From Acholoe squamosa (Eukaryota; Annelida; Polychaeta; Phyllodocida; Polynoidae), in NCBI GenBank assembly GCA_949317995.1, contig OX439036.1, forward strand, positions 2,225,207 to 2,289,206: 64,000 nucleotides of DNA, in the 5' to 3' direction. Each line of letters starts with the position of its first letter. The stretch's first letter is position 1. The position numbers and the translations under genes are program-made. Shown here in pieces: positions 1-64,000 of the stretch. A model generated the notes under the pieces. That model was not told the origin of the DNA. It made no database searches and worked only from the letters and a program-made list of their open reading frames with translations.

Positions 1-3000
1 TAGGAAGTAGGCACACATAGAGATGGGCAGAGAGGGGGGATGGTAGACTTAGGGACAGAGATGTAGGAAGTAGGCACACATAAAGATGGGCAGTGAGGGG
101 GAATGGTGGACTTAGGGACAGAGATGTAGGAAGTAGGCACACATAGAGATGGGCAGTGAGGGGGAATGGTGGACTTAGGGACAGAGATGTAGGAAGTAGG
201 CACACATAGAGATGGGCAGTCAGGGGGGATGGTAGACTTAGGGACAAAGATGTAGGAAGTAGGCACACATAGAGATGGGCAGTGACGGGGGGTGGTAGAC
301 TTAGGGACAGAGATGTAGGAAGTAGACACACATAGAGATGGGCAGTGAGGGGGAATGGTGGACTTAGGGACTGAGATGTAGGAAGTAGGCACACATAGAG
401 ATGGGCAGAGAGGGGGAATGGTAGACTTAGGGACAGAGATGTAGGAAGTAGGCACACATAGAGATGGGCAGTGAGGGGGAATGGTTGTCTTAGGGACAGA
501 GATGTAGGAAGTAGGCACACATAGAGATGGGCAGTGAGGGGAATGGTAGACTTAGGGACAGAGATGTAGGAAGTAGGCACACATAGAGATCGGCATGGAG
601 GGGGGATGGTGGACTTAGGGACAGAGATGTAGGAAGTAGGCACACATAGAGATGGGCAGTGAGGGGGATGGTGGACTTAGGGACAGAGATGTAGGAAGTA
701 GGCACACATAGAGATGGGCAGTGAGGGGGGATGGTATACTTAGGGACAGAGATGTAGGAAGTAGGGACACATAGAGATGGGCAGTGAGGGGAATGGTGGA
801 CTTAGGGACAGAGATGTAGGAAGTAGGCACACATAGAGATGGGCAGTGAGGGGGGATGGTAGACTTAGGGACAGAGATGTAGGAAGTAGGCACACATAGA
901 GATGGGCAGTGACGGGGGTGGTAGACTTAGGGACAGAGATGTAGGAAGTAGACACACATAGAGATGGGCAGTGAGGGGGAATGGTGGACTTAGGGACTGA
1001 GATGTAGGAAGTAGGCACACATAGAGATGGGCAGAGAGGGGGAATGGTAGACTTAGGGACAGAGATGTAGGAAGTAGGCACACATAGAGATGGGCAGTGA
1101 GGGGGGATGGTAGACTTACGGACAGAGATGTAGGAAGTAGGCATACATAGAGATGGGCAGTGAGGGGGGATGGTAGACTTAGGGACTGAGATGTAGGAAG
1201 TAGGCACACATAGAGATGGGCAGTGAGGGAAATGGTGGACTTAGGGACAGAGATGTAGGAAGTAGGCACACATAGAGATGGGCAGTGAGGGGGGATGGTA
1301 GACTTAGGGACAGAGATGTAGGAAGTAGGCACACATAGAGATGGGCAGTGAGGGGGAATGGTGGACTTAGGGACAGAGATGTAGGAAGTAGGCACACATA
1401 GAGATGGGCAGTGAGCGGGGATGGTGGACTTAGGGACAGAGATGTAGGAAGTAGACACATAGAGATGGGTAGTGAGGGGGAATGGTGGACTTAGGTACAG
1501 AGATGTAGGAAGTAGGCACACATAGAGATGGGAAGTAAGGGGGAATGGTGGACTTAAGGACAGAGATGTAGGAAGAAGGCACACATAGAGATGGGCAGTG
1601 AGGGGGAATGGTTGTCTTAGGGACAGAGATGTAGGAAGTAGGCACACATAGAGATGGGCAGTGAGGGGAATGGTGGACTTAGGGACAGAGATGTAGGAAG
1701 TAGGCACACATAGAGATCGGCATGGAGGGGGGATGGTGGACTTAGGGACAGAGATGTAGGAAGTAGGCACACATAGAGATGGGCAGTTAGGGGGGATGGT
1801 AGACTTAGGGACAGAGATGTAGGAAGTAGGGACACATAGAGATGGGCAGTGAGGGGGAATGGTGGACTTAGGGACAGAGATGTAGGAAGTAGACACACAT
1901 AGAGATGGGCAGTGAGGGGGATGGTGGACTTAGGGACTGAGGTGTAGGAAGTAGGCACACATAGAGATGGGCAGTGAGGGGGAAAAGTGGACTTAGGGAC
2001 AGAGATGTAGGAAGTAGACACACATAGAGATGGGCAGTGGGGGTAGATGGTAGACTTAGGGACAGAGATGTAGGAAGTAGGCACACATAGAGATGGGCAG
2101 TGAGGGGGGATGGTAGACTTAGGGACAGAGATGTAGGAAGTAGACACACATAGAGATGGGCAGTGAGGGGGGATGGTAGACTTACGGACTGAGATGTAGG
2201 AAGTAGACACATAGAGATGGGCAGAGAGGGAGGATGGTAGACTTACGGACAGAGATGTAGGAAGTAGGCATACATAGAGATGGGCAGTGAGGGGGGATGG
2301 TAGACTTAGGGACTGAGATGTAGGAAGTAGGCACACATAGAGATGGGCAGTGAGGGGGAATGGTAGACTTAGGGACTGAGATGTAGGAAGTAGGCACACA
2401 TAGAGATGGGCAGTGAGGGGGAATGGTGGACTTAGGGACAGAGATGTAGGAAGTAGGGACACATAGAGATGGGCAGTGAGGGGGAATGGTGGACTTAGGG
2501 ACAGAGATGTAGGAAGTAGGCACACATAGAGATGGGCAGTGAGGGGGAATGGTGGACTTAGGGACAGAGATGTAGGAAGTAGGGACACATAGAGATGGGC
2601 AGTGAGGGGAATGGTGGACTTAGGGACAGAGATGTAGGAAGTAGGCACACATAGAGATGGGCAGTGAGGGGGGATGGTAGACTTAGGGACAGAGATGTAG
2701 GAAGTAGGCACACATAGAGATGGGCAGTGACGGGGGGTGGTAGACTTAGGGACAGAGATGTAGGAAGTAGACACACATAGAGATGGGCAGTGAGTGGGAA
2801 TGGTGGACTTAGGGACTGAGATGTAGGAAGTAGGCACACATAGAGATGGGCAGAGAGGGGGAATGGTAGACTTAGGGACAGAGATGTAGGAAGTAGGCAC
2901 ACATAGAGATGGGCAGTGAGGGGGGATGGTAGACTTACGGACAGAGATGTAGGAAGTAGGCATACATAGAGATGGGCAGTGAGGGGGGATGATAGACTTA

Positions 3001-6000
3001 GGGACTGAGATGTAGGAAGTAGGCACACATAGAGATGGGCAGTGAGGGGGAATGGTGGACTTAGGGACAGAGATGTAGGAAGTAGGCACACATAGAGATG
3101 GGCAGTGAGGGGGGATGGTAGACTTAGGGACAGAGATGTAGGAAGTAGGGACACATAGAGATGGGCAGTGAGGGGGAATGGTGGACTTAGGGACAGAGAT
3201 GTAGGAAGAAGGCACACATAGAGATGGGCAGTGAGGGGGAATGGTTGTCTTAGGGACAGAGATGTAGGAAGTAGGCACACATAGAGATGGGCAGTGAGGG
3301 GAATGGTGGACTTAGGGACAGAGATGTAGGAAGTAGGCACACATAGAGATCGGCATGGAGGGGGGATGGTGGACTTAGGGACAGAGATGTAGGAAGTAGG
3401 CACACATAGAGATGGGCAGTGAGGGGGATGGTGGACTTAGGGACTGAGGTGTAGGAAGTAGGCACACATAGAGATGGGCAGTGAGGGGGGATGGTAGACT
3501 TAGGGACAGAGATGTAGGAAGTAGGCACACATAGAGATGGGCAGTGAGGGGGAATGGTGGACTTAGGGACAGAGATGTAGGAAGTAGACACACATAGAGA
3601 TGGGCAGTGGGGGTAGATGGTAGACTTAGGGACAGAGATGTAGGAAGTAGGCACACATAGAGATGGGCAGTGAGGGGGGATGGTATACTTAGGGACAGAG
3701 ATGTAGGAAGTAAACACAGATAGAGATGGGCAGTGAGGGGGGATGGTAGACTTAGGGACTGAGATGTAGGAAGTAGGCACACATAGAGATGGGCAGTGAG
3801 GGGGAATGGTGGACTTAGGGACAGAGATGTAGGAAGTAGGCACACATAGAGATGGGCAGTGAGGGGGGATGGTAGACTTAGGGACAGAGATGTAGGAAGT
3901 AGGGACACATAGAGATGGGCAGTGAGGGGGAATGGTGGACTTAGGGACAGAGATGTAGGAAGAAGGCACACATAGAGATGGGCAGTGAGGGGGAATGGTT
4001 GTCTTAGGGACAGAGATGTAGGAAGTAGGCACACATAGAGATGGGCAGTGAGGGGAATGGTGGACTTAGGGACAGAGATGTAGGAAGTAGGCACACATAG
4101 AGATCGGCATGGAGGGGGGATGGTGGACTTAGGGACAGAGATGTAGGAAGTAGGCACACATAGAGATGGGCAGTGAGGGGGATGGTGGACTTAGGGACTG
4201 AGGTGTAGGAAGTAGGCACACATAGAGATGGGCAGTGAGGGGGGATGGTAGACTTAGGGACAGAGATGTAGGAAGTAGGCACACATAGAGATGGGCAGTG
4301 AGGGGGAATGGTGGACTTAGGGACAGAGATGTAGGAAGTAGACACACATAGAGATGGGCAGTGGGGGTAGATGGTAGACTTAGGGACAGAGATGTAGGAA
4401 GTAGGCACACATAGAGATGGGCAGTGAGGGGGGATGGTATACTTAGGGACAGAGATGTAGGAAGTAAACACAGATAGAGATGGGCAGTGAGGGGGGATGG
4501 TAGACTTAGGGACTGAGATGTAGGAAGTAGGCACACATAGAGATGGGCAGTGAGGGGGAATGGTGGACTTAGGGACAGAGATGTAGGAAGTAGGCACACA
4601 TAGAGATGGGCAGTGAGGGGGGATGGTAGACTTAGGGACAGAGATGTAGGAAGTAGGGACACATAGAGATGGGCAGTGAGGGGGAATGGTGGACTTAGGG
4701 ACAGAGATGTAGGAAGAAGGCACACATAGAGATGGGCAGTGAGGGGGAATGGTTGTCTTAGGGACAGAGATGTAGGAAGTAGGCACACATAGAGATGGGC
4801 AGTGAGGGGAATGGTGGACTTAGGGACAGAGATGTAGGAAGTAGGCACACATAGAGATCGGCATGGAGGGGGGATGGTGGACTTAGGGACAGAGATGTAG
4901 GAAGTAGGCACACATAGAGATGGGCAGTGAGGGGGATGGTGGACTTAGGGACTGAGGTGTAGGAAGTAGGCACACATAGAGATGGGCAGTGAGGGGGGAT
5001 GGTAGACTTAGGGACAGAGATGTAGGAAGTAGGCACACATAGAGATGGGCAGTGAGGGGGAATGGTGGACTTAGGGACAGAGATGTAGGAAGTAGACACA
5101 CATAGAGATGGGCAGTGGGGGTAGATGGTAGACTTAGGGACAGAGATGTAGGAAGTAGGCACACATAGAGATGGGCAGTGAGGGGGGATCGTATACTTAG
5201 GGACAGAGATGTAGGAAGTAAACACAGATAGAGATGGGCAGTGAGGGGGGATGGTAGACTTACGGACTGAGATGTAGGAAGTAGACACATAGAGATGGGC
5301 AGTGAGGGGGGATGGTAGACTTACGGACAGAGATGTAGGAAGTAGGCATACATAGAGATGGGCAGTGAGGGGGGATGGTAGACTTAGGGACTGAGATGTA
5401 GGAAGCAGGCACACATAGAGATGGGCAGTGAGGGGGAATGGTGGACTTAGGGACAGAGATGTAGGAAGTAGGCACACATAGAGATGGGCAGTGACGGGGG
5501 GTGGTGGACTTAGGGACAGAGATGTAGGAAGTAGACACATAGAGATGGGCAGTGAGGGGGAATGGTGGACTTAGGGACAGAGATGTAGGAAGTAGGCACA
5601 CATAGAGATGGGCAGTGAGCGGGGATGGTAGACTTAGGGACAGAGATGTAGGAAGTAGGGACACATAGAGATGGGCAGTGAGGGGGAATGGTGGACTTAG
5701 GGACAGAGATGTAGGAAGTAGGCACACATAGAGATGGGCAGTGCGGGGGGATGGTAGACTTAGAGACAGAGATGTAGGAAGTATGCACACATAGAGATGG
5801 GAAGTAAGGGGTAATGGTGGACTTAGGGACAGAGATGTAGGAAGTAGGCACACATAGAGATGGGCAGTGAGGGGGGGGGGGTGGTGGACTTAGGGAAAGA
5901 GATGTAGGAAGTAGGCACACATAGATATGGGCAGTGAGGGGGGGATGGTGGACTTACGGACAGAGATGTAGGAAGTAGACACACATAGAGACGGGCAGTG

Positions 6001-6345
6001 AGGGGGGGATGGTGGACTTACGGACAGAGATGTAGGAAGTAGACACACATAGAGATGGGCAGTGAGGGGGAATGGTAGACTTAGGGACAGAGATGTAGGA
6101 AGTAGACACACATAGAGATGGGCAGTGAGGGGGGATGGTGGACTTAGGGACAGAGATGTAGGAAGTAGACACACATAGAGATGGGCAATGAGGGGGGATG
6201 GTAGACTTAGGGACAGAGATGTAGGAAGTAGACACATATAAAGATGGGCAGTGAGGGGGGATGGTAGACTTAGGGACAGAGATGTAGGAAGTAGGCACAC
6301 ATAGAGATGGTGACATGGGCAGAGAGGGGGAGTGGTGGACCTAGG
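1..6345. repeat. 63-bp minisatellite array
   Basis: About 100 head-to-tail copies of a 62-63 bp purine-rich unit that begins TAGGAAGTAGGCACACATAG and contains GGTGGACTTAGGGACAGAG. The array runs in from beyond the left edge and decays after 6310. Variants are mostly single-base changes and changes in G-run length. Because 63 is a multiple of three, the minus strand holds long open frames (up to about 550 codons) with a 21-residue periodic product. They switch between two reading frames wherever a unit is 62 bp, have no codon-level constraint, and are not genes. No single-copy progenitor was found elsewhere in the window. Confidence 0.95.
3240..5260. repeat. 754-bp higher-order repeat (12-mer of the 63-bp unit)
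   Basis: Diagnostic variants recur at exact 754-bp spacing: GGTTGTCTTAG at about 3244, 3998 and 4752, and ATCGGCATGGAG at about 3348, 4102 and 4856. The 260-codon open frames at 3250-4032 and 4004-4786, and those at 3375-4157 and 4129-4911, translate identically. Successive 12-unit blocks are therefore almost identical although the units inside a block differ. The same markers occur at about 484/588 and 1612/1713 with irregular spacing, so only this part of the array is freshly amplified. Confidence 0.9.
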
Positions 6346-8040
6346 GACTTAGATGAGGGGGATATGAGGGATTGGTACTAGGGGGACAGACAGGTTAAGG
6401 CAGCTGCAGATAGACATAGGGATATATTGTATCATTATGAATTAAGATCCCCAAAGTTAGATATGCGTCTTCGGTGAGTTTTATGGTATATTTTATTACT
6501 CTATTTAAAATCCAGTAGCAACACATCTTAGGGATAAGATGATATGTGAGTCAGATAGTTGGGGAAAGGGGAGTGTAGGCTGGTAAGGGAGGTAATTAAA
6601 AGGTACATGAGGATGGACATAAACTGACATAGACATGAATCAATAAATGTACCAAGAGAGAAACATAGAGATGCAGAAATAGACAAAGAGTGCAAAGCTG
6701 AATGAGAAACAGAGATCTAATCTAAAGTAGGGGCACACACGGACCCCTAAATTATTGCCAAGATTCACAATGAGGGGAAGGAATTACTATGGTACAATAA
6801 TAAAACATAAACTCGTGACATGAAAACCGATATGAAACATTTAAAAACAGTCGGGGTCTTCAGCCCCACCCATGTAAGGCCATTTGGTGGTGCAGCTCAT
6901 GGTGACTATCTGCATGAAGCATCTGTAATCTGACCCGTGCAGAAGCCTGGGGAAATAGAAAGGTGGTGGGGTAGATCAGGGAAACTGTGCCACTGAAACT
7001 CGAGCCCTGAGATAAGCTACCAGATTCAGATATTCCATGATGGCAATATTGGTCAAATTCTGAGACTAACAGGGGTGGGGGTGGATTTGTCGGTCAGTCA
7101 AGGAGAAGTTAGGCTGAAAAGGGAGTATCGGCACAGAGCATTGTGGGACAGCTAGTCAGAAGAATGGTGTGGGGTGCCATGGATTTTTCTAATGGAGTGT
7201 TCATTATTTACAAAAAAGGGCGGGTGGTGTGTTTGGGGGGGGGGGCGTAAAAATTTCAGACCCCTCCTGAGGGGAGTGTAAAATATTTACCCTATTTTTA
7301 GCAAAACTAGTATATTTCAAAGAGGGGTGCAAAATCACCTGCGCCCCCGGTGGGGAGGGGGGCCTCAAAATGTTTTGACTGCCGTTGAAGGGGGGGGGGG
7401 TAAGAAATATCCAAAGGCCACCACCTCCCCCCCCCCCTCCTATGGATATCTTCAATATTCCCGTCTTTTTAGAACCGATGTTCTGCACTTCATCTCACCT
7501 GTTCTTGTAAATAGTATTGGATTGAGATAAAATGAGACCCAAACCATCATGGGTAGTCCAAAAGTGTGTTTATTTGTACATGTATTTAAGAGGTAATGGT
7601 TACACACTTGCCATACTGATGTGCTGTTCATGAAACTTTGGATCGTTCTAACACATAGTCCAAACGTTTCAAACCTTTCAGACAATTGTGAAACTGGCTT
7701 TAATATATATATATATATATATCCGGTAGAGATCATTTTAACATGGGCTTCATATTTGGGAAAAGAAGAGACTTCTGTTGAGAGACCTGCCATATACTGC
7801 AGCCTAACTCCGATGTGACCCTGTCTCTTTCTTTGTCGTCGGAATATTATCAGGGTGCAAAAGGGACAGGGTCATTTGTGGGAAATGGGAGGGCGTAAAA
7901 GACATGTTTCCGTGTCCAGTAGGATAGGTATAGTGTGTGAGGGTAGTACTTGTGATTATCTCACGATTCTGGCCTCTACAGTGCCTTTTTGGTCATAACC
8001 CCGTGCCGTTATCGGGGTATAACCGCACTCTCAGAGTCCA
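6346..8040. other. non-coding stretch with G-runs and a short TA repeat
   Basis: No supported gene. It holds several poly-G runs (about 7217-7228, 7391-7400) and C-runs (about 7428-7437), and a (TA)n microsatellite at 7703-7722. The short open frames here (7204-7818) read through homopolymers and the microsatellite on both strands and have no recognisable domain. Confidence 0.7.
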
Positions 8041-8216
8041 TTTTTTTTTCTAAGACGATCTTGGTTAGAACCTGAGCAGGTTAATAAATTGGAGAAGGAT
8101 ATGAAGCCACCCTCGCCATAGTTTTCCAGTTAAAACCGTTAAGGTTCAACGGGGAATCGATCCCCGGCCGCTGGGGCAGGAGGCGAGCTCGCTGTCCACT
8201 ATACCAAGCCGACCGC
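8041..8216 (-). mobile_element. tRNA-derived SINE (intact A and B boxes, A-tail)
   Basis: Read on the minus strand, 8206-8196 is TGGTATAGTGG, a perfect match to the Pol III A-box consensus (TRGYNNARNNG). 8162-8152 is GATCGATTCCC, matching the B box (GWTCRANNC). The spacing is as in a tRNA. The T arm folds perfectly (CGGGG, 7-nt loop, CCCCG). The flanking 7-mers that would form the acceptor stem do not pair, so this is not a tRNA gene. A tRNA-unrelated body follows, ending in a run of nine A (plus-strand T run at 8041-8049). This head, body and A-tail layout is that of a SINE. The element's 3' limit is inferred from the A-run. Confidence 0.65.
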
Positions 8217-8366
8217 TGATACAAAGCAATCTACATCAAGGATTTGAAAAATTTGTCCGACATACCTGAAGTTTGCAGACCTCGTTAGCATAGAATCCAA
8301 TGGTGCCGGGTGGAGTTATTAACAGGAAAACATCCTTAGATATCCTAGATGAACATGCCATGCCAA

Positions 8367-8598
8367 ATTCCTCCATTTTCTTCGAAATAAATAAGAATCC
8401 ATTGATTTTCCATAGCGATACACGACTGACCCGGCTGACCTCCTTGCCGGAAGTGGGTTCAGCCGAAAGTAGGTCAGGTACATCCGGGCACCTCCCCGCT
8501 CTGTCAACAAGAAGCAATGGCCGTGTACCGGGCCGTGTGCGTTGGATCGTTAAGGAAAATCAATGGATTCTTATTTATTTATAGGAAAATGGATACAA
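8367..8598. mobile_element. foldback element with about 45-bp arms
   Basis: 27 bases at 8385-8411 (centre AATAAGAATCCATTGATTTT) are the exact reverse complement of 8554-8580. Weaker pairing extends outward through CTCCATTTTC and GGAAAATGGA. The loop of about 140 bp is GC-richer. Overlapping open frames on both strands are products of the palindrome. This is probably a non-autonomous DNA transposon; its superfamily cannot be assigned. Confidence 0.6.
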
Positions 8599-8848
8599 AA
8601 TGTAGGCGAACACCAACTAGAGATCGTATATTTGGCGCTGCTAGAATAACAGGGCTTGACATCCTTGGATTATACCCGAAAATTCGTTGGAAATACGAGG
8701 GTTTGACGGGTGGATTAAAAACAATGGCTACGCTGGCTTGTCAAACCGTGCGGATCGGATGTACTTACAAAATGTCTTCTCATGGATTAATTCTGGGGTT
8801 ATAAGGTAAGAAATTAATACAAAATGGAGGAATAAGTGCGATAAACGC

Positions 8849-8969
8849 ATTAATGTATTGATATTCAAGGACTCGTTGAGGTTAGCTGGAAATAATCGCC
8901 CTCCCGCTGCGCGGTCGGGCGATTATTTCCAGCAAACCTCACCTCGTCCTTGAATATCAATACATTAAT
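8849..8969. repeat. 121-bp near-perfect hairpin
   Basis: The left arm from 8849 (ATTAATGTATTGATATTCAA) and the right arm ending at 8969 are reverse complements over about 53 bases with only a few mismatches. They meet at a small GC-rich loop (about CTCCCGCTGCGCGGTC). The paired core includes GGAAATAATCGCCC. It is likely a foldback MITE or the terminal part of one. Confidence 0.8.
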
Positions 8970-9039
8970 AGCTTAGTAACAGCCGGTAATATCACATTGG
9001 TTAGAAGGGGGTTGGGTTTACTGGGCATGTCATGGTGTC

Positions 9040-9112
9040 TCATTTAAAGACGACCAGGCACCCACATGTTGGACATGAGCCAAATGATCTGCTGGATCAC
9101 AGGATCTGGCCT
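9040..9112 (+). repeat. dispersed repeat, also at 31.1 and 32.4 kb
   Basis: The stretch containing CACATGTTGGACATGAGCCA recurs in reverse orientation at about 31105-31170 and 32380-32450. All three share GACCACCAGGCA-like and GATCTGCTGG-like blocks. No coding signal is seen. Confidence 0.65.
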
Positions 9113-10025
9113 TGCAGGGACCCTCCCAGTAGGTGCCTCTATACAGGTGACACTACCAGTCTATATTCGGTTTCTCTTTTTCTCTCGTTTTTTTTTAAAA
9201 AGCCTGTCCTTTTCAAAGCCCATCCAGACTTGTTCCAGTCTGATGGGCATTGAGTAGATTTGTTGTGATATGAACCGGCCGACCATTTAACCCTTTAACT
9301 CTTCCTTTACTGATTACGCATTTATGCCTAGTTTAGACCGATTTTGTGTACTCTTTAACTTCCTCAAAATACACTGAAACTCTTAGATTTCTTCACTGAT
9401 CTCAGATAGAGCTGAGTCCTCCACAGAGCCCAAAGCATTAGTATCTAACTGTTATACTTTTTATGTGGCAGTCTTGCAAACTTAAGATAAACATTTGAAT
9501 CACCATGAAAGTTTTCCATGGATTTAATCAATATTTAGGCTAAAAATCATGAAAAACATCAACAAATTATATATTTTTTTGGTGAAAATTGACTCTGTAC
9601 ATTTTTTCATGCTAAACAAAAGGACATCAGAAATTTTAGTGTACTTTGGTGCATTACTGGCTATTCCGACTGGTTACCATGGCAACAGATGCTAAAAATT
9701 TCAAATTTGCATAGTTTTGGTTGCCATGACAACCAAAAAGAATGTTTCTTAACATTCGTTGTTCACTGAAATTCCACTGAGATATTACAATTTGAAGTTT
9801 GGTTGAATGATCAAATTTTCTCATCAGAACCCCATATTTATTGTGACATTTCTTAGTACTTAATGTAGATAAAGAAAATGTGGGTATGGCACTTTCTGAT
9901 CAATTAGCCTAGCTTAATCCATCACCATTTCCTTTCTATTGGAATATTCACACAATTCCAACAGTTTTTGAAAGGTCATGCAAAGTAAAACCCAAAATTC
10001 GCCCTAAAATACTCTGGTAAAGGTA
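9113..10025. other. AT-rich stretch, nothing recognised
   Basis: AT-rich sequence without a long open frame, tandem repeat or RNA fold that I can support. Confidence 0.6.
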
Positions 10026-10140
10026 GAGTTAAGGGCCACTGATGTAGGAGTGCATCATGCCTATTGGTCATCAAGAATTTTGCATCATAACAAGCAAGCA
10101 GCATGATGCATGAATGCATCAGTGGACCTCAGACAGCCAG
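10026..10140. mobile_element. MITE-A, short copy
   Basis: It begins GTTAAGGGCCACTGATG and closes with GCATCAGTGGACCTC, the inverted ends of the MITE-A family, around a short core of the family's GCATCATGCC and GATGCATGAATGCATC palindromic motifs. This is an internally deleted copy. Confidence 0.65.
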
Positions 10141-10376
10141 TGATGCATCAGTGCTTCATAGCTGTATGACACTGCTTAACTTTTACCGTGTATCTGAGGT
10201 GGATTCAGGAGAAGTCTATAAGGTGTATAAAATAGGCTTTTCTCATATATGCATTGGTACAAGATATTGCTGTTTGAAATACTGGCAGGTTGGGTCACCA
10301 GCTTGACATTTTATCTCATTGTAAATATGTTAAAAGTACTTCAAGGGAGCCATGAAGTACATCTGTTTTGAGAGGG

Positions 10377-10669
10377 TTAACCCTTTAGCTCCCTATATAC
10401 TGCTATATTACTGTATATGTGCAATACAGCGATTGATGCAGAAGTGCATCATGCCCATTGGTCGTCATGATGCACCAATGAAGTGCTGGCAAGACTGCTT
10501 GCCAGCACTTCATCGAAGCATCATACCGATCCTACAGGGCTGATACATAAATTCCTGGAGGGTTGGCATGATGCTCCAATGAAGTGATGGCGAGCAGTCT
10601 CACCAGCACTTCATTGGTGCATCATGACGACTAATGGGCATGATGCGTCAGCGGCCCTTACAGGGTTAA
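10377..10669. mobile_element. MITE-A, near full-length copy flanked by TTAA
   Basis: TTAA at 10377-10380 is followed by CCCTTTAG. The right end reads GGCCCTTACAGGG followed by TTAA at 10666-10669. The interior is a large imperfect palindrome built from GCATCATGCCCATTGGTCGT, AATGAAGTGCTGGC and GCCAGCACTTCATTGG blocks in both orientations. CCC...GGG ends inside a TTAA duplication are typical of piggyBac-type cut-and-paste elements. Assignment to piggyBac is inferred from the ends alone, since no transposase is present. Confidence 0.75.
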
Positions 10670-11859
10670 AGAATTGAGCAGACAAGAAGACAAGAAATGA
10701 GAAGATGGTTATTAAACTAGTCCTACTGTTTAGGAACTGTACAGTCCAGTCTACTATAGTTGCTCTAAGGGATGAGTCATTTATTGCTAGGTGGGGGGGG
10801 GGCTTGTTGTGCCTATACATGGGTAAAAAGTGACGCTCGTGACATTGTGATGCAAGGGTTTTAAAAAGTGATGCTTGTGACACAGGGGTTTTAAAAAGTG
10901 ATGGATGGCGACACTAGCAAAAGTTCCAAGTACATTGGCATATATGTAAAAAGTGACGAAGTGATGCGCCATCCCTCCTAAAAAGTGACGATGTGACGTC
11001 CTTAAAATTTTGAGCACGTATAGGCACCTTGTTAGATGTAGGGGGGCCAAAACCCAATAAACCTTCACACTGGGGGGTCAAAACTAAATATGGGCAATTC
11101 AAATACCGGTACCCATCGCAACGCATCATTCCACCTGCGAATCTGATTTTTTTTTTTTTTTTTGGGGGGGGGTCATTTTGAAAAATCAGCTCTTAGTTGG
11201 GGGGGGGGTCGCGATCATTTTTGTCATAGTGAGGGAGGGTTGGAAAAAAATCTGGCGATCCAGACTGCCGAGATATGAAGATATAGCATGGCCAGTGAAC
11301 CAAAGCTGTAAGGGGAAAGGCCCAGCATCATCTGATTGGTAACAGTATGCATGTATAACGGTGTAGTATTTATCAAATGTTACATCCGCAAAGAGCTCCG
11401 ACTCACATCAACAAGAGTTCTCCACCTAGGCTAGCAAAGGTAAGTTTGGTAAAACCCAATGAATAAGGACTAAAGCTTATAGAACCAAAGACCTTAATGC
11501 ATCTTATTTCAAACTACCAAACCTTACTAAAATTAAAAACCACAAGATTGACCTATAATATGGAGTATAAGATATGGAGGTGTACCGCCACTGGAAGGTG
11601 TAATGTTATAGATCATGTGTGTGGTGGGGGGGGGGGTATCGCCATCCACAAGCATATAACTTCTAGGCTTGACGATTTGGACTTGTATATTCCTATCTAC
11701 AAGTTCTTTCGGGAAAACTGTAGTTATGTATTACTTATGTATCCCTAAGAGACAGACATATTTGCAGCATTAGGAGGTGTTAATTGGTGCTGGTATTTCC
11801 CACACTAATTAGTCATTTAATCCACCCTAACATGCACTCAGTGCTATCCTAGTGCCTGG
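10670..11859. other. non-coding stretch with poly-T/poly-G tracts
   Basis: It contains repeated AAAAAGTGACG-type motifs at about 10825-10990 and long T and G homopolymers at about 11145-11205 and 11625-11635. No supported gene. Confidence 0.6.
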
Positions 11860-12245
11860 GCATAGACAGGAGGGTGTTGCTCCTATGGTAAATAGAGCTG
11901 TCAGTATGTGCCCTCTTTCCAAAACAAGTCCCTCACCACATTAGTCTGAAAAGTCACCTGCCTTGTTTAAAATAGAGAGAGCTGCACTATCAGGTACCTA
12001 CTCAGTCACAACTCTCTATACTATAATATACTGACTGACCTCTCCTGACTAGTTACCCAGCTAGCACAACTTTTGCAATTTACATCATTCTTACGTGAAA
12101 ACTCATGTGATTTATGTAAAAAAGACATCATTTGGATGAGTTGTGCTAGCAGGGTACCTAGTCAAATCACATTTTTCTAACACCATACTAGCATTGCAAC
12201 TTGTGAGCAACACAAGTGAAAGGTTATCACTATATGGAAAGCCAG
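11860..12245. repeat. dispersed repeat paralogous to 52935-53245
   Basis: It shares long near-identical blocks with 52935-53245, for example CAGGAGGGTGTTGCTCCTAT, CACATTAGTCTGAAAAGTCA and CCTGCCTTGTTTAAAATAGA, in the same order and orientation over about 300 bp. Small indels separate the copies. The open frame at 12143-12448 crosses the end of the repeat and is not supported as a gene. Confidence 0.8.
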
Positions 12246-12970
12246 TTATGCAGAAGAGACTTCTTAGTCAGTACTACCTTTTCCCATCAGAGCAACATCC
12301 TCCATACCCCACATATGAAGGGAACTCAACTTGTCCTGGAACCTGTACTTCTGGCCATTGCCATATACCTGTACAGATACACATTCCTGAAGCTTTTTAT
12401 AAACATTGCACTATATATTATGGAGTGACACTGACCTCCTTATTGTGACGCGACGTCTCGTGTCTAACATCACAACACTGTGATTAGAGAATTTATCATA
12501 TGGCTTTGTGCAGAATAGCAGAACCACCTAATTTGAATGTTGATATATCAATTAGTATCAGTGGATTGCCAATGTTACTTTGACGCTTGTTTTCCCTTTA
12601 ATAGGCCAGTTCTTCAAAAACTGCTATGTGTAGAGTGAAACAGATGCTTGAACAAGGTCAGAAAGTAGCCCCTAAAAGGGTTTTAGTCAAGAAAGGCTCT
12701 TAAAAGATGAAAGTTATTTTGATGTAGGGAGTGATGGTCTGTGATTTTGTGTATAGCTAGGCCAATAAAGGACCAACAGAAAAGTTTCTATTGTAACTAT
12801 TCATGTATATACGGCGTGTTGGTCTATGTGTTCACTTTGTAATAAAACAAGTCTGCTGAATGTCACATCAAAAAAATATATGAACAGAGTCACTCTTTGT
12901 CTTGTTTTATCCCTATATCATTTCAAAATATCCTAAATTGAGTAAGTAAAAAGGACAAATTGCTGCTCCA
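12246..12970. other. sequence upstream of the TLR pseudogene
   Basis: No coding signal. By comparison with the intact paralogue this should be the remains of the intron ending at the conserved acceptor (12977-12978). Two short overlapping open frames near 12216-12448 look like noise. Confidence 0.5.
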
Positions 12971-12978
12971 TTCCACAG

Positions 12979-14333
12979 GTCCAAGTACAATCATGTTGCT
13001 GCTGTTCCTGTTCTTGTGGACATCAACAGTAGACTCTGCTAATACAATCTCAAATTACACTGATGAGTGTGACATCATCGAAGTGACGACCACATTTTTT
13101 TTCTGTAATCAAACAACAAAAAAATTGAGCTCCTGGCACTTAACACTAGATTGGGGAGTTTTGTCTTTGGCAACAACTTGTTTTCTCCATATTTGAAGTA
13201 TCTCCTCATCACAATAGTGTTCCATTGCCACATCAGCTCAGGAATATCTAATACTTCAAAGGAGCTTACAGACTTCAAATTGCAGTGGACAATGATTGTA
13301 CCAGATCTAAATTTTAGTTATGCATTGGCTGAAACATTCAATACCATAATTGTTAATACAACATCTCAAACCTTTGGACCCTCAATATCAACTTGAAACC
13401 CTCAATATCAGAGTGGGTGATGGTAGGTAACACACTACGACTATACTCTGTACGATCAGCACTTAAGGCATTAATTACCATTAGGGCAGTCATACCAGTG
13501 CAATTATTAGTGACCACCAATTGCAGGGCTGTAATGGCATTTTACTGAGGCAGCTCTCTAGGACTTGAAGGGGGTCTAGTCATACCGCCTTGAGAAATGC
13601 CTTCCAGAACAACTCAGGTTAACCTGTGACAGTTTGGATACATCCTGCTCTCCCTGCCTGCCAAATGTAACAATCCTGGACATATCTAAGAATCCCATGA
13701 AGATTCTCAACTCTAATATCGCTGCTGATCTGCCAAATCTCCAGGAGGTCGGTATACAGCTTTGCTCCCTGTCAACACTAAACCAGAGTCTTCTCCTATC
13801 TAGTAATTTAGAAAGACTTAGTCTTAACAACAATAGGCGGGAGTTATTTGATGTACATTGTCAAAGTTTCAGGAAAGAGTCATGCCTGTCTGTTCTACTA
13901 CTTCAAAATAACAAACTACAGCATCTACCTTTGGGTTTATTATTTTGTTTCCCACAGTTGCAACATCTAGATCTGTTATTTAACCAGCTTAGCGAGAACG
14001 ATCTCACTGTGGCTGGACTGAATGTTTTGATAAATCTAACCTATCTTGATCTTAGCAGCAATTCTGTGGGGTCTCTCCCCTTGATCAGTAATTTGACAGA
14101 ACTGGTAGAGTTGTCCTTTAGTGGATGTAGGTTGATGAGAATTCAGAATGATACCTTCAGTGGAATGAATAAATTAAAAGTTCTTAAACTGGACAGAAAC
14201 AATCTACATGTAATAGAGAGTGGAGCTTTGTCACATCTTGGACATCTGAAAAAGTTGGACCTTAGTGAAAATGACCTCAGTGAAACAAGCTTTCTCCAAA
14301 AACTCCCATCTCTCGAGGTTCTGCATTTACAGC
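12979..14333 (+). pseudogene. Toll-like receptor ectodomain pseudogene
   Basis: Diverged, truncated copy of the minus-strand TLR (exon 1 at 24407-22462). It keeps the 3' splice site (CCACAG at 12973-12978), the 14-nt leader and a start ATG at 12993, followed by a hydrophobic signal-peptide-like start and the shared CDIIEV motif. There is then a deletion plus a one-base shift in an A-run (about 13090-13125). The frame 13142-13396 matches the paralogue (NLFSP, CHISSG, LQWTM) and hits a stop at 13394-13396. About 50 codons are replaced by a MITE-B. Homology resumes at 13606 and runs through about a dozen LRRs (for example LERLSLNNNR, LKVLKLDRNNLHV) to about 14333, after which it stops. The C-terminal LRRs, transmembrane segment and TIR are absent. 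The retained intron boundary shows it arose by DNA duplication, not retroposition. Confidence 0.9.
13412..13605. mobile_element. MITE-B inserted in the TLR pseudogene
   Basis: The right end is CGCCTTGAGAAATGCCTTCC, the MITE-B terminus, directly abutting TLR homology at 13606. The interior shares AATTGCAGGGCTGTAATGGC-type sequence with the copies at 19318-19494 and 32083-32338. The left boundary is approximate. A small duplication (CCCTCAATATCA twice, about 13379-13408) lies just before it. Confidence 0.7.
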
Positions 14334-15204
14334 TAAAAGTGTCCGGAAATAGAGGAGCTTCGCCAGGTGGAGGTAAATGCAGTACAATAGTAAATGATGC
14401 TTTTATATTATGATGAGACACTAAGTTTGAAAGCACAACACCCGTTACAGGAGATACAAATCTGTGAGATCCACACATCAAAACCTGTCAAGTTGTGGTA
14501 GATTCAGTATGTGAATAGAATAATGGTTTTAGTGAGGTTATTTTGAAGTGTTTTAGTTTGGTTTGATCTTTGTAATAGTTATAATGTGGCGACCCCTGGT
14601 GGCGGTATGTTTAACTATCATACAGTACATGTAGTGGCTGTCTATGGAGTACAAGGTAGTTAAGGTTTATAGTGATGAATTTTATGATAACATCATGTGC
14701 TAATTATAAGGATTCCAATATACAACATGATATTAAGCCTTGACACAAATACATATTCTATTTGTAATGTGGCATCAGAATTATGAGGACTATTCCTAAC
14801 CTGATACTGTTAGGGAAAGTAACTTCAATCTCATTTGCCTATACCAGTCTGTGTGATCATTTATCTCAATTACTACCATGTACAGCTGTCACGATGCCTA
14901 CATACATGTCTGAATGACATTAGATATGTCATAAAGTTGTTCCCTCTTTAGTTTCAATATATCATGCCACATTATGCACCCCCTGCATTCAATAATGTGG
15001 CCATTTAGAGCTCCCTGTTACAATAATATTTCCCTTTGTTCACATATGACCTTGACCTTACCCAAGGGCATGAAACAAAACAGAATTAAAGCAATATATC
15101 ATAGTTGATTTCTAAACTCAAAGGTAAGTGCCAACAATGAGAATCCAAGACCTCAGATTTAAGCAACAACAAAAATGGAGATTTTGTCTTTTATATCAAT
15201 TATG
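14334..15204. other. spacer between TLR pseudogene and 80-bp array
   Basis: AT-rich, no gene. The open frame that leaves the pseudogene ends at 14413 after about 25 codons without TLR similarity. If the TLR gene once ended at 15205, the part next to that point would be its old 3' untranslated region on the minus strand; this is inference. Confidence 0.5.
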
Positions 15205-15279
15205 TTAATACACCTGCATGGGGTTGAACTCTATGCCTAAAACTTCATCTGCACCCTGAGGTTTATTAGGCAGGTAGTA
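15205..15279 (-). pseudogene. outer copy of the TLR C-terminal tail (24 codons plus stop)
   Basis: Read on the minus strand, these 75 bases are an open frame ending in TAA (15207-15205). It runs YYLPNKPQGADEV, then LGIEFNPMQVY. The real TLR C-terminus (18476-18402) runs YYLPHNPKGADDV, then VGREFHPMQVY: 17 of 24 residues agree and both stop at the same codon. At the DNA level about 12 of 75 positions differ. It is the outermost unit of the 80-bp array and the only array unit I found that keeps the TLR reading frame to the stop. The rest of the gene is not attached to it. Confidence 0.88.
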
Positions 15280-18200
15280 GTAATGTTAATACACCACCCA
15301 CCTACATGGTTTTAAACTGTCAACCTCACTGCACACTGAGGGTTATAGGGCTTGTAGTAGTAATGTTAATACACCTACATGGTCTTAAACTGTCAACCTG
15401 TAACCTCGCTGTACCCTGAGGGTTATAGGCCTTGTAGTAGTAATGTTAATACACCTACACGGTGTTAAACTGTCAACCTGTAACCTCCCTGTACCCTGAG
15501 GGTTATAGGGCTTGTAGTAGTAATGTTAATACACATACATGGTCTTAAACTGTCAACCTGTAACCTCGCTGCACCCTGAGGGTTATAGGGCTTGTAGTAG
15601 TAATGTTAATACACATACATGGTTTTAAACTGTCAGCCTGTAACCTCGCTGTACCCTGAGGGTTATAGGGCTTGTAGTAGTAATGTTAATACACATACAT
15701 GGTGTTAAACTGTCAGCCTGTAACCTCGCTGTACCCTGAGGGTTATAGGGCTTGTAGTAGTAATCTTAATACACCTACATGGTGTTAAACTGTCAACCTG
15801 TAACCTCGCTGTACCCTGAGGGTTATAGGGCTTGTAGTAGTAATGTTAATACACCTACAAGGTGTTAAACTGTCAACTTGTAACCTCGCTGTACCCTGAG
15901 GATTATAGGGCTTGTAGTAGTAATGTTAATACACCTACAAGGTGTTAAACTGTCAACCTGTAACCTCGCTGCACCCTGAGGGTTATAGGGCTTGTAGTAG
16001 GGCTTGTAGTAGTAATGTTAATACACATACACAGTGTTAAACTGTCAACCTGTAACCTCGCTGTACCCTGAGGGTTATAGGGCTTGTAGTAGTAATGTTA
16101 ATACACCTACAAGGTGTTAAACTGTCAACCTGTAACCTCGCTGTACCCTGAGGGTTATAGGGCTTGTAGTAGTAATGTTAATACTCATACATGGTGATAA
16201 ACTTTCAACCTGTAACCTCGCTGTACCCTGAGGGTTATAGGGGGTGTAGTAGTAATGTTAATACACATACATGGTTTTAAACTGTCAGCCTGTAACCTCG
16301 CTGTACCCTGAGGGTTATAGGGCTTGTAGTAGTAATCTTAATACACCTACATGGTGTTAAACTGTCAACCTGTAACCTCGCTGTACCCTGAGGGTTATAG
16401 GGCTTGTAGTAGTAATGTTAATACACATACATGGTGATAAACTGTCAACCTGTAACCTCGCTGTACCCTGAGGGTTATAGGGCTTGTAGTAGTAATCTTA
16501 ATACACCTACAAGGTGTTAAACTGTCAACTTGTAACCTCGCTGTACCCTGAGGGTTATAGGGCTTGTAGTAGTAATGTTAATACACATACATGGTTTTAA
16601 ACTGTCAGCCTGTAACCTCGCTGTACCCTGAGGGTTATAGGGCTTGTAGTAGTAATCTTAATACACCTACATGGTGTTAAACTGTCAACCTGTAACCTCG
16701 CTGTACCCTGAGGGTTATAGGGCTTGTAGTAGTAATCTTAATACACCTACAAGGTGTTAAACTGTCAACTTGTAACCTCGCTGCACCCTGAGGGTTATAG
16801 GGCTTGTAGTAGTAATGTTAATACACCTACAAGGTGTTAAACTGTCAACTTGTAACCTCGCTGTACCCTGAGGGTTATAGGGCTTGTAGTAGTAATCTTA
16901 ATACACCTACAAGGTGTTAAACTGTCAACCTGTAACCTCGCTGCACCCTGAGGGTTATAGGGCTTGTAGTAGTAATGTTAATACACCTACAAGGTGTTAA
17001 ACTGTCAACCTGTAACCTCGCTGTACCCTGAGGGTTATAGGGCTTGTAGTAGGGCTTGTAGTAGTAATGTTAATACACATACATGGTGATAAACTTTCAA
17101 CCTGTAACCTCGCTGTACCCTGAGGGTTATAGGGCTTGTAGTAGTAATGTTAATACTCATACATGGTGATAAACTTTCAACCTGTAACCTCGCTGTACCC
17201 TGAGGGTTATAGGGGGTGTAGTAGTAATGTTAATACACATACATGGTGATAAACTATCAACCTGTAACCTCGCTGCACCCTGAGGATTATAGGGCTTGTA
17301 GTAGAGCTTGTAGTAGTAATGTTAATACACCTACACGGTGTTAAACTGTCAACTTGTAACCTCGCTGTACCCTGAGGGTTATAGGGCTTGTAGTAGTAAT
17401 GTTAATACACATACATGGTGATAAACTATCAACCTGTAACCTCGCTGCACCCTGAGGATTATAGGGCTTGTAGTAGAGCTTGTAGTAGTAATGTTAATAC
17501 ACCTACATGGTGTTAAACTTTCAACCTGTAACCTCGCTGTAGTCAGAGGGTTATAGGGCTTGTAGTAGTAATGTTAATACACCTACACAGTGTTAAACAG
17601 TCAACCTGTAACCTCGCTGTACCCTGAGGGTTATAGGCCTTGTAGTAGTAATGTTAATACACCTACACGGTGTTAAACAGTCAACCTGTAACCTCGCTGC
17701 ACCCTGAGGGTTATAGGGCGTGTAGTAGTAATGTTAATACACCTACATGGTGATAAACTATCAACCTGTAACCTCGCTGCACCCTGAGGGTTATAGGGCT
17801 TGTAGTAGTAATGTTAATACACATACATGGTGATAAACTGTCAACCTGTAACCTCGCTGTACCCGGAGGGTTATAGGGGGTGTAGTAGTAATGTTAATAC
17901 ACATACATGGTGATAAACTATCAACCTGTAACCTCGCTGCACCCTGAGGATTATAGGGCTTGTAGTAGGGCTTGTAGTAGTAATGTTAATACACCTACAT
18001 GGTGTTAAACTTTCAACCTGTAACCTCGCTGTAGTCAGAGGGTTATAGGGCTTGTAGTAGTAATGTTAATACACCTACACAGTGTTAAACAGTCAACCTG
18101 TAACCTCGCTGCACCCTGAGGGTTATAGGGCTTGTAGTAGTAATGTTAATACACATACATGGTGATAAACTGTCAACCTGTAACCTCGCTGTACCCGGAG

Positions 18201-18401
18201 GGTTATAGGGGGTGTAGTAGTAATGTTAATACACATACATGGTGATAAACTATCAACCTGTAACCTCGCTGCACCCTGAGGATTATAGGGCTTGTAGTAG
18301 GGCTTGTAGTAGTAATGTTAATACACCTACACGGTGTTAAACTGTCAACCTGTAACCTCGCTGTAGTCAGAGGGTTATGAAGCATGCAGGTATTGGTAAT
18401 G
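15205..18401. repeat. 80-bp minisatellite derived from TLR coding sequence
   Basis: About 40 copies of an 80-bp unit (TAATGTTAATACACCTACAT, then GGTGTTAAACTGTCAACCTG, then TAACCTCGCTGTACCCTGAG, then GGTTATAGGGCTTGTAGTAG). Some units carry an extra 12-bp GGCTTGTAGTAG (about 15996, 17050, 17300, 17470, 17960 and 18297). Each block aligns position by position with the last coding codons of the TLR gene at 18402-18476. The array joins the gene seamlessly at the stop codon. Multi-unit blocks recur (for example 17220-17300 and 17400-17470). Inner units have lost the reading frame; open frames across them are spurious. Confidence 0.92.
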
Positions 18402-21400
18402 TTAATACACCTGCATGGGGTGGAACTCTCTGCCAACAACATCATCGGCACCCTTAGGGTTATGGGGCAGATAGTAGCGCAGCTTCTTCCAGAACCATTT
18501 CTCTCCCATCACCAAGAACGGGTTCATCTTTAGGTACTGCTTCATGGAGGGAGTCATATTATCGTGCAGGAGGTTCCTGTCTGTCAGAATGATCAACAGC
18601 CGCATCTGTTTGTCTTTTAACACCTGCAAGTCAAAAAGTAGACATGATTTTGATGATTACCCTATAAATAAAAAGCTAGATAAAAGCACATACTTTTTTC
18701 AAAATTAACTCAATTTTTCTCCATGATTTCAAGGTTTTGAATCTTTTCAGCTACCCCTATATGAAAACACAATAACCTCTATCACATTGCATGACGAGAG
18801 ACAGAACATTTTTGATAAATCAGCCATTTTGAACTCATTAAATAGGCCATTAGAATAGGTACTTCTGCATTAAATTGATGCTATACATCCATGGTATCAC
18901 CCCTTAAATTAAAGTGTTAAAAGGACTCAGAATTTTTTAGATTTAGATACTTTACCCTAAACTTTTGAATTGAGCCCTTCTGAGAGAATCAGCTTGAGAG
19001 TGATGTTACCATTATGATTTATGATGCAACAGCACATACATCATGTAACCTGGTAACGTCATGTTACTAAACAACGTCTGTGGCGCTACCAAACAGGCCA
19101 GAATTTGCCAAAGATGCAGGCCACATTTTGCCGTGAGAATGGGCCACATTTTGCCATGAAAAATTTGCCCAAAATATGTGAGGGGAACCCCCCATAGTGC
19201 CGAAGGCACTAGTAGAAGTTAAAAAAGAGGTAAATATTATATGGATGATATGAAAACCAGAAAAGTTGCAGCTTTTTTATAATTTCAGAATCCAGTGAAA
19301 GCATATAAGTTTTTAGAATGGGTGTCTGTGCACTACGACTGATCTTTATGCTGTAATTACAATGGGTTTGGTAGGGCGTCATACAACAGTGACCACTAGA
19401 TGCAGGGCTGTAACAGCATTAGAGGGGGGAATCCCACTACAACTGGAAGGGGTCTAGTTGTTCCATCTTGAGAAATGCCCTCCTGAGACTAAACTAGAAA
19501 TAAGAAATTCCATTACCTGATATAATCCTAGATCGAAACTATATTCACACCATTGGTCTTTGAAGTAGTTCTCAGTTAGGAACAGAATGGTCCGCTTGCT
19601 TTGCTGGATGGCACAAACAAACATATCTGTTGTTGCAGTCGCTGCCGGCCAGTCGCGACCCTCTATGCACACCTTTGAGAGAACACAAAATTATGAACCT
19701 GACGTATAAAGTGATATACAGAATAGATAATGTGCATTTTTATATAGCAGAAACTTATGGTAAATTGATAATCAGGTTTTAGAAAGGACAAGGAGCTGCT
19801 TCTGAACTTCATCAAATACTCCTGAATTCAAGATGCACATTATAAGATATTACACAATAAAACAGTACGAAAATAATATACAAGATGCACCTTTCCTTTG
19901 GCTCAGGGTGCACCTTATACGCTATGTCTTATAACTCATGCAAAATATTATATTGCTCTAAAAGAGTCATTTTAATGTACCAATAAGGTATAGTGGTGAG
20001 TGACTCACCATCATGATATTTATCTGCCATAATTCATATGAATTTTCTCACCTTAAATGACATTGGCCCCTCTTCGAGTCCAGGTAACAACTCATTAACA
20101 ACAAGAGCATCGTCGTTCTTAGAATATGCAATGAATACATCGTATTCCTTATCAGCATTGTCTTTGGAGTTGATGCACAGTCCATATTGGTTATAAATCC
20201 ATACTTTCAACAGAAAGCGTTTTGTATACAGCACCAATGAAATACTAACAAAAATGGCAAACACTGCCACTATGGCAATACCTTCTATGATTGATTTACT
20301 GTGGCTGTGTTTGATATGCACAGAGCCTGTCTGATTGCTACATACTGAAAAGTCAACATCTAGCACAGGCTGGAAAATGTTATTTGGGTTCACTAAAAGA
20401 AAATCAATCCTGCAATAGATCTCAGCAGGTATTGAAACCACATGAACATTTGAAACGAGCCATTTCTGGAATTGTGGCCCAAACTGACAGTCACACACCC
20501 ACGGGTTATCATGGAGTGTCAACTCAGTCAGTGAGGCCAGGTCATCAAATACTGTCAGATTCACAAATTGTAACATATTTTTGTGAAAAGACAGTGACTC
20601 TAGATTTGGTAGGCCATGGAAACTGTCACTGTCTATGGACTTTATCTTGTTTTCCTGAAGACATAGCTGCTTCAAAGTCTGAATGTTACTAAATGTATAT
20701 GTCCTGATATATTGTATTTCATTTTGATGCAAATCAAGGAATTTTATTTTTTTGAGGTGACTGAATACACCTGGTTCCAGCTCTGAAATGTAGCTTTTAT
20801 TCATATACAGCGTTTCAAGGTCAGGGAACTTTAAAGCTGATGAGTTCAGAGAAAATATTTTGTTACCATCAATCCATATACTTTTTGCATCTGCCGGTCC
20901 TTGAAGAAGTAAGGTAGTCAGTCCTCTTTCAGTGCAGTTCATAGTATTTATGCTATTGTCATTTGTATAATAGCAGGTACACTGTGGATAACAGAAGGTT
21001 CTACAAGAACAGTTGTGCTGCCGGCAACATCCCTGGCTACATGAAGCTTTTACACAAATATTTTTGTATGTGCACCAGAAGTCATCATGGCTAAGAGTGG
21101 AAAGTAACTTCCCACCGTTAGGTCCCGAGATACCACATTGTATAAGGTCCAAATCTGCTATCTGAAAGTAGACATGAAACGAGACAATTAATCATAAGGT
21201 TACATCTGGTTGGTTCTGATACATTCCCCCATGCTTGATAATAGATGACTCAAATTCTCTTAATAGTTATTAGAGAGTTTAAGATTTGCCTACTTGTAAC
21301 ATGTACGACAATGTCTACCCTACTATTTCCTATCATTCTACTTGTAGATGTTGCCATACACGTCGTGCTCTGGTTCTTGTTTTGCAGAATGGAAAAAAAC

Positions 21401-24400
21401 TAGAGCCCTTCAAATTATCAAGGGATCTTTCACTGTAATACCATTACAACCCTGCTTCTAGTGGTCACTAATAGTGAGGCTTTCAAATTGCTTTCAAATC
21501 ATAATGGCTGTGTGCAGTCACCTGTACAAAGGTTTTCTTTATCACCAGGCGTAGATTGCTGCTAACATTACCATACAACTTCTCAAACTTATCCGCATCT
21601 GTTTCTTTCACGAAAACAGTATTCCTTAAGAAATATAGGAAAACTTAATTAAAGAGTTATCAAGACTCAAGCCACATGATCTTAAAATATTGGTTAAAAC
21701 TGATTGAGTAATGAGCAATGAATTTCTTTTGTCCTTAACCTCCGATCCAAAGTCTCCTCAAATCTAAATAATATTAAGTGGCATTGTTGCATAAACCAAC
21801 ACAACAATTCACCCCCACATACTGTCAAAATGTGCCATGTAGAAATGAACTGATGAACAATAGAAACCTATCATCTTAGAGTCAAATGTAAATGTTACAA
21901 GCCCGAACTAAACACCAAGCTTTTGGCGCTGGCTTGATCTTTAGGAAATATTGTTTAGCATTAAAAAAAATAGAGCAGTTGTATGAAAAGGACTTAATGA
22001 CATATTGATATAAGGGCCTATCAAAATTAAGGGATATAGGGAAATGTATCTTTAACAATTGCCCATTGTCTGTTTACTGTGGGTAGGTATGGTTAAATAC
22101 TGTAGCTTTGGCTGCTTAGAGCAAGTGAGCTATAGGAGAATGATTGACAGCTCTGACCCCTGGCCATCTTGTGAGGTGAGGTCAAAGGTCACATGGTCAA
22201 TCATCTCAAGATTTTGTGTATATCTTTACGTATACATTTGACTATCTTTAATAGAATCAAAGATTCAGGTGCATAAGAATACAGGCTTTTAAGCAGTGAG
22301 GAGCAATACAGAATAAGCAATTGGAACATGTGGAGGCCTGCAATATCACCAAAACCAAATGGACCACATAACTACAAACACTGGATAATACTTTTCACTG
22401 TATATATGAAGTTAACAGTAAAAGTTTTTAAATTAAAGCAGCTATCAAATGTATCACTCACTTGTTGATCATATCCAGTGTCTCTTCTATGTGACAGTCA
22501 CAATGAATGGGGTTGCCAGCAAGAAAAACCTGAGGCAGGGGCCTGTTTGTTGTCATCAAAACTTCAGGAGTCAGTGTATGAATGTTGTTATATCTCAGGT
22601 CAAGAACTCTTAAGGCCGGAAAGAGCCCAGTATTGGATGCTACTTTAGAAATTCTGTTATGTGACATATCAACATACTGCAATGACAATTCCACCCCATT
22701 GAAATCAAATATTTCAATGAGGTTACCACTGAGGTTTAAAGTTTGAAGAAGTAGTAAACTCAATCCAGATTTAAATGGAGGAACAACAGTTAACAGATTG
22801 TTATCTAATCTTAGATGCTCTAAGGACCGCATTTTGTCGAGACCATAGTATTCGATACGCTTTATTCTGTTATCCTTCAAGTTCAATTTAATTAAGGAGG
22901 TTAAATGCTTGAAAGCATAATTCTGTATGATTTGGATGTGATTGAAAGCCAATGATAGGTTTTTCAATAGAGTTAATCCAAACAAGTGTTTGGGATCCAC
23001 TTTGCTGATGTTGTTACCATCCAAAATCAATGTAGAGAGCAACCAGTATGAATAGAAAGAAAAGTCCGGAATTTCCAATAGATTGTTTTTTCTTAAATGA
23101 AGATCTTCTAGGTATGGGAGTGTTGAGAGAAAACTTGTTTTACTGAGGTCATTTTCACTAAGGTACAACTTTTGCAGATGTCCAAGGTGCGATAAAGTAG
23201 CGCTCTCTATTTCATGTAGATGGTTTCTGTCTAGTTTAAGAACTTTTAATCTATTCATTCCACTGAATGTATCATTCTGAATTCTCACCAACCTACATCC
23301 ACTACAGATGAACTCTACCAGTTCTGTCAAATTACTGATCAGAGTCCGAGGAAGAGAGCATACATTGTTGAAGCTTAGATCAAGATGGGTTAGATTTATC
23401 AAAACATTCAGTCCAGCCTTGGAAAGATCGTCCTCGCTAAGTTGGTTTGAGGACAGATCTAGATGTTGCAGCCGTTTGATACAAGAGAAAAATCCAGGAG
23501 GTAAATTCTGTAGTTGATTATTATTTAGAAGTAGAACAGCAAGGAGAGACTCATTCCTGAAATATTGACACTGCACTTCAAGAAACTGTAACCTATTGTT
23601 GTTGAGACTAAGTCTTTCTAAATGTCTCGATAAGAGAAGAGTCATGTTCAGTGTTGATAATGGACAATGTATAATATCAAGCTCTTTGAGATTGGGCAGA
23701 TCAGCAGCTAAATTTGAGTTGAGAATCTTCATTGGATTATTAGATATGTTCAGGTGTGTTACTTTAGGCAGGCAAGGAGAGCAGGATGTATCCAAACTGT
23801 CACAGGTTAACCCGAGTTGTTCTGAACTTGGTATTTTGTTACCGTGCAAATCTAACTTTTGTAGCTCCTTCAGTGCACAGAACTCTCCTGTTCTGAAGGA
23901 GCTGAAATTTCCACTACTTAAATCCAAGTAGACGAGCATTGTAATGGGTGTTAACCAATCAGGACCAAATGTTGGAGATGTCCATGTTGAATTTACAATG
24001 GTTGTATCATATATTTTAGCCAGCGTAGGACTAAGAATTTGATCTGGTAAAGGCATTGTCCATTGGAGATCAAAGTATATCAGCTGCCTTGATGCATTAA
24101 ATGTTCCTGAGCTAATGTGGCAGGGGAACACTGTTATGATGACAAGGTACTTCAAATCTGGAGAAAACAAGTTGTCAGCAAAGACATAACTCACCAGTCG
24201 AGTCGAAAGGGAGAGCATCTCAATATGTGGTTGTTTGATCACAGCAAGAACTGCATCAAGGTTTTCCGTGGTTAAATGACATGAATAATCCAATTGTCCT
24301 GAGTTGGGCACTTCGATGATGTCACAGCCGTGAGTGTGATTTTCCCTAATGTTGGCAGAGTTTACTGTTAATATCCCCAAGGACAGCAGCATCAGCATCA

Positions 24401-24407
24401 GCATCAT
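18402..24407 (-). CDS. Toll-like receptor, five coding exons (about 1178 aa)
   Basis: Predicted single-pass innate immune receptor of the Toll family. Coding exons (minus strand): 24407-22462, 21624-21522, 21161-20052, 19672-19517, 18623-18402. Donors read GTGAGT, GTGACT, GTGAGA and GTAATG; every acceptor ends in AG, and the joined frame is open throughout. Exon 1 starts at tandem ATGs after a conserved 3' splice site, so there is an upstream non-coding exon. Residues 1-18 are a signal peptide, followed by about 20 LRRs. A first LRRCT (NPIHCDC near 632) runs across exon 2 into exon 3, then come a cysteine-rich LRRNT (about 720-760), six LRRs, a second LRRCT (NPWVCDC near 902) and one transmembrane helix (about 974-996). 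The TIR domain is split over three exons: box 1 YDVFIAYS (1023), box 2 CIEGRDW (about 1055) and box 3 FW (1149). Ligand unknown. No break seen. The stop codon touches a minisatellite made from its own last codons. Confidence 0.92.
19318..19494. mobile_element. MITE-B in TLR intron 4
   Basis: The right end is CCATCTTGAGAAATGCCCTCCT and the interior contains GATGCAGGGCTGTAACAGCA, matching the copies at 13412-13605 and 32083-32338. It lies 22 bp inside the intron from the exon 4 donor (19516). It carries no coding sequence; the apparent extension of the TIR frame past 19517 is read-through into it. Confidence 0.65.
21405..21520. mobile_element. partial MITE-B abutting the exon 2 splice donor
   Basis: CCATTACAACCCTGCTTCTA and GTGGTCACTAATAGTGAGGC, then CAAATCATAATGGCTGTGTG, follow the order of the MITE-B copy at 32083-32338. 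The homology runs to CAGTC at 21515-21519, which is the complement of intron bases +3 to +7 of the exon 2 donor. The terminal part of the element is missing or absorbed into the exon-intron junction. Confidence 0.55.
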
Positions 24408-24420
24408 GGTTGTAGTTGTA

Positions 24421-24436
24421 CCTGGGAAACAGAGCA
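24421..24436 (-). other. 3' splice site before the TLR start codon
   Basis: On the minus strand, CTCTGTTTCCCAG ends at 24422 and exon sequence begins at 24421, 14 nt before the ATG. The pseudogene has the same arrangement (CCACAG at 12973-12978, 14-nt leader, ATG at 12993). This conservation supports a real acceptor and a non-coding first exon further upstream, which I could not locate. Confidence 0.7.
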
Positions 24437-24814
24437 GGACTTTTTCTTTTCATAAATCATTACTCAATGAAAGCTGAAAGCTTCATTTTAAAGACTTTAA
24501 GTCAATAAACAGAATCTGGGACAATTTGAAGTACCATAGCAACAAAATTTTATTCCTTTATTTATTCTTTTTTTTTATTCTGGGTTTTGAAATAATTATA
24601 GCTTTATGATTAGAACAGGGAATTGTAGCTGACATACAGTGATAATATACATAATATCCTGTTGGTGGACCTTGTGCATTAGGTGTTCCTTGTATGTAAG
24701 ATGCAAGCCCAACTTAGGCCCGTAACCTTAGATCTATGCAGAAGGAGTGAGAATCTGGTAATTTTAGTACGCTTAGGCTATAGTTTTAATTACCCACAAA
24801 AAAAGCAGCCATAA
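24437..24814. other. presumed TLR 5' intron
   Basis: AT-rich non-coding sequence on the upstream side of the acceptor. The first exon and promoter could not be identified. Confidence 0.45.
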
Positions 24815-25090
24815 TGTTGGTAGGAGGTCATTTCTTAGCCCACTATGACTGCTCACTTTTAAAACATAGTCGGAACACTCAACTTAGTGACAATATGGTG
24901 CAATAGTATTTAACATTTAGTGCCTGCAGCACTCATACTGTCCTACCAAACTACACATGACAGCTACATAAGTGCCAATTGCACACAGTAGTCCTAGGGC
25001 ATAACCTAGGATCACTGACACTATCTGTTATGGACTCAAATCGTAGTGGCTGTGTGCAGCCGTAGTACCATAAGATATGACCTAATGGTT
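24815..25090. mobile_element. diverged MITE-B copy
   Basis: It starts GGAGGTCATTTCTTAG and ends GTACCATAAGATATGACC. Shared internal blocks with 36965-37250 (CTGTCCTACCAAACTACACA-like and AAATCGTAGTGGCTGTGTGC-like) place it in the MITE-B family. Confidence 0.6.
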
Positions 25091-25190
25091 CTATAAGACA
25101 CAGCGGAGGTCCAACCTTGAATATAGGCCAGGCTTCAGCTACCTAAGATCACTTCCTTAGCTAAGGCTGTGGGGTTGGATACAGGTAATG

Positions 25191-25193
<3 letters not shown>

Positions 25194-25248
<55 letters not shown>
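25194..25248. repeat. (TA)n microsatellite
   Basis: About 27 uninterrupted TA dinucleotides. Confidence 0.97.
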
Positions 25249-25253
<5 letters not shown>

Positions 25254-25547
25254 TTTCCAGAACTTACCTTCACTATGGCTATGCAGAGAATTTCTATTGA
25301 CACAATTAGCTCTGTTTAGGGAATGCAGCTGTTCGTAGATGTATTGTGCGCTAGATATTGCACCATACTATACTTCCCTAAACTAAGTCGTTACAGTTTT
25401 TAATGGGCTGATGCTAGGCCTATCCCCCTTTCTCCTGACTTTCATGGTTCGCTGCTCATGTGTGTAAACTAACATGTATAATGTTGGCACGGGTAACCTA
25501 GTAAAATACACAGCCATCTTCTCACTCATTTTGTTAAAAAATGCAGT

Positions 25548-25842
25548 AAACCCCTGTGTATAAGTCTTGGCTTATAGACCATTTCAGACACAGCAGTAAG
25601 GGAGGGAGGGTTGTGGGTAGGTAGGTATAGCAACCTTCCATATTCACCCAATACTTTTATCGGCATAGGTGGGTTGTAACTAGCTCTCAGAGCCCCAAAG
25701 ATTTATTATTTAAAAAAAAATTGACTAAGAAAAGCTTAGAAAAGCTAAGAAAAGCTTAGAATCTTTCAAAATTTGTAAAGCAATCCACAAAATTAGGGTG
25801 TGGGTTATACATAGGTGTGGCTTATATGTGGGGTTTTATGGT
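25548..25842. mobile_element. MITE-C-like element, diverged
   Basis: The left end CAGTAAACCCCTGTGTATAAG and the right end CTTATATGTGGGGTTTTATG are imperfect inverted repeats of the MITE-C type (compare 31674-31896). The limits are approximate. Confidence 0.5.
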
Positions 25843-26594
25843 ACGCATTTACGCGTAGCAAGATCCAGTCTCGATCTTCCAGTTCCCAAATCTGCCACAA
25901 GGGCTACAGTGGGACTTGACCATTCCTTACCAAGTCATTGTTACCTTATATATCAAAGAAGATCCAGCATCCGGGATTAATTTCAATGTGGTAGAGCCTA
26001 CCCGGTTACAGTGTTGGTGACTTTAGGTCATACATGAGTAGCTTAGGTCCTATGCTGAGATGGGTCATGCCTACCATCAGACACAACTCCGTGAATGTTT
26101 ACAATCTATTCTTTAAGTAGTAGCCAGGCTGTACAACATGAACCCAGGACACTAAACAAAAAAATAATTATTGTTCAGTTTTGAAAAAAAAAATACAATA
26201 GAAGGTAAGGTCATTTTCAATGAAATGTATAATTTCTTTACTTAAATTCTGAGTATAAGTATGCATTATGAGTTCAGAGATACCTGATATTCTGCAATGG
26301 GTCTATAACTTGCCTATAATAAGTAGGAGAAAATACGGAATCTTACAGTGAATGCTTATTGTCGAAAGAATCTAGCACCTCATCACTTATTTCTTTCTGT
26401 GTGATTTTTCAGTCTGGGGAGAACCCTGAGTAAGGTAAAAGCACCTGTTTCAAACATGTTCTGGTGAGTCACTTATCAGGCCTGCATCCATGATGATTTG
26501 TGGCCCTCAACAGAGAGCGCTTAAAAAGCAAACTTGCTACAAACTCATTGATGCATCATATCAACCGAGGGGCATGATGCACTCATGCATTACC
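25843..26594. other. non-coding stretch, MITE-A fragment at its right end
   Basis: No gene is supported. 26548-26590 (ATTGATGCATCATATCAACC, GGGGCATGATGCACTCATGC) is a small MITE-A remnant. Confidence 0.5.
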
Positions 26595-26936
26595 ACTATC
26601 ACATAAATAGATAGAACTAAATGACCGTGGTGTACGAGGTGGCCGATCCACCACAAGGGGTGGATCAGCCACCGAGGACACCAGGGGAGTTTAGTTCTAT
26701 ATTTATTTTATGTTTTTAGAGTGTCTAATTAACTGAAAATTAGCAAAATCCGTTACCGTAGTCCCCCGTACGAGCGGCGGTCCGCCATTTTGAATGTTTA
26801 CATGCACCCAGAACGAGGCTGCAGTGGTGGATCTGCCGCTGTGGTGGATCGACACACGTTACGCCACTGGGGGTGTGGCGATCGACGGCGCAATGCTATT
26901 TCTATGGGAAGAAGTTATTCACATAAAATAAATAGA
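26595..26936. mobile_element. composite foldback element
   Basis: 26600-26652 (AGATAGAACTAAATGACCGT to GGTGGCCGATCCACCAC) pairs with 26656-26711 (GGTGGATCAGCCACCGAGGA to TAGTTCTATATTTATTTTATG). A third copy of the terminal ATAAAATAAATAG motif lies near 26926-26936, on the far side of a GC-rich core rich in GTGGATC boxes. The 145-codon frame at 26790-27227 starts inside this element and has no recognisable domain. The outer limits are inferred. Confidence 0.55.
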
Positions 26937-27971
26937 AAGCCCTCAAAGAGCTTTAGTGCTATAAATGTGCATGATTCATTACTGATAATGTGCCATGACT
27001 ATGACGTGATAGCAGTTACAATTAGGATTTTCCGCTTTAAGCTCGTTCACTCTAACATCATCAATCATGTAAAATCTATAAGTGAAGTTGATTTTGTCAA
27101 AGCATTGTCAGTGTTATATATCAGGATGAAGTCATACATTCTGACAAGGCGCTCCAACCACTCAGTTAATCTAATTGCAATAATTGGCTTTGTCACTTCT
27201 GATGCATTCATTTCACACACGCACTGAGGATGGTGAGTGAAAGTCATTTTCTCTTGGAACAGCTTATCCTATGTGGCTAGGTCTAAGCTGATTGTTTGTT
27301 TTTATTTTGTTGTACGTTTTTCATTATTATTAAACAACAGAATAGATAAGTTATGTAGAAACCGGTCTACTATCTGGGAAAACTGGTTATCTACAAATGG
27401 AATGAGATGAAAGCCATCAATAAATTTGAGAATAAAAGTCATTGAAGGAAATACCATGGTTGCCATAGTAACAGTGGCAGTGAATTTTAGTTCATGTTGA
27501 CCGTGTACATGGAACAAAGGTTTGATGCCTTGAATCATGCACCAATATATTATTTGTGTATAAATAGATTAGAACAAAACAACATACTATAAAGCCAAAC
27601 TTAAATCAGGGCAAGACCCAAAAGTGCCATTCTGCTGAAACATAACAGATCCAAGATCAAGGGAATAGTCATGAAAGCTGATACTCTCAAACCCCTTCCC
27701 ACACTGCTATAGCCCAGTCCTAATCCACCTCAGCCAACCCCTAAACCCAACCCCATATCAGACCATTATCTCTTATCCCCATGTACCACTGATCGTCTCC
27801 CATACTCACATTAAGCCTATATGGACATGGAGTTATCCCCAAACCAAGGAGATCCAAATCTCAAAATCCCTGCACAAGCAAGAGCATCCCCTAGACATGT
27901 AACCTACACTATATAAACCTTTACGGACCACTATTAAATAAATGTATTACTGCTTCATGGCAGGAGCATAG
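26937..27971. other. non-coding stretch, nothing recognised
   Basis: Short overlapping frames on both strands only. No repeat or RNA signature that I can support. Confidence 0.5.
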
Positions 27972-28407
27972 AGCAGACTGACCAGCAGACTGACCAGCAG
28001 ACTGACCAGCAGACTGACCAGCAGACTGACCAGCAGACTGACCAGCAGACCGACCAGCAGACTGACCAGCAGACTGACCAGCAGACTGACTAGCAGACTG
28101 ACCAGCAGACTGACCAGCATACTGACCAGCAGACTGACCAGCAGACTGACCAGCAGACTGACCAGCAGACTGACCAGCAGACTGACCAGCAGACTGACCA
28201 GCAGACTGACCAGCAGACTGACCAGCAGACTGACCAGCAGACTGACCAGCAGACTGACCAGCAGACTGACCAGCAGACTGACCAGCAGACTGACCAGCAG
28301 ACTGACCAGCAGACTGACCAGCAGACTGACCAGCAGACTGACCAGCATACTGACCAGCAGACTGACCAGCAGACTGACCAGCAGACTGACCAGCAGACTG
28401 ACCAGCA
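27972..28407. repeat. 12-bp tandem array (GACCAGCAGACT)n
   Basis: About 36 copies of GACCAGCAGACT with only a handful of substitutions (for example GACC to GACT, CAGC to CATAC). Because 12 is divisible by three, every frame without a stop is open across the array: LVSL repeats in one minus frame and CWSV repeats in another. Neither has the sequence or context of a gene. Confidence 0.95.
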
Positions 28408-29429
28408 CTGGAGCATCATTATGGCCAATATCCTCCTGATCCCCACCTATACACTAGTATCCATTAAGACTTAATATGCTGGAATAAATACAACTTCATT
28501 ATCAACTTACACAAGATCTTGTCCTTTAGTCCTATATACTTGATAGCATTTATAGCACATCAAAATATGACAATACATAATCATTCTTAAAGGTGTTTGT
28601 GAAAAGGAATCAAGGGGATTCTTGACTAACAGTAATACAAATCCAGACTGGATCCTATAGGTCTCTGATGCATTACCAGGGGCGGATCCAGGATTTTCAG
28701 AAAGGGGGGGCGTGATTTGGGCCTGGACATCGGGAGGGGGGCACACTTGCAGTCCCATGATATCGTAAGTGCATTGTAGTGAATGAATTAGGGGGGTCTG
28801 GGGGCATACCCCCCTCCAGAAATTTTTAAAAATTTATAGGGGAAATAGTGCATTATGGAGGATTATGAGAGCACTCCTGACAAAGGATTCTGAGGACTCT
28901 TCTCGCTAAGTTATCTGTGGCTATAAGAATAGGACTTCCCCCCCCCCTCTATATTTCAAAGATATTCTGTCCTGTAGGGGCATGCCCCCAGAAGATTTTT
29001 AAATCTAAAGGGGAAAAGGTACATTCTGGTGGATTCTGAGGGCTATCTTGACTAAGTAATCTACAGCTATAAGAAAGGCTTTCCCCCTCTAGTTTTAAGA
29101 AGTTTCCTATATTTTTTATATCTAGATGGCAAATAGTACATCCTAGTGGATTCTTAGCGTTCTACAAACACTGACAAACATGAATAACAATTCAAACCCA
29201 TTTTAAAATGCTCTTTGTCTCATGACTTTGAAAAAAGGAAATAGAAAAAGGTACCACCTCTCTTACTCTAGTCCCTCCCCCTCTTCTAAGGGACACTTAT
29301 TTTCAACCTCTCAATCCTCTCTTAAGACTCCCCCAATTTCCACATCATACACACAACAAGAGCGTACCATACCCCATCCCAGTACATGTATCATACATAC
29401 CCTGTCTTATGCCGTTGGCTCATATACAC

Positions 29430-30235
29430 TGTCCATGCCCCCAGTATCATGTGCCATACCCCTATCTGCAAACATAACACGATACTGGGGCATGGACAAG
29501 GTATGGTACATGAAGCTATAAGCCTGTAATCCCTACACTTTTCTGTTCAAAAAGAAGGCTGGACAGTGTAAATATTGGGGGGTCTGCCTCCAGGATAAGG
29601 ACATTTTGCAAATCTAGAGACCAAATGTATGCATTCTGGTGGATTTAAGGGTGTCTGGGCTCTCTGTTTAAATTTCTTTATTAAGACCCCCCCTTATACA
29701 TTGTACTAAATGCTAGAATGAGATCTCATTGAATCTGGATTAATCCCCTGGAGGATCTGGATTAATCCCCTGGAGGATCGGGTACTAATAAACCACCCTG
29801 AACATATGAGTGGTTTGCAGGTATGTACATTGTATTGTATGTATACCCTTTCTCAGCACCCAGTATCATGTACCACACCCTGTCTCAGCCCCCAGGCTCT
29901 CATTCCACACCCCCAGTATCATGTACATGTACCATACCCTGTTCATGCCCCCAGTATCAGGAACCATACATTTTCTATGCCGCGAGTATCATGTACCATA
30001 TCCTGCCCCTCTGCCCAGTATCATGTAACATACCTTGTCCATGCCCTCAGTATCATACATATACCATACCCTGGCCACACCCCAGTATGATGTACCATGC
30101 CCTGTCCACATCCCAGTATCATGTACCATACCATACCTTGTCCACGCCCCCGGTATCATGTACCATACCCTGTCCATGCCCCCTGTATCATATACCATGA
30201 GCTGTCCCAGCCCCCAGGCCTGTCCATGCCCCTAG
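29430..30235. repeat. degenerate 30-35 bp repeat inside the transposon
   Basis: Irregular copies of CCCAGTATCATGTACCATAC followed by CCTGTCCATGCC. Dense from 29860 to 30235, with an earlier cluster at 29380-29480. Open frames here just follow the repeat. Confidence 0.75.
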
Positions 30236-30239
30236 TAAG

Positions 30240-30244
<5 letters not shown>

Positions 30245-30311
<67 letters not shown>
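30245..30311. repeat. (TA)n microsatellite
   Basis: About 33 TA dinucleotides near the right end of the transposon. Confidence 0.97.
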
Positions 30312-30314
<3 letters not shown>

Positions 30315-31192
30315 CTAAGCTATGCAATTTTACTTTCTTTTATGTTTTAAGCTGTAGAATCCTTAATAATGGTCCGATTCAAAAACCGTAAAAACTGACA
30401 TGTAGCTGTCAATTCACTGAATTCAAAACTTCCCTTGGCGCTTCAAAAGGGGGGGCGTACGCCGCGTCCGCCCCCCCCTTGAATCCGCGCCTGATTACCC
30501 AGTGGGCGCATCCATTGCTGAAGCTTGTACTGGCATGATAGAGACTGATTACAGTCATCATGATAGGGACCAGTTGCACATTGAGAATTCAACTGCAAAT
30601 ACAGGGAATAATTTCATTGGTCTGAAATCTATCCTGCCTTAAGCACTGCTTGCACAGAAGCCGGTTCACAAAAATCGGCCCAACATTGGCCCAATTTTAT
30701 TAAGATCTGAGGAAATGAAGGATGAAATTTTATAGTTTTTATAGGGGTTCCCGATGCATTTTTTAAAAAAACAAACAAATAGGCTTAAGTGGAACATTCA
30801 CTTTACATGTCTATGTCATGCATTACTCGCCCAACCTCTATCAAGACCTCTGCCTCATTTTGTGTGTATACAGGTATATTGACAAACCCAAGATTTATCC
30901 CATATTCACTGTTGCATACATAGGGTACAACCGGTACCCATCATGATAGCTGTCATCAGTGTTTATCTCCTCTGTACTGAGGTGAACCCAGATGAGAATT
31001 ATGCAGAGATGGGCAGGGACCTGGGTAGAACACCCCTTTATAGGGAAAATAGGTATAGGTGAGTGGGGGGGGGGGGCAGAATATGTGGTGCTTACTAGTC
31101 CAAGATCCTGTAGATCTCCCAGCAGATCCTCTGGCCCATGTCCAACCTGTGGATGCCTGGTGGTCATCTTTTAGCAGTACACTGCCACATGT

Positions 31193-31552
31193 CTTGTAAA
31201 CTGCATGCCCCCTCTCCTGTTGTACCTATACCACTGCTACTTCCATGCCCTTAATACCCTCATAACCTATACCTATACCTTACTTGTAAACTGCATGCCC
31301 CCTCTCCTGTTGTACCTATACCACTGCTACTTCCATGCCCTTAATACCCTCACAACCTATACCTATACCTTACTTGTAAACTGCATGCCCCCTCTCCTGT
31401 TGTACCTATACCACTGCTACTTCCATGCCCTTAATACCCTCATAACCTATACCTATACCTTACTTGTAAACTGCATGCCCCCTCTCCTGTTGTACCTATA
31501 CCACTGCTACTTCCATGCCCTTAATACCCTCACAACCTATACCTATACCTTA
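31193..31552. repeat. 90-bp tandem repeat, exactly four units
   Basis: Four near-identical 90-bp units beginning CTTGTAAACTGCATGCCCCC. Units 1 and 3 read CCCTCATAACC and units 2 and 4 read CCCTCACAACC, so the array is a duplicated 180-bp dimer. The 120-codon plus-strand frame is a 30-residue repeat caused by the period and not a gene. A single diverged copy is at about 32472-32565. Confidence 0.93.
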
Positions 31553-31673
31553 GTGGAGATACTTTAAGGCTGCTTTGTTCAATGAGTGATTCGATATATG
31601 ACCGCTACCCTGGTGAGTTAAACACTAGGTCAGAACCCGTGCATCATAATAAGATGACCGATGTCCAGATGAG

Positions 31674-31896
31674 TACCGTAAAGCCCAACCTATAAGTCGA
31701 ACCTGCCTAAAGGTCAACCCCCGCTTTGAGAAACTGACTTGAACTATAGTAAAAATGCCTGGAAAATATCAAAACTATAATCTATTTTTATAAAAAAACC
31801 TATCTATAAGTCGACCCACCTCTTTGGGAATCAATTTCAACTATTTGAAAAATAAATGCAAATAATAAATCGACTTATAGCCGGGATTTTACGGTA
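31674..31896. mobile_element. MITE-C, 223 bp, TA-ended
   Basis: 27-bp terminal inverted repeats: TACCGTAAAGCCCAACCTAT at 31674 and, inverted, TACCGTAAAATCCCGGCTAT ending at 31896. Both continue to AAGTCGA. The interior is AT-rich with further AAGTCGA copies. TA at both ends fits a Tc1/mariner-type target, which is inference from the ends. Confidence 0.8.
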
Positions 31897-32082
31897 AGCT
31901 GGTCATTAAGTATATCATGATGCCCTGTGAGGTACTTGCTAGGATGGATTTAAGTTCTCTTCAAAACAGTACCCAGATGATTCATGTCAAGGTGGGCAGG
32001 AACTTGGATAAAAGACCCCCTATAGAGGTACAAACCCTCTTGATATAGCAGTAGGCATGGTGCCTTTAACTGCAGAAGTACT

Positions 32083-32338
32083 GGAAGGCTTTTCTCAAGA
32101 TGGTACGACTAACCTTCTTCAAAAACGTAGTGGTATCCCTCACTCTTATGCCATTACAGCCCTGCATCTAGTGGTCAGTAATGATGGCGCTGCTACGACT
32201 GCCCAACCAAACCCAATATAGTTGCTGCATTAAGTCCTGAGCAGTCGTAGAGCATTTCCTACAATCACCACATATAATATTAAGAGCTTCAAATCATAAT
32301 GGCTCTGTTCAGTCGTACCATCTTGAGAAATGCCTTCC
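32083..32338. mobile_element. MITE-B, best-preserved copy (256 bp)
   Basis: 28-bp terminal inverted repeats with one mismatch: GGAAGGCTTTTCTCAAGATG at the left and CATCTTGAGAAATGCCTTCC at the right. The interior contains CATTACAGCCCTGCATCTAG and a secondary palindromic AGTCGTAGAGC region. The paralogous segment at about 31060 lacks it, so it is a later insertion. Confidence 0.8.
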
Positions 32339-32811
32339 TGGGGGGAGTGGAAGGCTTAGCATGTCTGCTCACCAGTCCCAGATTCCATGGATCTCCAAGC
32401 AGATCCTTTGGCTCATGTCCAACATGTGTGTGCCTGGTGGACGTCTTTTATGAGACACTGACACATCTATTGTAAACCCCTCCCCCTGTGTCCACTTTAC
32501 GGTATTACCATGCAGCTATTACTCCCATGCCCCACAGTCTTTGCCTACCTACCCTACTGGAAACAGACACATGTTCTGTAACCCCATCCCCTTCAACACA
32601 CACATTAAACCTGGCTCCCTCCTTCTACTACCATACTCCGCCTATCAGCAGTTCCTGTTCCAAAGCATTGAAAAGCTCCCCACTGTATTGGGAATGTACG
32701 ATCATTGTGTGCTTCATAGGGACTAAAGAGCATGACGCATGCATTGTGTACATTATGGTAACCACTGAGTATAATACATTCATTCATTGTGAGTACCATG
32801 GGCATGAACAT

Positions 32812-32985
32812 GAATGCATCATGAGTATCAAGACGATCAATGGGCATGATACATGAATGTATAATGAGTATCAAGACGATCAATGGGCATGATACATGAA
32901 TGTATAACGAGTATCAAGACGATCAATGGGCATGATACATGCATGCATCATGAGTATCAAGATGATCAATGGGCATGATACATGA
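32812..32985. repeat. 43-bp tandem repeat, four units, of MITE-A sequence
   Basis: Four copies of a 43-bp unit containing AATGAGTATCAAGACGATCA and ATGGGCATGATACATG. These words are MITE-A internal sequence (GATCAATGGGCATGAT, ATGAATGCATCATGA), so a segment of a MITE-A copy has been amplified in place. The surrounding 32730-33000 is MITE-A-like. Confidence 0.85.
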
Positions 32986-35046
32986 ATGCATCATTGGGTC
33001 ATGGTGACTAAATGCATTATTCCCTTAACTGCCTGCCCTCAAAAAGGTTATTTGGGATTGAACATGCGGTCCTATGCCCTTGAGCAGCAAATTGGTAATA
33101 TTATGCTGCCCTATATATTAGCATCTTAGGAGTGCGAAAGAATGAATGACTATGGGATTTTGTACTTTTCTGATAAGGATACATATATGGGTGTTCAGGG
33201 TAATTTTGAAGGCTGCCTGAGGGCAGCAGCAGCAGTCCTTAAAGGGTTAAGAATATCATATATCATTGTGACTAATAAGCATGAATGCATTATGAGTACC
33301 ATTGAGACTAACAAACATAATGCATGGGTATCAATGATAATTAATGAAAATGATGCACCTTATAAAGATTTAATATAACAGAGCACGTTCCTGAACCATC
33401 AGGTCCTCCACATGTAGGGTACATCTTATGCTGTTAACCTTAAGCTACATGTACCTGGAGCCTTTTCCTGACCACCTAACTAACTGTTGTTGGGCAGGTT
33501 TTAGGCACATTAAGGAATTACATATAGCTCAAAACACATGTGATGATAGAGTAAAACCTGGTTATAACCAACATGACTTTGATAAAGCTTACGTAGCATT
33601 CTAACATCGCTAGGCCCATGCAACTAGAGGTCTTTATTTGTTCTAGGGAATTCATTTTTGTAAAAGCGTGCTTTTTAAGTCCAAAATAAGTGATTTTGTT
33701 ATAACTAATTTTACTTTACTTGGGCAGAACACCTAAGCTCATTTATCTCATCGACAATTTCCTTTTTAGCTCTGTGCTATGAGGAAAGAAATATATGTTC
33801 AACATCTCAAGGGCCTACCTTTAGGTCTTACATTAATCAATTCTTACTGGTTTTCTGACTCTATTATTGGCCTCTTTTTACCCAAATTTGCATACAGGTC
33901 ATCTTTGAGGGATTTCCCAGTCAAGCAGCAGCAGATACATACAAAGTGTCAACTGTATAAATAATGCTCAAATAAATGGGGGCAGCAAAAAGACTCTACT
34001 TCAATTTGCAACAGTTCACCATATGTCATCCAAGGGGGGGGTTACAACAAACCCTTCAAAGGCCAAATGACACATAGTACAAATTTCAAATTGATACAGT
34101 ATTAATGGGCATTATACCAGTAATACGTCATTGATGCATCTCACCAAAGGTCTGAGAGTGTATCATCTTATGTAAAGTAGGGTCAGCATGATGCATGAAT
34201 GTAGCCCTGGCGAGTCACTCACCGCGCTATTAACCACAGCATGTTGGCATCAAAGCAATACCAGCCGTTAGATGTTTACTCTGTTAGATAATCTATATAC
34301 ATGGTATGCACTGAGCACGTCCTTGACCCTAGAGTTATATATGCCTCTTACACACACTAGAGGGCAGCACGTGAGTGGGTGGTTTACACTCGCCCCCCCC
34401 CCCACACACACAATATGTACTTTGCCACAACCTGGAAAGTTCCTGTTTTAGGGAATAGACTGATGTAGGCTATAAGTATGGCCAGCCTGCATTGTACTTG
34501 AACCATCCATGACTCTTGGTGTTCAAGTACCAAGTATTCATACAAAGTTGTTGTCATCCTGCACCATGCATAGCACCTATTGAATAATACACTGCTGCAT
34601 CACCCAAAGTCTTGAGAATAATTAATTAGACTTTTACATAGAATTTACAACGAAAATCTCAATCAATGCATTTTCACACTATTTAGCTATATATTGGTGT
34701 TTTGGAAAATTTTGTATGATTGTAGTTTAATTTACTGTGCTCTGATATTGTCTCTAGAACGCTTGCATCAATATCTATTTGATTCATCTATTTCTGTTCC
34801 TTCAACTATTTTGCAATTTGATTGTCTATCTATGGTGCAGAGACCTTTTGGTGAAGAAAACACTGGCCAGAGATTGGGATAAAAGTGATGGATATTTAGG
34901 GAGGGAGATGTGAAAGGGTGAGAAGGGGGAGGGGAGACATTCCAGCACAGGTTCCTTAGTTACTATATGAGGGGGTAAACTGCAGTGATCCGCACACTTC
35001 CTGTTTGGCATTCTGTCCCATCTCCTTCCGTCTGAATCTTAAACAT
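32986..35046. other. non-coding stretch with MITE-A fragments
   Basis: MITE-A remnants at about 33265-33360 and 34095-34215. C-run and CA tract at about 34395-34412. The remaining short frames (33142, 33779, 34694) show no domain and I do not call them genes. Confidence 0.5.
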
Positions 35047-35421
35047 TTAAGGGCTGCTGATGCATTAATGCATCATGCCCATTATTCATCATGATGCACC
35101 TATGAAGTGCTGGCATGACTACGCACCAGCACTTCATTGGAGCATCATACCTACCCTCCAGGAGTTTATATGTATCATCACCGTAGGGTTGGCATGATGC
35201 TCCAATCAAGTGCTGGTGAGCAGTCTCGCCAGCAGTAACTAGTAACTCACCAAGGCTGTGCTCATGCATAAAGCCAGCCTATATGGGCTTGATACTCTCC
35301 TGGAGGGTCACCATGATGCTCCAATGAAGTGCTGGCGTGTGGTCTCACCAGCGCTTCATTGTTGCATTATGACGAACAATGGGCATGCTGCTGTTAAACA
35401 CTACCAGCTACAAAGGGTTTA
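35047..35421. mobile_element. MITE-A copy
   Basis: It starts TTAAGGGCTGCTGATGCATT and ends with TACAAAGGGTTTA. The interior carries three CCAGCACTTCATTGG/CCAATGAAGTGCTGG type palindromes. Larger than other copies, apparently from internal duplication. Confidence 0.7.
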
Positions 35422-35844
35422 TGCAGGTGATGTAAAAAGTAGAATTCCCGGTGGGTGACAGACTGTCATAGTTGTACCGTGTTTACACGTTGCCAAGTGA
35501 AGTGCACAAAGAGACGTCTCGACAAAACACATGCCTCGATCATCCAGTCCTGACAATGGGACTGGACCATTCCTTATCAAATCACTGCAATGCGGTAGTA
35601 GCCTCATTTTGTGTTAATGAATATCTATGAATGGAAATTTCCCCCTGTGACTATGCCTGTTGCAACTTCATTACTAGAAGCAGCAGGCTCAATGCAGCTA
35701 CAACATCTTAGGTTGAGCTGGGGTGCTTAGTATGTTTTAGCTTATTGCTAATAATAAAAATGAGTTTTCCTCCATTGCCTTCTCTAAGCACAATAAAATG
35801 AAGACCTCTGAACAAGTGATAGTTTCATTAAGAAACTTAATCCT

Positions 35845-35986
35845 TTAACCCTTGAAGGGCAGCTGATGCATTTATGCATCATGGCCATTGGTCGTCATGA
35901 TGCATGAATGCATCCCTTCTAAGTAGAGCAGTCTCTATTGGTGCATCATGATGACCTATGGGCACTCATACATCAGTGGCCCTTAA
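35845..35986. mobile_element. MITE-A, short copy between TTAA sites
   Basis: TTAA, then CCCTTGAAGGGCAGCTGATG at the left, and CATCAGTGGCCC then TTAA at the right. Confidence 0.75.
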
Positions 35987-35989
35987 CCA

Positions 35990-36269
35990 ATCAGAAACTG
36001 CTAATGCAGGTGCGCGTCATGCCCATAGCATACACATTGTTAGGGTGATATGTTTGTATGTAACACATCATCCCCACAAAATGAAGTGTGGGCGAGACTG
36101 CTCACCAGCACTTTATCAAAGCATCATGTGCCAACATGCTAGGAGTGTATCAACACAGCATGATACATGAATGCTGCCCTAGCAAGCTACTCACCAGGGC
36201 TACATTGTAGCATCATGGTGCATGAATGGGCATGATGTATCAATGTATAACTGGCCTTTAAAGTGTTAA
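35990..36269. mobile_element. MITE-A copy
   Basis: The right end is ACTGGCCTTTAAAGTG followed by TTAA (36266-36269). The interior contains GCGAGACTGCTCACCAGCAC and the CTCACCAGGGCTACATTG block of the family. The left end is degenerate and lies next to the previous copy. Confidence 0.6.
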
Positions 36270-36309
36270 AGAACTTCTCGCACTAAGCAGGTACAGAACA
36301 CATGTATGA

Positions 36310-36651
36310 AGCACCGGCCTTAATGCTCACCAGCACTTCATTGGAGCATCATGCTGATCATCTGGGAGCATTTCAATTCTGTAGGGTTGGCATGATGCAT
36401 GAATGCAGCCCTGGCAAGTTACTCACCGGCAGTGGCGGATTAAGGGGGGGGGGTCGGGGGAGCACATGCCCCCTCCTTTTTGCTAGTAGTTATGAGTTTA
36501 TTTGCCTTTTGTACTCCTAGATTTAGCCAAAAAGTAGCTCTTAAACAAGTGGCGTGCCCCCTCCTTTACAAAATCCTGGATCTGCCACTGACCAGGGCTG
36601 TATTTCAGCAATGTGATGGCATTAATGCATTAGCGGTCTTTAAAGGGTTAA
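36310..36651. mobile_element. MITE-A copy split by a second MITE
   Basis: The left part (CACCAGCACTTCATTGGAGC onward) and the right part (ACCAGGGCTGTATTTCAGCA to TAAAGGG, then TTAA at 36648-36651) together make one MITE-A. It is interrupted at its CTCACC|AGGGCTG block by the element at 36429-36592. Confidence 0.7.
36429..36592. mobile_element. CAGTGGCGGAT-ended MITE nested in MITE-A
   Basis: The left end CAGTGGCGGATTAAGG and the right end (inverted CAGTGGCAGATCCAGGATTT) are terminal inverted repeats. The ends resemble those of the 28677-30493 transposon. The flanks ACCGG and ACCAGG look like a slightly diverged target duplication. Confidence 0.7.
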
Positions 36652-36964
36652 AGGATTCAACCACTTGTGCTGAACAGCCGGCAGGTGTGAAACCCAGGTA
36701 TGATGTTACCTGTAGTGGCATATCAGGTGATGGCAAAGGATAAACAGTGGGTATTAGGTTACATTAGAAGAAACCTGATTTACTCTGAAGAACTTATTTC
36801 CAATGACTATCATTACCATCTGGTACTTCTGTTATATAAGGTGGTAATTCTTACTACTAACTTTTTACAATCCAATATATAATATGAATGATCATTTTGT
36901 CATGTCCAGTGAAATATTGTAGTTAGTTTTGATGAGGTTTTCTTCTTACTTGTGTGACTATTAG

Positions 36965-37250
36965 AACACCAGGAGGCCATTTCTTAACAGGCTATGCCTG
37001 CTCATTTTCAAATAGTAGTGATAACCGCAAATAGTAGTTGTAACCAAACCTGATAAGTGATATTACAGCCTAACAGCATTGGTCATATCTAGTAGCTGCA
37101 GCGCTGTCACTGCCCTACCAAACTCTATGTGATTGCTACAGAGCTGATCATACAGAGCAGTCGTAAGGCATTGCTCATGATCATTGGCACTAACGTTTAG
37201 CTTGTCAAATCATACTGGCTGTATACTGTCATTATACCTTAAGCAATGAC
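36965..37250. mobile_element. diverged MITE-B copy
   Basis: It starts CCAGGAGGCCATTTCTTAAC and ends ACCTTAAGCAATGACCTTG. Internal boxes CTGCCCTACCAAACTCTATG and TCAAATCATACTGGCTGTAT match the other family members. Confidence 0.6.
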
Positions 37251-37519
37251 CTTGTGTGAGAGCATGTCAGCAAATCAGATACTAAGTGGGAACCCGAGAT
37301 AAGAGCACCCAAATAAAAAAATGTTTGGCATGTAAACCGACACTTAATGATGAAAGTCTTCTATATTATGAAGAGGTGATTAAAAATGATGGCGATCTTT
37401 CATTACACATGAATAAGTTCAAACTCTATGTGTTTGAGAGGGAGTGTTGAGAATAGCAAACTAAAAGACAATGAGCAGAGGTAAACTTTAAGTCACAAAT
37501 ACTAAGTTGAATAGACAGC

Positions 37520-37978
37520 CCTGTGAACACAAATCACGTGCCTCTGGCATCGGGATCAGTGCCATAGCAATATAGCATTGCAAATGAGATCAGTGCCTCA
37601 TGCTAAAAGCACCTGATCTCAGGGAGCCTCGTTTTTAAGATAATAAGGTCATGACGTCATAGGCAGCAATGGTGGCCGGCTGGTGGCTGGAGTTGGCCGC
37701 CAGTGTGCAGTGATAGTGGAATCAAAACCATTAGGGATGAATAGTGAACCAAATAATCATAAGCTCTAATAGAACTAGGAACAATTAAATGGCTAATGAT
37801 ACTGTCCCTTGCATCCATCAGTGACTGACGGCCATCAGTTGGCTGTGAATCAGTGATTTTGTTTGTGTTTACATCTCTGAGATCAGGTGCTTCTAGCATG
37901 AGGCACTGATCTCATTTGCCATGCTATCGCTATGGCACTGATTCTGACGCTAGAGGCGGGTGACAATGTGTTCAGAGG
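37520..37978. mobile_element. 459-bp foldback element with about 100-bp arms
   Basis: 37520-37621 and 37877-37978 are inverted repeats at high identity. The shared core AAATGAGATCAGTGCCTCAT is followed by GCT(A/C)(G/T)AAGCACCTGATCTC-type sequence on the left and is inverted on the right. The loop of about 255 bp has a GC-rich part near 37650-37700. Long arms around a short non-coding loop are characteristic of foldback/MITE elements. Confidence 0.8.
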
Positions 37979-38465
37979 GGACGAATAAAGGACTCCTATA
38001 TGTCCCCCACCATGATTTTGTCTCTCCCCCCACCAATATGGTAAAAGCTACCATCCCCCCACCACCACAAAGAATATGTGAGCACTTGATGATGAATTCA
38101 GAATGGTGTGGTTGTCCACATTTGTGAATTTGTTTTTGCAAAACACCTATGATAATGATTTGCATAACACTCATTCTAAACACTTTCTAAATCTAGGTAA
38201 TTTATTCTCAGAAGCATTCAAACACCTTTTAAACTTAATATATTTTATTCTAAACATGTTTGATCATAAACACCTTTGGCAAAATTGTAAAGTGCCTTGC
38301 CCAAAAAGGTGTATCACAATATATGCAATGTTACAAATTGTTGGATAAAATTGTTATGCACTCCTGCTTTGACCACCTGTAATCAGGTTTCTAGGAGTTG
38401 TCAGAAAATGCTCAGCCTCGGAAATGGCTGTGGCCATTAGACACCATACAGCATAAGTATTAAAC

Positions 38466-38714
38466 ATTAAAGGTCCACTGATGCAGAAGTAGATCATGCC
38501 CATTGGTCATCAGGCTGCACCGATGAAGTGCTGGTGAGACTGCTCGCCAGCACTTCATGGGAATGTCATGCCAATGCTACGGGATCTAGTATATTGAGCC
38601 TGTAGAGTCATCATGATGCATGAATGCAGCCCTGGCAAGTTCAGGGCTGCATTCATGCATCATGACAACCAATGGGTATGATGCATTAATGCATCAGCAG
38701 CCCATAAATGGTTA
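38466..38714. mobile_element. MITE-A copy
   Basis: It runs from ATTAAAGGTCCACTGATGCA through GCTGGTGAGACTGCTCGCCA to GCATCAGCAGCCCATAAATG. The TTAA flanks are degraded. Confidence 0.7.
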
Positions 38715-39339
38715 TGCGAGCAGCTGTGCGACACACATATCTGGTTACATTATCGGTATATAAGGAGATAGAGACAGATAAACAGTGGGTTTTATGTTAC
38801 ACAGAAAGAAACCTGATGTAGTCTAAAGGACTTATTTCAAATGACTATAATTTTTGTATGCTACTTTCATTACTTGGTGTTGCCTTTCATAGCCAGCCAT
38901 TGATTAATGAACAATCAGCTTATTGTTGAGTTATCCTCCTTCGTGTGTCCCCGACTGTGTTAAAAATATATTTATGGGAAACCACCCACAATAATGGCAG
39001 TGATACAAACTACAGCTAGGTGCTGTTGTTAAAGTTTCACAAAAGAAAAATCAAATGAAACCCTTAGTCTGTCAGTGACTTTATTTGAAATGAAGACATG
39101 AAATGTGATAATTTACAAGAAATGTGTAGTAATTGAGATGCATATATATGGAGTATAACTTCAAATCATTACTGTGATATGTCCTTATTTCTAGGTTCTC
39201 CTACTCTAGTAAGTTTGGATGAGGTGGGTCTACCTACTGATTTCATTCAGAGTTGACAAGCAATAAATTAGAAACTAAGTGGGAACCTGAGACAGCCATG
39301 CCCAATACCCAAGTCCCGAGTTAGGCTGCGACAGCCGGT

Positions 39340-39817
39340 TTCGCCACCAGTCACCTCCAGGGATCGCTCTCTGAGACCCTAAGGAGGGTACAGTACTCAG
39401 CAGGCCTATAGTTATAACACAAGCTGGACAGGAAGTAGTTTTTTAAACTATGAACTTCTTTGTATTTGTGGATGAAACTTTTTCAGCATGACTGACATAC
39501 AACTCTCCTTCCTTGGTTGAATTTATTAGGGTTTTCAATAAATAGAAGTATACATAGGAAATATGTACATTTATGTAGACAGGCTGACCTACATTGAGTC
39601 CAGTCCCTGGCTACCCAGGAGCAGGCCCCTCCCTGCGGTCAGTTGTCAGGGAGCTCATCACCCCCTCCAGCCGGTCTCTACTCCATACCCTCCCTGGGAC
39701 CATCAACTGCGCCCCAACCGACCGTTTACAGTGGGGGGATGGTAACACGGGACTTGGGTATTATAACAATGGTGGTGGGTGTAAGCCGACACTCAGTGAT
39801 GTACACTTTTTACACTG
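39340..39817. other. GC-rich stretch with short open frames, unassigned
   Basis: 39594-39780 is much more GC-rich than its surroundings and open in three plus-strand frames for 60-76 codons. None has a domain I recognise and I see no convincing splice pair. Its right end (TGTAAGCCGACACTCAGTGA) matches duplicated intergenic sequence at 37330. I do not call a gene, but a real exon cannot be excluded. Confidence 0.35.
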
Positions 39818-40042
39818 TTAACCCTTTAAGGGCCACTGATGCATTAATGCATCATGCCCATTGGTCATCATGATGCATAAATGCAGCTAGTGAGTAACTC
39901 TCCAGGGCTGCATTCATGCATCATGACAACCCTACAGGGTTGATAAAGTCATGGAGGGTCAGCATGATGGTCTAATGAAGTGCTGGCTTGCAAGTATTCT
40001 CACCAGCTACATTGGTACATCATTGGTCTTTAAATGGGTAAA
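39818..40042. mobile_element. MITE-A copy with the best-preserved left end
   Basis: TTAA at 39818-39821 is followed by CCCTTTAAGGGCCACTGATG and CATTAATGCATCATGCCCAT. The right end has decayed to GGTCTTTAAATGGGTAAA. Confidence 0.75.
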
Positions 40043-41569
40043 AGATGATCATGTTGGCGTATCACCTGTCACTGCACAATGTACAAAGGACACACAGGTA
40101 TGGGTGCATTGATGAGGTTTTAATTCAAACTTCAATGAAACTGTTAAATCCTGAGATGATACAAACTTTTGATAACCATACAAAAGTTGTCCTTGTTTTG
40201 GTAACAAGAAGGCAGGCCTTAAATAGTGCTGAATGGCACATTATAGTAGGAAATCTATTTTTCCATCACTGCAAATATCTTGCCACCACTCTGCTAGTTC
40301 TAGTCTACCCCATTCCTTCACTTAGTCATCAAAAGTTAAATACCAGGTATTAGGCTGTTTGTAGATGATCTCTCTGGATGGCACATGTACATTTGTATCA
40401 GCATCCCCTGACCCGCTCCTCCTGTCTCACCCCAACTAGGGCACATTTAGTTTGAAGTTTCCTCCCCGTCCTAATCTAAGTCCTGCCCTTACCCCACCAT
40501 TCCCTCAAATACTGTATCCTTAGAGTTGGGAATGCCATTTCCTGCATACATTTCCATCATGACAGTCAACCTCTCTAAAATATTCGCTATTTCTTATATT
40601 AAGATACAGCAATCTAGGGAAGAAGAAAAGTCATTAACCTCTTTAGATTGAGGCTGTAATGCCAGTCTATGAAAAACTGGTTTAAATAACAGTTCGAATG
40701 ATGAAGGAATTAGAGTGGCAATTTAAGAAATACAAATGTAAAGTATTTTCTTTCCATTTATTTATATAATAGTGCCTAAATGAGTTTTTCTAATTGTCAT
40801 TAAGTTTGCGTTTTGATCCCTGTCTGATAACTAAAAGAGCATTTGAATTTTGCTTTAGTCCAAATGCTTCAATGTGTTGGGTGAAATTTACGAGGAATAT
40901 TTTTACCTGTGTTAATAACCTTGACAAATTTTTCATGTATTTACATGTCTCCATATAATGTATGTTCCCTGCCTTCTAAAGGCGCAGGGTATGAACGCTC
41001 TGGATTTAATACACAATCAGATGAATCAAAGCTACAAACAGGAACCTACCCCCTTTACGAGGCAATGTGAAAGTTTGAAGAATGTATGTCTTCCATTCTC
41101 AGCCCCTACCCCTCACAAATCATTAATGTAGACTTTGGCAGTTATCAGTAGAGAAAGTTGAATTATCCAAACTACTTTGACCATTAAAATAAAGTGCCTG
41201 ATCCTTTGCCACATTCCCTGGTCTCCTCTTAGTGATCTGTTACCTAATAATACTTAACCCTCAGTCAAACATGTTTGACTGTCAAATATGTTTCCCCCTA
41301 CCTGAACAGACCAATAAGAATTCCATTACCAATGATAGATCCTATTGTGTGCGGGAAGCTACCTAGAAGGGAAACGTGTCAGTCATCTAGCACAATTTGT
41401 GCAGGACAGAGAGGAAGGTGATTCATCAATAAGAGTGATTTTATGAGGGAACAATAGCGCTGATCTCTCGATAATGATTCCCACCGCCTATCTACTCAAT
41501 GATAGGTGGTGGGATAGGGGCTGAGAATGGAAGAAGTTTTCTGTCAATGATTGTTGTTCTGATAAAAAA
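40043..41569. other. non-coding stretch
   Basis: 40370-40600 shares GGATGGCACAT and TTTCCATCATGACAGTCAAC with the duplicated segment at 52284-52465. The frame at 40045-40353 has no recognisable domain. Nothing else is supported. Confidence 0.5.
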
Positions 41570-41745
41570 AATAACAAGGGATTCCTCGTCCCAAAGTTGC
41601 CAGAGATCCGTCAATATTTTCACAGAGGCGTCGTTATTTTCACAGATATTCCTTGTACCACCAAACTGCCACCTGGGGTTTCTTGTAAAAACTACACTGG
41701 CTCCCTGTTATATAATTACGATGGTTCACTGTCCAGTCTTACATG
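41570..41745. repeat. dispersed repeat paralogous to 52000-52140
   Basis: CCCAAAGTTGCCAGAG, TTTTCACAGATATTCCTTGT, GGGGTTTCTTGTAAAAACTA and GATGGTTCACTGTCCAG match 52020-52140 in order and orientation. Confidence 0.7.
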
Positions 41746-41830
41746 GATCCCTGGTAGATTGAACAGTTATTTTTTTACATTGCATTTAGGGGCTGATAGT
41801 GCATTCATTATCCTGCTACCCGGCTGCCAT

Positions 41831-41937
41831 AACACATAAAGACAGCACTGGTGAGTAACTCTCCGAGGCAACATGCATGCATCATGCTGGTTCTGTGCGG
41901 TTGATACACTCCTGTATGCTCCGCATGACAGCCTGAT
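41831..41937. mobile_element. MITE-A remnant at the edge of the 47-bp array
   Basis: CACTGGTGAGTAACTCTCCG, ATGCATGCATCATGCTGG and GGTTGATACACTCCTGTATG follow MITE-A interior order. The sequence runs without a break into GACAGCCTGATACATCAATG, the first array unit. Confidence 0.6.
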
Positions 41938-44900
41938 ACATCAATGACTACTCTCCTTACTGTTACTCCATGGGACAGCCTGATACATCAATGACTACTC
42001 TCCTTGCTGGTACTCCATGGGACAGCCTGATACATCAATGACTCCTATTGCTGGCACTCCATGGGACAGCCTGATACATCAATAACTATCTCCTTGCTGG
42101 TACTCCATGGGACAGCCTGATACATCAATGACTCTCCTTGCTGGTACTCCATGGGACAGCCTGATACATCAATAACTACTCTCCTTGCCAGCACTCCATG
42201 GGACAGCCTGATACATCAATAACTACTCTCCTTGCCAGCACTCCATGGGACAGCCTGATACATCAATAACTACTCTCCTTGCCAGCACTCCATGGGACAG
42301 CCTGATACATCAATGACTACTCTCCTTGCCAGCACTCCATGGGACAGCCTGATACATCAATGACTACTCTCCTTACTGGTACTCCATGGGACAGCCTGAT
42401 ACATCAATAACTACTCTCCTTGCCAGCACTCCATGGGACAGCCTGATACATCAATAACTACTCTCCTTGCTGGCACTCCATGGGACAGCCTGATACATCA
42501 ATGACTACTCTCCTTACTGGCACTCCATGGGACAGCCTGATACATCAATGACTACTCTCCTTACTGGCACTCCATGGGACAGCCTGATACATCAATGCCT
42601 ACTCTCCTTGCTGGCACTCCATGGGACAGCCCGATACATCAATGACTACTCTCCTTACTGGTACTCCATGGGCCAGCCAGATACATCAATGACTACTCTC
42701 CTTGCTGGTACTCCATGGGACAGCCCGATACATCAATGACTACTCTCCTTGCCAGCACTCCATGGGACAGCCTGATACATCAATGACTACTCTCCTTACT
42801 GGTACTCCATGGGACAGCCATATACATCAATGACTACTCTCCTTACTGGTACTCCATGGGACAGCCTGATACATCAATGACTACTCTCCTTGCTGGTACT
42901 CCATGGGACAGCCTGATACATCAATGACTACTCTCCTTGCTGGCACTCCATGGGACAGCCCGATACATCAATGACTACTCTCCTTACTGGCACTCCATGG
43001 GACAGCCTGATACATCATTGACTACTCTCCTTGCTGGTACTCCATGGGACAGCCTGATACATCAATGACTACTCTCCTTGCCAGCACTCCATGGGACAGC
43101 CTGATACATCAATAACTACTCTCCTTACTGGTACTCCATGGGACAGCCTGATACATCAATGACTACTCTCCTTGCTGGCACTCCATGGGACAGCCCGATA
43201 CATCAATGACTACTCTCCTTGTTGGGACTCCATGGGACAGCCTGATACATCAATGACTACTCTCCTTGCCAGCACTCCATGGGACAGCCTGATACATCAA
43301 TGACTACTCTCCTTGCTGGTACTCCATGGGACAGCCTGATACATCAATGACTACTCTCCTTGCTGGCACTCCATGGGACAGCCCGATACATCAATGACTA
43401 CTCTCCTTACTGGCACTCCATGGGACAGCCTGATACATCATTGACTACTCTCCTTGCTGGTACTCCATGGGACAGCCTGATACATCAATGACTACTCTCC
43501 TTGCCAGCACTCCATGGGACAGCCTGATACATCAATAACTACTCTCCTTACTGGTACTCCATGGGACAGCCATATACATCAATGACTACTCTCCTTCCTG
43601 GTACTGCATGGGACAGCCTGATACATCAATGACTACTCTCCTTGTTGGGACTCCATGGGACAGCCTGATACATCAATGACTACTCTCCTTGCCAGCACTC
43701 CATGGGACAGCCTGATACATCAATGACTACTCTCCTTGCTGGCACTCCATGGGACAGCCTGATACATCAATGACTACTCTCCTTGCTGGTACTCCATGGG
43801 ACAGCCTGATACATCAATGACTACTCTCCTTGCTGGCACTCCATGGGACAGCCCGATACATCAATGACTACTCTCCTTCCTGGTACTGCATGGGACAGCC
43901 TGATACATCAATGACTACTCTCCTTGTTGGGACTCCATGGGACAGCCTGATACATCAATGACTACTCTCCTTGCCAGCACTCCATGGGACAGCCTGATAC
44001 ATCAATGACTACTCTCCTTGCTGGCACTCCATGGGACAGCCTGATACATCAATGACTACTCTCCTTGCTGGCACTCCATGGGACAGCCTGATACATCAAT
44101 GACTACTCTCCTTGCCAGCACTCCATGGGACAGCCTGATACATCAATGACTACTCTCCTTACTGGCACTCCATGGGACAGCCTGATACATCAATAACTCT
44201 CCTTACTGGCACTCCATGGGACAGCCTGATACATCAATGACTACTCTCCTTGCTGGTTCTCCATGGGACAGCCTGATACATCAATGACTACTCTCCTTAC
44301 TGGCACTCCATGGGACAGCCTGATACATCAATGACTACTCTCCTTGCTGGCACTCCATGGGACAGCCTGATATATCAATGACTACTCTCGTTGCTGGTAC
44401 TCCATGGGACAGCCTGATACATCAATAACTACTCTCCTTACTGGTACTGCATCGGACAGCCTGATACATCAATGACTACTCTCCTTGCTGGCACTCCATG
44501 GGACAGCCTGATACATCAATGACTACTCTCCTTACTGGTACTCCATGGGACAGCCTGATACATCAATGACTACTCTCCTTACTGGTACTCCATGGGACAG
44601 CCCGATACATCAATAACTCTCCTTACTGGCACTCCATGGGACAGCCTGATACATCAATGACTACTCTCCTTGCTGGTACTCCATGGGACAGCCTGATACA
44701 TCAATGACTACTCTCCTTGCTGGTACTCCATGGGACAGCCTGATACATCAATGACTACTCTCCTTGCTGGTACTCCATGGGACAGCCCAATACATCAATG
44801 ACTACTCTCCTTGCTGGTACTCCATGGGACAGCCCCATACATCAATGACTCTCCTTACTGGTACTCCATGGGACAGCCTGATACATCAATGACTACTCTC

Positions 44901-47900
44901 CTTGCTGGTACTCAATTGGACAGCCTGATACATCAATGACTTCTCTCCTTACTGGTACTCCATGGGACAGCCCAATACATCAATGACTACTCTCCTTGCT
45001 GGTACTCCATGAGACAGCCCCATACATCAATGACTCTCCTTGCTGGTACTCCATGGGACAGCCTGATACATCAATGACTACTCTCCTTCCTGGTACTGCA
45101 TGGGACAGCCTGATACATCAATGACTACTCTCCTTGTTGGGACTCCATGGGACAGCCTGATACATCAATGACTACTCTCCTTGCCAGCACTCCATGGGAC
45201 AGCCTGATACATCAATGACTACTCTCCTTGCCAGCACTCCATGGGACAGCCTGATACATCAATGACTACTCTCCTTGCTGGCACTCCATGGGACAGCCTG
45301 ATACATCAATGACTACTCTCCTTGCTGGCACTCCATGGGACAGCCTGATACATCAATGACTACTCTCCTTGCCAGCACTCCATGGGACAGCCTGATACAT
45401 CAATGACTACTCTCCTTACTGGCACTCCATGGGACAGCCTGATACATCAATAACTCTCCTTACTGGCACTCCATGGGACAGCCTGATACATCAATGACTA
45501 CTCTCCTTGCTGGTTCTCCATGGGACAGCCTGATACATCAATGACTACTCTCCTTACTGGCACTCCATGGGACAGCCTGATACATCAATGACTACTCTCC
45601 TTGCTGGCACTCCATGGGACAGCCTGATATATCAATGACTACTCTCGTTGCTGGTACTCCATGGGACAGCCTGATACATCAATAACTACTCTCCTTACTG
45701 GTACTGCATCGGACAGCCTGATACATCAATGACTACTCTCCTTGCTGGCACTCCATGGGACAGCCTGATACATCAATGACTACTCTCCTTACTGGTACTC
45801 CATGGGACAGCCTGATACATCAATGACTACTCTCCTTACTGGTACTCCATGGGACAGCCCGATACATCAATAACTCTCCTTACTGGCACTCCATGGGACA
45901 GCCTGATACATCAATGACTACTCTCCTTGCTGGTACTCCATGGGACAGCCTGATACATCAATGACTACTCTCCTTGCTGGTACTCCATGGGACAGCCTGA
46001 TACATCAATGACTACTCTCCTTGCTGGTACTCCATGGGACAGCCCAATACATCAATGACTACTCTCCTTGCTGGTACTCCATGGGACAGCCCCATACATC
46101 AATGACTCTCCTTACTGGTACTCCATGGGACAGCCTGATACATCAATGACTACTCTCCTTGCTGGTACTCAATTGGACAGCCTGATACATCAATGACTTC
46201 TCTCCTTACTGGTACTCCATGGGACAGCCCAATACATCAATGACTACTCTCCTTGCTGGTACTCCATGGGACAGCCCCATACATCAATGACTCTCCTTGC
46301 TGGTACTCCATGGGACAGCCTGATACATCAATGACTACTCTCCTTGCTGGTACTCCATGGGACAGCCCAATACATCAATGACTACTCTCCTTGCTGGTAC
46401 TCCATGGGACAGCCCCATACATCAATGACTCTCCTTACTGGTACTCCATGGGACAGCCCCATACATCAATGATTCTCCTTGCTGGTACTCCATGGGACAG
46501 CCTGATACATCAATGACTACTCTCCTTACTGGTACTCCATGGGACAGCCTGATACATCAATGACTACTCTCCTTACTGGTACTCCATGGGACAACCTGAT
46601 ACATCAATGACTCTCCTTGCTGGTACTCCATGGGACAGCCTGATACATCAATAACTACTCTCCTTACTGGTACTCGATGGGACAGCCTGATACATCAATG
46701 ACTACTCTCCTTGCTGGCACTCCATGGGACAGCCTGATACATCAATGACTACTCTCCTTGCTGGTACTCCATGGGACAGCCTGATACATCAATGACTACT
46801 CTCCTTGCTGGAACTCCATGGGACAGCCTGATACATCAATGACTCTCCTTACTGGTACTCCATGGGACAGCCTGATACATCAATGACTACTCTCCTTGCT
46901 GGCACTCCATGGGACAGCCTGATACATCAATGACTACTCTCCTTACTGGCACTCCATGGGACAGCCTGATACATCAATGACTCTCCTTGCCAGCACTCCA
47001 TGGGACAGCCTGATACATCAATGACTCTCCTTGCTGGCACTCCATGGGACAGCCTGATACATCAATGACTCTCCTTGCTGGCACTCCATGGGACAGCCTG
47101 ATACATCAATGACTACTCTCCTTGCTGGTACTCCATGGGACAGCCTGATACATCAATGACTACTCTCCTTACTGGTACTCCATGGGACAGCCTGATACAT
47201 CAATGACTACTCTCATTGCCAGTACTCCATGGGACAGCCTAATACATCAATGACTACTCTCCTTGATGGAACTCCATGGGACAGCCTGATACATCAATGA
47301 CTACTCTCCTTGCCAGTACTCCATGGGACAGCCTGATACATCAATGACTACTCTCCTTGATGGAACTCCATGGGACAGCCTGATACATCAATGACTACTC
47401 TCCTTGCTGGTACTCCATGGGACAGCCTGATACATCAATGACTACTCTCCTTGATGGAACTCCATGGGACAGCCTGATACATCAATGACTACTCTCCTTG
47501 CCAGTACTCCATGGGACAGCCTAATACATCAATGACTACTCTCCTTGCTGGCACTCCATGGGACAGCCTGATACATCAATGACTACTCTCCTTGCTGGCA
47601 CTCCATGGGACAGCCTGATACATCAATGACTACTCTCCTTACTGGTACTCCATGGGACAGCCTGATACATCAATGACTACTCTCCTTGCTGGTACTTCAT
47701 GGGACAGCCTGATACATCAATGACTACTCTCCTTGCTGGCACTCCATGGGACAGCCTGATACATCAATGACTACTCTCCTTGCTGGTACTCCATGGGACA
47801 GCCTGATACATCAATGACTACTCTCCTTGCTGGCACTCCATGGGACAGCCTGATACATCAATGCCTACTCTCCTTCCTGGCACTCCATGGGACAGCCTGA

Positions 47901-50900
47901 TACATCAATGACTACTCTCCTTGCTGGTACTCCATGGGACAGCCTGATACATCAATGACTACTCTCCTTGCTGGTACTTCATGGGACAGCCTGATACATC
48001 AATGACTACTCTCCTTGCTGGTACTCCATGGGACAGCCTGATACATCAATGACTACTCTCCTTGCTGGTACTCCATGGGACAGCATGATACATCAATGAC
48101 TACTCTCCTTCCTGGCACTCCATGGGACAGCCTGATACATCAATGACTACTCTCCTTGTTGGGACTCCATGGGACAGCCTGATACATCAATGACTACTCT
48201 CCTTGCTGGTACTGCATGGGACAGCCTGATACATCAATGACTACTCTCCTTGCTGGTTCTCCATGGGACAGCCTGATACATCAATGACTACTCTCCTTGC
48301 TGGTACTCCATGGGACAGCCTGATACATCAATGACTACTTACTTACTGGTTCTCCATGGGACAGCCTGATACATCAATGACTACTCTCCTTGCTGGCACT
48401 CCATGGGACAGCCTGATACATCAATGACTACTCTCCTTGCTGGTTCTCCATGGGACAGCCTGATACATCAATGACTACTCTCCTTACTGGCACTCCATGG
48501 GACAGCCTGATACATCAATGACTACTCTCCTTACTGGTTCTCCATGGGACAGCCTGATACATCAATGACTCTCCTTACTGGAACTCCATGGGACAGCCTG
48601 ATACATCAATGACTACTCTCCTTGCTGGTACTCCATGGGACAGCCTGATACATCAATGACTACTCTCCATGCCAGCACTCCATGGGACAGCCTGATACAT
48701 CAATGACTACTCTCCTTGCTGGTACTCCATGGGACAGCCTGATACATCAATGACTACTCTCCTTGCTGGTACTCCATGGGACAGCCTGATACATCAATGA
48801 CTACTCTCCTTGCTGGTACTCCATGGGACAGCCTGATACATCAATGACTACTCTCCTTGCTGGTACTCCATGGGACAGCCTGATACATCAATGACTACTC
48901 TCCTTACTGGTACTCCATGGAACAGCCTGATACATCAATGACTACTCTCCTTACTGGTACTCCATGCGACAGCCTGATACATCAATGACTACTCTCCTTA
49001 CTGGTACTCCATGCAACAGCCTGATACATCAATGACTACTCTCGTTGTTGGCACTCCATGGGACAGCCTGATACATCAATGACTACTCTCCTTGCCAGCA
49101 CTCCATGGGACAGCCTGATACATCAATGACTACTCTCCTTACTGGTACTTCATGGGACAGCCTGATACATCATTGACTACTCTCCTTGCTGGCACTCCAT
49201 GGGACAGCCTGATACATCAATGACTATCTCCTTCTTGGTACTCCATGGGACAGCCTGATACATCAATGACTCTCCTTGCTGGTACTCCATGGGACAGCCT
49301 GATACATCAATGACTACTCTCCTTGCTGGTACTCCATGGGACAGCCTGATACATCAATGACTACTCTCCTTGCTGGTACTCCATGGGACAGCCTGATACA
49401 TCAATGACTACTCTCCTTGCTGGTACTCCATGGGACAGCCTGATACATCAATGACTACTCTCCTTGCTGGTACTCCATGGGACAGCCTGATACATCAATG
49501 ACTACTCTCCTTGCTGGTACTCCATGGGACAGCCTGATACATCAATGACTACTCTCCTTGCTGGTACTCCATGGGACAGCCTGATACATCAATGACTACT
49601 CTCCTTGCTGGTACTCCATGGGACAGCCTGATACATCAATGACTACTCTCCTTGCTGGTACTCCATGGGACAGCCTGATACATCAATGACTACTCTCCTT
49701 GCTGGTACTCCATGGGACAGCCTGATACATCAATGACTACTCTCCTTACTGGTACTCCATGGGACAGCCTGATACATCAATGACTATCTCCTTGCTGGCA
49801 CTCCATGGGACAGCCTGATACATCTATGACTACTCTCCTTACTGGTACTCCATGGGACAGCCTGATACATCAATGACTCTCCTTGCTGGTACTCCATGCG
49901 ACAGCCTGATACATCAATGACTACTCTCCTTACTGGTACTCCATGGGACAGCCTGATACATCAATGACTACTCTCCTTGCTGGTACTTCATGGGACAGCC
50001 TGATACATCAATGACTCTCCTTGCTGGTACTCCATGGGACAGCCTGATACATCAATGACTACTCTCCTTGCTGGTACTTCATGGGACAGCCTGATACATC
50101 AATGACTCTCCTTGCTGGCACTCCATGGGACAGCCTGATACATCAATGATTCTCCTTGCTGGTACTCCATGGGACAGCCTGATACATCAATGACTACTCT
50201 CTTTATTGGTACTCCATGGGACAGCCCGATACATCAATGACTACTCTCCTTGCTGGCACTCCATGGGACAGCCTGATACATCAATGACTACTCTCCTTGC
50301 TGGTACTCCATGGGACAGCCTGATACATCAATGATTCTCCTTGCTGGTACTCCATGGGACAGCCTGATACATCAATGACTACTCTCTTTATTGGCACTCC
50401 ATGGGACAGCCTGATACATCAATGACTACTCTCCTTACTGGCACTCCATGGGACAGCCTGATACATCAATGACTACTCTCCTTGCTGGTACTGCATGGGA
50501 CAGCCTGATACATCAATGACTACTCTCCTTGCTGGTTCTCCATGGGACAGCCTGATACATCAATGACTACTCTCCTTGCTGGTTCTCCATGGGACAGCCT
50601 GATACATCAATGACTACTCTCCTTGCTGGTACTCCATGGGACAGCCTGATACATCAATGACTCCTATTGCTGGTACTGCATGGGACAGCCTGATACATCA
50701 ATGACTCTCCTTGCCAGCACTCCATGGGACAGCCTGATATATCAATGACTACTCTCCTTGCTGGTACTCCATGGGACAGCCCGATACATCAATGACTACT
50801 CTCCTTGCTGGTACTCCATGGGACAGCCCGATACATCAATGACTACTCTCCTTGCTGGTACTCCATGGGACAGCCCGATACATCAATGACTACTCTCCTT

Positions 50901-51332
50901 GCCAGCACTCCATGGGACAGCCTGATACATCAATGACTACTCTCCTTACTGGCACTCCATGGGACAGCCTGATACATTAATGACTACTCTCCTTGCTCGT
51001 ACTCCATGGGACAGCCCGATACATCAATGACTACTCTCCTTACTGGTACTCCATGGGACAGCCTGATAAATCAATGACTACTCTCCTTGCTGGTACTTCA
51101 TGGGACAGCCCGATACATCAATGACTACTCTCCTTGCTGGTACTTCATGGGACAGCCTGATACATCAATGACTACTCTCCTTACTGGCACTCCATGGGAC
51201 AGCCATATACATCAATGACTACTCTCCTTACTGGTACTCCATGGGACAGCCTGATATATCAATGACTACTCTCCTTGCTGGCACTCCATGGGACAGCCTG
51301 ATACATCAATGACTACTCTCCTTACTTCATGA
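41938..51332. repeat. 47-bp minisatellite array, 9.4 kb
   Basis: Roughly 200 copies of GACAGCCTGATACATCAATG, ACTACTCTCCTTGCTGGTAC, TCCATGG. Main variants are CCAGCAC/CTGGCAC/CTGGTAC at one site, ATAACT for ATGACT, CCCG or CCCA for CCTG, and a recurrent short unit lacking CTA (ATGACTCTCC). 49250-49770 is nearly homogeneous, while earlier parts carry mixed variants. Blocks of several units recur, for example a 423-bp shift between TACATCATTG at 43011 and 43434. No gene and no spacers. Confidence 0.96.
43830..46340. repeat. about 1,257-bp higher-order duplication in the 47-bp array
   Basis: Private variants recur at exactly 1,257 bp: GATATATCAATG with TCTCGTTG at 44371 and 45628, and GTACTCAATTGGACAG at 44911 and 46168. 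Upstream markers (TTCCTGGTACTGCATGG at 43878 and 45088) recur at 1,210 bp, because one extra 47-bp unit was gained or lost. The two blocks lie end to end. Confidence 0.85.
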
Positions 51333-51349
51333 GGGTAGCATTTTAACAG

Positions 51350-51490
51350 TCTAACCCATCAGGAGACACCGGTGCATTGATGCATGAATGGAATGCTAGT
51401 CAGTCTGCATGTCCATACCCCATTGGTGCATCATTCCAACCAATGGGCATGATGCACTAGTTAATACTTAAGTGAACCATGAAGGGTTAA
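51350..51490. mobile_element. MITE-A, short copy
   Basis: It starts TCTAACCCATCAGGAGACAC and ends CATGAAGGG with TTAA (51487-51490). The interior is a GCATTGATGCATGAATGG and CCAATGGGCATGATGCAC palindrome. Confidence 0.65.
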
Positions 51491-52239
51491 AAGTCCTTCT
51501 ATAATTCTGATTCATCAGTATGGCACTTTATATTTGATATGGTTTAGTTAATCTAGACAAAGCTCACCTCCCGGGCTCATGCCTTGGTGCACACTCAGAC
51601 AGACACCAAGTGGGAACATGAGACAACCACACCCAAATATAACAACGTATGTCAATGGGGGGATCACACAGGTGGCAAGAGGTGAGATGTATAGAGAACA
51701 CTGTAAAGATTTGATGGCAAAATTAAAATGGCTCTCCGGTGATTTTGGGACAAATCTTTCACTATTATTTTCATAGAGATGAACTGTAACACAGTACACC
51801 AGTGCACTGCTTTCTGCGGATTCATTGCAGAAATCATTCTGCCTCATTTTTCTTAGAGTGGCAAAAGAAAAAAAAATGAGTCAAGCCATCACAACACAGA
51901 TGGTGAGGGTGATAATTTCAAAAAGAGATAAAAAGATGATGTCATCAATGCAGGAAAATATTGTGAGGTGCAGGATAAAGCAAACCACACTATAAAGGAA
52001 TGCCTACCAAATATCCCTGGCCCAAAGTTACCAGAGGTTATTTTCACAGAGATCCTTTGTACCCGATACAGCCACCTTGGGCTTCATTGTAGAAACTACA
52101 CTATTTCACAGCAATATAAAACAGTGGTTCACTGTTCAGCTAAAATAACAAAATAATAACATCTTAATGTCAAACTATCCATCCTCTATGTCACCCTGTT
52201 TCCACTACTTCCCCATTTTCACCTCATCCTGCACTCAGT
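51491..52239. other. non-coding stretch with a dispersed repeat
   Basis: 52000-52140 is the partner of 41570-41745. 51600-51645 carries the CAAGTGGGAACATGAGACAA box shared with 37280 and 39274. The short frame at 51548-51847 (minus) has no recognisable domain. Confidence 0.55.
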
Positions 52240-54564
52240 CTTGAGGATTTTCTGTCCGTGGATTAGGCTGTTTGCTCCCTGTGGATGGCACATTTAGCAT
52301 CACATACACTCATCTCCGTGTGCACACATCCCTGGCATCCCTGCCAGTTTGATCTTGTTCTTCCATACCCAAATATTCTAATACCGACTCTTTCCCCCGG
52401 AGGGATGCATGGCGGTTCTACCATTAAGACCCCCTCAGGCATTTCCATCATGACAGTTGACCTCTGTCGTTCTCCTCAAAGATCTCACAAATTCCGCTTC
52501 AGGGCGTCCCTGGATCAGGGGTTCCCTGGATCAGGGCTTCCCTGGAACAGGGCTTCTCTAACTGTGGAGACCATTTGCAGTATGCTAAAACCGTGTCTAT
52601 AAGCCACAGTTTTATACAGACTATTTTAGATATGTCAGACTAACCCTGTTTTTGCCTTATGATACACTGAGGAAAGTGCCACACCCAGTCCACTTTCCAG
52701 GACTAACCAATTTCCTTTTGCGTTTGATCCTTGATCTTTGTGTGCCTACTCACAGACGTATACTTATCCACAACAGCTGGATACATCCTCTCATACATCT
52801 GTGGTACTATAGTCTATAACCCAGGCTCTGGAGGGCATTTCTCAACAAGGTACTACAAACCTGGTCCCAAACTTGGAATCTTAGTGGGATGGTAGCATGA
52901 CTGCCCTACCTAAAGCTATGTAACTACTACATTAAGCGACCGTACAGGAGGGTGTTGCTCCTATTGTAAAAAGAGCTGTGAGTATGTGCCCACTTTTCTA
53001 AACAAGTCGTGCACTGCTTCTCCTAAGTACTTGCACTCACCACATTAGTCTGAAAAGTCACCTGCCTTGTTTAAAATAGAAAGAGCTGCACTACCAGGTA
53101 CCTACTCATGTCACACGCTCTATAGTTTATTATACTGACTGACTTCTCCCAACTAGGTACCTGCTCAAATCTCCCTTTTTTAGCACCATACTTGAATGAC
53201 CACATGTGAGCAACAAAAGGGACAAGTTATAGCTACATGAAAAGAAAGGACTGGAAATGAGGGCATTTTTAGCCAGCTCTTCCTTTTACTATAGAAGTAA
53301 CAGCCTCCAGAGCTACCTATGGGTCACCCGCTGTAATTGTGTGGGTGTCACACCATAGTGGATGCATGTACCATGTTGAGAAACGCCCTGCTGATCACCC
53401 CCACCCCATTCCCTGTCCATATGTCGGTGCCTCTACTGCTACAGTAAGATCTGTGGTAACTGCTGCAGCAACCAAAGGCACGGTCTGAGGACCAGACTAG
53501 AAACCACCGCTTTACACTGGTACCCACCACTTTACACTGGTAGCCCTTCATGAATCACCTTCCCACGCACATAGATCTATGTATTTCTGGCACTTGTAAC
53601 CAAAAGGCCATGCTGCTTTTCTCTTCCCATGCTTTCTTTATCTTGATAGATCTCTCACCAACAGATAACATTTTCTTTTCTTTCATCCTTATATGACTAC
53701 ATGCCCACAGTTTACCCTCATAGATAAAAGCACTTTCATCTTACACCCCTTGCACTTTTACCCATACCTCCCCATTCTACCCTTGCCCAGTACTTTCCAT
53801 GAACATCTTTGGAATTACCTAGGTTTCACTATAAGTTAAAATTTCTTATCTTTACGAACATGCACACATATGACATAAATAGACAGAGCAGAATGACCAT
53901 GGAATTCATTTCCATTCATCCACCCCTTGACATTGACATTGACATTGACATAAACATTGGCTTGTTCACATTGTCACCTCCCTGAACACAGCAGACTTGT
54001 CGACGTCCCCCTCCCCCTGGCCTTTGAGCGATGCTGTTGGTGCTCTGTCTGCCCCCAGACTACATTGCCCATGTTCTCCTACCAACTTTGCTGCTGCTAT
54101 GTCCCTGTTCCCCTGGACGAGTCACCAGGGACAAATGCCTGAAATACCTGGACTCTATCAGCACCCATATGTATACATAGGCTCATTTTACCCATATTAT
54201 GTGTGGAAATAAAAGAGATATAGTGATTCAGAATACTTGTAAAAGTACAACAGTGGACCCACTGTTAGCATGTGTGACATTGAGATAAGGGTGTGGGATG
54301 AAGATGTGTAACCAATTCATGTCCAAGAAATACAAAATAATGAATCCTACGTTCAATACATCAATCCTTCTATTTCATTTATCTTTTTATTTATTTATTT
54401 ATTTGTTTGATCAGTAGCACTGTGCAGGTATGCAACAATTTGTCATATTTGTACACTTGGATGTTCATTTCTTCCCTTTACATCCAGGTACCTGGGTGAT
54501 CAGGTGTTTGTTGGAAGCTGCAGGAAATACTCAGGTTTCCATACCTGTATGAGTATTAGACAAC
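52240..54564. repeat. segmental duplication, copy 1 (partner 57280-61591)
   Basis: Collinear with 57280-61591. Examples: TGTGGATGGCACATTTAGCA at 52281 with TGTGGATGGCTCATTTAGCA at 57303, GCCTTATGATACACTGAGGA at 52655 with the same box at 60358, TAGAAACC followed by CTTCATG blocks at 53503 and 60878, and GGTGTTTGTTGGAAGCTGCA at 54502 and 61529. It contains a MITE-B piece (52830-52945) and the repeat shared with 11860-12245 (52935-53245), both absent from the partner. Open frames within it are remnants without domains. Confidence 0.8.
52935..53245. repeat. dispersed repeat paralogous to 11860-12245
   Basis: Second copy of the CAGGAGGGTGTTGCTCCTAT repeat, same orientation. It carries a roughly 30-bp insertion relative to the 11.9-kb copy (CGTGCACTGCTTCTCCTAAG). 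Confidence 0.8.
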
Positions 54565-54797
54565 TTAAACCTTTTACGGCGCTAATACATTAATTAATGT
54601 CCATTAATTGGTAGACATTATGTATGAATAAATCCCCAGCAAGCATCATGCAGCCTTACAGGGTTGATAAACTTAATCCAATTTGTATGCTGCTCAAATG
54701 AAGTGCTGGGGAGCAGACGTGCCATCACGTTATTTAGTGCATCGTGCCGACCCCTGGGCATGATGCACTCCTGCATCAGTGGCCCTTAAAGGGTTGA
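54565..54797. mobile_element. MITE-A copy with intact right end
   Basis: TTAA then ACCTTTTACGGCGCTAATAC at the left, and CTGCATCAGTGGCCCTTAAA, GGG, TTGA at the right. The corresponding copy in the partner segment is truncated at 61692. Confidence 0.75.
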
Positions 54798-57279
54798 ACG
54801 AGGAGCGCTAAGACAGCAGCTGTGGAACCTGTGTATTATGTTACCTGCATTGGCTTATAAGACGTCAGAGTATACCATAAAAGGTGAATCTCCGGTTACA
54901 TAGATGTAATTCTGTATAGTACATATCAATCCTTATATGATGAAAGCTTTTTAGTTTATGTTAAAGTTGTGTCCAAAGCCTACCCCCAGGTTTATGACAA
55001 GGCCTTTGTTATGATAGAATGTAGTGAAAATCGCTAGAAGAGTCAGCTTATGACATTCTGGCAAAGTCTTAGATTGAAATGATAATCATCTTCAACTGTG
55101 ACAATTTGTATTCCACTAAATAAAAAAGGCAATATCAGTTTAAAAATCTTACACTGAAAGCAGACTCATAGAAATAGTCTTGACAACTTAAAGTTATAAG
55201 TAGTGTGACATTTGCTGATCATTATTGTAAAGCTGAAGAAAATCGCATCTTTTATGATTTATTGAAGACCTGAGGCATGTACCTTCTTTGTTACTTTTTC
55301 ACTTTTTGGTAAAATAAAATGGTCACAGCAAGAGACAACAATTGTGGTCTTGTATTATAAGCCAAAACTTGATGGTGATTTCCTAGAACCTGTTATGTTG
55401 TTGATGATAAACTGAATAAGTATACATGTATAACTTTGTGCAACTTAATATACATAAAGTGAGTTTTAACCATATAAGGACAACTGATGCAGAAGTGCAT
55501 CATGCCCAATGGTCGTCATGATGCACCAATAAAGTTCTGGCAAGTCTGCTCACCAGCACTTCATTGGAGCATCATGGCAACCCTTCAGGAGGGTATCAGC
55601 CTCGTTGGGTTAGCATGATACTTGAATATAGGGGAATGAAGGGGATTTATACACTGGTGGCAATTATGAATTACTTGTAAATTGATATTCCTTGAGAAGT
55701 AATCATTGAAGGCATTATACACTTGTTTAGATGTATTAGGGATATCAGATTTACCTGCTTTCCTTTATAGTGAGATTTGTTCACAATCTTTGTTCTCCAA
55801 TAGGATGTCATTAACCCTTCAACTCGCTATACTGCAATATAACACTGTACTTGGGAAACACAGGGACGGAAAGGGTTAAAAGCACCGGTTTCTCCCTTTT
55901 TCAGGATGTAAATTGAATAGGGTTCATAGTGTGAAAGGTGAAAAGGAAAAGATATGCTACCTTTTGCACAAGTTAAAAGAACCTTGTCACAAAACAAAAT
56001 AGCTTTTGCCATAAAGGATTAGACTTTGTCGTGGAAACTGCTTTTCCAAGAGGCAGTAACAGGTATGGAGGGGACCCAGCATAGTATAAAGGGACTTTCA
56101 TACATGTAGGTATACGCACATCTGAAGGTAATATTTTTTGCCACACTCGATAAGATAACTCTTCTTTCTCCTTTTCTTCCCCTGGGAATCAGTGGACGGG
56201 GTTTTCAGTTTCAAAGGATGAATCTACAGGTGTGTTATTTGTTGGTGCAAAATTAATCAGAATACACCTGGGGATATATACCTGGGTTCAACACAATATC
56301 TCCAGTTTAAGGCATAGATTGTATGCAATGAAGTTTGGGTGTACCTTATATTTGTAATAAACCGGTAAAAAATTGAGGCCTCAGTGCACCATGTAGGGTC
56401 CCTTGAAGTTTTATGTTTGTCTTATATGGGGGGGGGGGGTTTACAGCATATATCTCTACACAATAGGGTTTACAGTTTCAGAAATCTGATAGAAAAATAG
56501 GTAGGGTAAAGCCAGAGTTAGGGCAAGAATTTTAAGGTTTTAAAGCCAGAGAGAAAAATGGTGAGGCAGGTCCAAAAGAGTATATCAAATTGATTGCAGC
56601 GAAAAAGCCTATGCGTTACTATGGGATTGGACTGAGGGTGTCGAACCTCAAGACAGGGGAAGTAAAATCCACTGCCCCCCTGTTGTTAAAAAATGATTAC
56701 TCCCTAATGGGGAACCGAAGGAAGTACCACAAGATTCAAAGATGGCGGTAAAATAGCATCAAGCCGTGACACTCAGAAGAAAGTCACAGTGCTGAAAGAT
56801 GGGGCAAAAATTTCTAACTATTTCAGTAGCCATACAGTTGACTTTTTTGGGATGAGTCTTCAGTATTCCATGAGTCAATAGTATGACTCCCTAAGAGCCT
56901 AAAATGTTAGATCTGCGTTTGAGATGTGTGGGTAAATGTATATCAGGTATTAGAAATAAAACTCACAAAGTCTGCACCACTGCAGCTAAAACAGCTTGCT
57001 ACTCTACTAAATACAATTAACTGACGCTCAATCTTTCCACTACCTATCCAGTAGCTTAGAGGGGAGAAGCAGAAGATTGTATAACAGCTATAGAATACAC
57101 TCAAACCTATATCTTGGTACTAGTAAGCATCAGCAAGATGCTGAACTTGTCACTCTACAAGAATATGTTTCATTCCTCAAAGGCTGGGGAGGGTTCAAGA
57201 GAGTGTGGCAAGATACAACTGGTATTAGGTCCTAAAGCAGGTCTAGATCTAAGCCTTGTATGGTTTCCACAATGTCTGT
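54798..57279. other. non-coding stretch with one MITE-A fragment
   Basis: 55470-55620 is a MITE-A left half (AACTGATGCAGAAGTGCATC to CCAGCACTTCATTGGAGCAT). There is a poly-G run at 56428-56440. No supported gene; the short frame at 55827-56012 is unassigned. Confidence 0.5.
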
Positions 57280-57548
57280 GGGATTTAGCTGTTTGTAGCT
57301 CCGTGTGGATGGCTCATTTAGCATTGCATCCACTTGTCTCCCAGCACCCATCATTGAGTACTGACGCCATGTACAGTTTGATCTTGTGTCTCTAATACCG
57401 ACCCTTTCCCCAGGAGATGTGCATGTTGGTTCTAACATTAAGACCCCCTTGGGCACATCCATCATGAGAGTTGACCTCTATCGCCCTCCCTGCAACATCC
57501 CTGGATCAGAGTTTTTCTAACAGCGGAGACCATTTGCAGTATGGTAGA

Positions 57549-60049
57549 ACGCCATCTACAGAGCCTTTTACACCCTTGCTGCAGCTCATAAAACCCCACC
57601 TACAGAGCCTTTTAGACCCTTGCTGCAGCTCATAAAACCCCACCTACAGAGCCTTTTAGACCCTTGCTGCAGCTTATAAAACCCCATCTACAGAGCCTTT
57701 TAGACCCTTGCTGCAGCTTATAAAACCCCACCTACATAGCCTTTTATACCCTTGCTGCAGCTTATAAAACCCCATCTACAGAGCCTTTTAGGCCCTTGCT
57801 GCAGCTTATAAAACCCCACCTACAGAGCCTTTTAGACCCTTGCTGCAGCTCATAAAACCCCACCTACAGAGCCTTTTAGACCCTTGCTGCAGCTTATAAA
57901 ACCCCACCTACAGAGCCTTTTAGACCCTTGCTGCAGCTCATAAAACCCCACCTACAGAGCCTTTTAGACCCTTGCTGCAGCTTATAAAACCCCATCTACA
58001 GAGCCTTTTAGACCCTTGCTGCAGCTTATAAAACCCCACCTACATAGCCTTTTATACCCTTGCTGCAGCTTATAAAACCCCACCTACAGAGCCTTTTAGA
58101 CCCTTGCTGCAGCTTATAAAACCCCATCTACATAGCCTATTAGACCCTTGCTGCGGCTTATAAAACCCCATCTACAGAGCCTTTTAGACCCTTGCTGCAG
58201 CTTATAAAATCCCATCTACAGAGCCTTTTAGACCCTTGCTGCAGCTTATAAAACCCCACCTACATAGCCTATTAGACCCTTGCTGCGGCTTGTTAAACCC
58301 CATCTACAGAGCCTTTTAGACCATTTCTGCGGCTTATTAAACCCCATCTACAGAGCCTTTTAGACTCTTGCTGCAGCTTATAAAACCCCATCTACAGAGC
58401 CTTTTAGACCCTTGCTGCGGCTTATAAAACCCCATCTACAGAGCCTTTTAGACCCTTGCTGCAGCTTATAAAACCCCATCTACATAGCCTATTAGACCCT
58501 TGCTGCGGCTTGTTAAACCCCATCTACAGAGCCTTTTAGACCATTTCTGCGGCTTATTAAACCCCATCTACAGAGCCTTTTAGACTCTTGCTGCAGCTTA
58601 TAAAATCCCATCTACAGAGCCTTTTAGACTCTTGCTGCAGCTTATAAAACCCCATCTACATAGCCTATTAGACCCTTGCTGTGGCTTGTTAAACCCCATC
58701 TACAGAGCCTTTTAGACCATTTCTGCGGCTTATTAAACCCCATCTACAGAGCCTTTTAGACCTTTGCTGCAGCTTATAAAACCCCATCTACATAGCCTTT
58801 TAGACCCTTGCTGCAGCTTATAAAACCCCATCTACATAGCCTATTAGACCCTTGCTGCGGCTTGTTAAACCCCATCTACAGAGCCTTTTAGACCATTTCT
58901 GCGGCTTATTAAACCCCATCTACAGAGCCTTTTAGACTCTTGCTGCAGCTTATAAAATCCCATCTACAGAGCCTTTTAGACTCTTGCTGCGGTTTATAAA
59001 ACCCCATCTACAGAGCCTTTTAGACTCTTGCTGCAGCTTATAAAATCCCATCTACAGAGCCTTTTAGACCCTTGCTGCAGCTTATAAAACCCCATCTACA
59101 TAGCCTTTTAGACCCTTGCCGCGGCTTATAAAACCCCATCTACATAGCCTTTTAGACCCTTGCCGCAGCTTATAAAACCCCATCTACAGAGCCTTTTAGA
59201 CCCTTGCTGCGGCTTATAAAACCCCATCTACAGAGCCTTTTAGACTCTTGCTGCAGCTTATAAAACCCCATCTACAGAGCCTTTTTCACCCTTGCTGCAG
59301 CTTATTAAACCCGATCTACAGAGCCTTTTAGACCCTTGCTACAGCTTATTAAACCCCATCTACAGAGCCTTTTAGACTCTTGCTGCAGCTTATAAAATCC
59401 CATCTACAGAGCCTTTTAGACCCTTGCTGCGGCTTATAAAACCCCATCTACATAGCCTTTTAGACCCTTGCCGCGGCTTATAAAACCCCATCTACATAGC
59501 CTTTTAGACCCTTGCCGCGGCTTATAAAACCCCATCTACAGAGCCTTTTAGACCCTTTCTGCGGCTTATAAAACCCCATCTACAGAGCCCTTTATACCCT
59601 TTCTGCAGCTTATAAAACCCCATCTACAGAGCCTTTTTCACCCTTGCTGCGGCTTATAAAACCCCATCTACAGAGCATTTAGACCCTTTCTGCGGCTTAT
59701 AAAACCCCATCTACAGAGCCTTTTTCACCCTTGCTGCAGCTTATAAAACCCCATCTACAGAGCCTTTTTCACCCTTGCTTCAACTTATAAAACCCCATCT
59801 ACCGAGCCTTTTTCACCCTTGCTACAGCTTATAAAACCCCATCTACAGAGCCTTTTTCACCCTTGCTGCAGCTTATAAAACCCCATCTACAGAGCCTTTT
59901 TCACCCTTGCTTCAACTTATAAAACCCCATCTACCGAGCCTTTTTCACCCTTGCTACAGCTTATAAAACCCCATCTACAGAGCCTTTTAGACCCTTGGTA
60001 CAGCTTATAAAACCCCATCTACAGAGCCCTTTTCCCCCTTGCTGCGGCT
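57549..60049. repeat. 44-bp minisatellite array, first block
   Basis: About 57 units of GCAGCTTATAAAACCCCATC, TACAGAGCCTTTTAGACCCT, TGCT. Variants (CATAGCC, TATTAGACC, GCGGCTTGTTAAACC, CCATTTCTGCGG, TTTTTCACC) are organised in 4-5 unit blocks, for example CATAGCCTATTAGACCC near 58264, 58484, 58660 and 58835. No coding potential. Confidence 0.95.
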
Positions 60050-60236
60050 TATAAGCTCACCCTGAGCTTTTGAATGGGTTATTACATATATAGAGTATAT
60101 CTAGGAATGGCAAACATTTCAAGCCCTATCTGTGGCTTATAGTCCCAAAGTCAGGGTGCAAATTATAATATGTGTTTGGGGCAAGGAAATTAGAAAGAGA
60201 CAGAGAAAAAGATACGGAGAATAGTAAGAGAGAGAA

Positions 60237-60239
<3 letters not shown>

Positions 60240-60270
<31 letters not shown>
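60240..60270. repeat. (AG)15 microsatellite
   Basis: A pure AG run followed by GAAGAAAG. The duplicate at 63961 has 16 AG. Confidence 0.95.
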
Positions 60271-60273
<3 letters not shown>

Positions 60274-60420
60274 GAAAGAAAGAGAGAAAGAGTGTGTGTG
60301 AGAGAGAGGGGAAAACTTTGATACTTACCCTAGACATTTTAGACAAACCTTGCTTTCGCCTTATGATACACTTAGAGAAGTGCCACACTCTGTTCACTCT
60401 ATTCTCCATGTTCCTGGCCA

Positions 60421-61591
60421 AGGAAAAATCTTTACTTTTGGCTTTTGATCCTTAGTCTCTGAGTGCATATTCACAGATGTATACACCCTGACATGTCAGA
60501 AGTACTATACCTAAACACGGAGGCCCTGATCTATCACCCCCTTCTCCACTGCACACTCTCACTCCTGTGAATCCCTTAACTACCAGCATAAGATATGGAG
60601 TCTATTGCCAAAACAACAAAAGGTGCATTGAATTCTGAATAGCTAAATATGATAGTCATGCTCTGTTTCACCCCTGAATTTCGGCTGAACCAATATGAGT
60701 ATTAAACCATACTGGCTATGATTACTCATGTAACACTGTTACAGTGCCTTGGTTTCTGAAAGGAAAATTGGGAACTGTATGTGAAATACTGCTATGAAAA
60801 AACTATATTGTCCAGTTACAGCAAGACGCTCCTGTGTTAACTGGTGCACCAACCAAAGGCAAAGTCTCGGGACCAGATTAGAAACCAAACTTCACACCAG
60901 CCCTTCATGTACCTGTTCCCACATACATATATATGTATTTCTGGCACCTTGCACTTGTAACCAAAGGACCATACTGCTTTTCCCTTCCCATGGTTTTCTT
61001 CATCTTGTGTCCTCCAAAATACAGACCTAGGCACTGTTACCCGATGTAACCAGTTCCTTTCCTCTCATCTGTATAACTGCTTTCCCACATTCGTGCACTT
61101 TATCACTAAAGAGCCCCCCTCCTCTTGTATTCACCATACCTCAATATATCCTCCAACTGGCTAGTACTTTCTGAGATGAAAAAAATGGCATAGGCTTTAA
61201 TCTCCTCTTGTCAACCCATCCAACATGTGACCAACATTGTCGACATTTAGATACTTACATAACTCCACTAGAGACGCCTGGGCACATATGACACAGGTAT
61301 CCTTTATATGGGCTGACATTGAGTGCATCAACAGCGCACAGAATTGCCATGATGTTTACTTAGAACTGATGCATAATGTAAACAATGTTTAACAGCATAA
61401 TTACATTTTTGATGAAATATTGATGGCATTAAAGAAAATTAAAGCCCAAAAACTTCCTATAGCTAACTTCTAATCATATTTGTACATTAAGATGTATATT
61501 TGTTCCCTTTGCTTCCAGGTACCTGGGAGGGCAGGTGTTTGTTGGAAGCTGCAGGATATACTCAGGTTCACCTGTATGTACATTAAATAGT
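60421..61591. other. non-coding unique part of segmental duplication copy 2
   Basis: No gene is supported. The frames at 60794-61034 on both strands lie in sequence shared with 53420-53660 and have no domain. Confidence 0.55.
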
Positions 61592-61692
61592 TTAACCCCT
61601 TAAGAGGCGCTAACATATATATTCATGCATCATGTCAACTTGTCTTCATGATGCATGAATGTAGCCCTGGTGAGTAACTCACCAGGGCTACA
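61592..61692. mobile_element. MITE-A cut off by the second 44-bp block
   Basis: TTAA then CCCCTTAAGAGGCGCTAACA, TCATGATGCATGAATGTAGC and CACCAGGGCTACATTGCTGC. At the family's TACATTG(C)...GCATCATG point the sequence switches directly into the 44-bp array. The right half is missing from the window. Confidence 0.75.
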
Positions 61693-63771
61693 TTGCTGCA
61701 GCTTATAAAACCCCACCTACATAGCCTTTTAGACCCTTGCTGCAGCTCATAAAACCCCATCTACAGAGCCTTTTAGACCCTTGCTGCAGCTTATAAAACC
61801 CCACCTACATAGCCTTTTATACCCTTGCTGCAGCTTATAAAACCCCATCTACATAGCCTATTAGACCCTTGCTGCGGCTTGTTAAACCCCATCTACAGAG
61901 CCTTTTAGACCTTTGCTGCAGCTTATAAAACCCCATCTACAGAGCCTTTTAGACCCTTGCTGCAGCTTATAAAACCCCATCTACATAGCCTATTAGACCC
62001 TTGCTGCGGCTTGTTAAACCCCATCTACAGAGCCTTTTAGACCATTTCTGCGGCTTATTAAACCCCATCTACAGAGCCTTTTAGACTCTTGCTGCAGCTT
62101 ATAAAACCCCATCTACAGAGCCTTTTAGACCCTTGCTGCGGCTTATAAAACCCCATCTACAGAGCCTTTTAGACCCTTGCTGCAGCTTATAAAACCCCAT
62201 CTACATAGCCTATTAGACCCTTGCTGCGGCTTGTTAAACCCCATCTACAGAGCCTTTTAGACCATTTCTGCGGCTTATTAAACCCCATCTACAGAGCCTT
62301 TTAGACTCTTGCTGCAGCTTATAAAATCCCATCTACAGAGCCTTTTAGACTCTTGCTGCAGCTTATAAAACCCCATCTACATAGCCTATTAGACCCTTGC
62401 TGTGGCTTGTTAAACCCCATCTACAGAGCCTTTTAGACCATTTCTGCGGCTTATTAAACCCCATCTACAGAGCCTTTTAGACCTTTGCTGCAGCTTATAA
62501 AACCCCATCTACATAGCCTTTTAGACCCTTGCTGCAGCTTATAAAACCCCATCTACATAGCCTATTAGACCCTTGCTGCGGCTTGTTAAACCCCATCTAC
62601 AGAGCCTTTTAGACCATTTCTGCGGCTTATTAAACCCCATCTACAGAGCCTTTTAGACTCTTGCTGCAGCTTATAAAATCCCATCTACAGAGCCTTTTAG
62701 ACTCTTGCTGCGGTTTATAAAACCCCATCTACAGAGCCTTTTAGACTCTTGCTGCAGCTTATAAAATCCCATCTACAGAGCCTTTTAGACCCTTGCTGCA
62801 GCTTATAAAACCCCATCTACATAGCCTTTTAGACCCTTGCCGCGGCTTATAAAACCCCATCTACATAGCCTTTTAGACCCTTGCCGCAGCTTATAAAACC
62901 CCATCTACAGAGCCTTTTAGACCCTTGCTGCGGCTTATAAAACCCCATCTACAGAGCCTTTTAGACTCTTGCTGCAGCTTATAAAACCCCATCTACAGAG
63001 CCTTTTTCACCCTTGCTGCAGCTTATTAAACCCGATCTACAGAGCCTTTTAGACCCTTGCTACAGCTTATTAAACCCCATCTACAGAGCCTTTTAGACTC
63101 TTGCTGCAGCTTATAAAATCCCATCTACAGAGCCTTTTAGACCCTTGCTGCGGCTTATAAAACCCCATCTACATAGCCTTTTAGACCCTTGCCGCGGCTT
63201 ATAAAACCCCATCTACATAGCCTTTTAGACCCTTGCCGCGGCTTATAAAACCCCATCTACAGAGCCTTTTAGACCCTTTCTGCGGCTTATAAAACCCCAT
63301 CTACAGAGCCCTTTATACCCTTTCTGCAGCTTATAAAACCCCATCTACAGAGCCTTTTTCACCCTTGCTGCGGCTTATAAAACCCCATCTACAGAGCATT
63401 TAGACCCTTTCTGCGGCTTATAAAACCCCATCTACAGAGCCTTTTTCACCCTTGCTGCAGCTTATAAAACCCCATCTACAGAGCCTTTTTCACCCTTGCT
63501 TCAACTTATAAAACCCCATCTACCGAGCCTTTTTCACCCTTGCTACAGCTTATAAAACCCCATCTACAGAGCCTTTTTCACCCTTGCTGCAGCTTATAAA
63601 ACCCCATCTACAGAGCCTTTTTCACCCTTGCTTCAACTTATAAAACCCCATCTACCGAGCCTTTTTCACCCTTGCTACAGCTTATAAAACCCCATCTACA
63701 GAGCCTTTTAGACCCTTGGTACAGCTTATAAAACCCCATCTACAGAGCCCTTTTCCCCCTTGCTGCGGCTT
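61693..63771. repeat. 44-bp minisatellite array, second block
   Basis: About 47 units. From 61982 to 63771 the order of variant units is the same as at 58261-60050 with an offset of exactly 3,721 bp. The first six or seven units after 61693 are arranged differently. Confidence 0.95.
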
Positions 63772-63957
63772 ATAAGCTCACCCTGAGCTTTTGAATGGGT
63801 TATTACATATATAGAGTATATCTAGGAATGGCAAACATTTCAAGCCCTATCTGTGGCTTATAGTCCCAAAGTCAGGGTGCAAATTATAATATGTGTTTGG
63901 GGCAAGGAAATTAGAAAGAGACAGAGAAAAAGATACGGAGAATAGTAAGAGAGAGAA

Positions 63958-63996
<39 letters not shown>

Positions 63997-64000
63997 GAAA
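61693..64000. repeat. recent 3,721-bp tandem duplication, second copy (continues past window)
   Basis: Not only the array but its unique right flank is repeated: ATAAGCTCACCCTGAGCTTT at 60051 and 63772, GGGGCAAGGAAATTAGAAAG at 60178 and 63899. I saw no difference between the flanks except one extra AG in the microsatellite. The duplication runs off the right edge. Confidence 0.92.

Follow-up and report, generated by a model that had tools for sequence, protein, structure and literature searches.

The TLR gene and the tandem array behind it

The window analysed in this study is a stretch of 64,000 nucleotides (C2:2225207-2289206) from a genome of 1.48 Gb in 63 contigs, whose genes mark it as that of an animal. 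The window carries a gene, hereafter gene A (Table 1), whose five coding exons (24407-22462, 21624-21522, 21161-20052, 19672-19517 and 18623-18402) are joined by AG acceptors and GT donors. Pieces of gene A matched the LRR and TIR families of Pfam, and its TIR part matched the TLR2 TIR domain in PDB with an E value of 1.6e-13. From the combination of an LRR ectodomain with a TIR domain, gene A is predicted to encode a Toll-like receptor (TLR). The last exon (18623-18402) terminates in FWKKLRYYLPHNPKGADDVVGREFHPMQVY plus stop, and the end of the gene at 18402-18476, read on the minus strand, encodes YYLPHNPKGADDVVGREFHPMQVY plus stop; when this exon alone was used as a query against solved structures, no match was obtained at E 1. 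A hydrophobic stretch was visible in the translation of exon 20052-21161.

Table 1 Features of the TLR locus in the window (positions of the 64,000-nucleotide stretch).
Feature	Position	Strand	Remarks
TLR gene A (five coding exons)	18402..24407	-	1178 codons plus stop, open frame
Founder segment (best reading)	18399..18476	-	78 bp: last 24 codons, stop and 3 bases
Gene-side junction unit, 84 bp, diverged	18315..18398	-	positional counterpart at locus B
Interior of the array (37 units, 80 or 92 bp each)	15283..18314	-	next-to-last unit (15283-15362) diverged
Outer edge unit, 81 bp, coding-tail relic	15202..15282	-	24 codons plus stop at 15279-15205; AATAAA at 15267
Dispersed-repeat copy	14584..15202	-	likeness to other copies begins at the outer end of the array

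A tandem array of ca. 3 kb lies 3' of gene A on the same strand and extends to 15202. TRF described it with a period of 80, 37.4 copies and 89% matches, and the array, being composed of similar units arranged head to tail at one locus, is a minisatellite. Unit boundaries were set by cutting at TTAACAT or TTAAGAT, which gave 40 pieces, namely the gene tail, the junction unit, 37 interior units (92 bp long in six cases and 80 bp in the rest) and the outer unit. The units u02-u37 differed from the interior consensus by 1 to 7 substitutions each, while the units at the ends were more diverged, with 10 substitutions and 4 gap columns in u01, 22 substitutions in u38 (in an alignment that hides the indels of this unit) and 17 substitutions and 1 gap column in u39. 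The array thus exhibits an edge effect. Among 36 interior units, 27 were distinct, and the identical ones formed seven groups, which show later block copying. The interior units were no more alike at short lag than at long lag, and no expansion gradient was therefore detected at this locus.

Likeness of the gene tail, the outer unit and the interior units

The outer unit encodes YYLPNKPQGADEVLGIEFNPMQVY plus stop on the minus strand at 15205-15279. Compared with the gene tail, 64 of 75 bases including the stop, 61 of 72 coding bases and 17 of 24 residues are identical, and the last of these figures is the same as that given in an earlier note on this DNA. When the window was searched against itself by blastn with the middle of the array masked, the outer unit matched the gene tail at 86% over 79 bp (E 3.5e-19). 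Since this likeness continues for three bases beyond the stop (..TTAACAT), the full outer unit is 15202-15282; the coding tail had been placed correctly at 15205-15279, and the unit around it had been drawn too short.

The interior consensus and the gene tail are identical in 58 of 77 ungapped columns. Its local score was 53 against a maximum of 24 among 5000 base shuffles, none of which reached it (0/5000). In the 64-kb search, 14 matches at E ≤ 0.01 (best E 5e-7) linked the last exon of gene A to the interior array, and all of them fell within bases 144-222 of the 222 bases of the exon. These results bear out the earlier claim that the unit aligns with the terminal coding sequence of the TLR gene. 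The interior unit is one base shorter than the outer unit and has a block of ca. 15 changed bases, and some interior units carry a 12-base internal duplication. The likeness of the interior to the gene is weaker than that of the edge to the gene: the two edges agree at 67 of 78 columns, as against only 58 of 77 and 63 of 80 between edges and interior. When the interior consensus was searched against the whole genome, neither the gene tail nor any paralog exon was recovered at E 0.001, whereas a stretch containing the outer unit matched the tail of gene A (E 3.8e-17) and that of its duplicate, copy B (E 8.7e-16).

TLR paralogs and the age of the coding tail

A protein search of the genome with the last exon of gene A yielded 50 matches at E up to 1, of which 22 spanned essentially the whole exon at E 4.2e-16 or better. 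These were gene A, copy B and 20 paralogs distributed over eight chromosomes (C2, C3, C4, C5, C10, C15, C16 and C18). Most of the paralog tails resemble YYLADNPRGADxVxGREF; L062, which is diverged in the middle of the tail, was retained. The outer unit was closest to the tail of gene A, followed by copy B (60 of 72 bases) and the best other paralog, L043 (54 of 72); the base counts for L051, L056 and L058 were void, being 1 to 2 codons out of register, and these tails were re-registered for the trees. The earlier note had made its reading depend on two points, namely that other TLR genes share likeness to the unit and that no unrelated transposon matches it better. Both were found to hold: the last exons of the 20 paralogs resemble the tail, and 56 of the 57 genome matches of the interior unit lay in two TLR-linked arrays on C2, the other being one short piece on C18 (three candidate places scored, very common words skipped). 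With no dispersed mobile-element match in this search, the unit was rejected as a transposon-derived repeat.

Within 1.5 kb on either side of the 20 paralog exons, an array with a period of ca. 80 bp was observed only at L054, and the last exon of L054, compared with this array, matched only itself and two chance stretches of 9 to 10 bases. Other tandem repeats around the paralog exons had periods of 2 to 36 bp and were set aside by period alone. Since 20 paralogs align over the tail and no array derived from the tail was seen at any of them, the coding tail is old and the array derived from it. The array can be classed as exon-seeded, in that its unit is homologous to coding sequence that is also present at loci lacking the array.

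The trees, of the kind that the earlier note had proposed, omitted L063-L066 (partial exon matches) and all weaker rows of the protein search. Gene A, copy B, the outer unit and the interior consensus grouped apart from the 20 paralogs with a bootstrap value of 99% in the exon alignment, and the same four grouped together with 95% when the 72 tail columns alone were used. Gene A and copy B were separated from the outer unit (98 and 99%), and the branching order of the outer unit and the interior had bootstrap values of 47 and 42. The interior branch (0.22-0.24) was ca. 3 times as long as the edge branch (0.06-0.08), with a site test p of 0.057. A stop right after the final Y was considered as a shared derived mark of the gene and the outer unit and was rejected, since many paralogs stop there too (for example L044-L048 and L050); L043, L049 and L057, which belong to the neighbouring clade, read on with VYDNQ past the final Y.

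The duplicate locus and the age of the array

Locus B, whose last exon runs from C2:2966685 onward on the plus strand, lies 0.73 Mb from gene A and is a duplicate of the whole gene including its introns, with exon pieces 94 to 97% identical. The gene at locus B is broken: its last exon contains a stop, exon 1 is interrupted by 243 extra bases, and exon 3 lacks 294 bases. Locus B also carries the array, with 17 units behind the gene tail as compared with 39 at locus A in this one assembly, and the gene-side 84-bp junction unit (distance 0.036 for A01-B01 and 0.038 for A00-B00). Between the tails of genes A and B, 3 of 72 bases differ, as against 11 of 72 between the tail of gene A and the outer unit. 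Because locus B has both the array and the junction unit, and because of these tail differences, the array is older than the gene duplication.

Unit statistics covered A02-A37 and B02-B17. No identical pair was found between the 36 interior units of locus A and the 16 units of locus B, and the mean unit distances were similar, at 0.071 within A, 0.054 within B and 0.065 between A and B, so that much of the interior variation predates the gene duplication. The units of the two loci were intermixed in a poorly resolved tree. The array at locus B has no founder-like outer unit and ends differently from that at locus A, and its distal flank (621 bases searched) was single-copy in the genome apart from array units.

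The outer edge of the array

Comparison of the outer unit with the gene tail (NG86) gave a dN of 0.14 and a dS of 0.28, a ratio near 0.5 that was calculated from 11 differences, too small a number to carry weight. When 11 random changes were simulated on the gene tail, all placed on one branch, at least 17 residues were kept with P 0.47 (mean 16.4) and no stop arose in 69% of cases. There is no measurable coding constraint on the outer tail, and the "intact coding tail" that had been claimed at this edge is intact in the sense of an open frame, which chance would more often than not also have left. When the 11 differences were polarised by L043, L049 and L057, six fell on the gene side, three on the edge side and two were ambiguous; the relic keeps about as much of the older sequence as gene A does, or slightly more, the 6:3 ratio being not significant.

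The dispersed repeat that begins at 15202 has copies on C9 (86% identical), C1 (82%), and C17 and C15 (both 74%). Since the four copies inspected continue past the join with further common sequence, which differs from the outer unit, the copy in the window is truncated at the join. The outer unit is therefore not simply the original gene end, as had been suggested for one of the two edge units. When the flanks of loci A and B were compared with the regions around the 20 paralogs, only short dispersed pieces matched, and the original 3' flank was not found. The truncation of the repeat coincides with a unit boundary, within 0 to 2 bp by the founder reading, and it is a matter of speculation that the rearrangement at the outer end and the founding duplication may be linked.

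Alternative explanations

The closer likeness of the two edges to each other than to the interior would also be expected if an old array with unhomogenised edges had come first and one of its edge units had been taken up by the gene as its last 25 codons. This order of events is extremely improbable, given that the last exons of 20 other TLR genes on eight chromosomes align over the tail and that the sole array of similar period near any of them, at L054, is not matched by the exon beside it. Hardly more probable is a role of the outer unit as a usable alternative receptor end or a selected coding unit. Its 24 open codons followed by a stop and its dN and dS values would be consistent with such a role, but the outer unit has no TIR domain upstream of the tail, the simulated chance changes yielded the same residue identity and open frame, and a dN/dS from so few differences says little.

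Another possibility considered was that capture or gene conversion brought the outer unit to its place, be it from gene A, from another paralog or together with the adjoining dispersed repeat. The outer end is the truncated end of a dispersed repeat and therefore a rearrangement happened there, and the lack of a founder-like outer unit at locus B points in the same direction. However, the outer unit groups with its own locus and not with another paralog, its 11 differences from the gene tail as against 3 between the gene duplicates speak against a recent copy, and the inspected repeat copies have other sequence at that place; we consider this origin improbable. A further proposal, compatible with the best explanation, concerns function: the array would be a working 3' UTR, with the first poly(A) hexamer situated in the outer relic and the copy number setting properties of the TLR mRNA. 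Six hexamers (AATAAA and five variants) are indeed absent on the gene strand from the stop to the AATAAA at 15267. However, at a rate of 0.84 per kb, chance alone would place ca. 0.14 AATAAA in the two end units (together ca. 165 bp), and 7 of the 22 TLR loci examined, two of them being A and B, had no AATAAA within 1.5 kb, so that the absence of a nearby AATAAA is not telling. We regard the working 3' UTR as unlikely, and slightly more doubtful the version in which the hexamer arose in the relic tail and closes a TLR 3' UTR whose repeat number varies the receptor mRNA between individuals. The array may be transcribed as 3' untranslated sequence, and most probably it serves no function itself.

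Proposed origin of the array

The best explanation, to which we assign a probability of ca. 0.9, is that a tandem duplication of the TLR coding tail seeded the array and that its edges escaped homogenisation. This agrees with the essence of the earlier note, that the end of the TIR exon was duplicated, that the inner copies diverged and were amplified and that founder-like units persist at the edges, and it is supported by the paralogs, the trees and locus B. A small local tandem duplication in the TLR gene would have covered ca. 78 bp, from the last 24 codons through the stop to three bases beyond it. The founder (18476-18399) starts with TAC, and TAC follows it at 18398-18396; at the junction that precedes the outer unit the sequence is CAT-TAC-TAC-TAC-CTG, which has one TAC beyond a plain 78-bp copy, and this further TAC would give the 81 bp of the outer unit. 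The founding unit was probably 78 to 81 bp long. The extra copy, lying behind the stop codon, would have been free to mutate, and slippage and unequal exchange may then have amplified a mutated variant to ca. 37 copies. This variant would be the one that was a base shorter, with its block of ca. 15 bases changed and, in some units, the 12-base duplication. The outermost units, which would exchange least, may thus have escaped homogenisation, the real tail on the gene side being kept by selection and the relic on the far side by chance.

The sequence comparisons show homology of the tail, the interior and the outer unit, and they place the coding tail before the array and the array before the gene duplication; the order of the founding steps (extra TAC, shortening and changed block) we infer. 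The right-hand breakpoint of the founder is not certain, because the outer end is a truncated dispersed repeat and the array at locus B ends differently. Duplication between direct repeats, in the standard model, involves repeats of 5 to 10 bp, and the direct repeat flanking the founder, TAC, is only 3 bp and falls short of this length. The threefold length of the interior branch also counts against the best explanation, since a simple clock would not give it, although the site test reached only p 0.057. The low bootstrap values for the order of the outer unit and the interior, and the lack of a similarity gradient along the array, count against it as well.

Comparison with known systems

To our knowledge, the seeds of minisatellites are seldom identifiable. 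What is special here is the combination of a coding seed, paralog outgroups and surviving edges; from the coding exon and 20 paralog outgroups, the founding unit, a partial order of changes and the age relative to the gene duplication can be read. The TLR array can serve as an instructive example for modelling minisatellite birth and edge effects. The picture of TLR biology is unchanged unless transcripts show an effect. Nothing in the analysis of the locus requires a function for the array. In the literature searched by title and abstract, with partial coverage, no minisatellite seeded from a TLR exon was found.

PMC6947457 describes how minisatellites are born when a motif lying between short direct repeats is duplicated locally and then amplified by slippage, conversion or unequal crossing-over. 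The TLR array resembles such locally born minisatellites in its non-mobile local seed, its short flanking repeat and its proposed amplification by processes of this kind, and differs from them in that its seed comes from the end of a coding exon, its flanking repeat measures only 3 bp and the founder-like units at both edges have been preserved. According to PMC5615363, any sequence could in theory give rise to satellite repeats, and the satellites seeded by rDNA spacers or transposable elements that it covers share with the TLR array an origin from pre-existing sequence; the TLR array, in contrast, is a single 3-kb array with one duplicate locus and a protein-coding seed. The zinc-finger array of Prdm9, a coding minisatellite, likewise consists of tandem units of coding origin, whereas the TLR repeats lie behind the stop codon and are mostly 80 bp long, which is no multiple of three. 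The TLR array is no new kind of element; it fits the known model of minisatellite birth and is unusually well preserved.

TLR copies related to gene A

The similarity between gene A, the five-exon TLR gene, and duplicate B, its broken copy 0.73 Mb away on the same contig, begins one base before the ATG of gene A (window 24408; position 2728 of L029, the locus of duplicate B), and thus the duplicated stretch seems, from this alignment, to start at the start codon. An inverted partial TLR copy also lies tail to tail with gene A at window 12950-14332 (+). Comparison of the window with itself showed that this copy covers part of the first exon, with pieces 72-82% identical to gene A.

Elsewhere in the genome, three closely similar TLR last exons, L053 (C10:7167368), L059 (C4:85849560), and L060 (C10:7172217), share a stop codon at the second codon of the matched stretch. 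Another TLR locus, L054 (C4:71252141 region), carries minisatellites with an 80-bp period from ca. 125 bp past its stop codon, and these did not match the last exon of L054.

Minisatellite sequences

A solitary 47-bp fragment of the interior unit, the repeat behind gene A, was found at C18:33191419-33191465 (L031:4920-4966), with 98% identity to window 17693-17739. The DNA around it occurred once in the genome search, and a reverse-transcriptase frame (RVT_1, E 6e-25) lies ca. 440 bp beyond it. Perhaps the fragment is array DNA serving as filler inside a retroelement copy.

Other minisatellites of the window (tandem repeat search)
Feature	Window position	Unit (bp)	Copies
Very large minisatellite	1-6310	63	100
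Very large minisatellite	41927-51323	47	202
Minisatellite	57548-60189	44	
Minisatellite, same unit as the preceding	61693-63910	44	

Each of the two 44-bp arrays is followed by a common 134-bp stretch, 100% identical between them; the pair with this stretch represents either a recent duplication or an assembly artefact.
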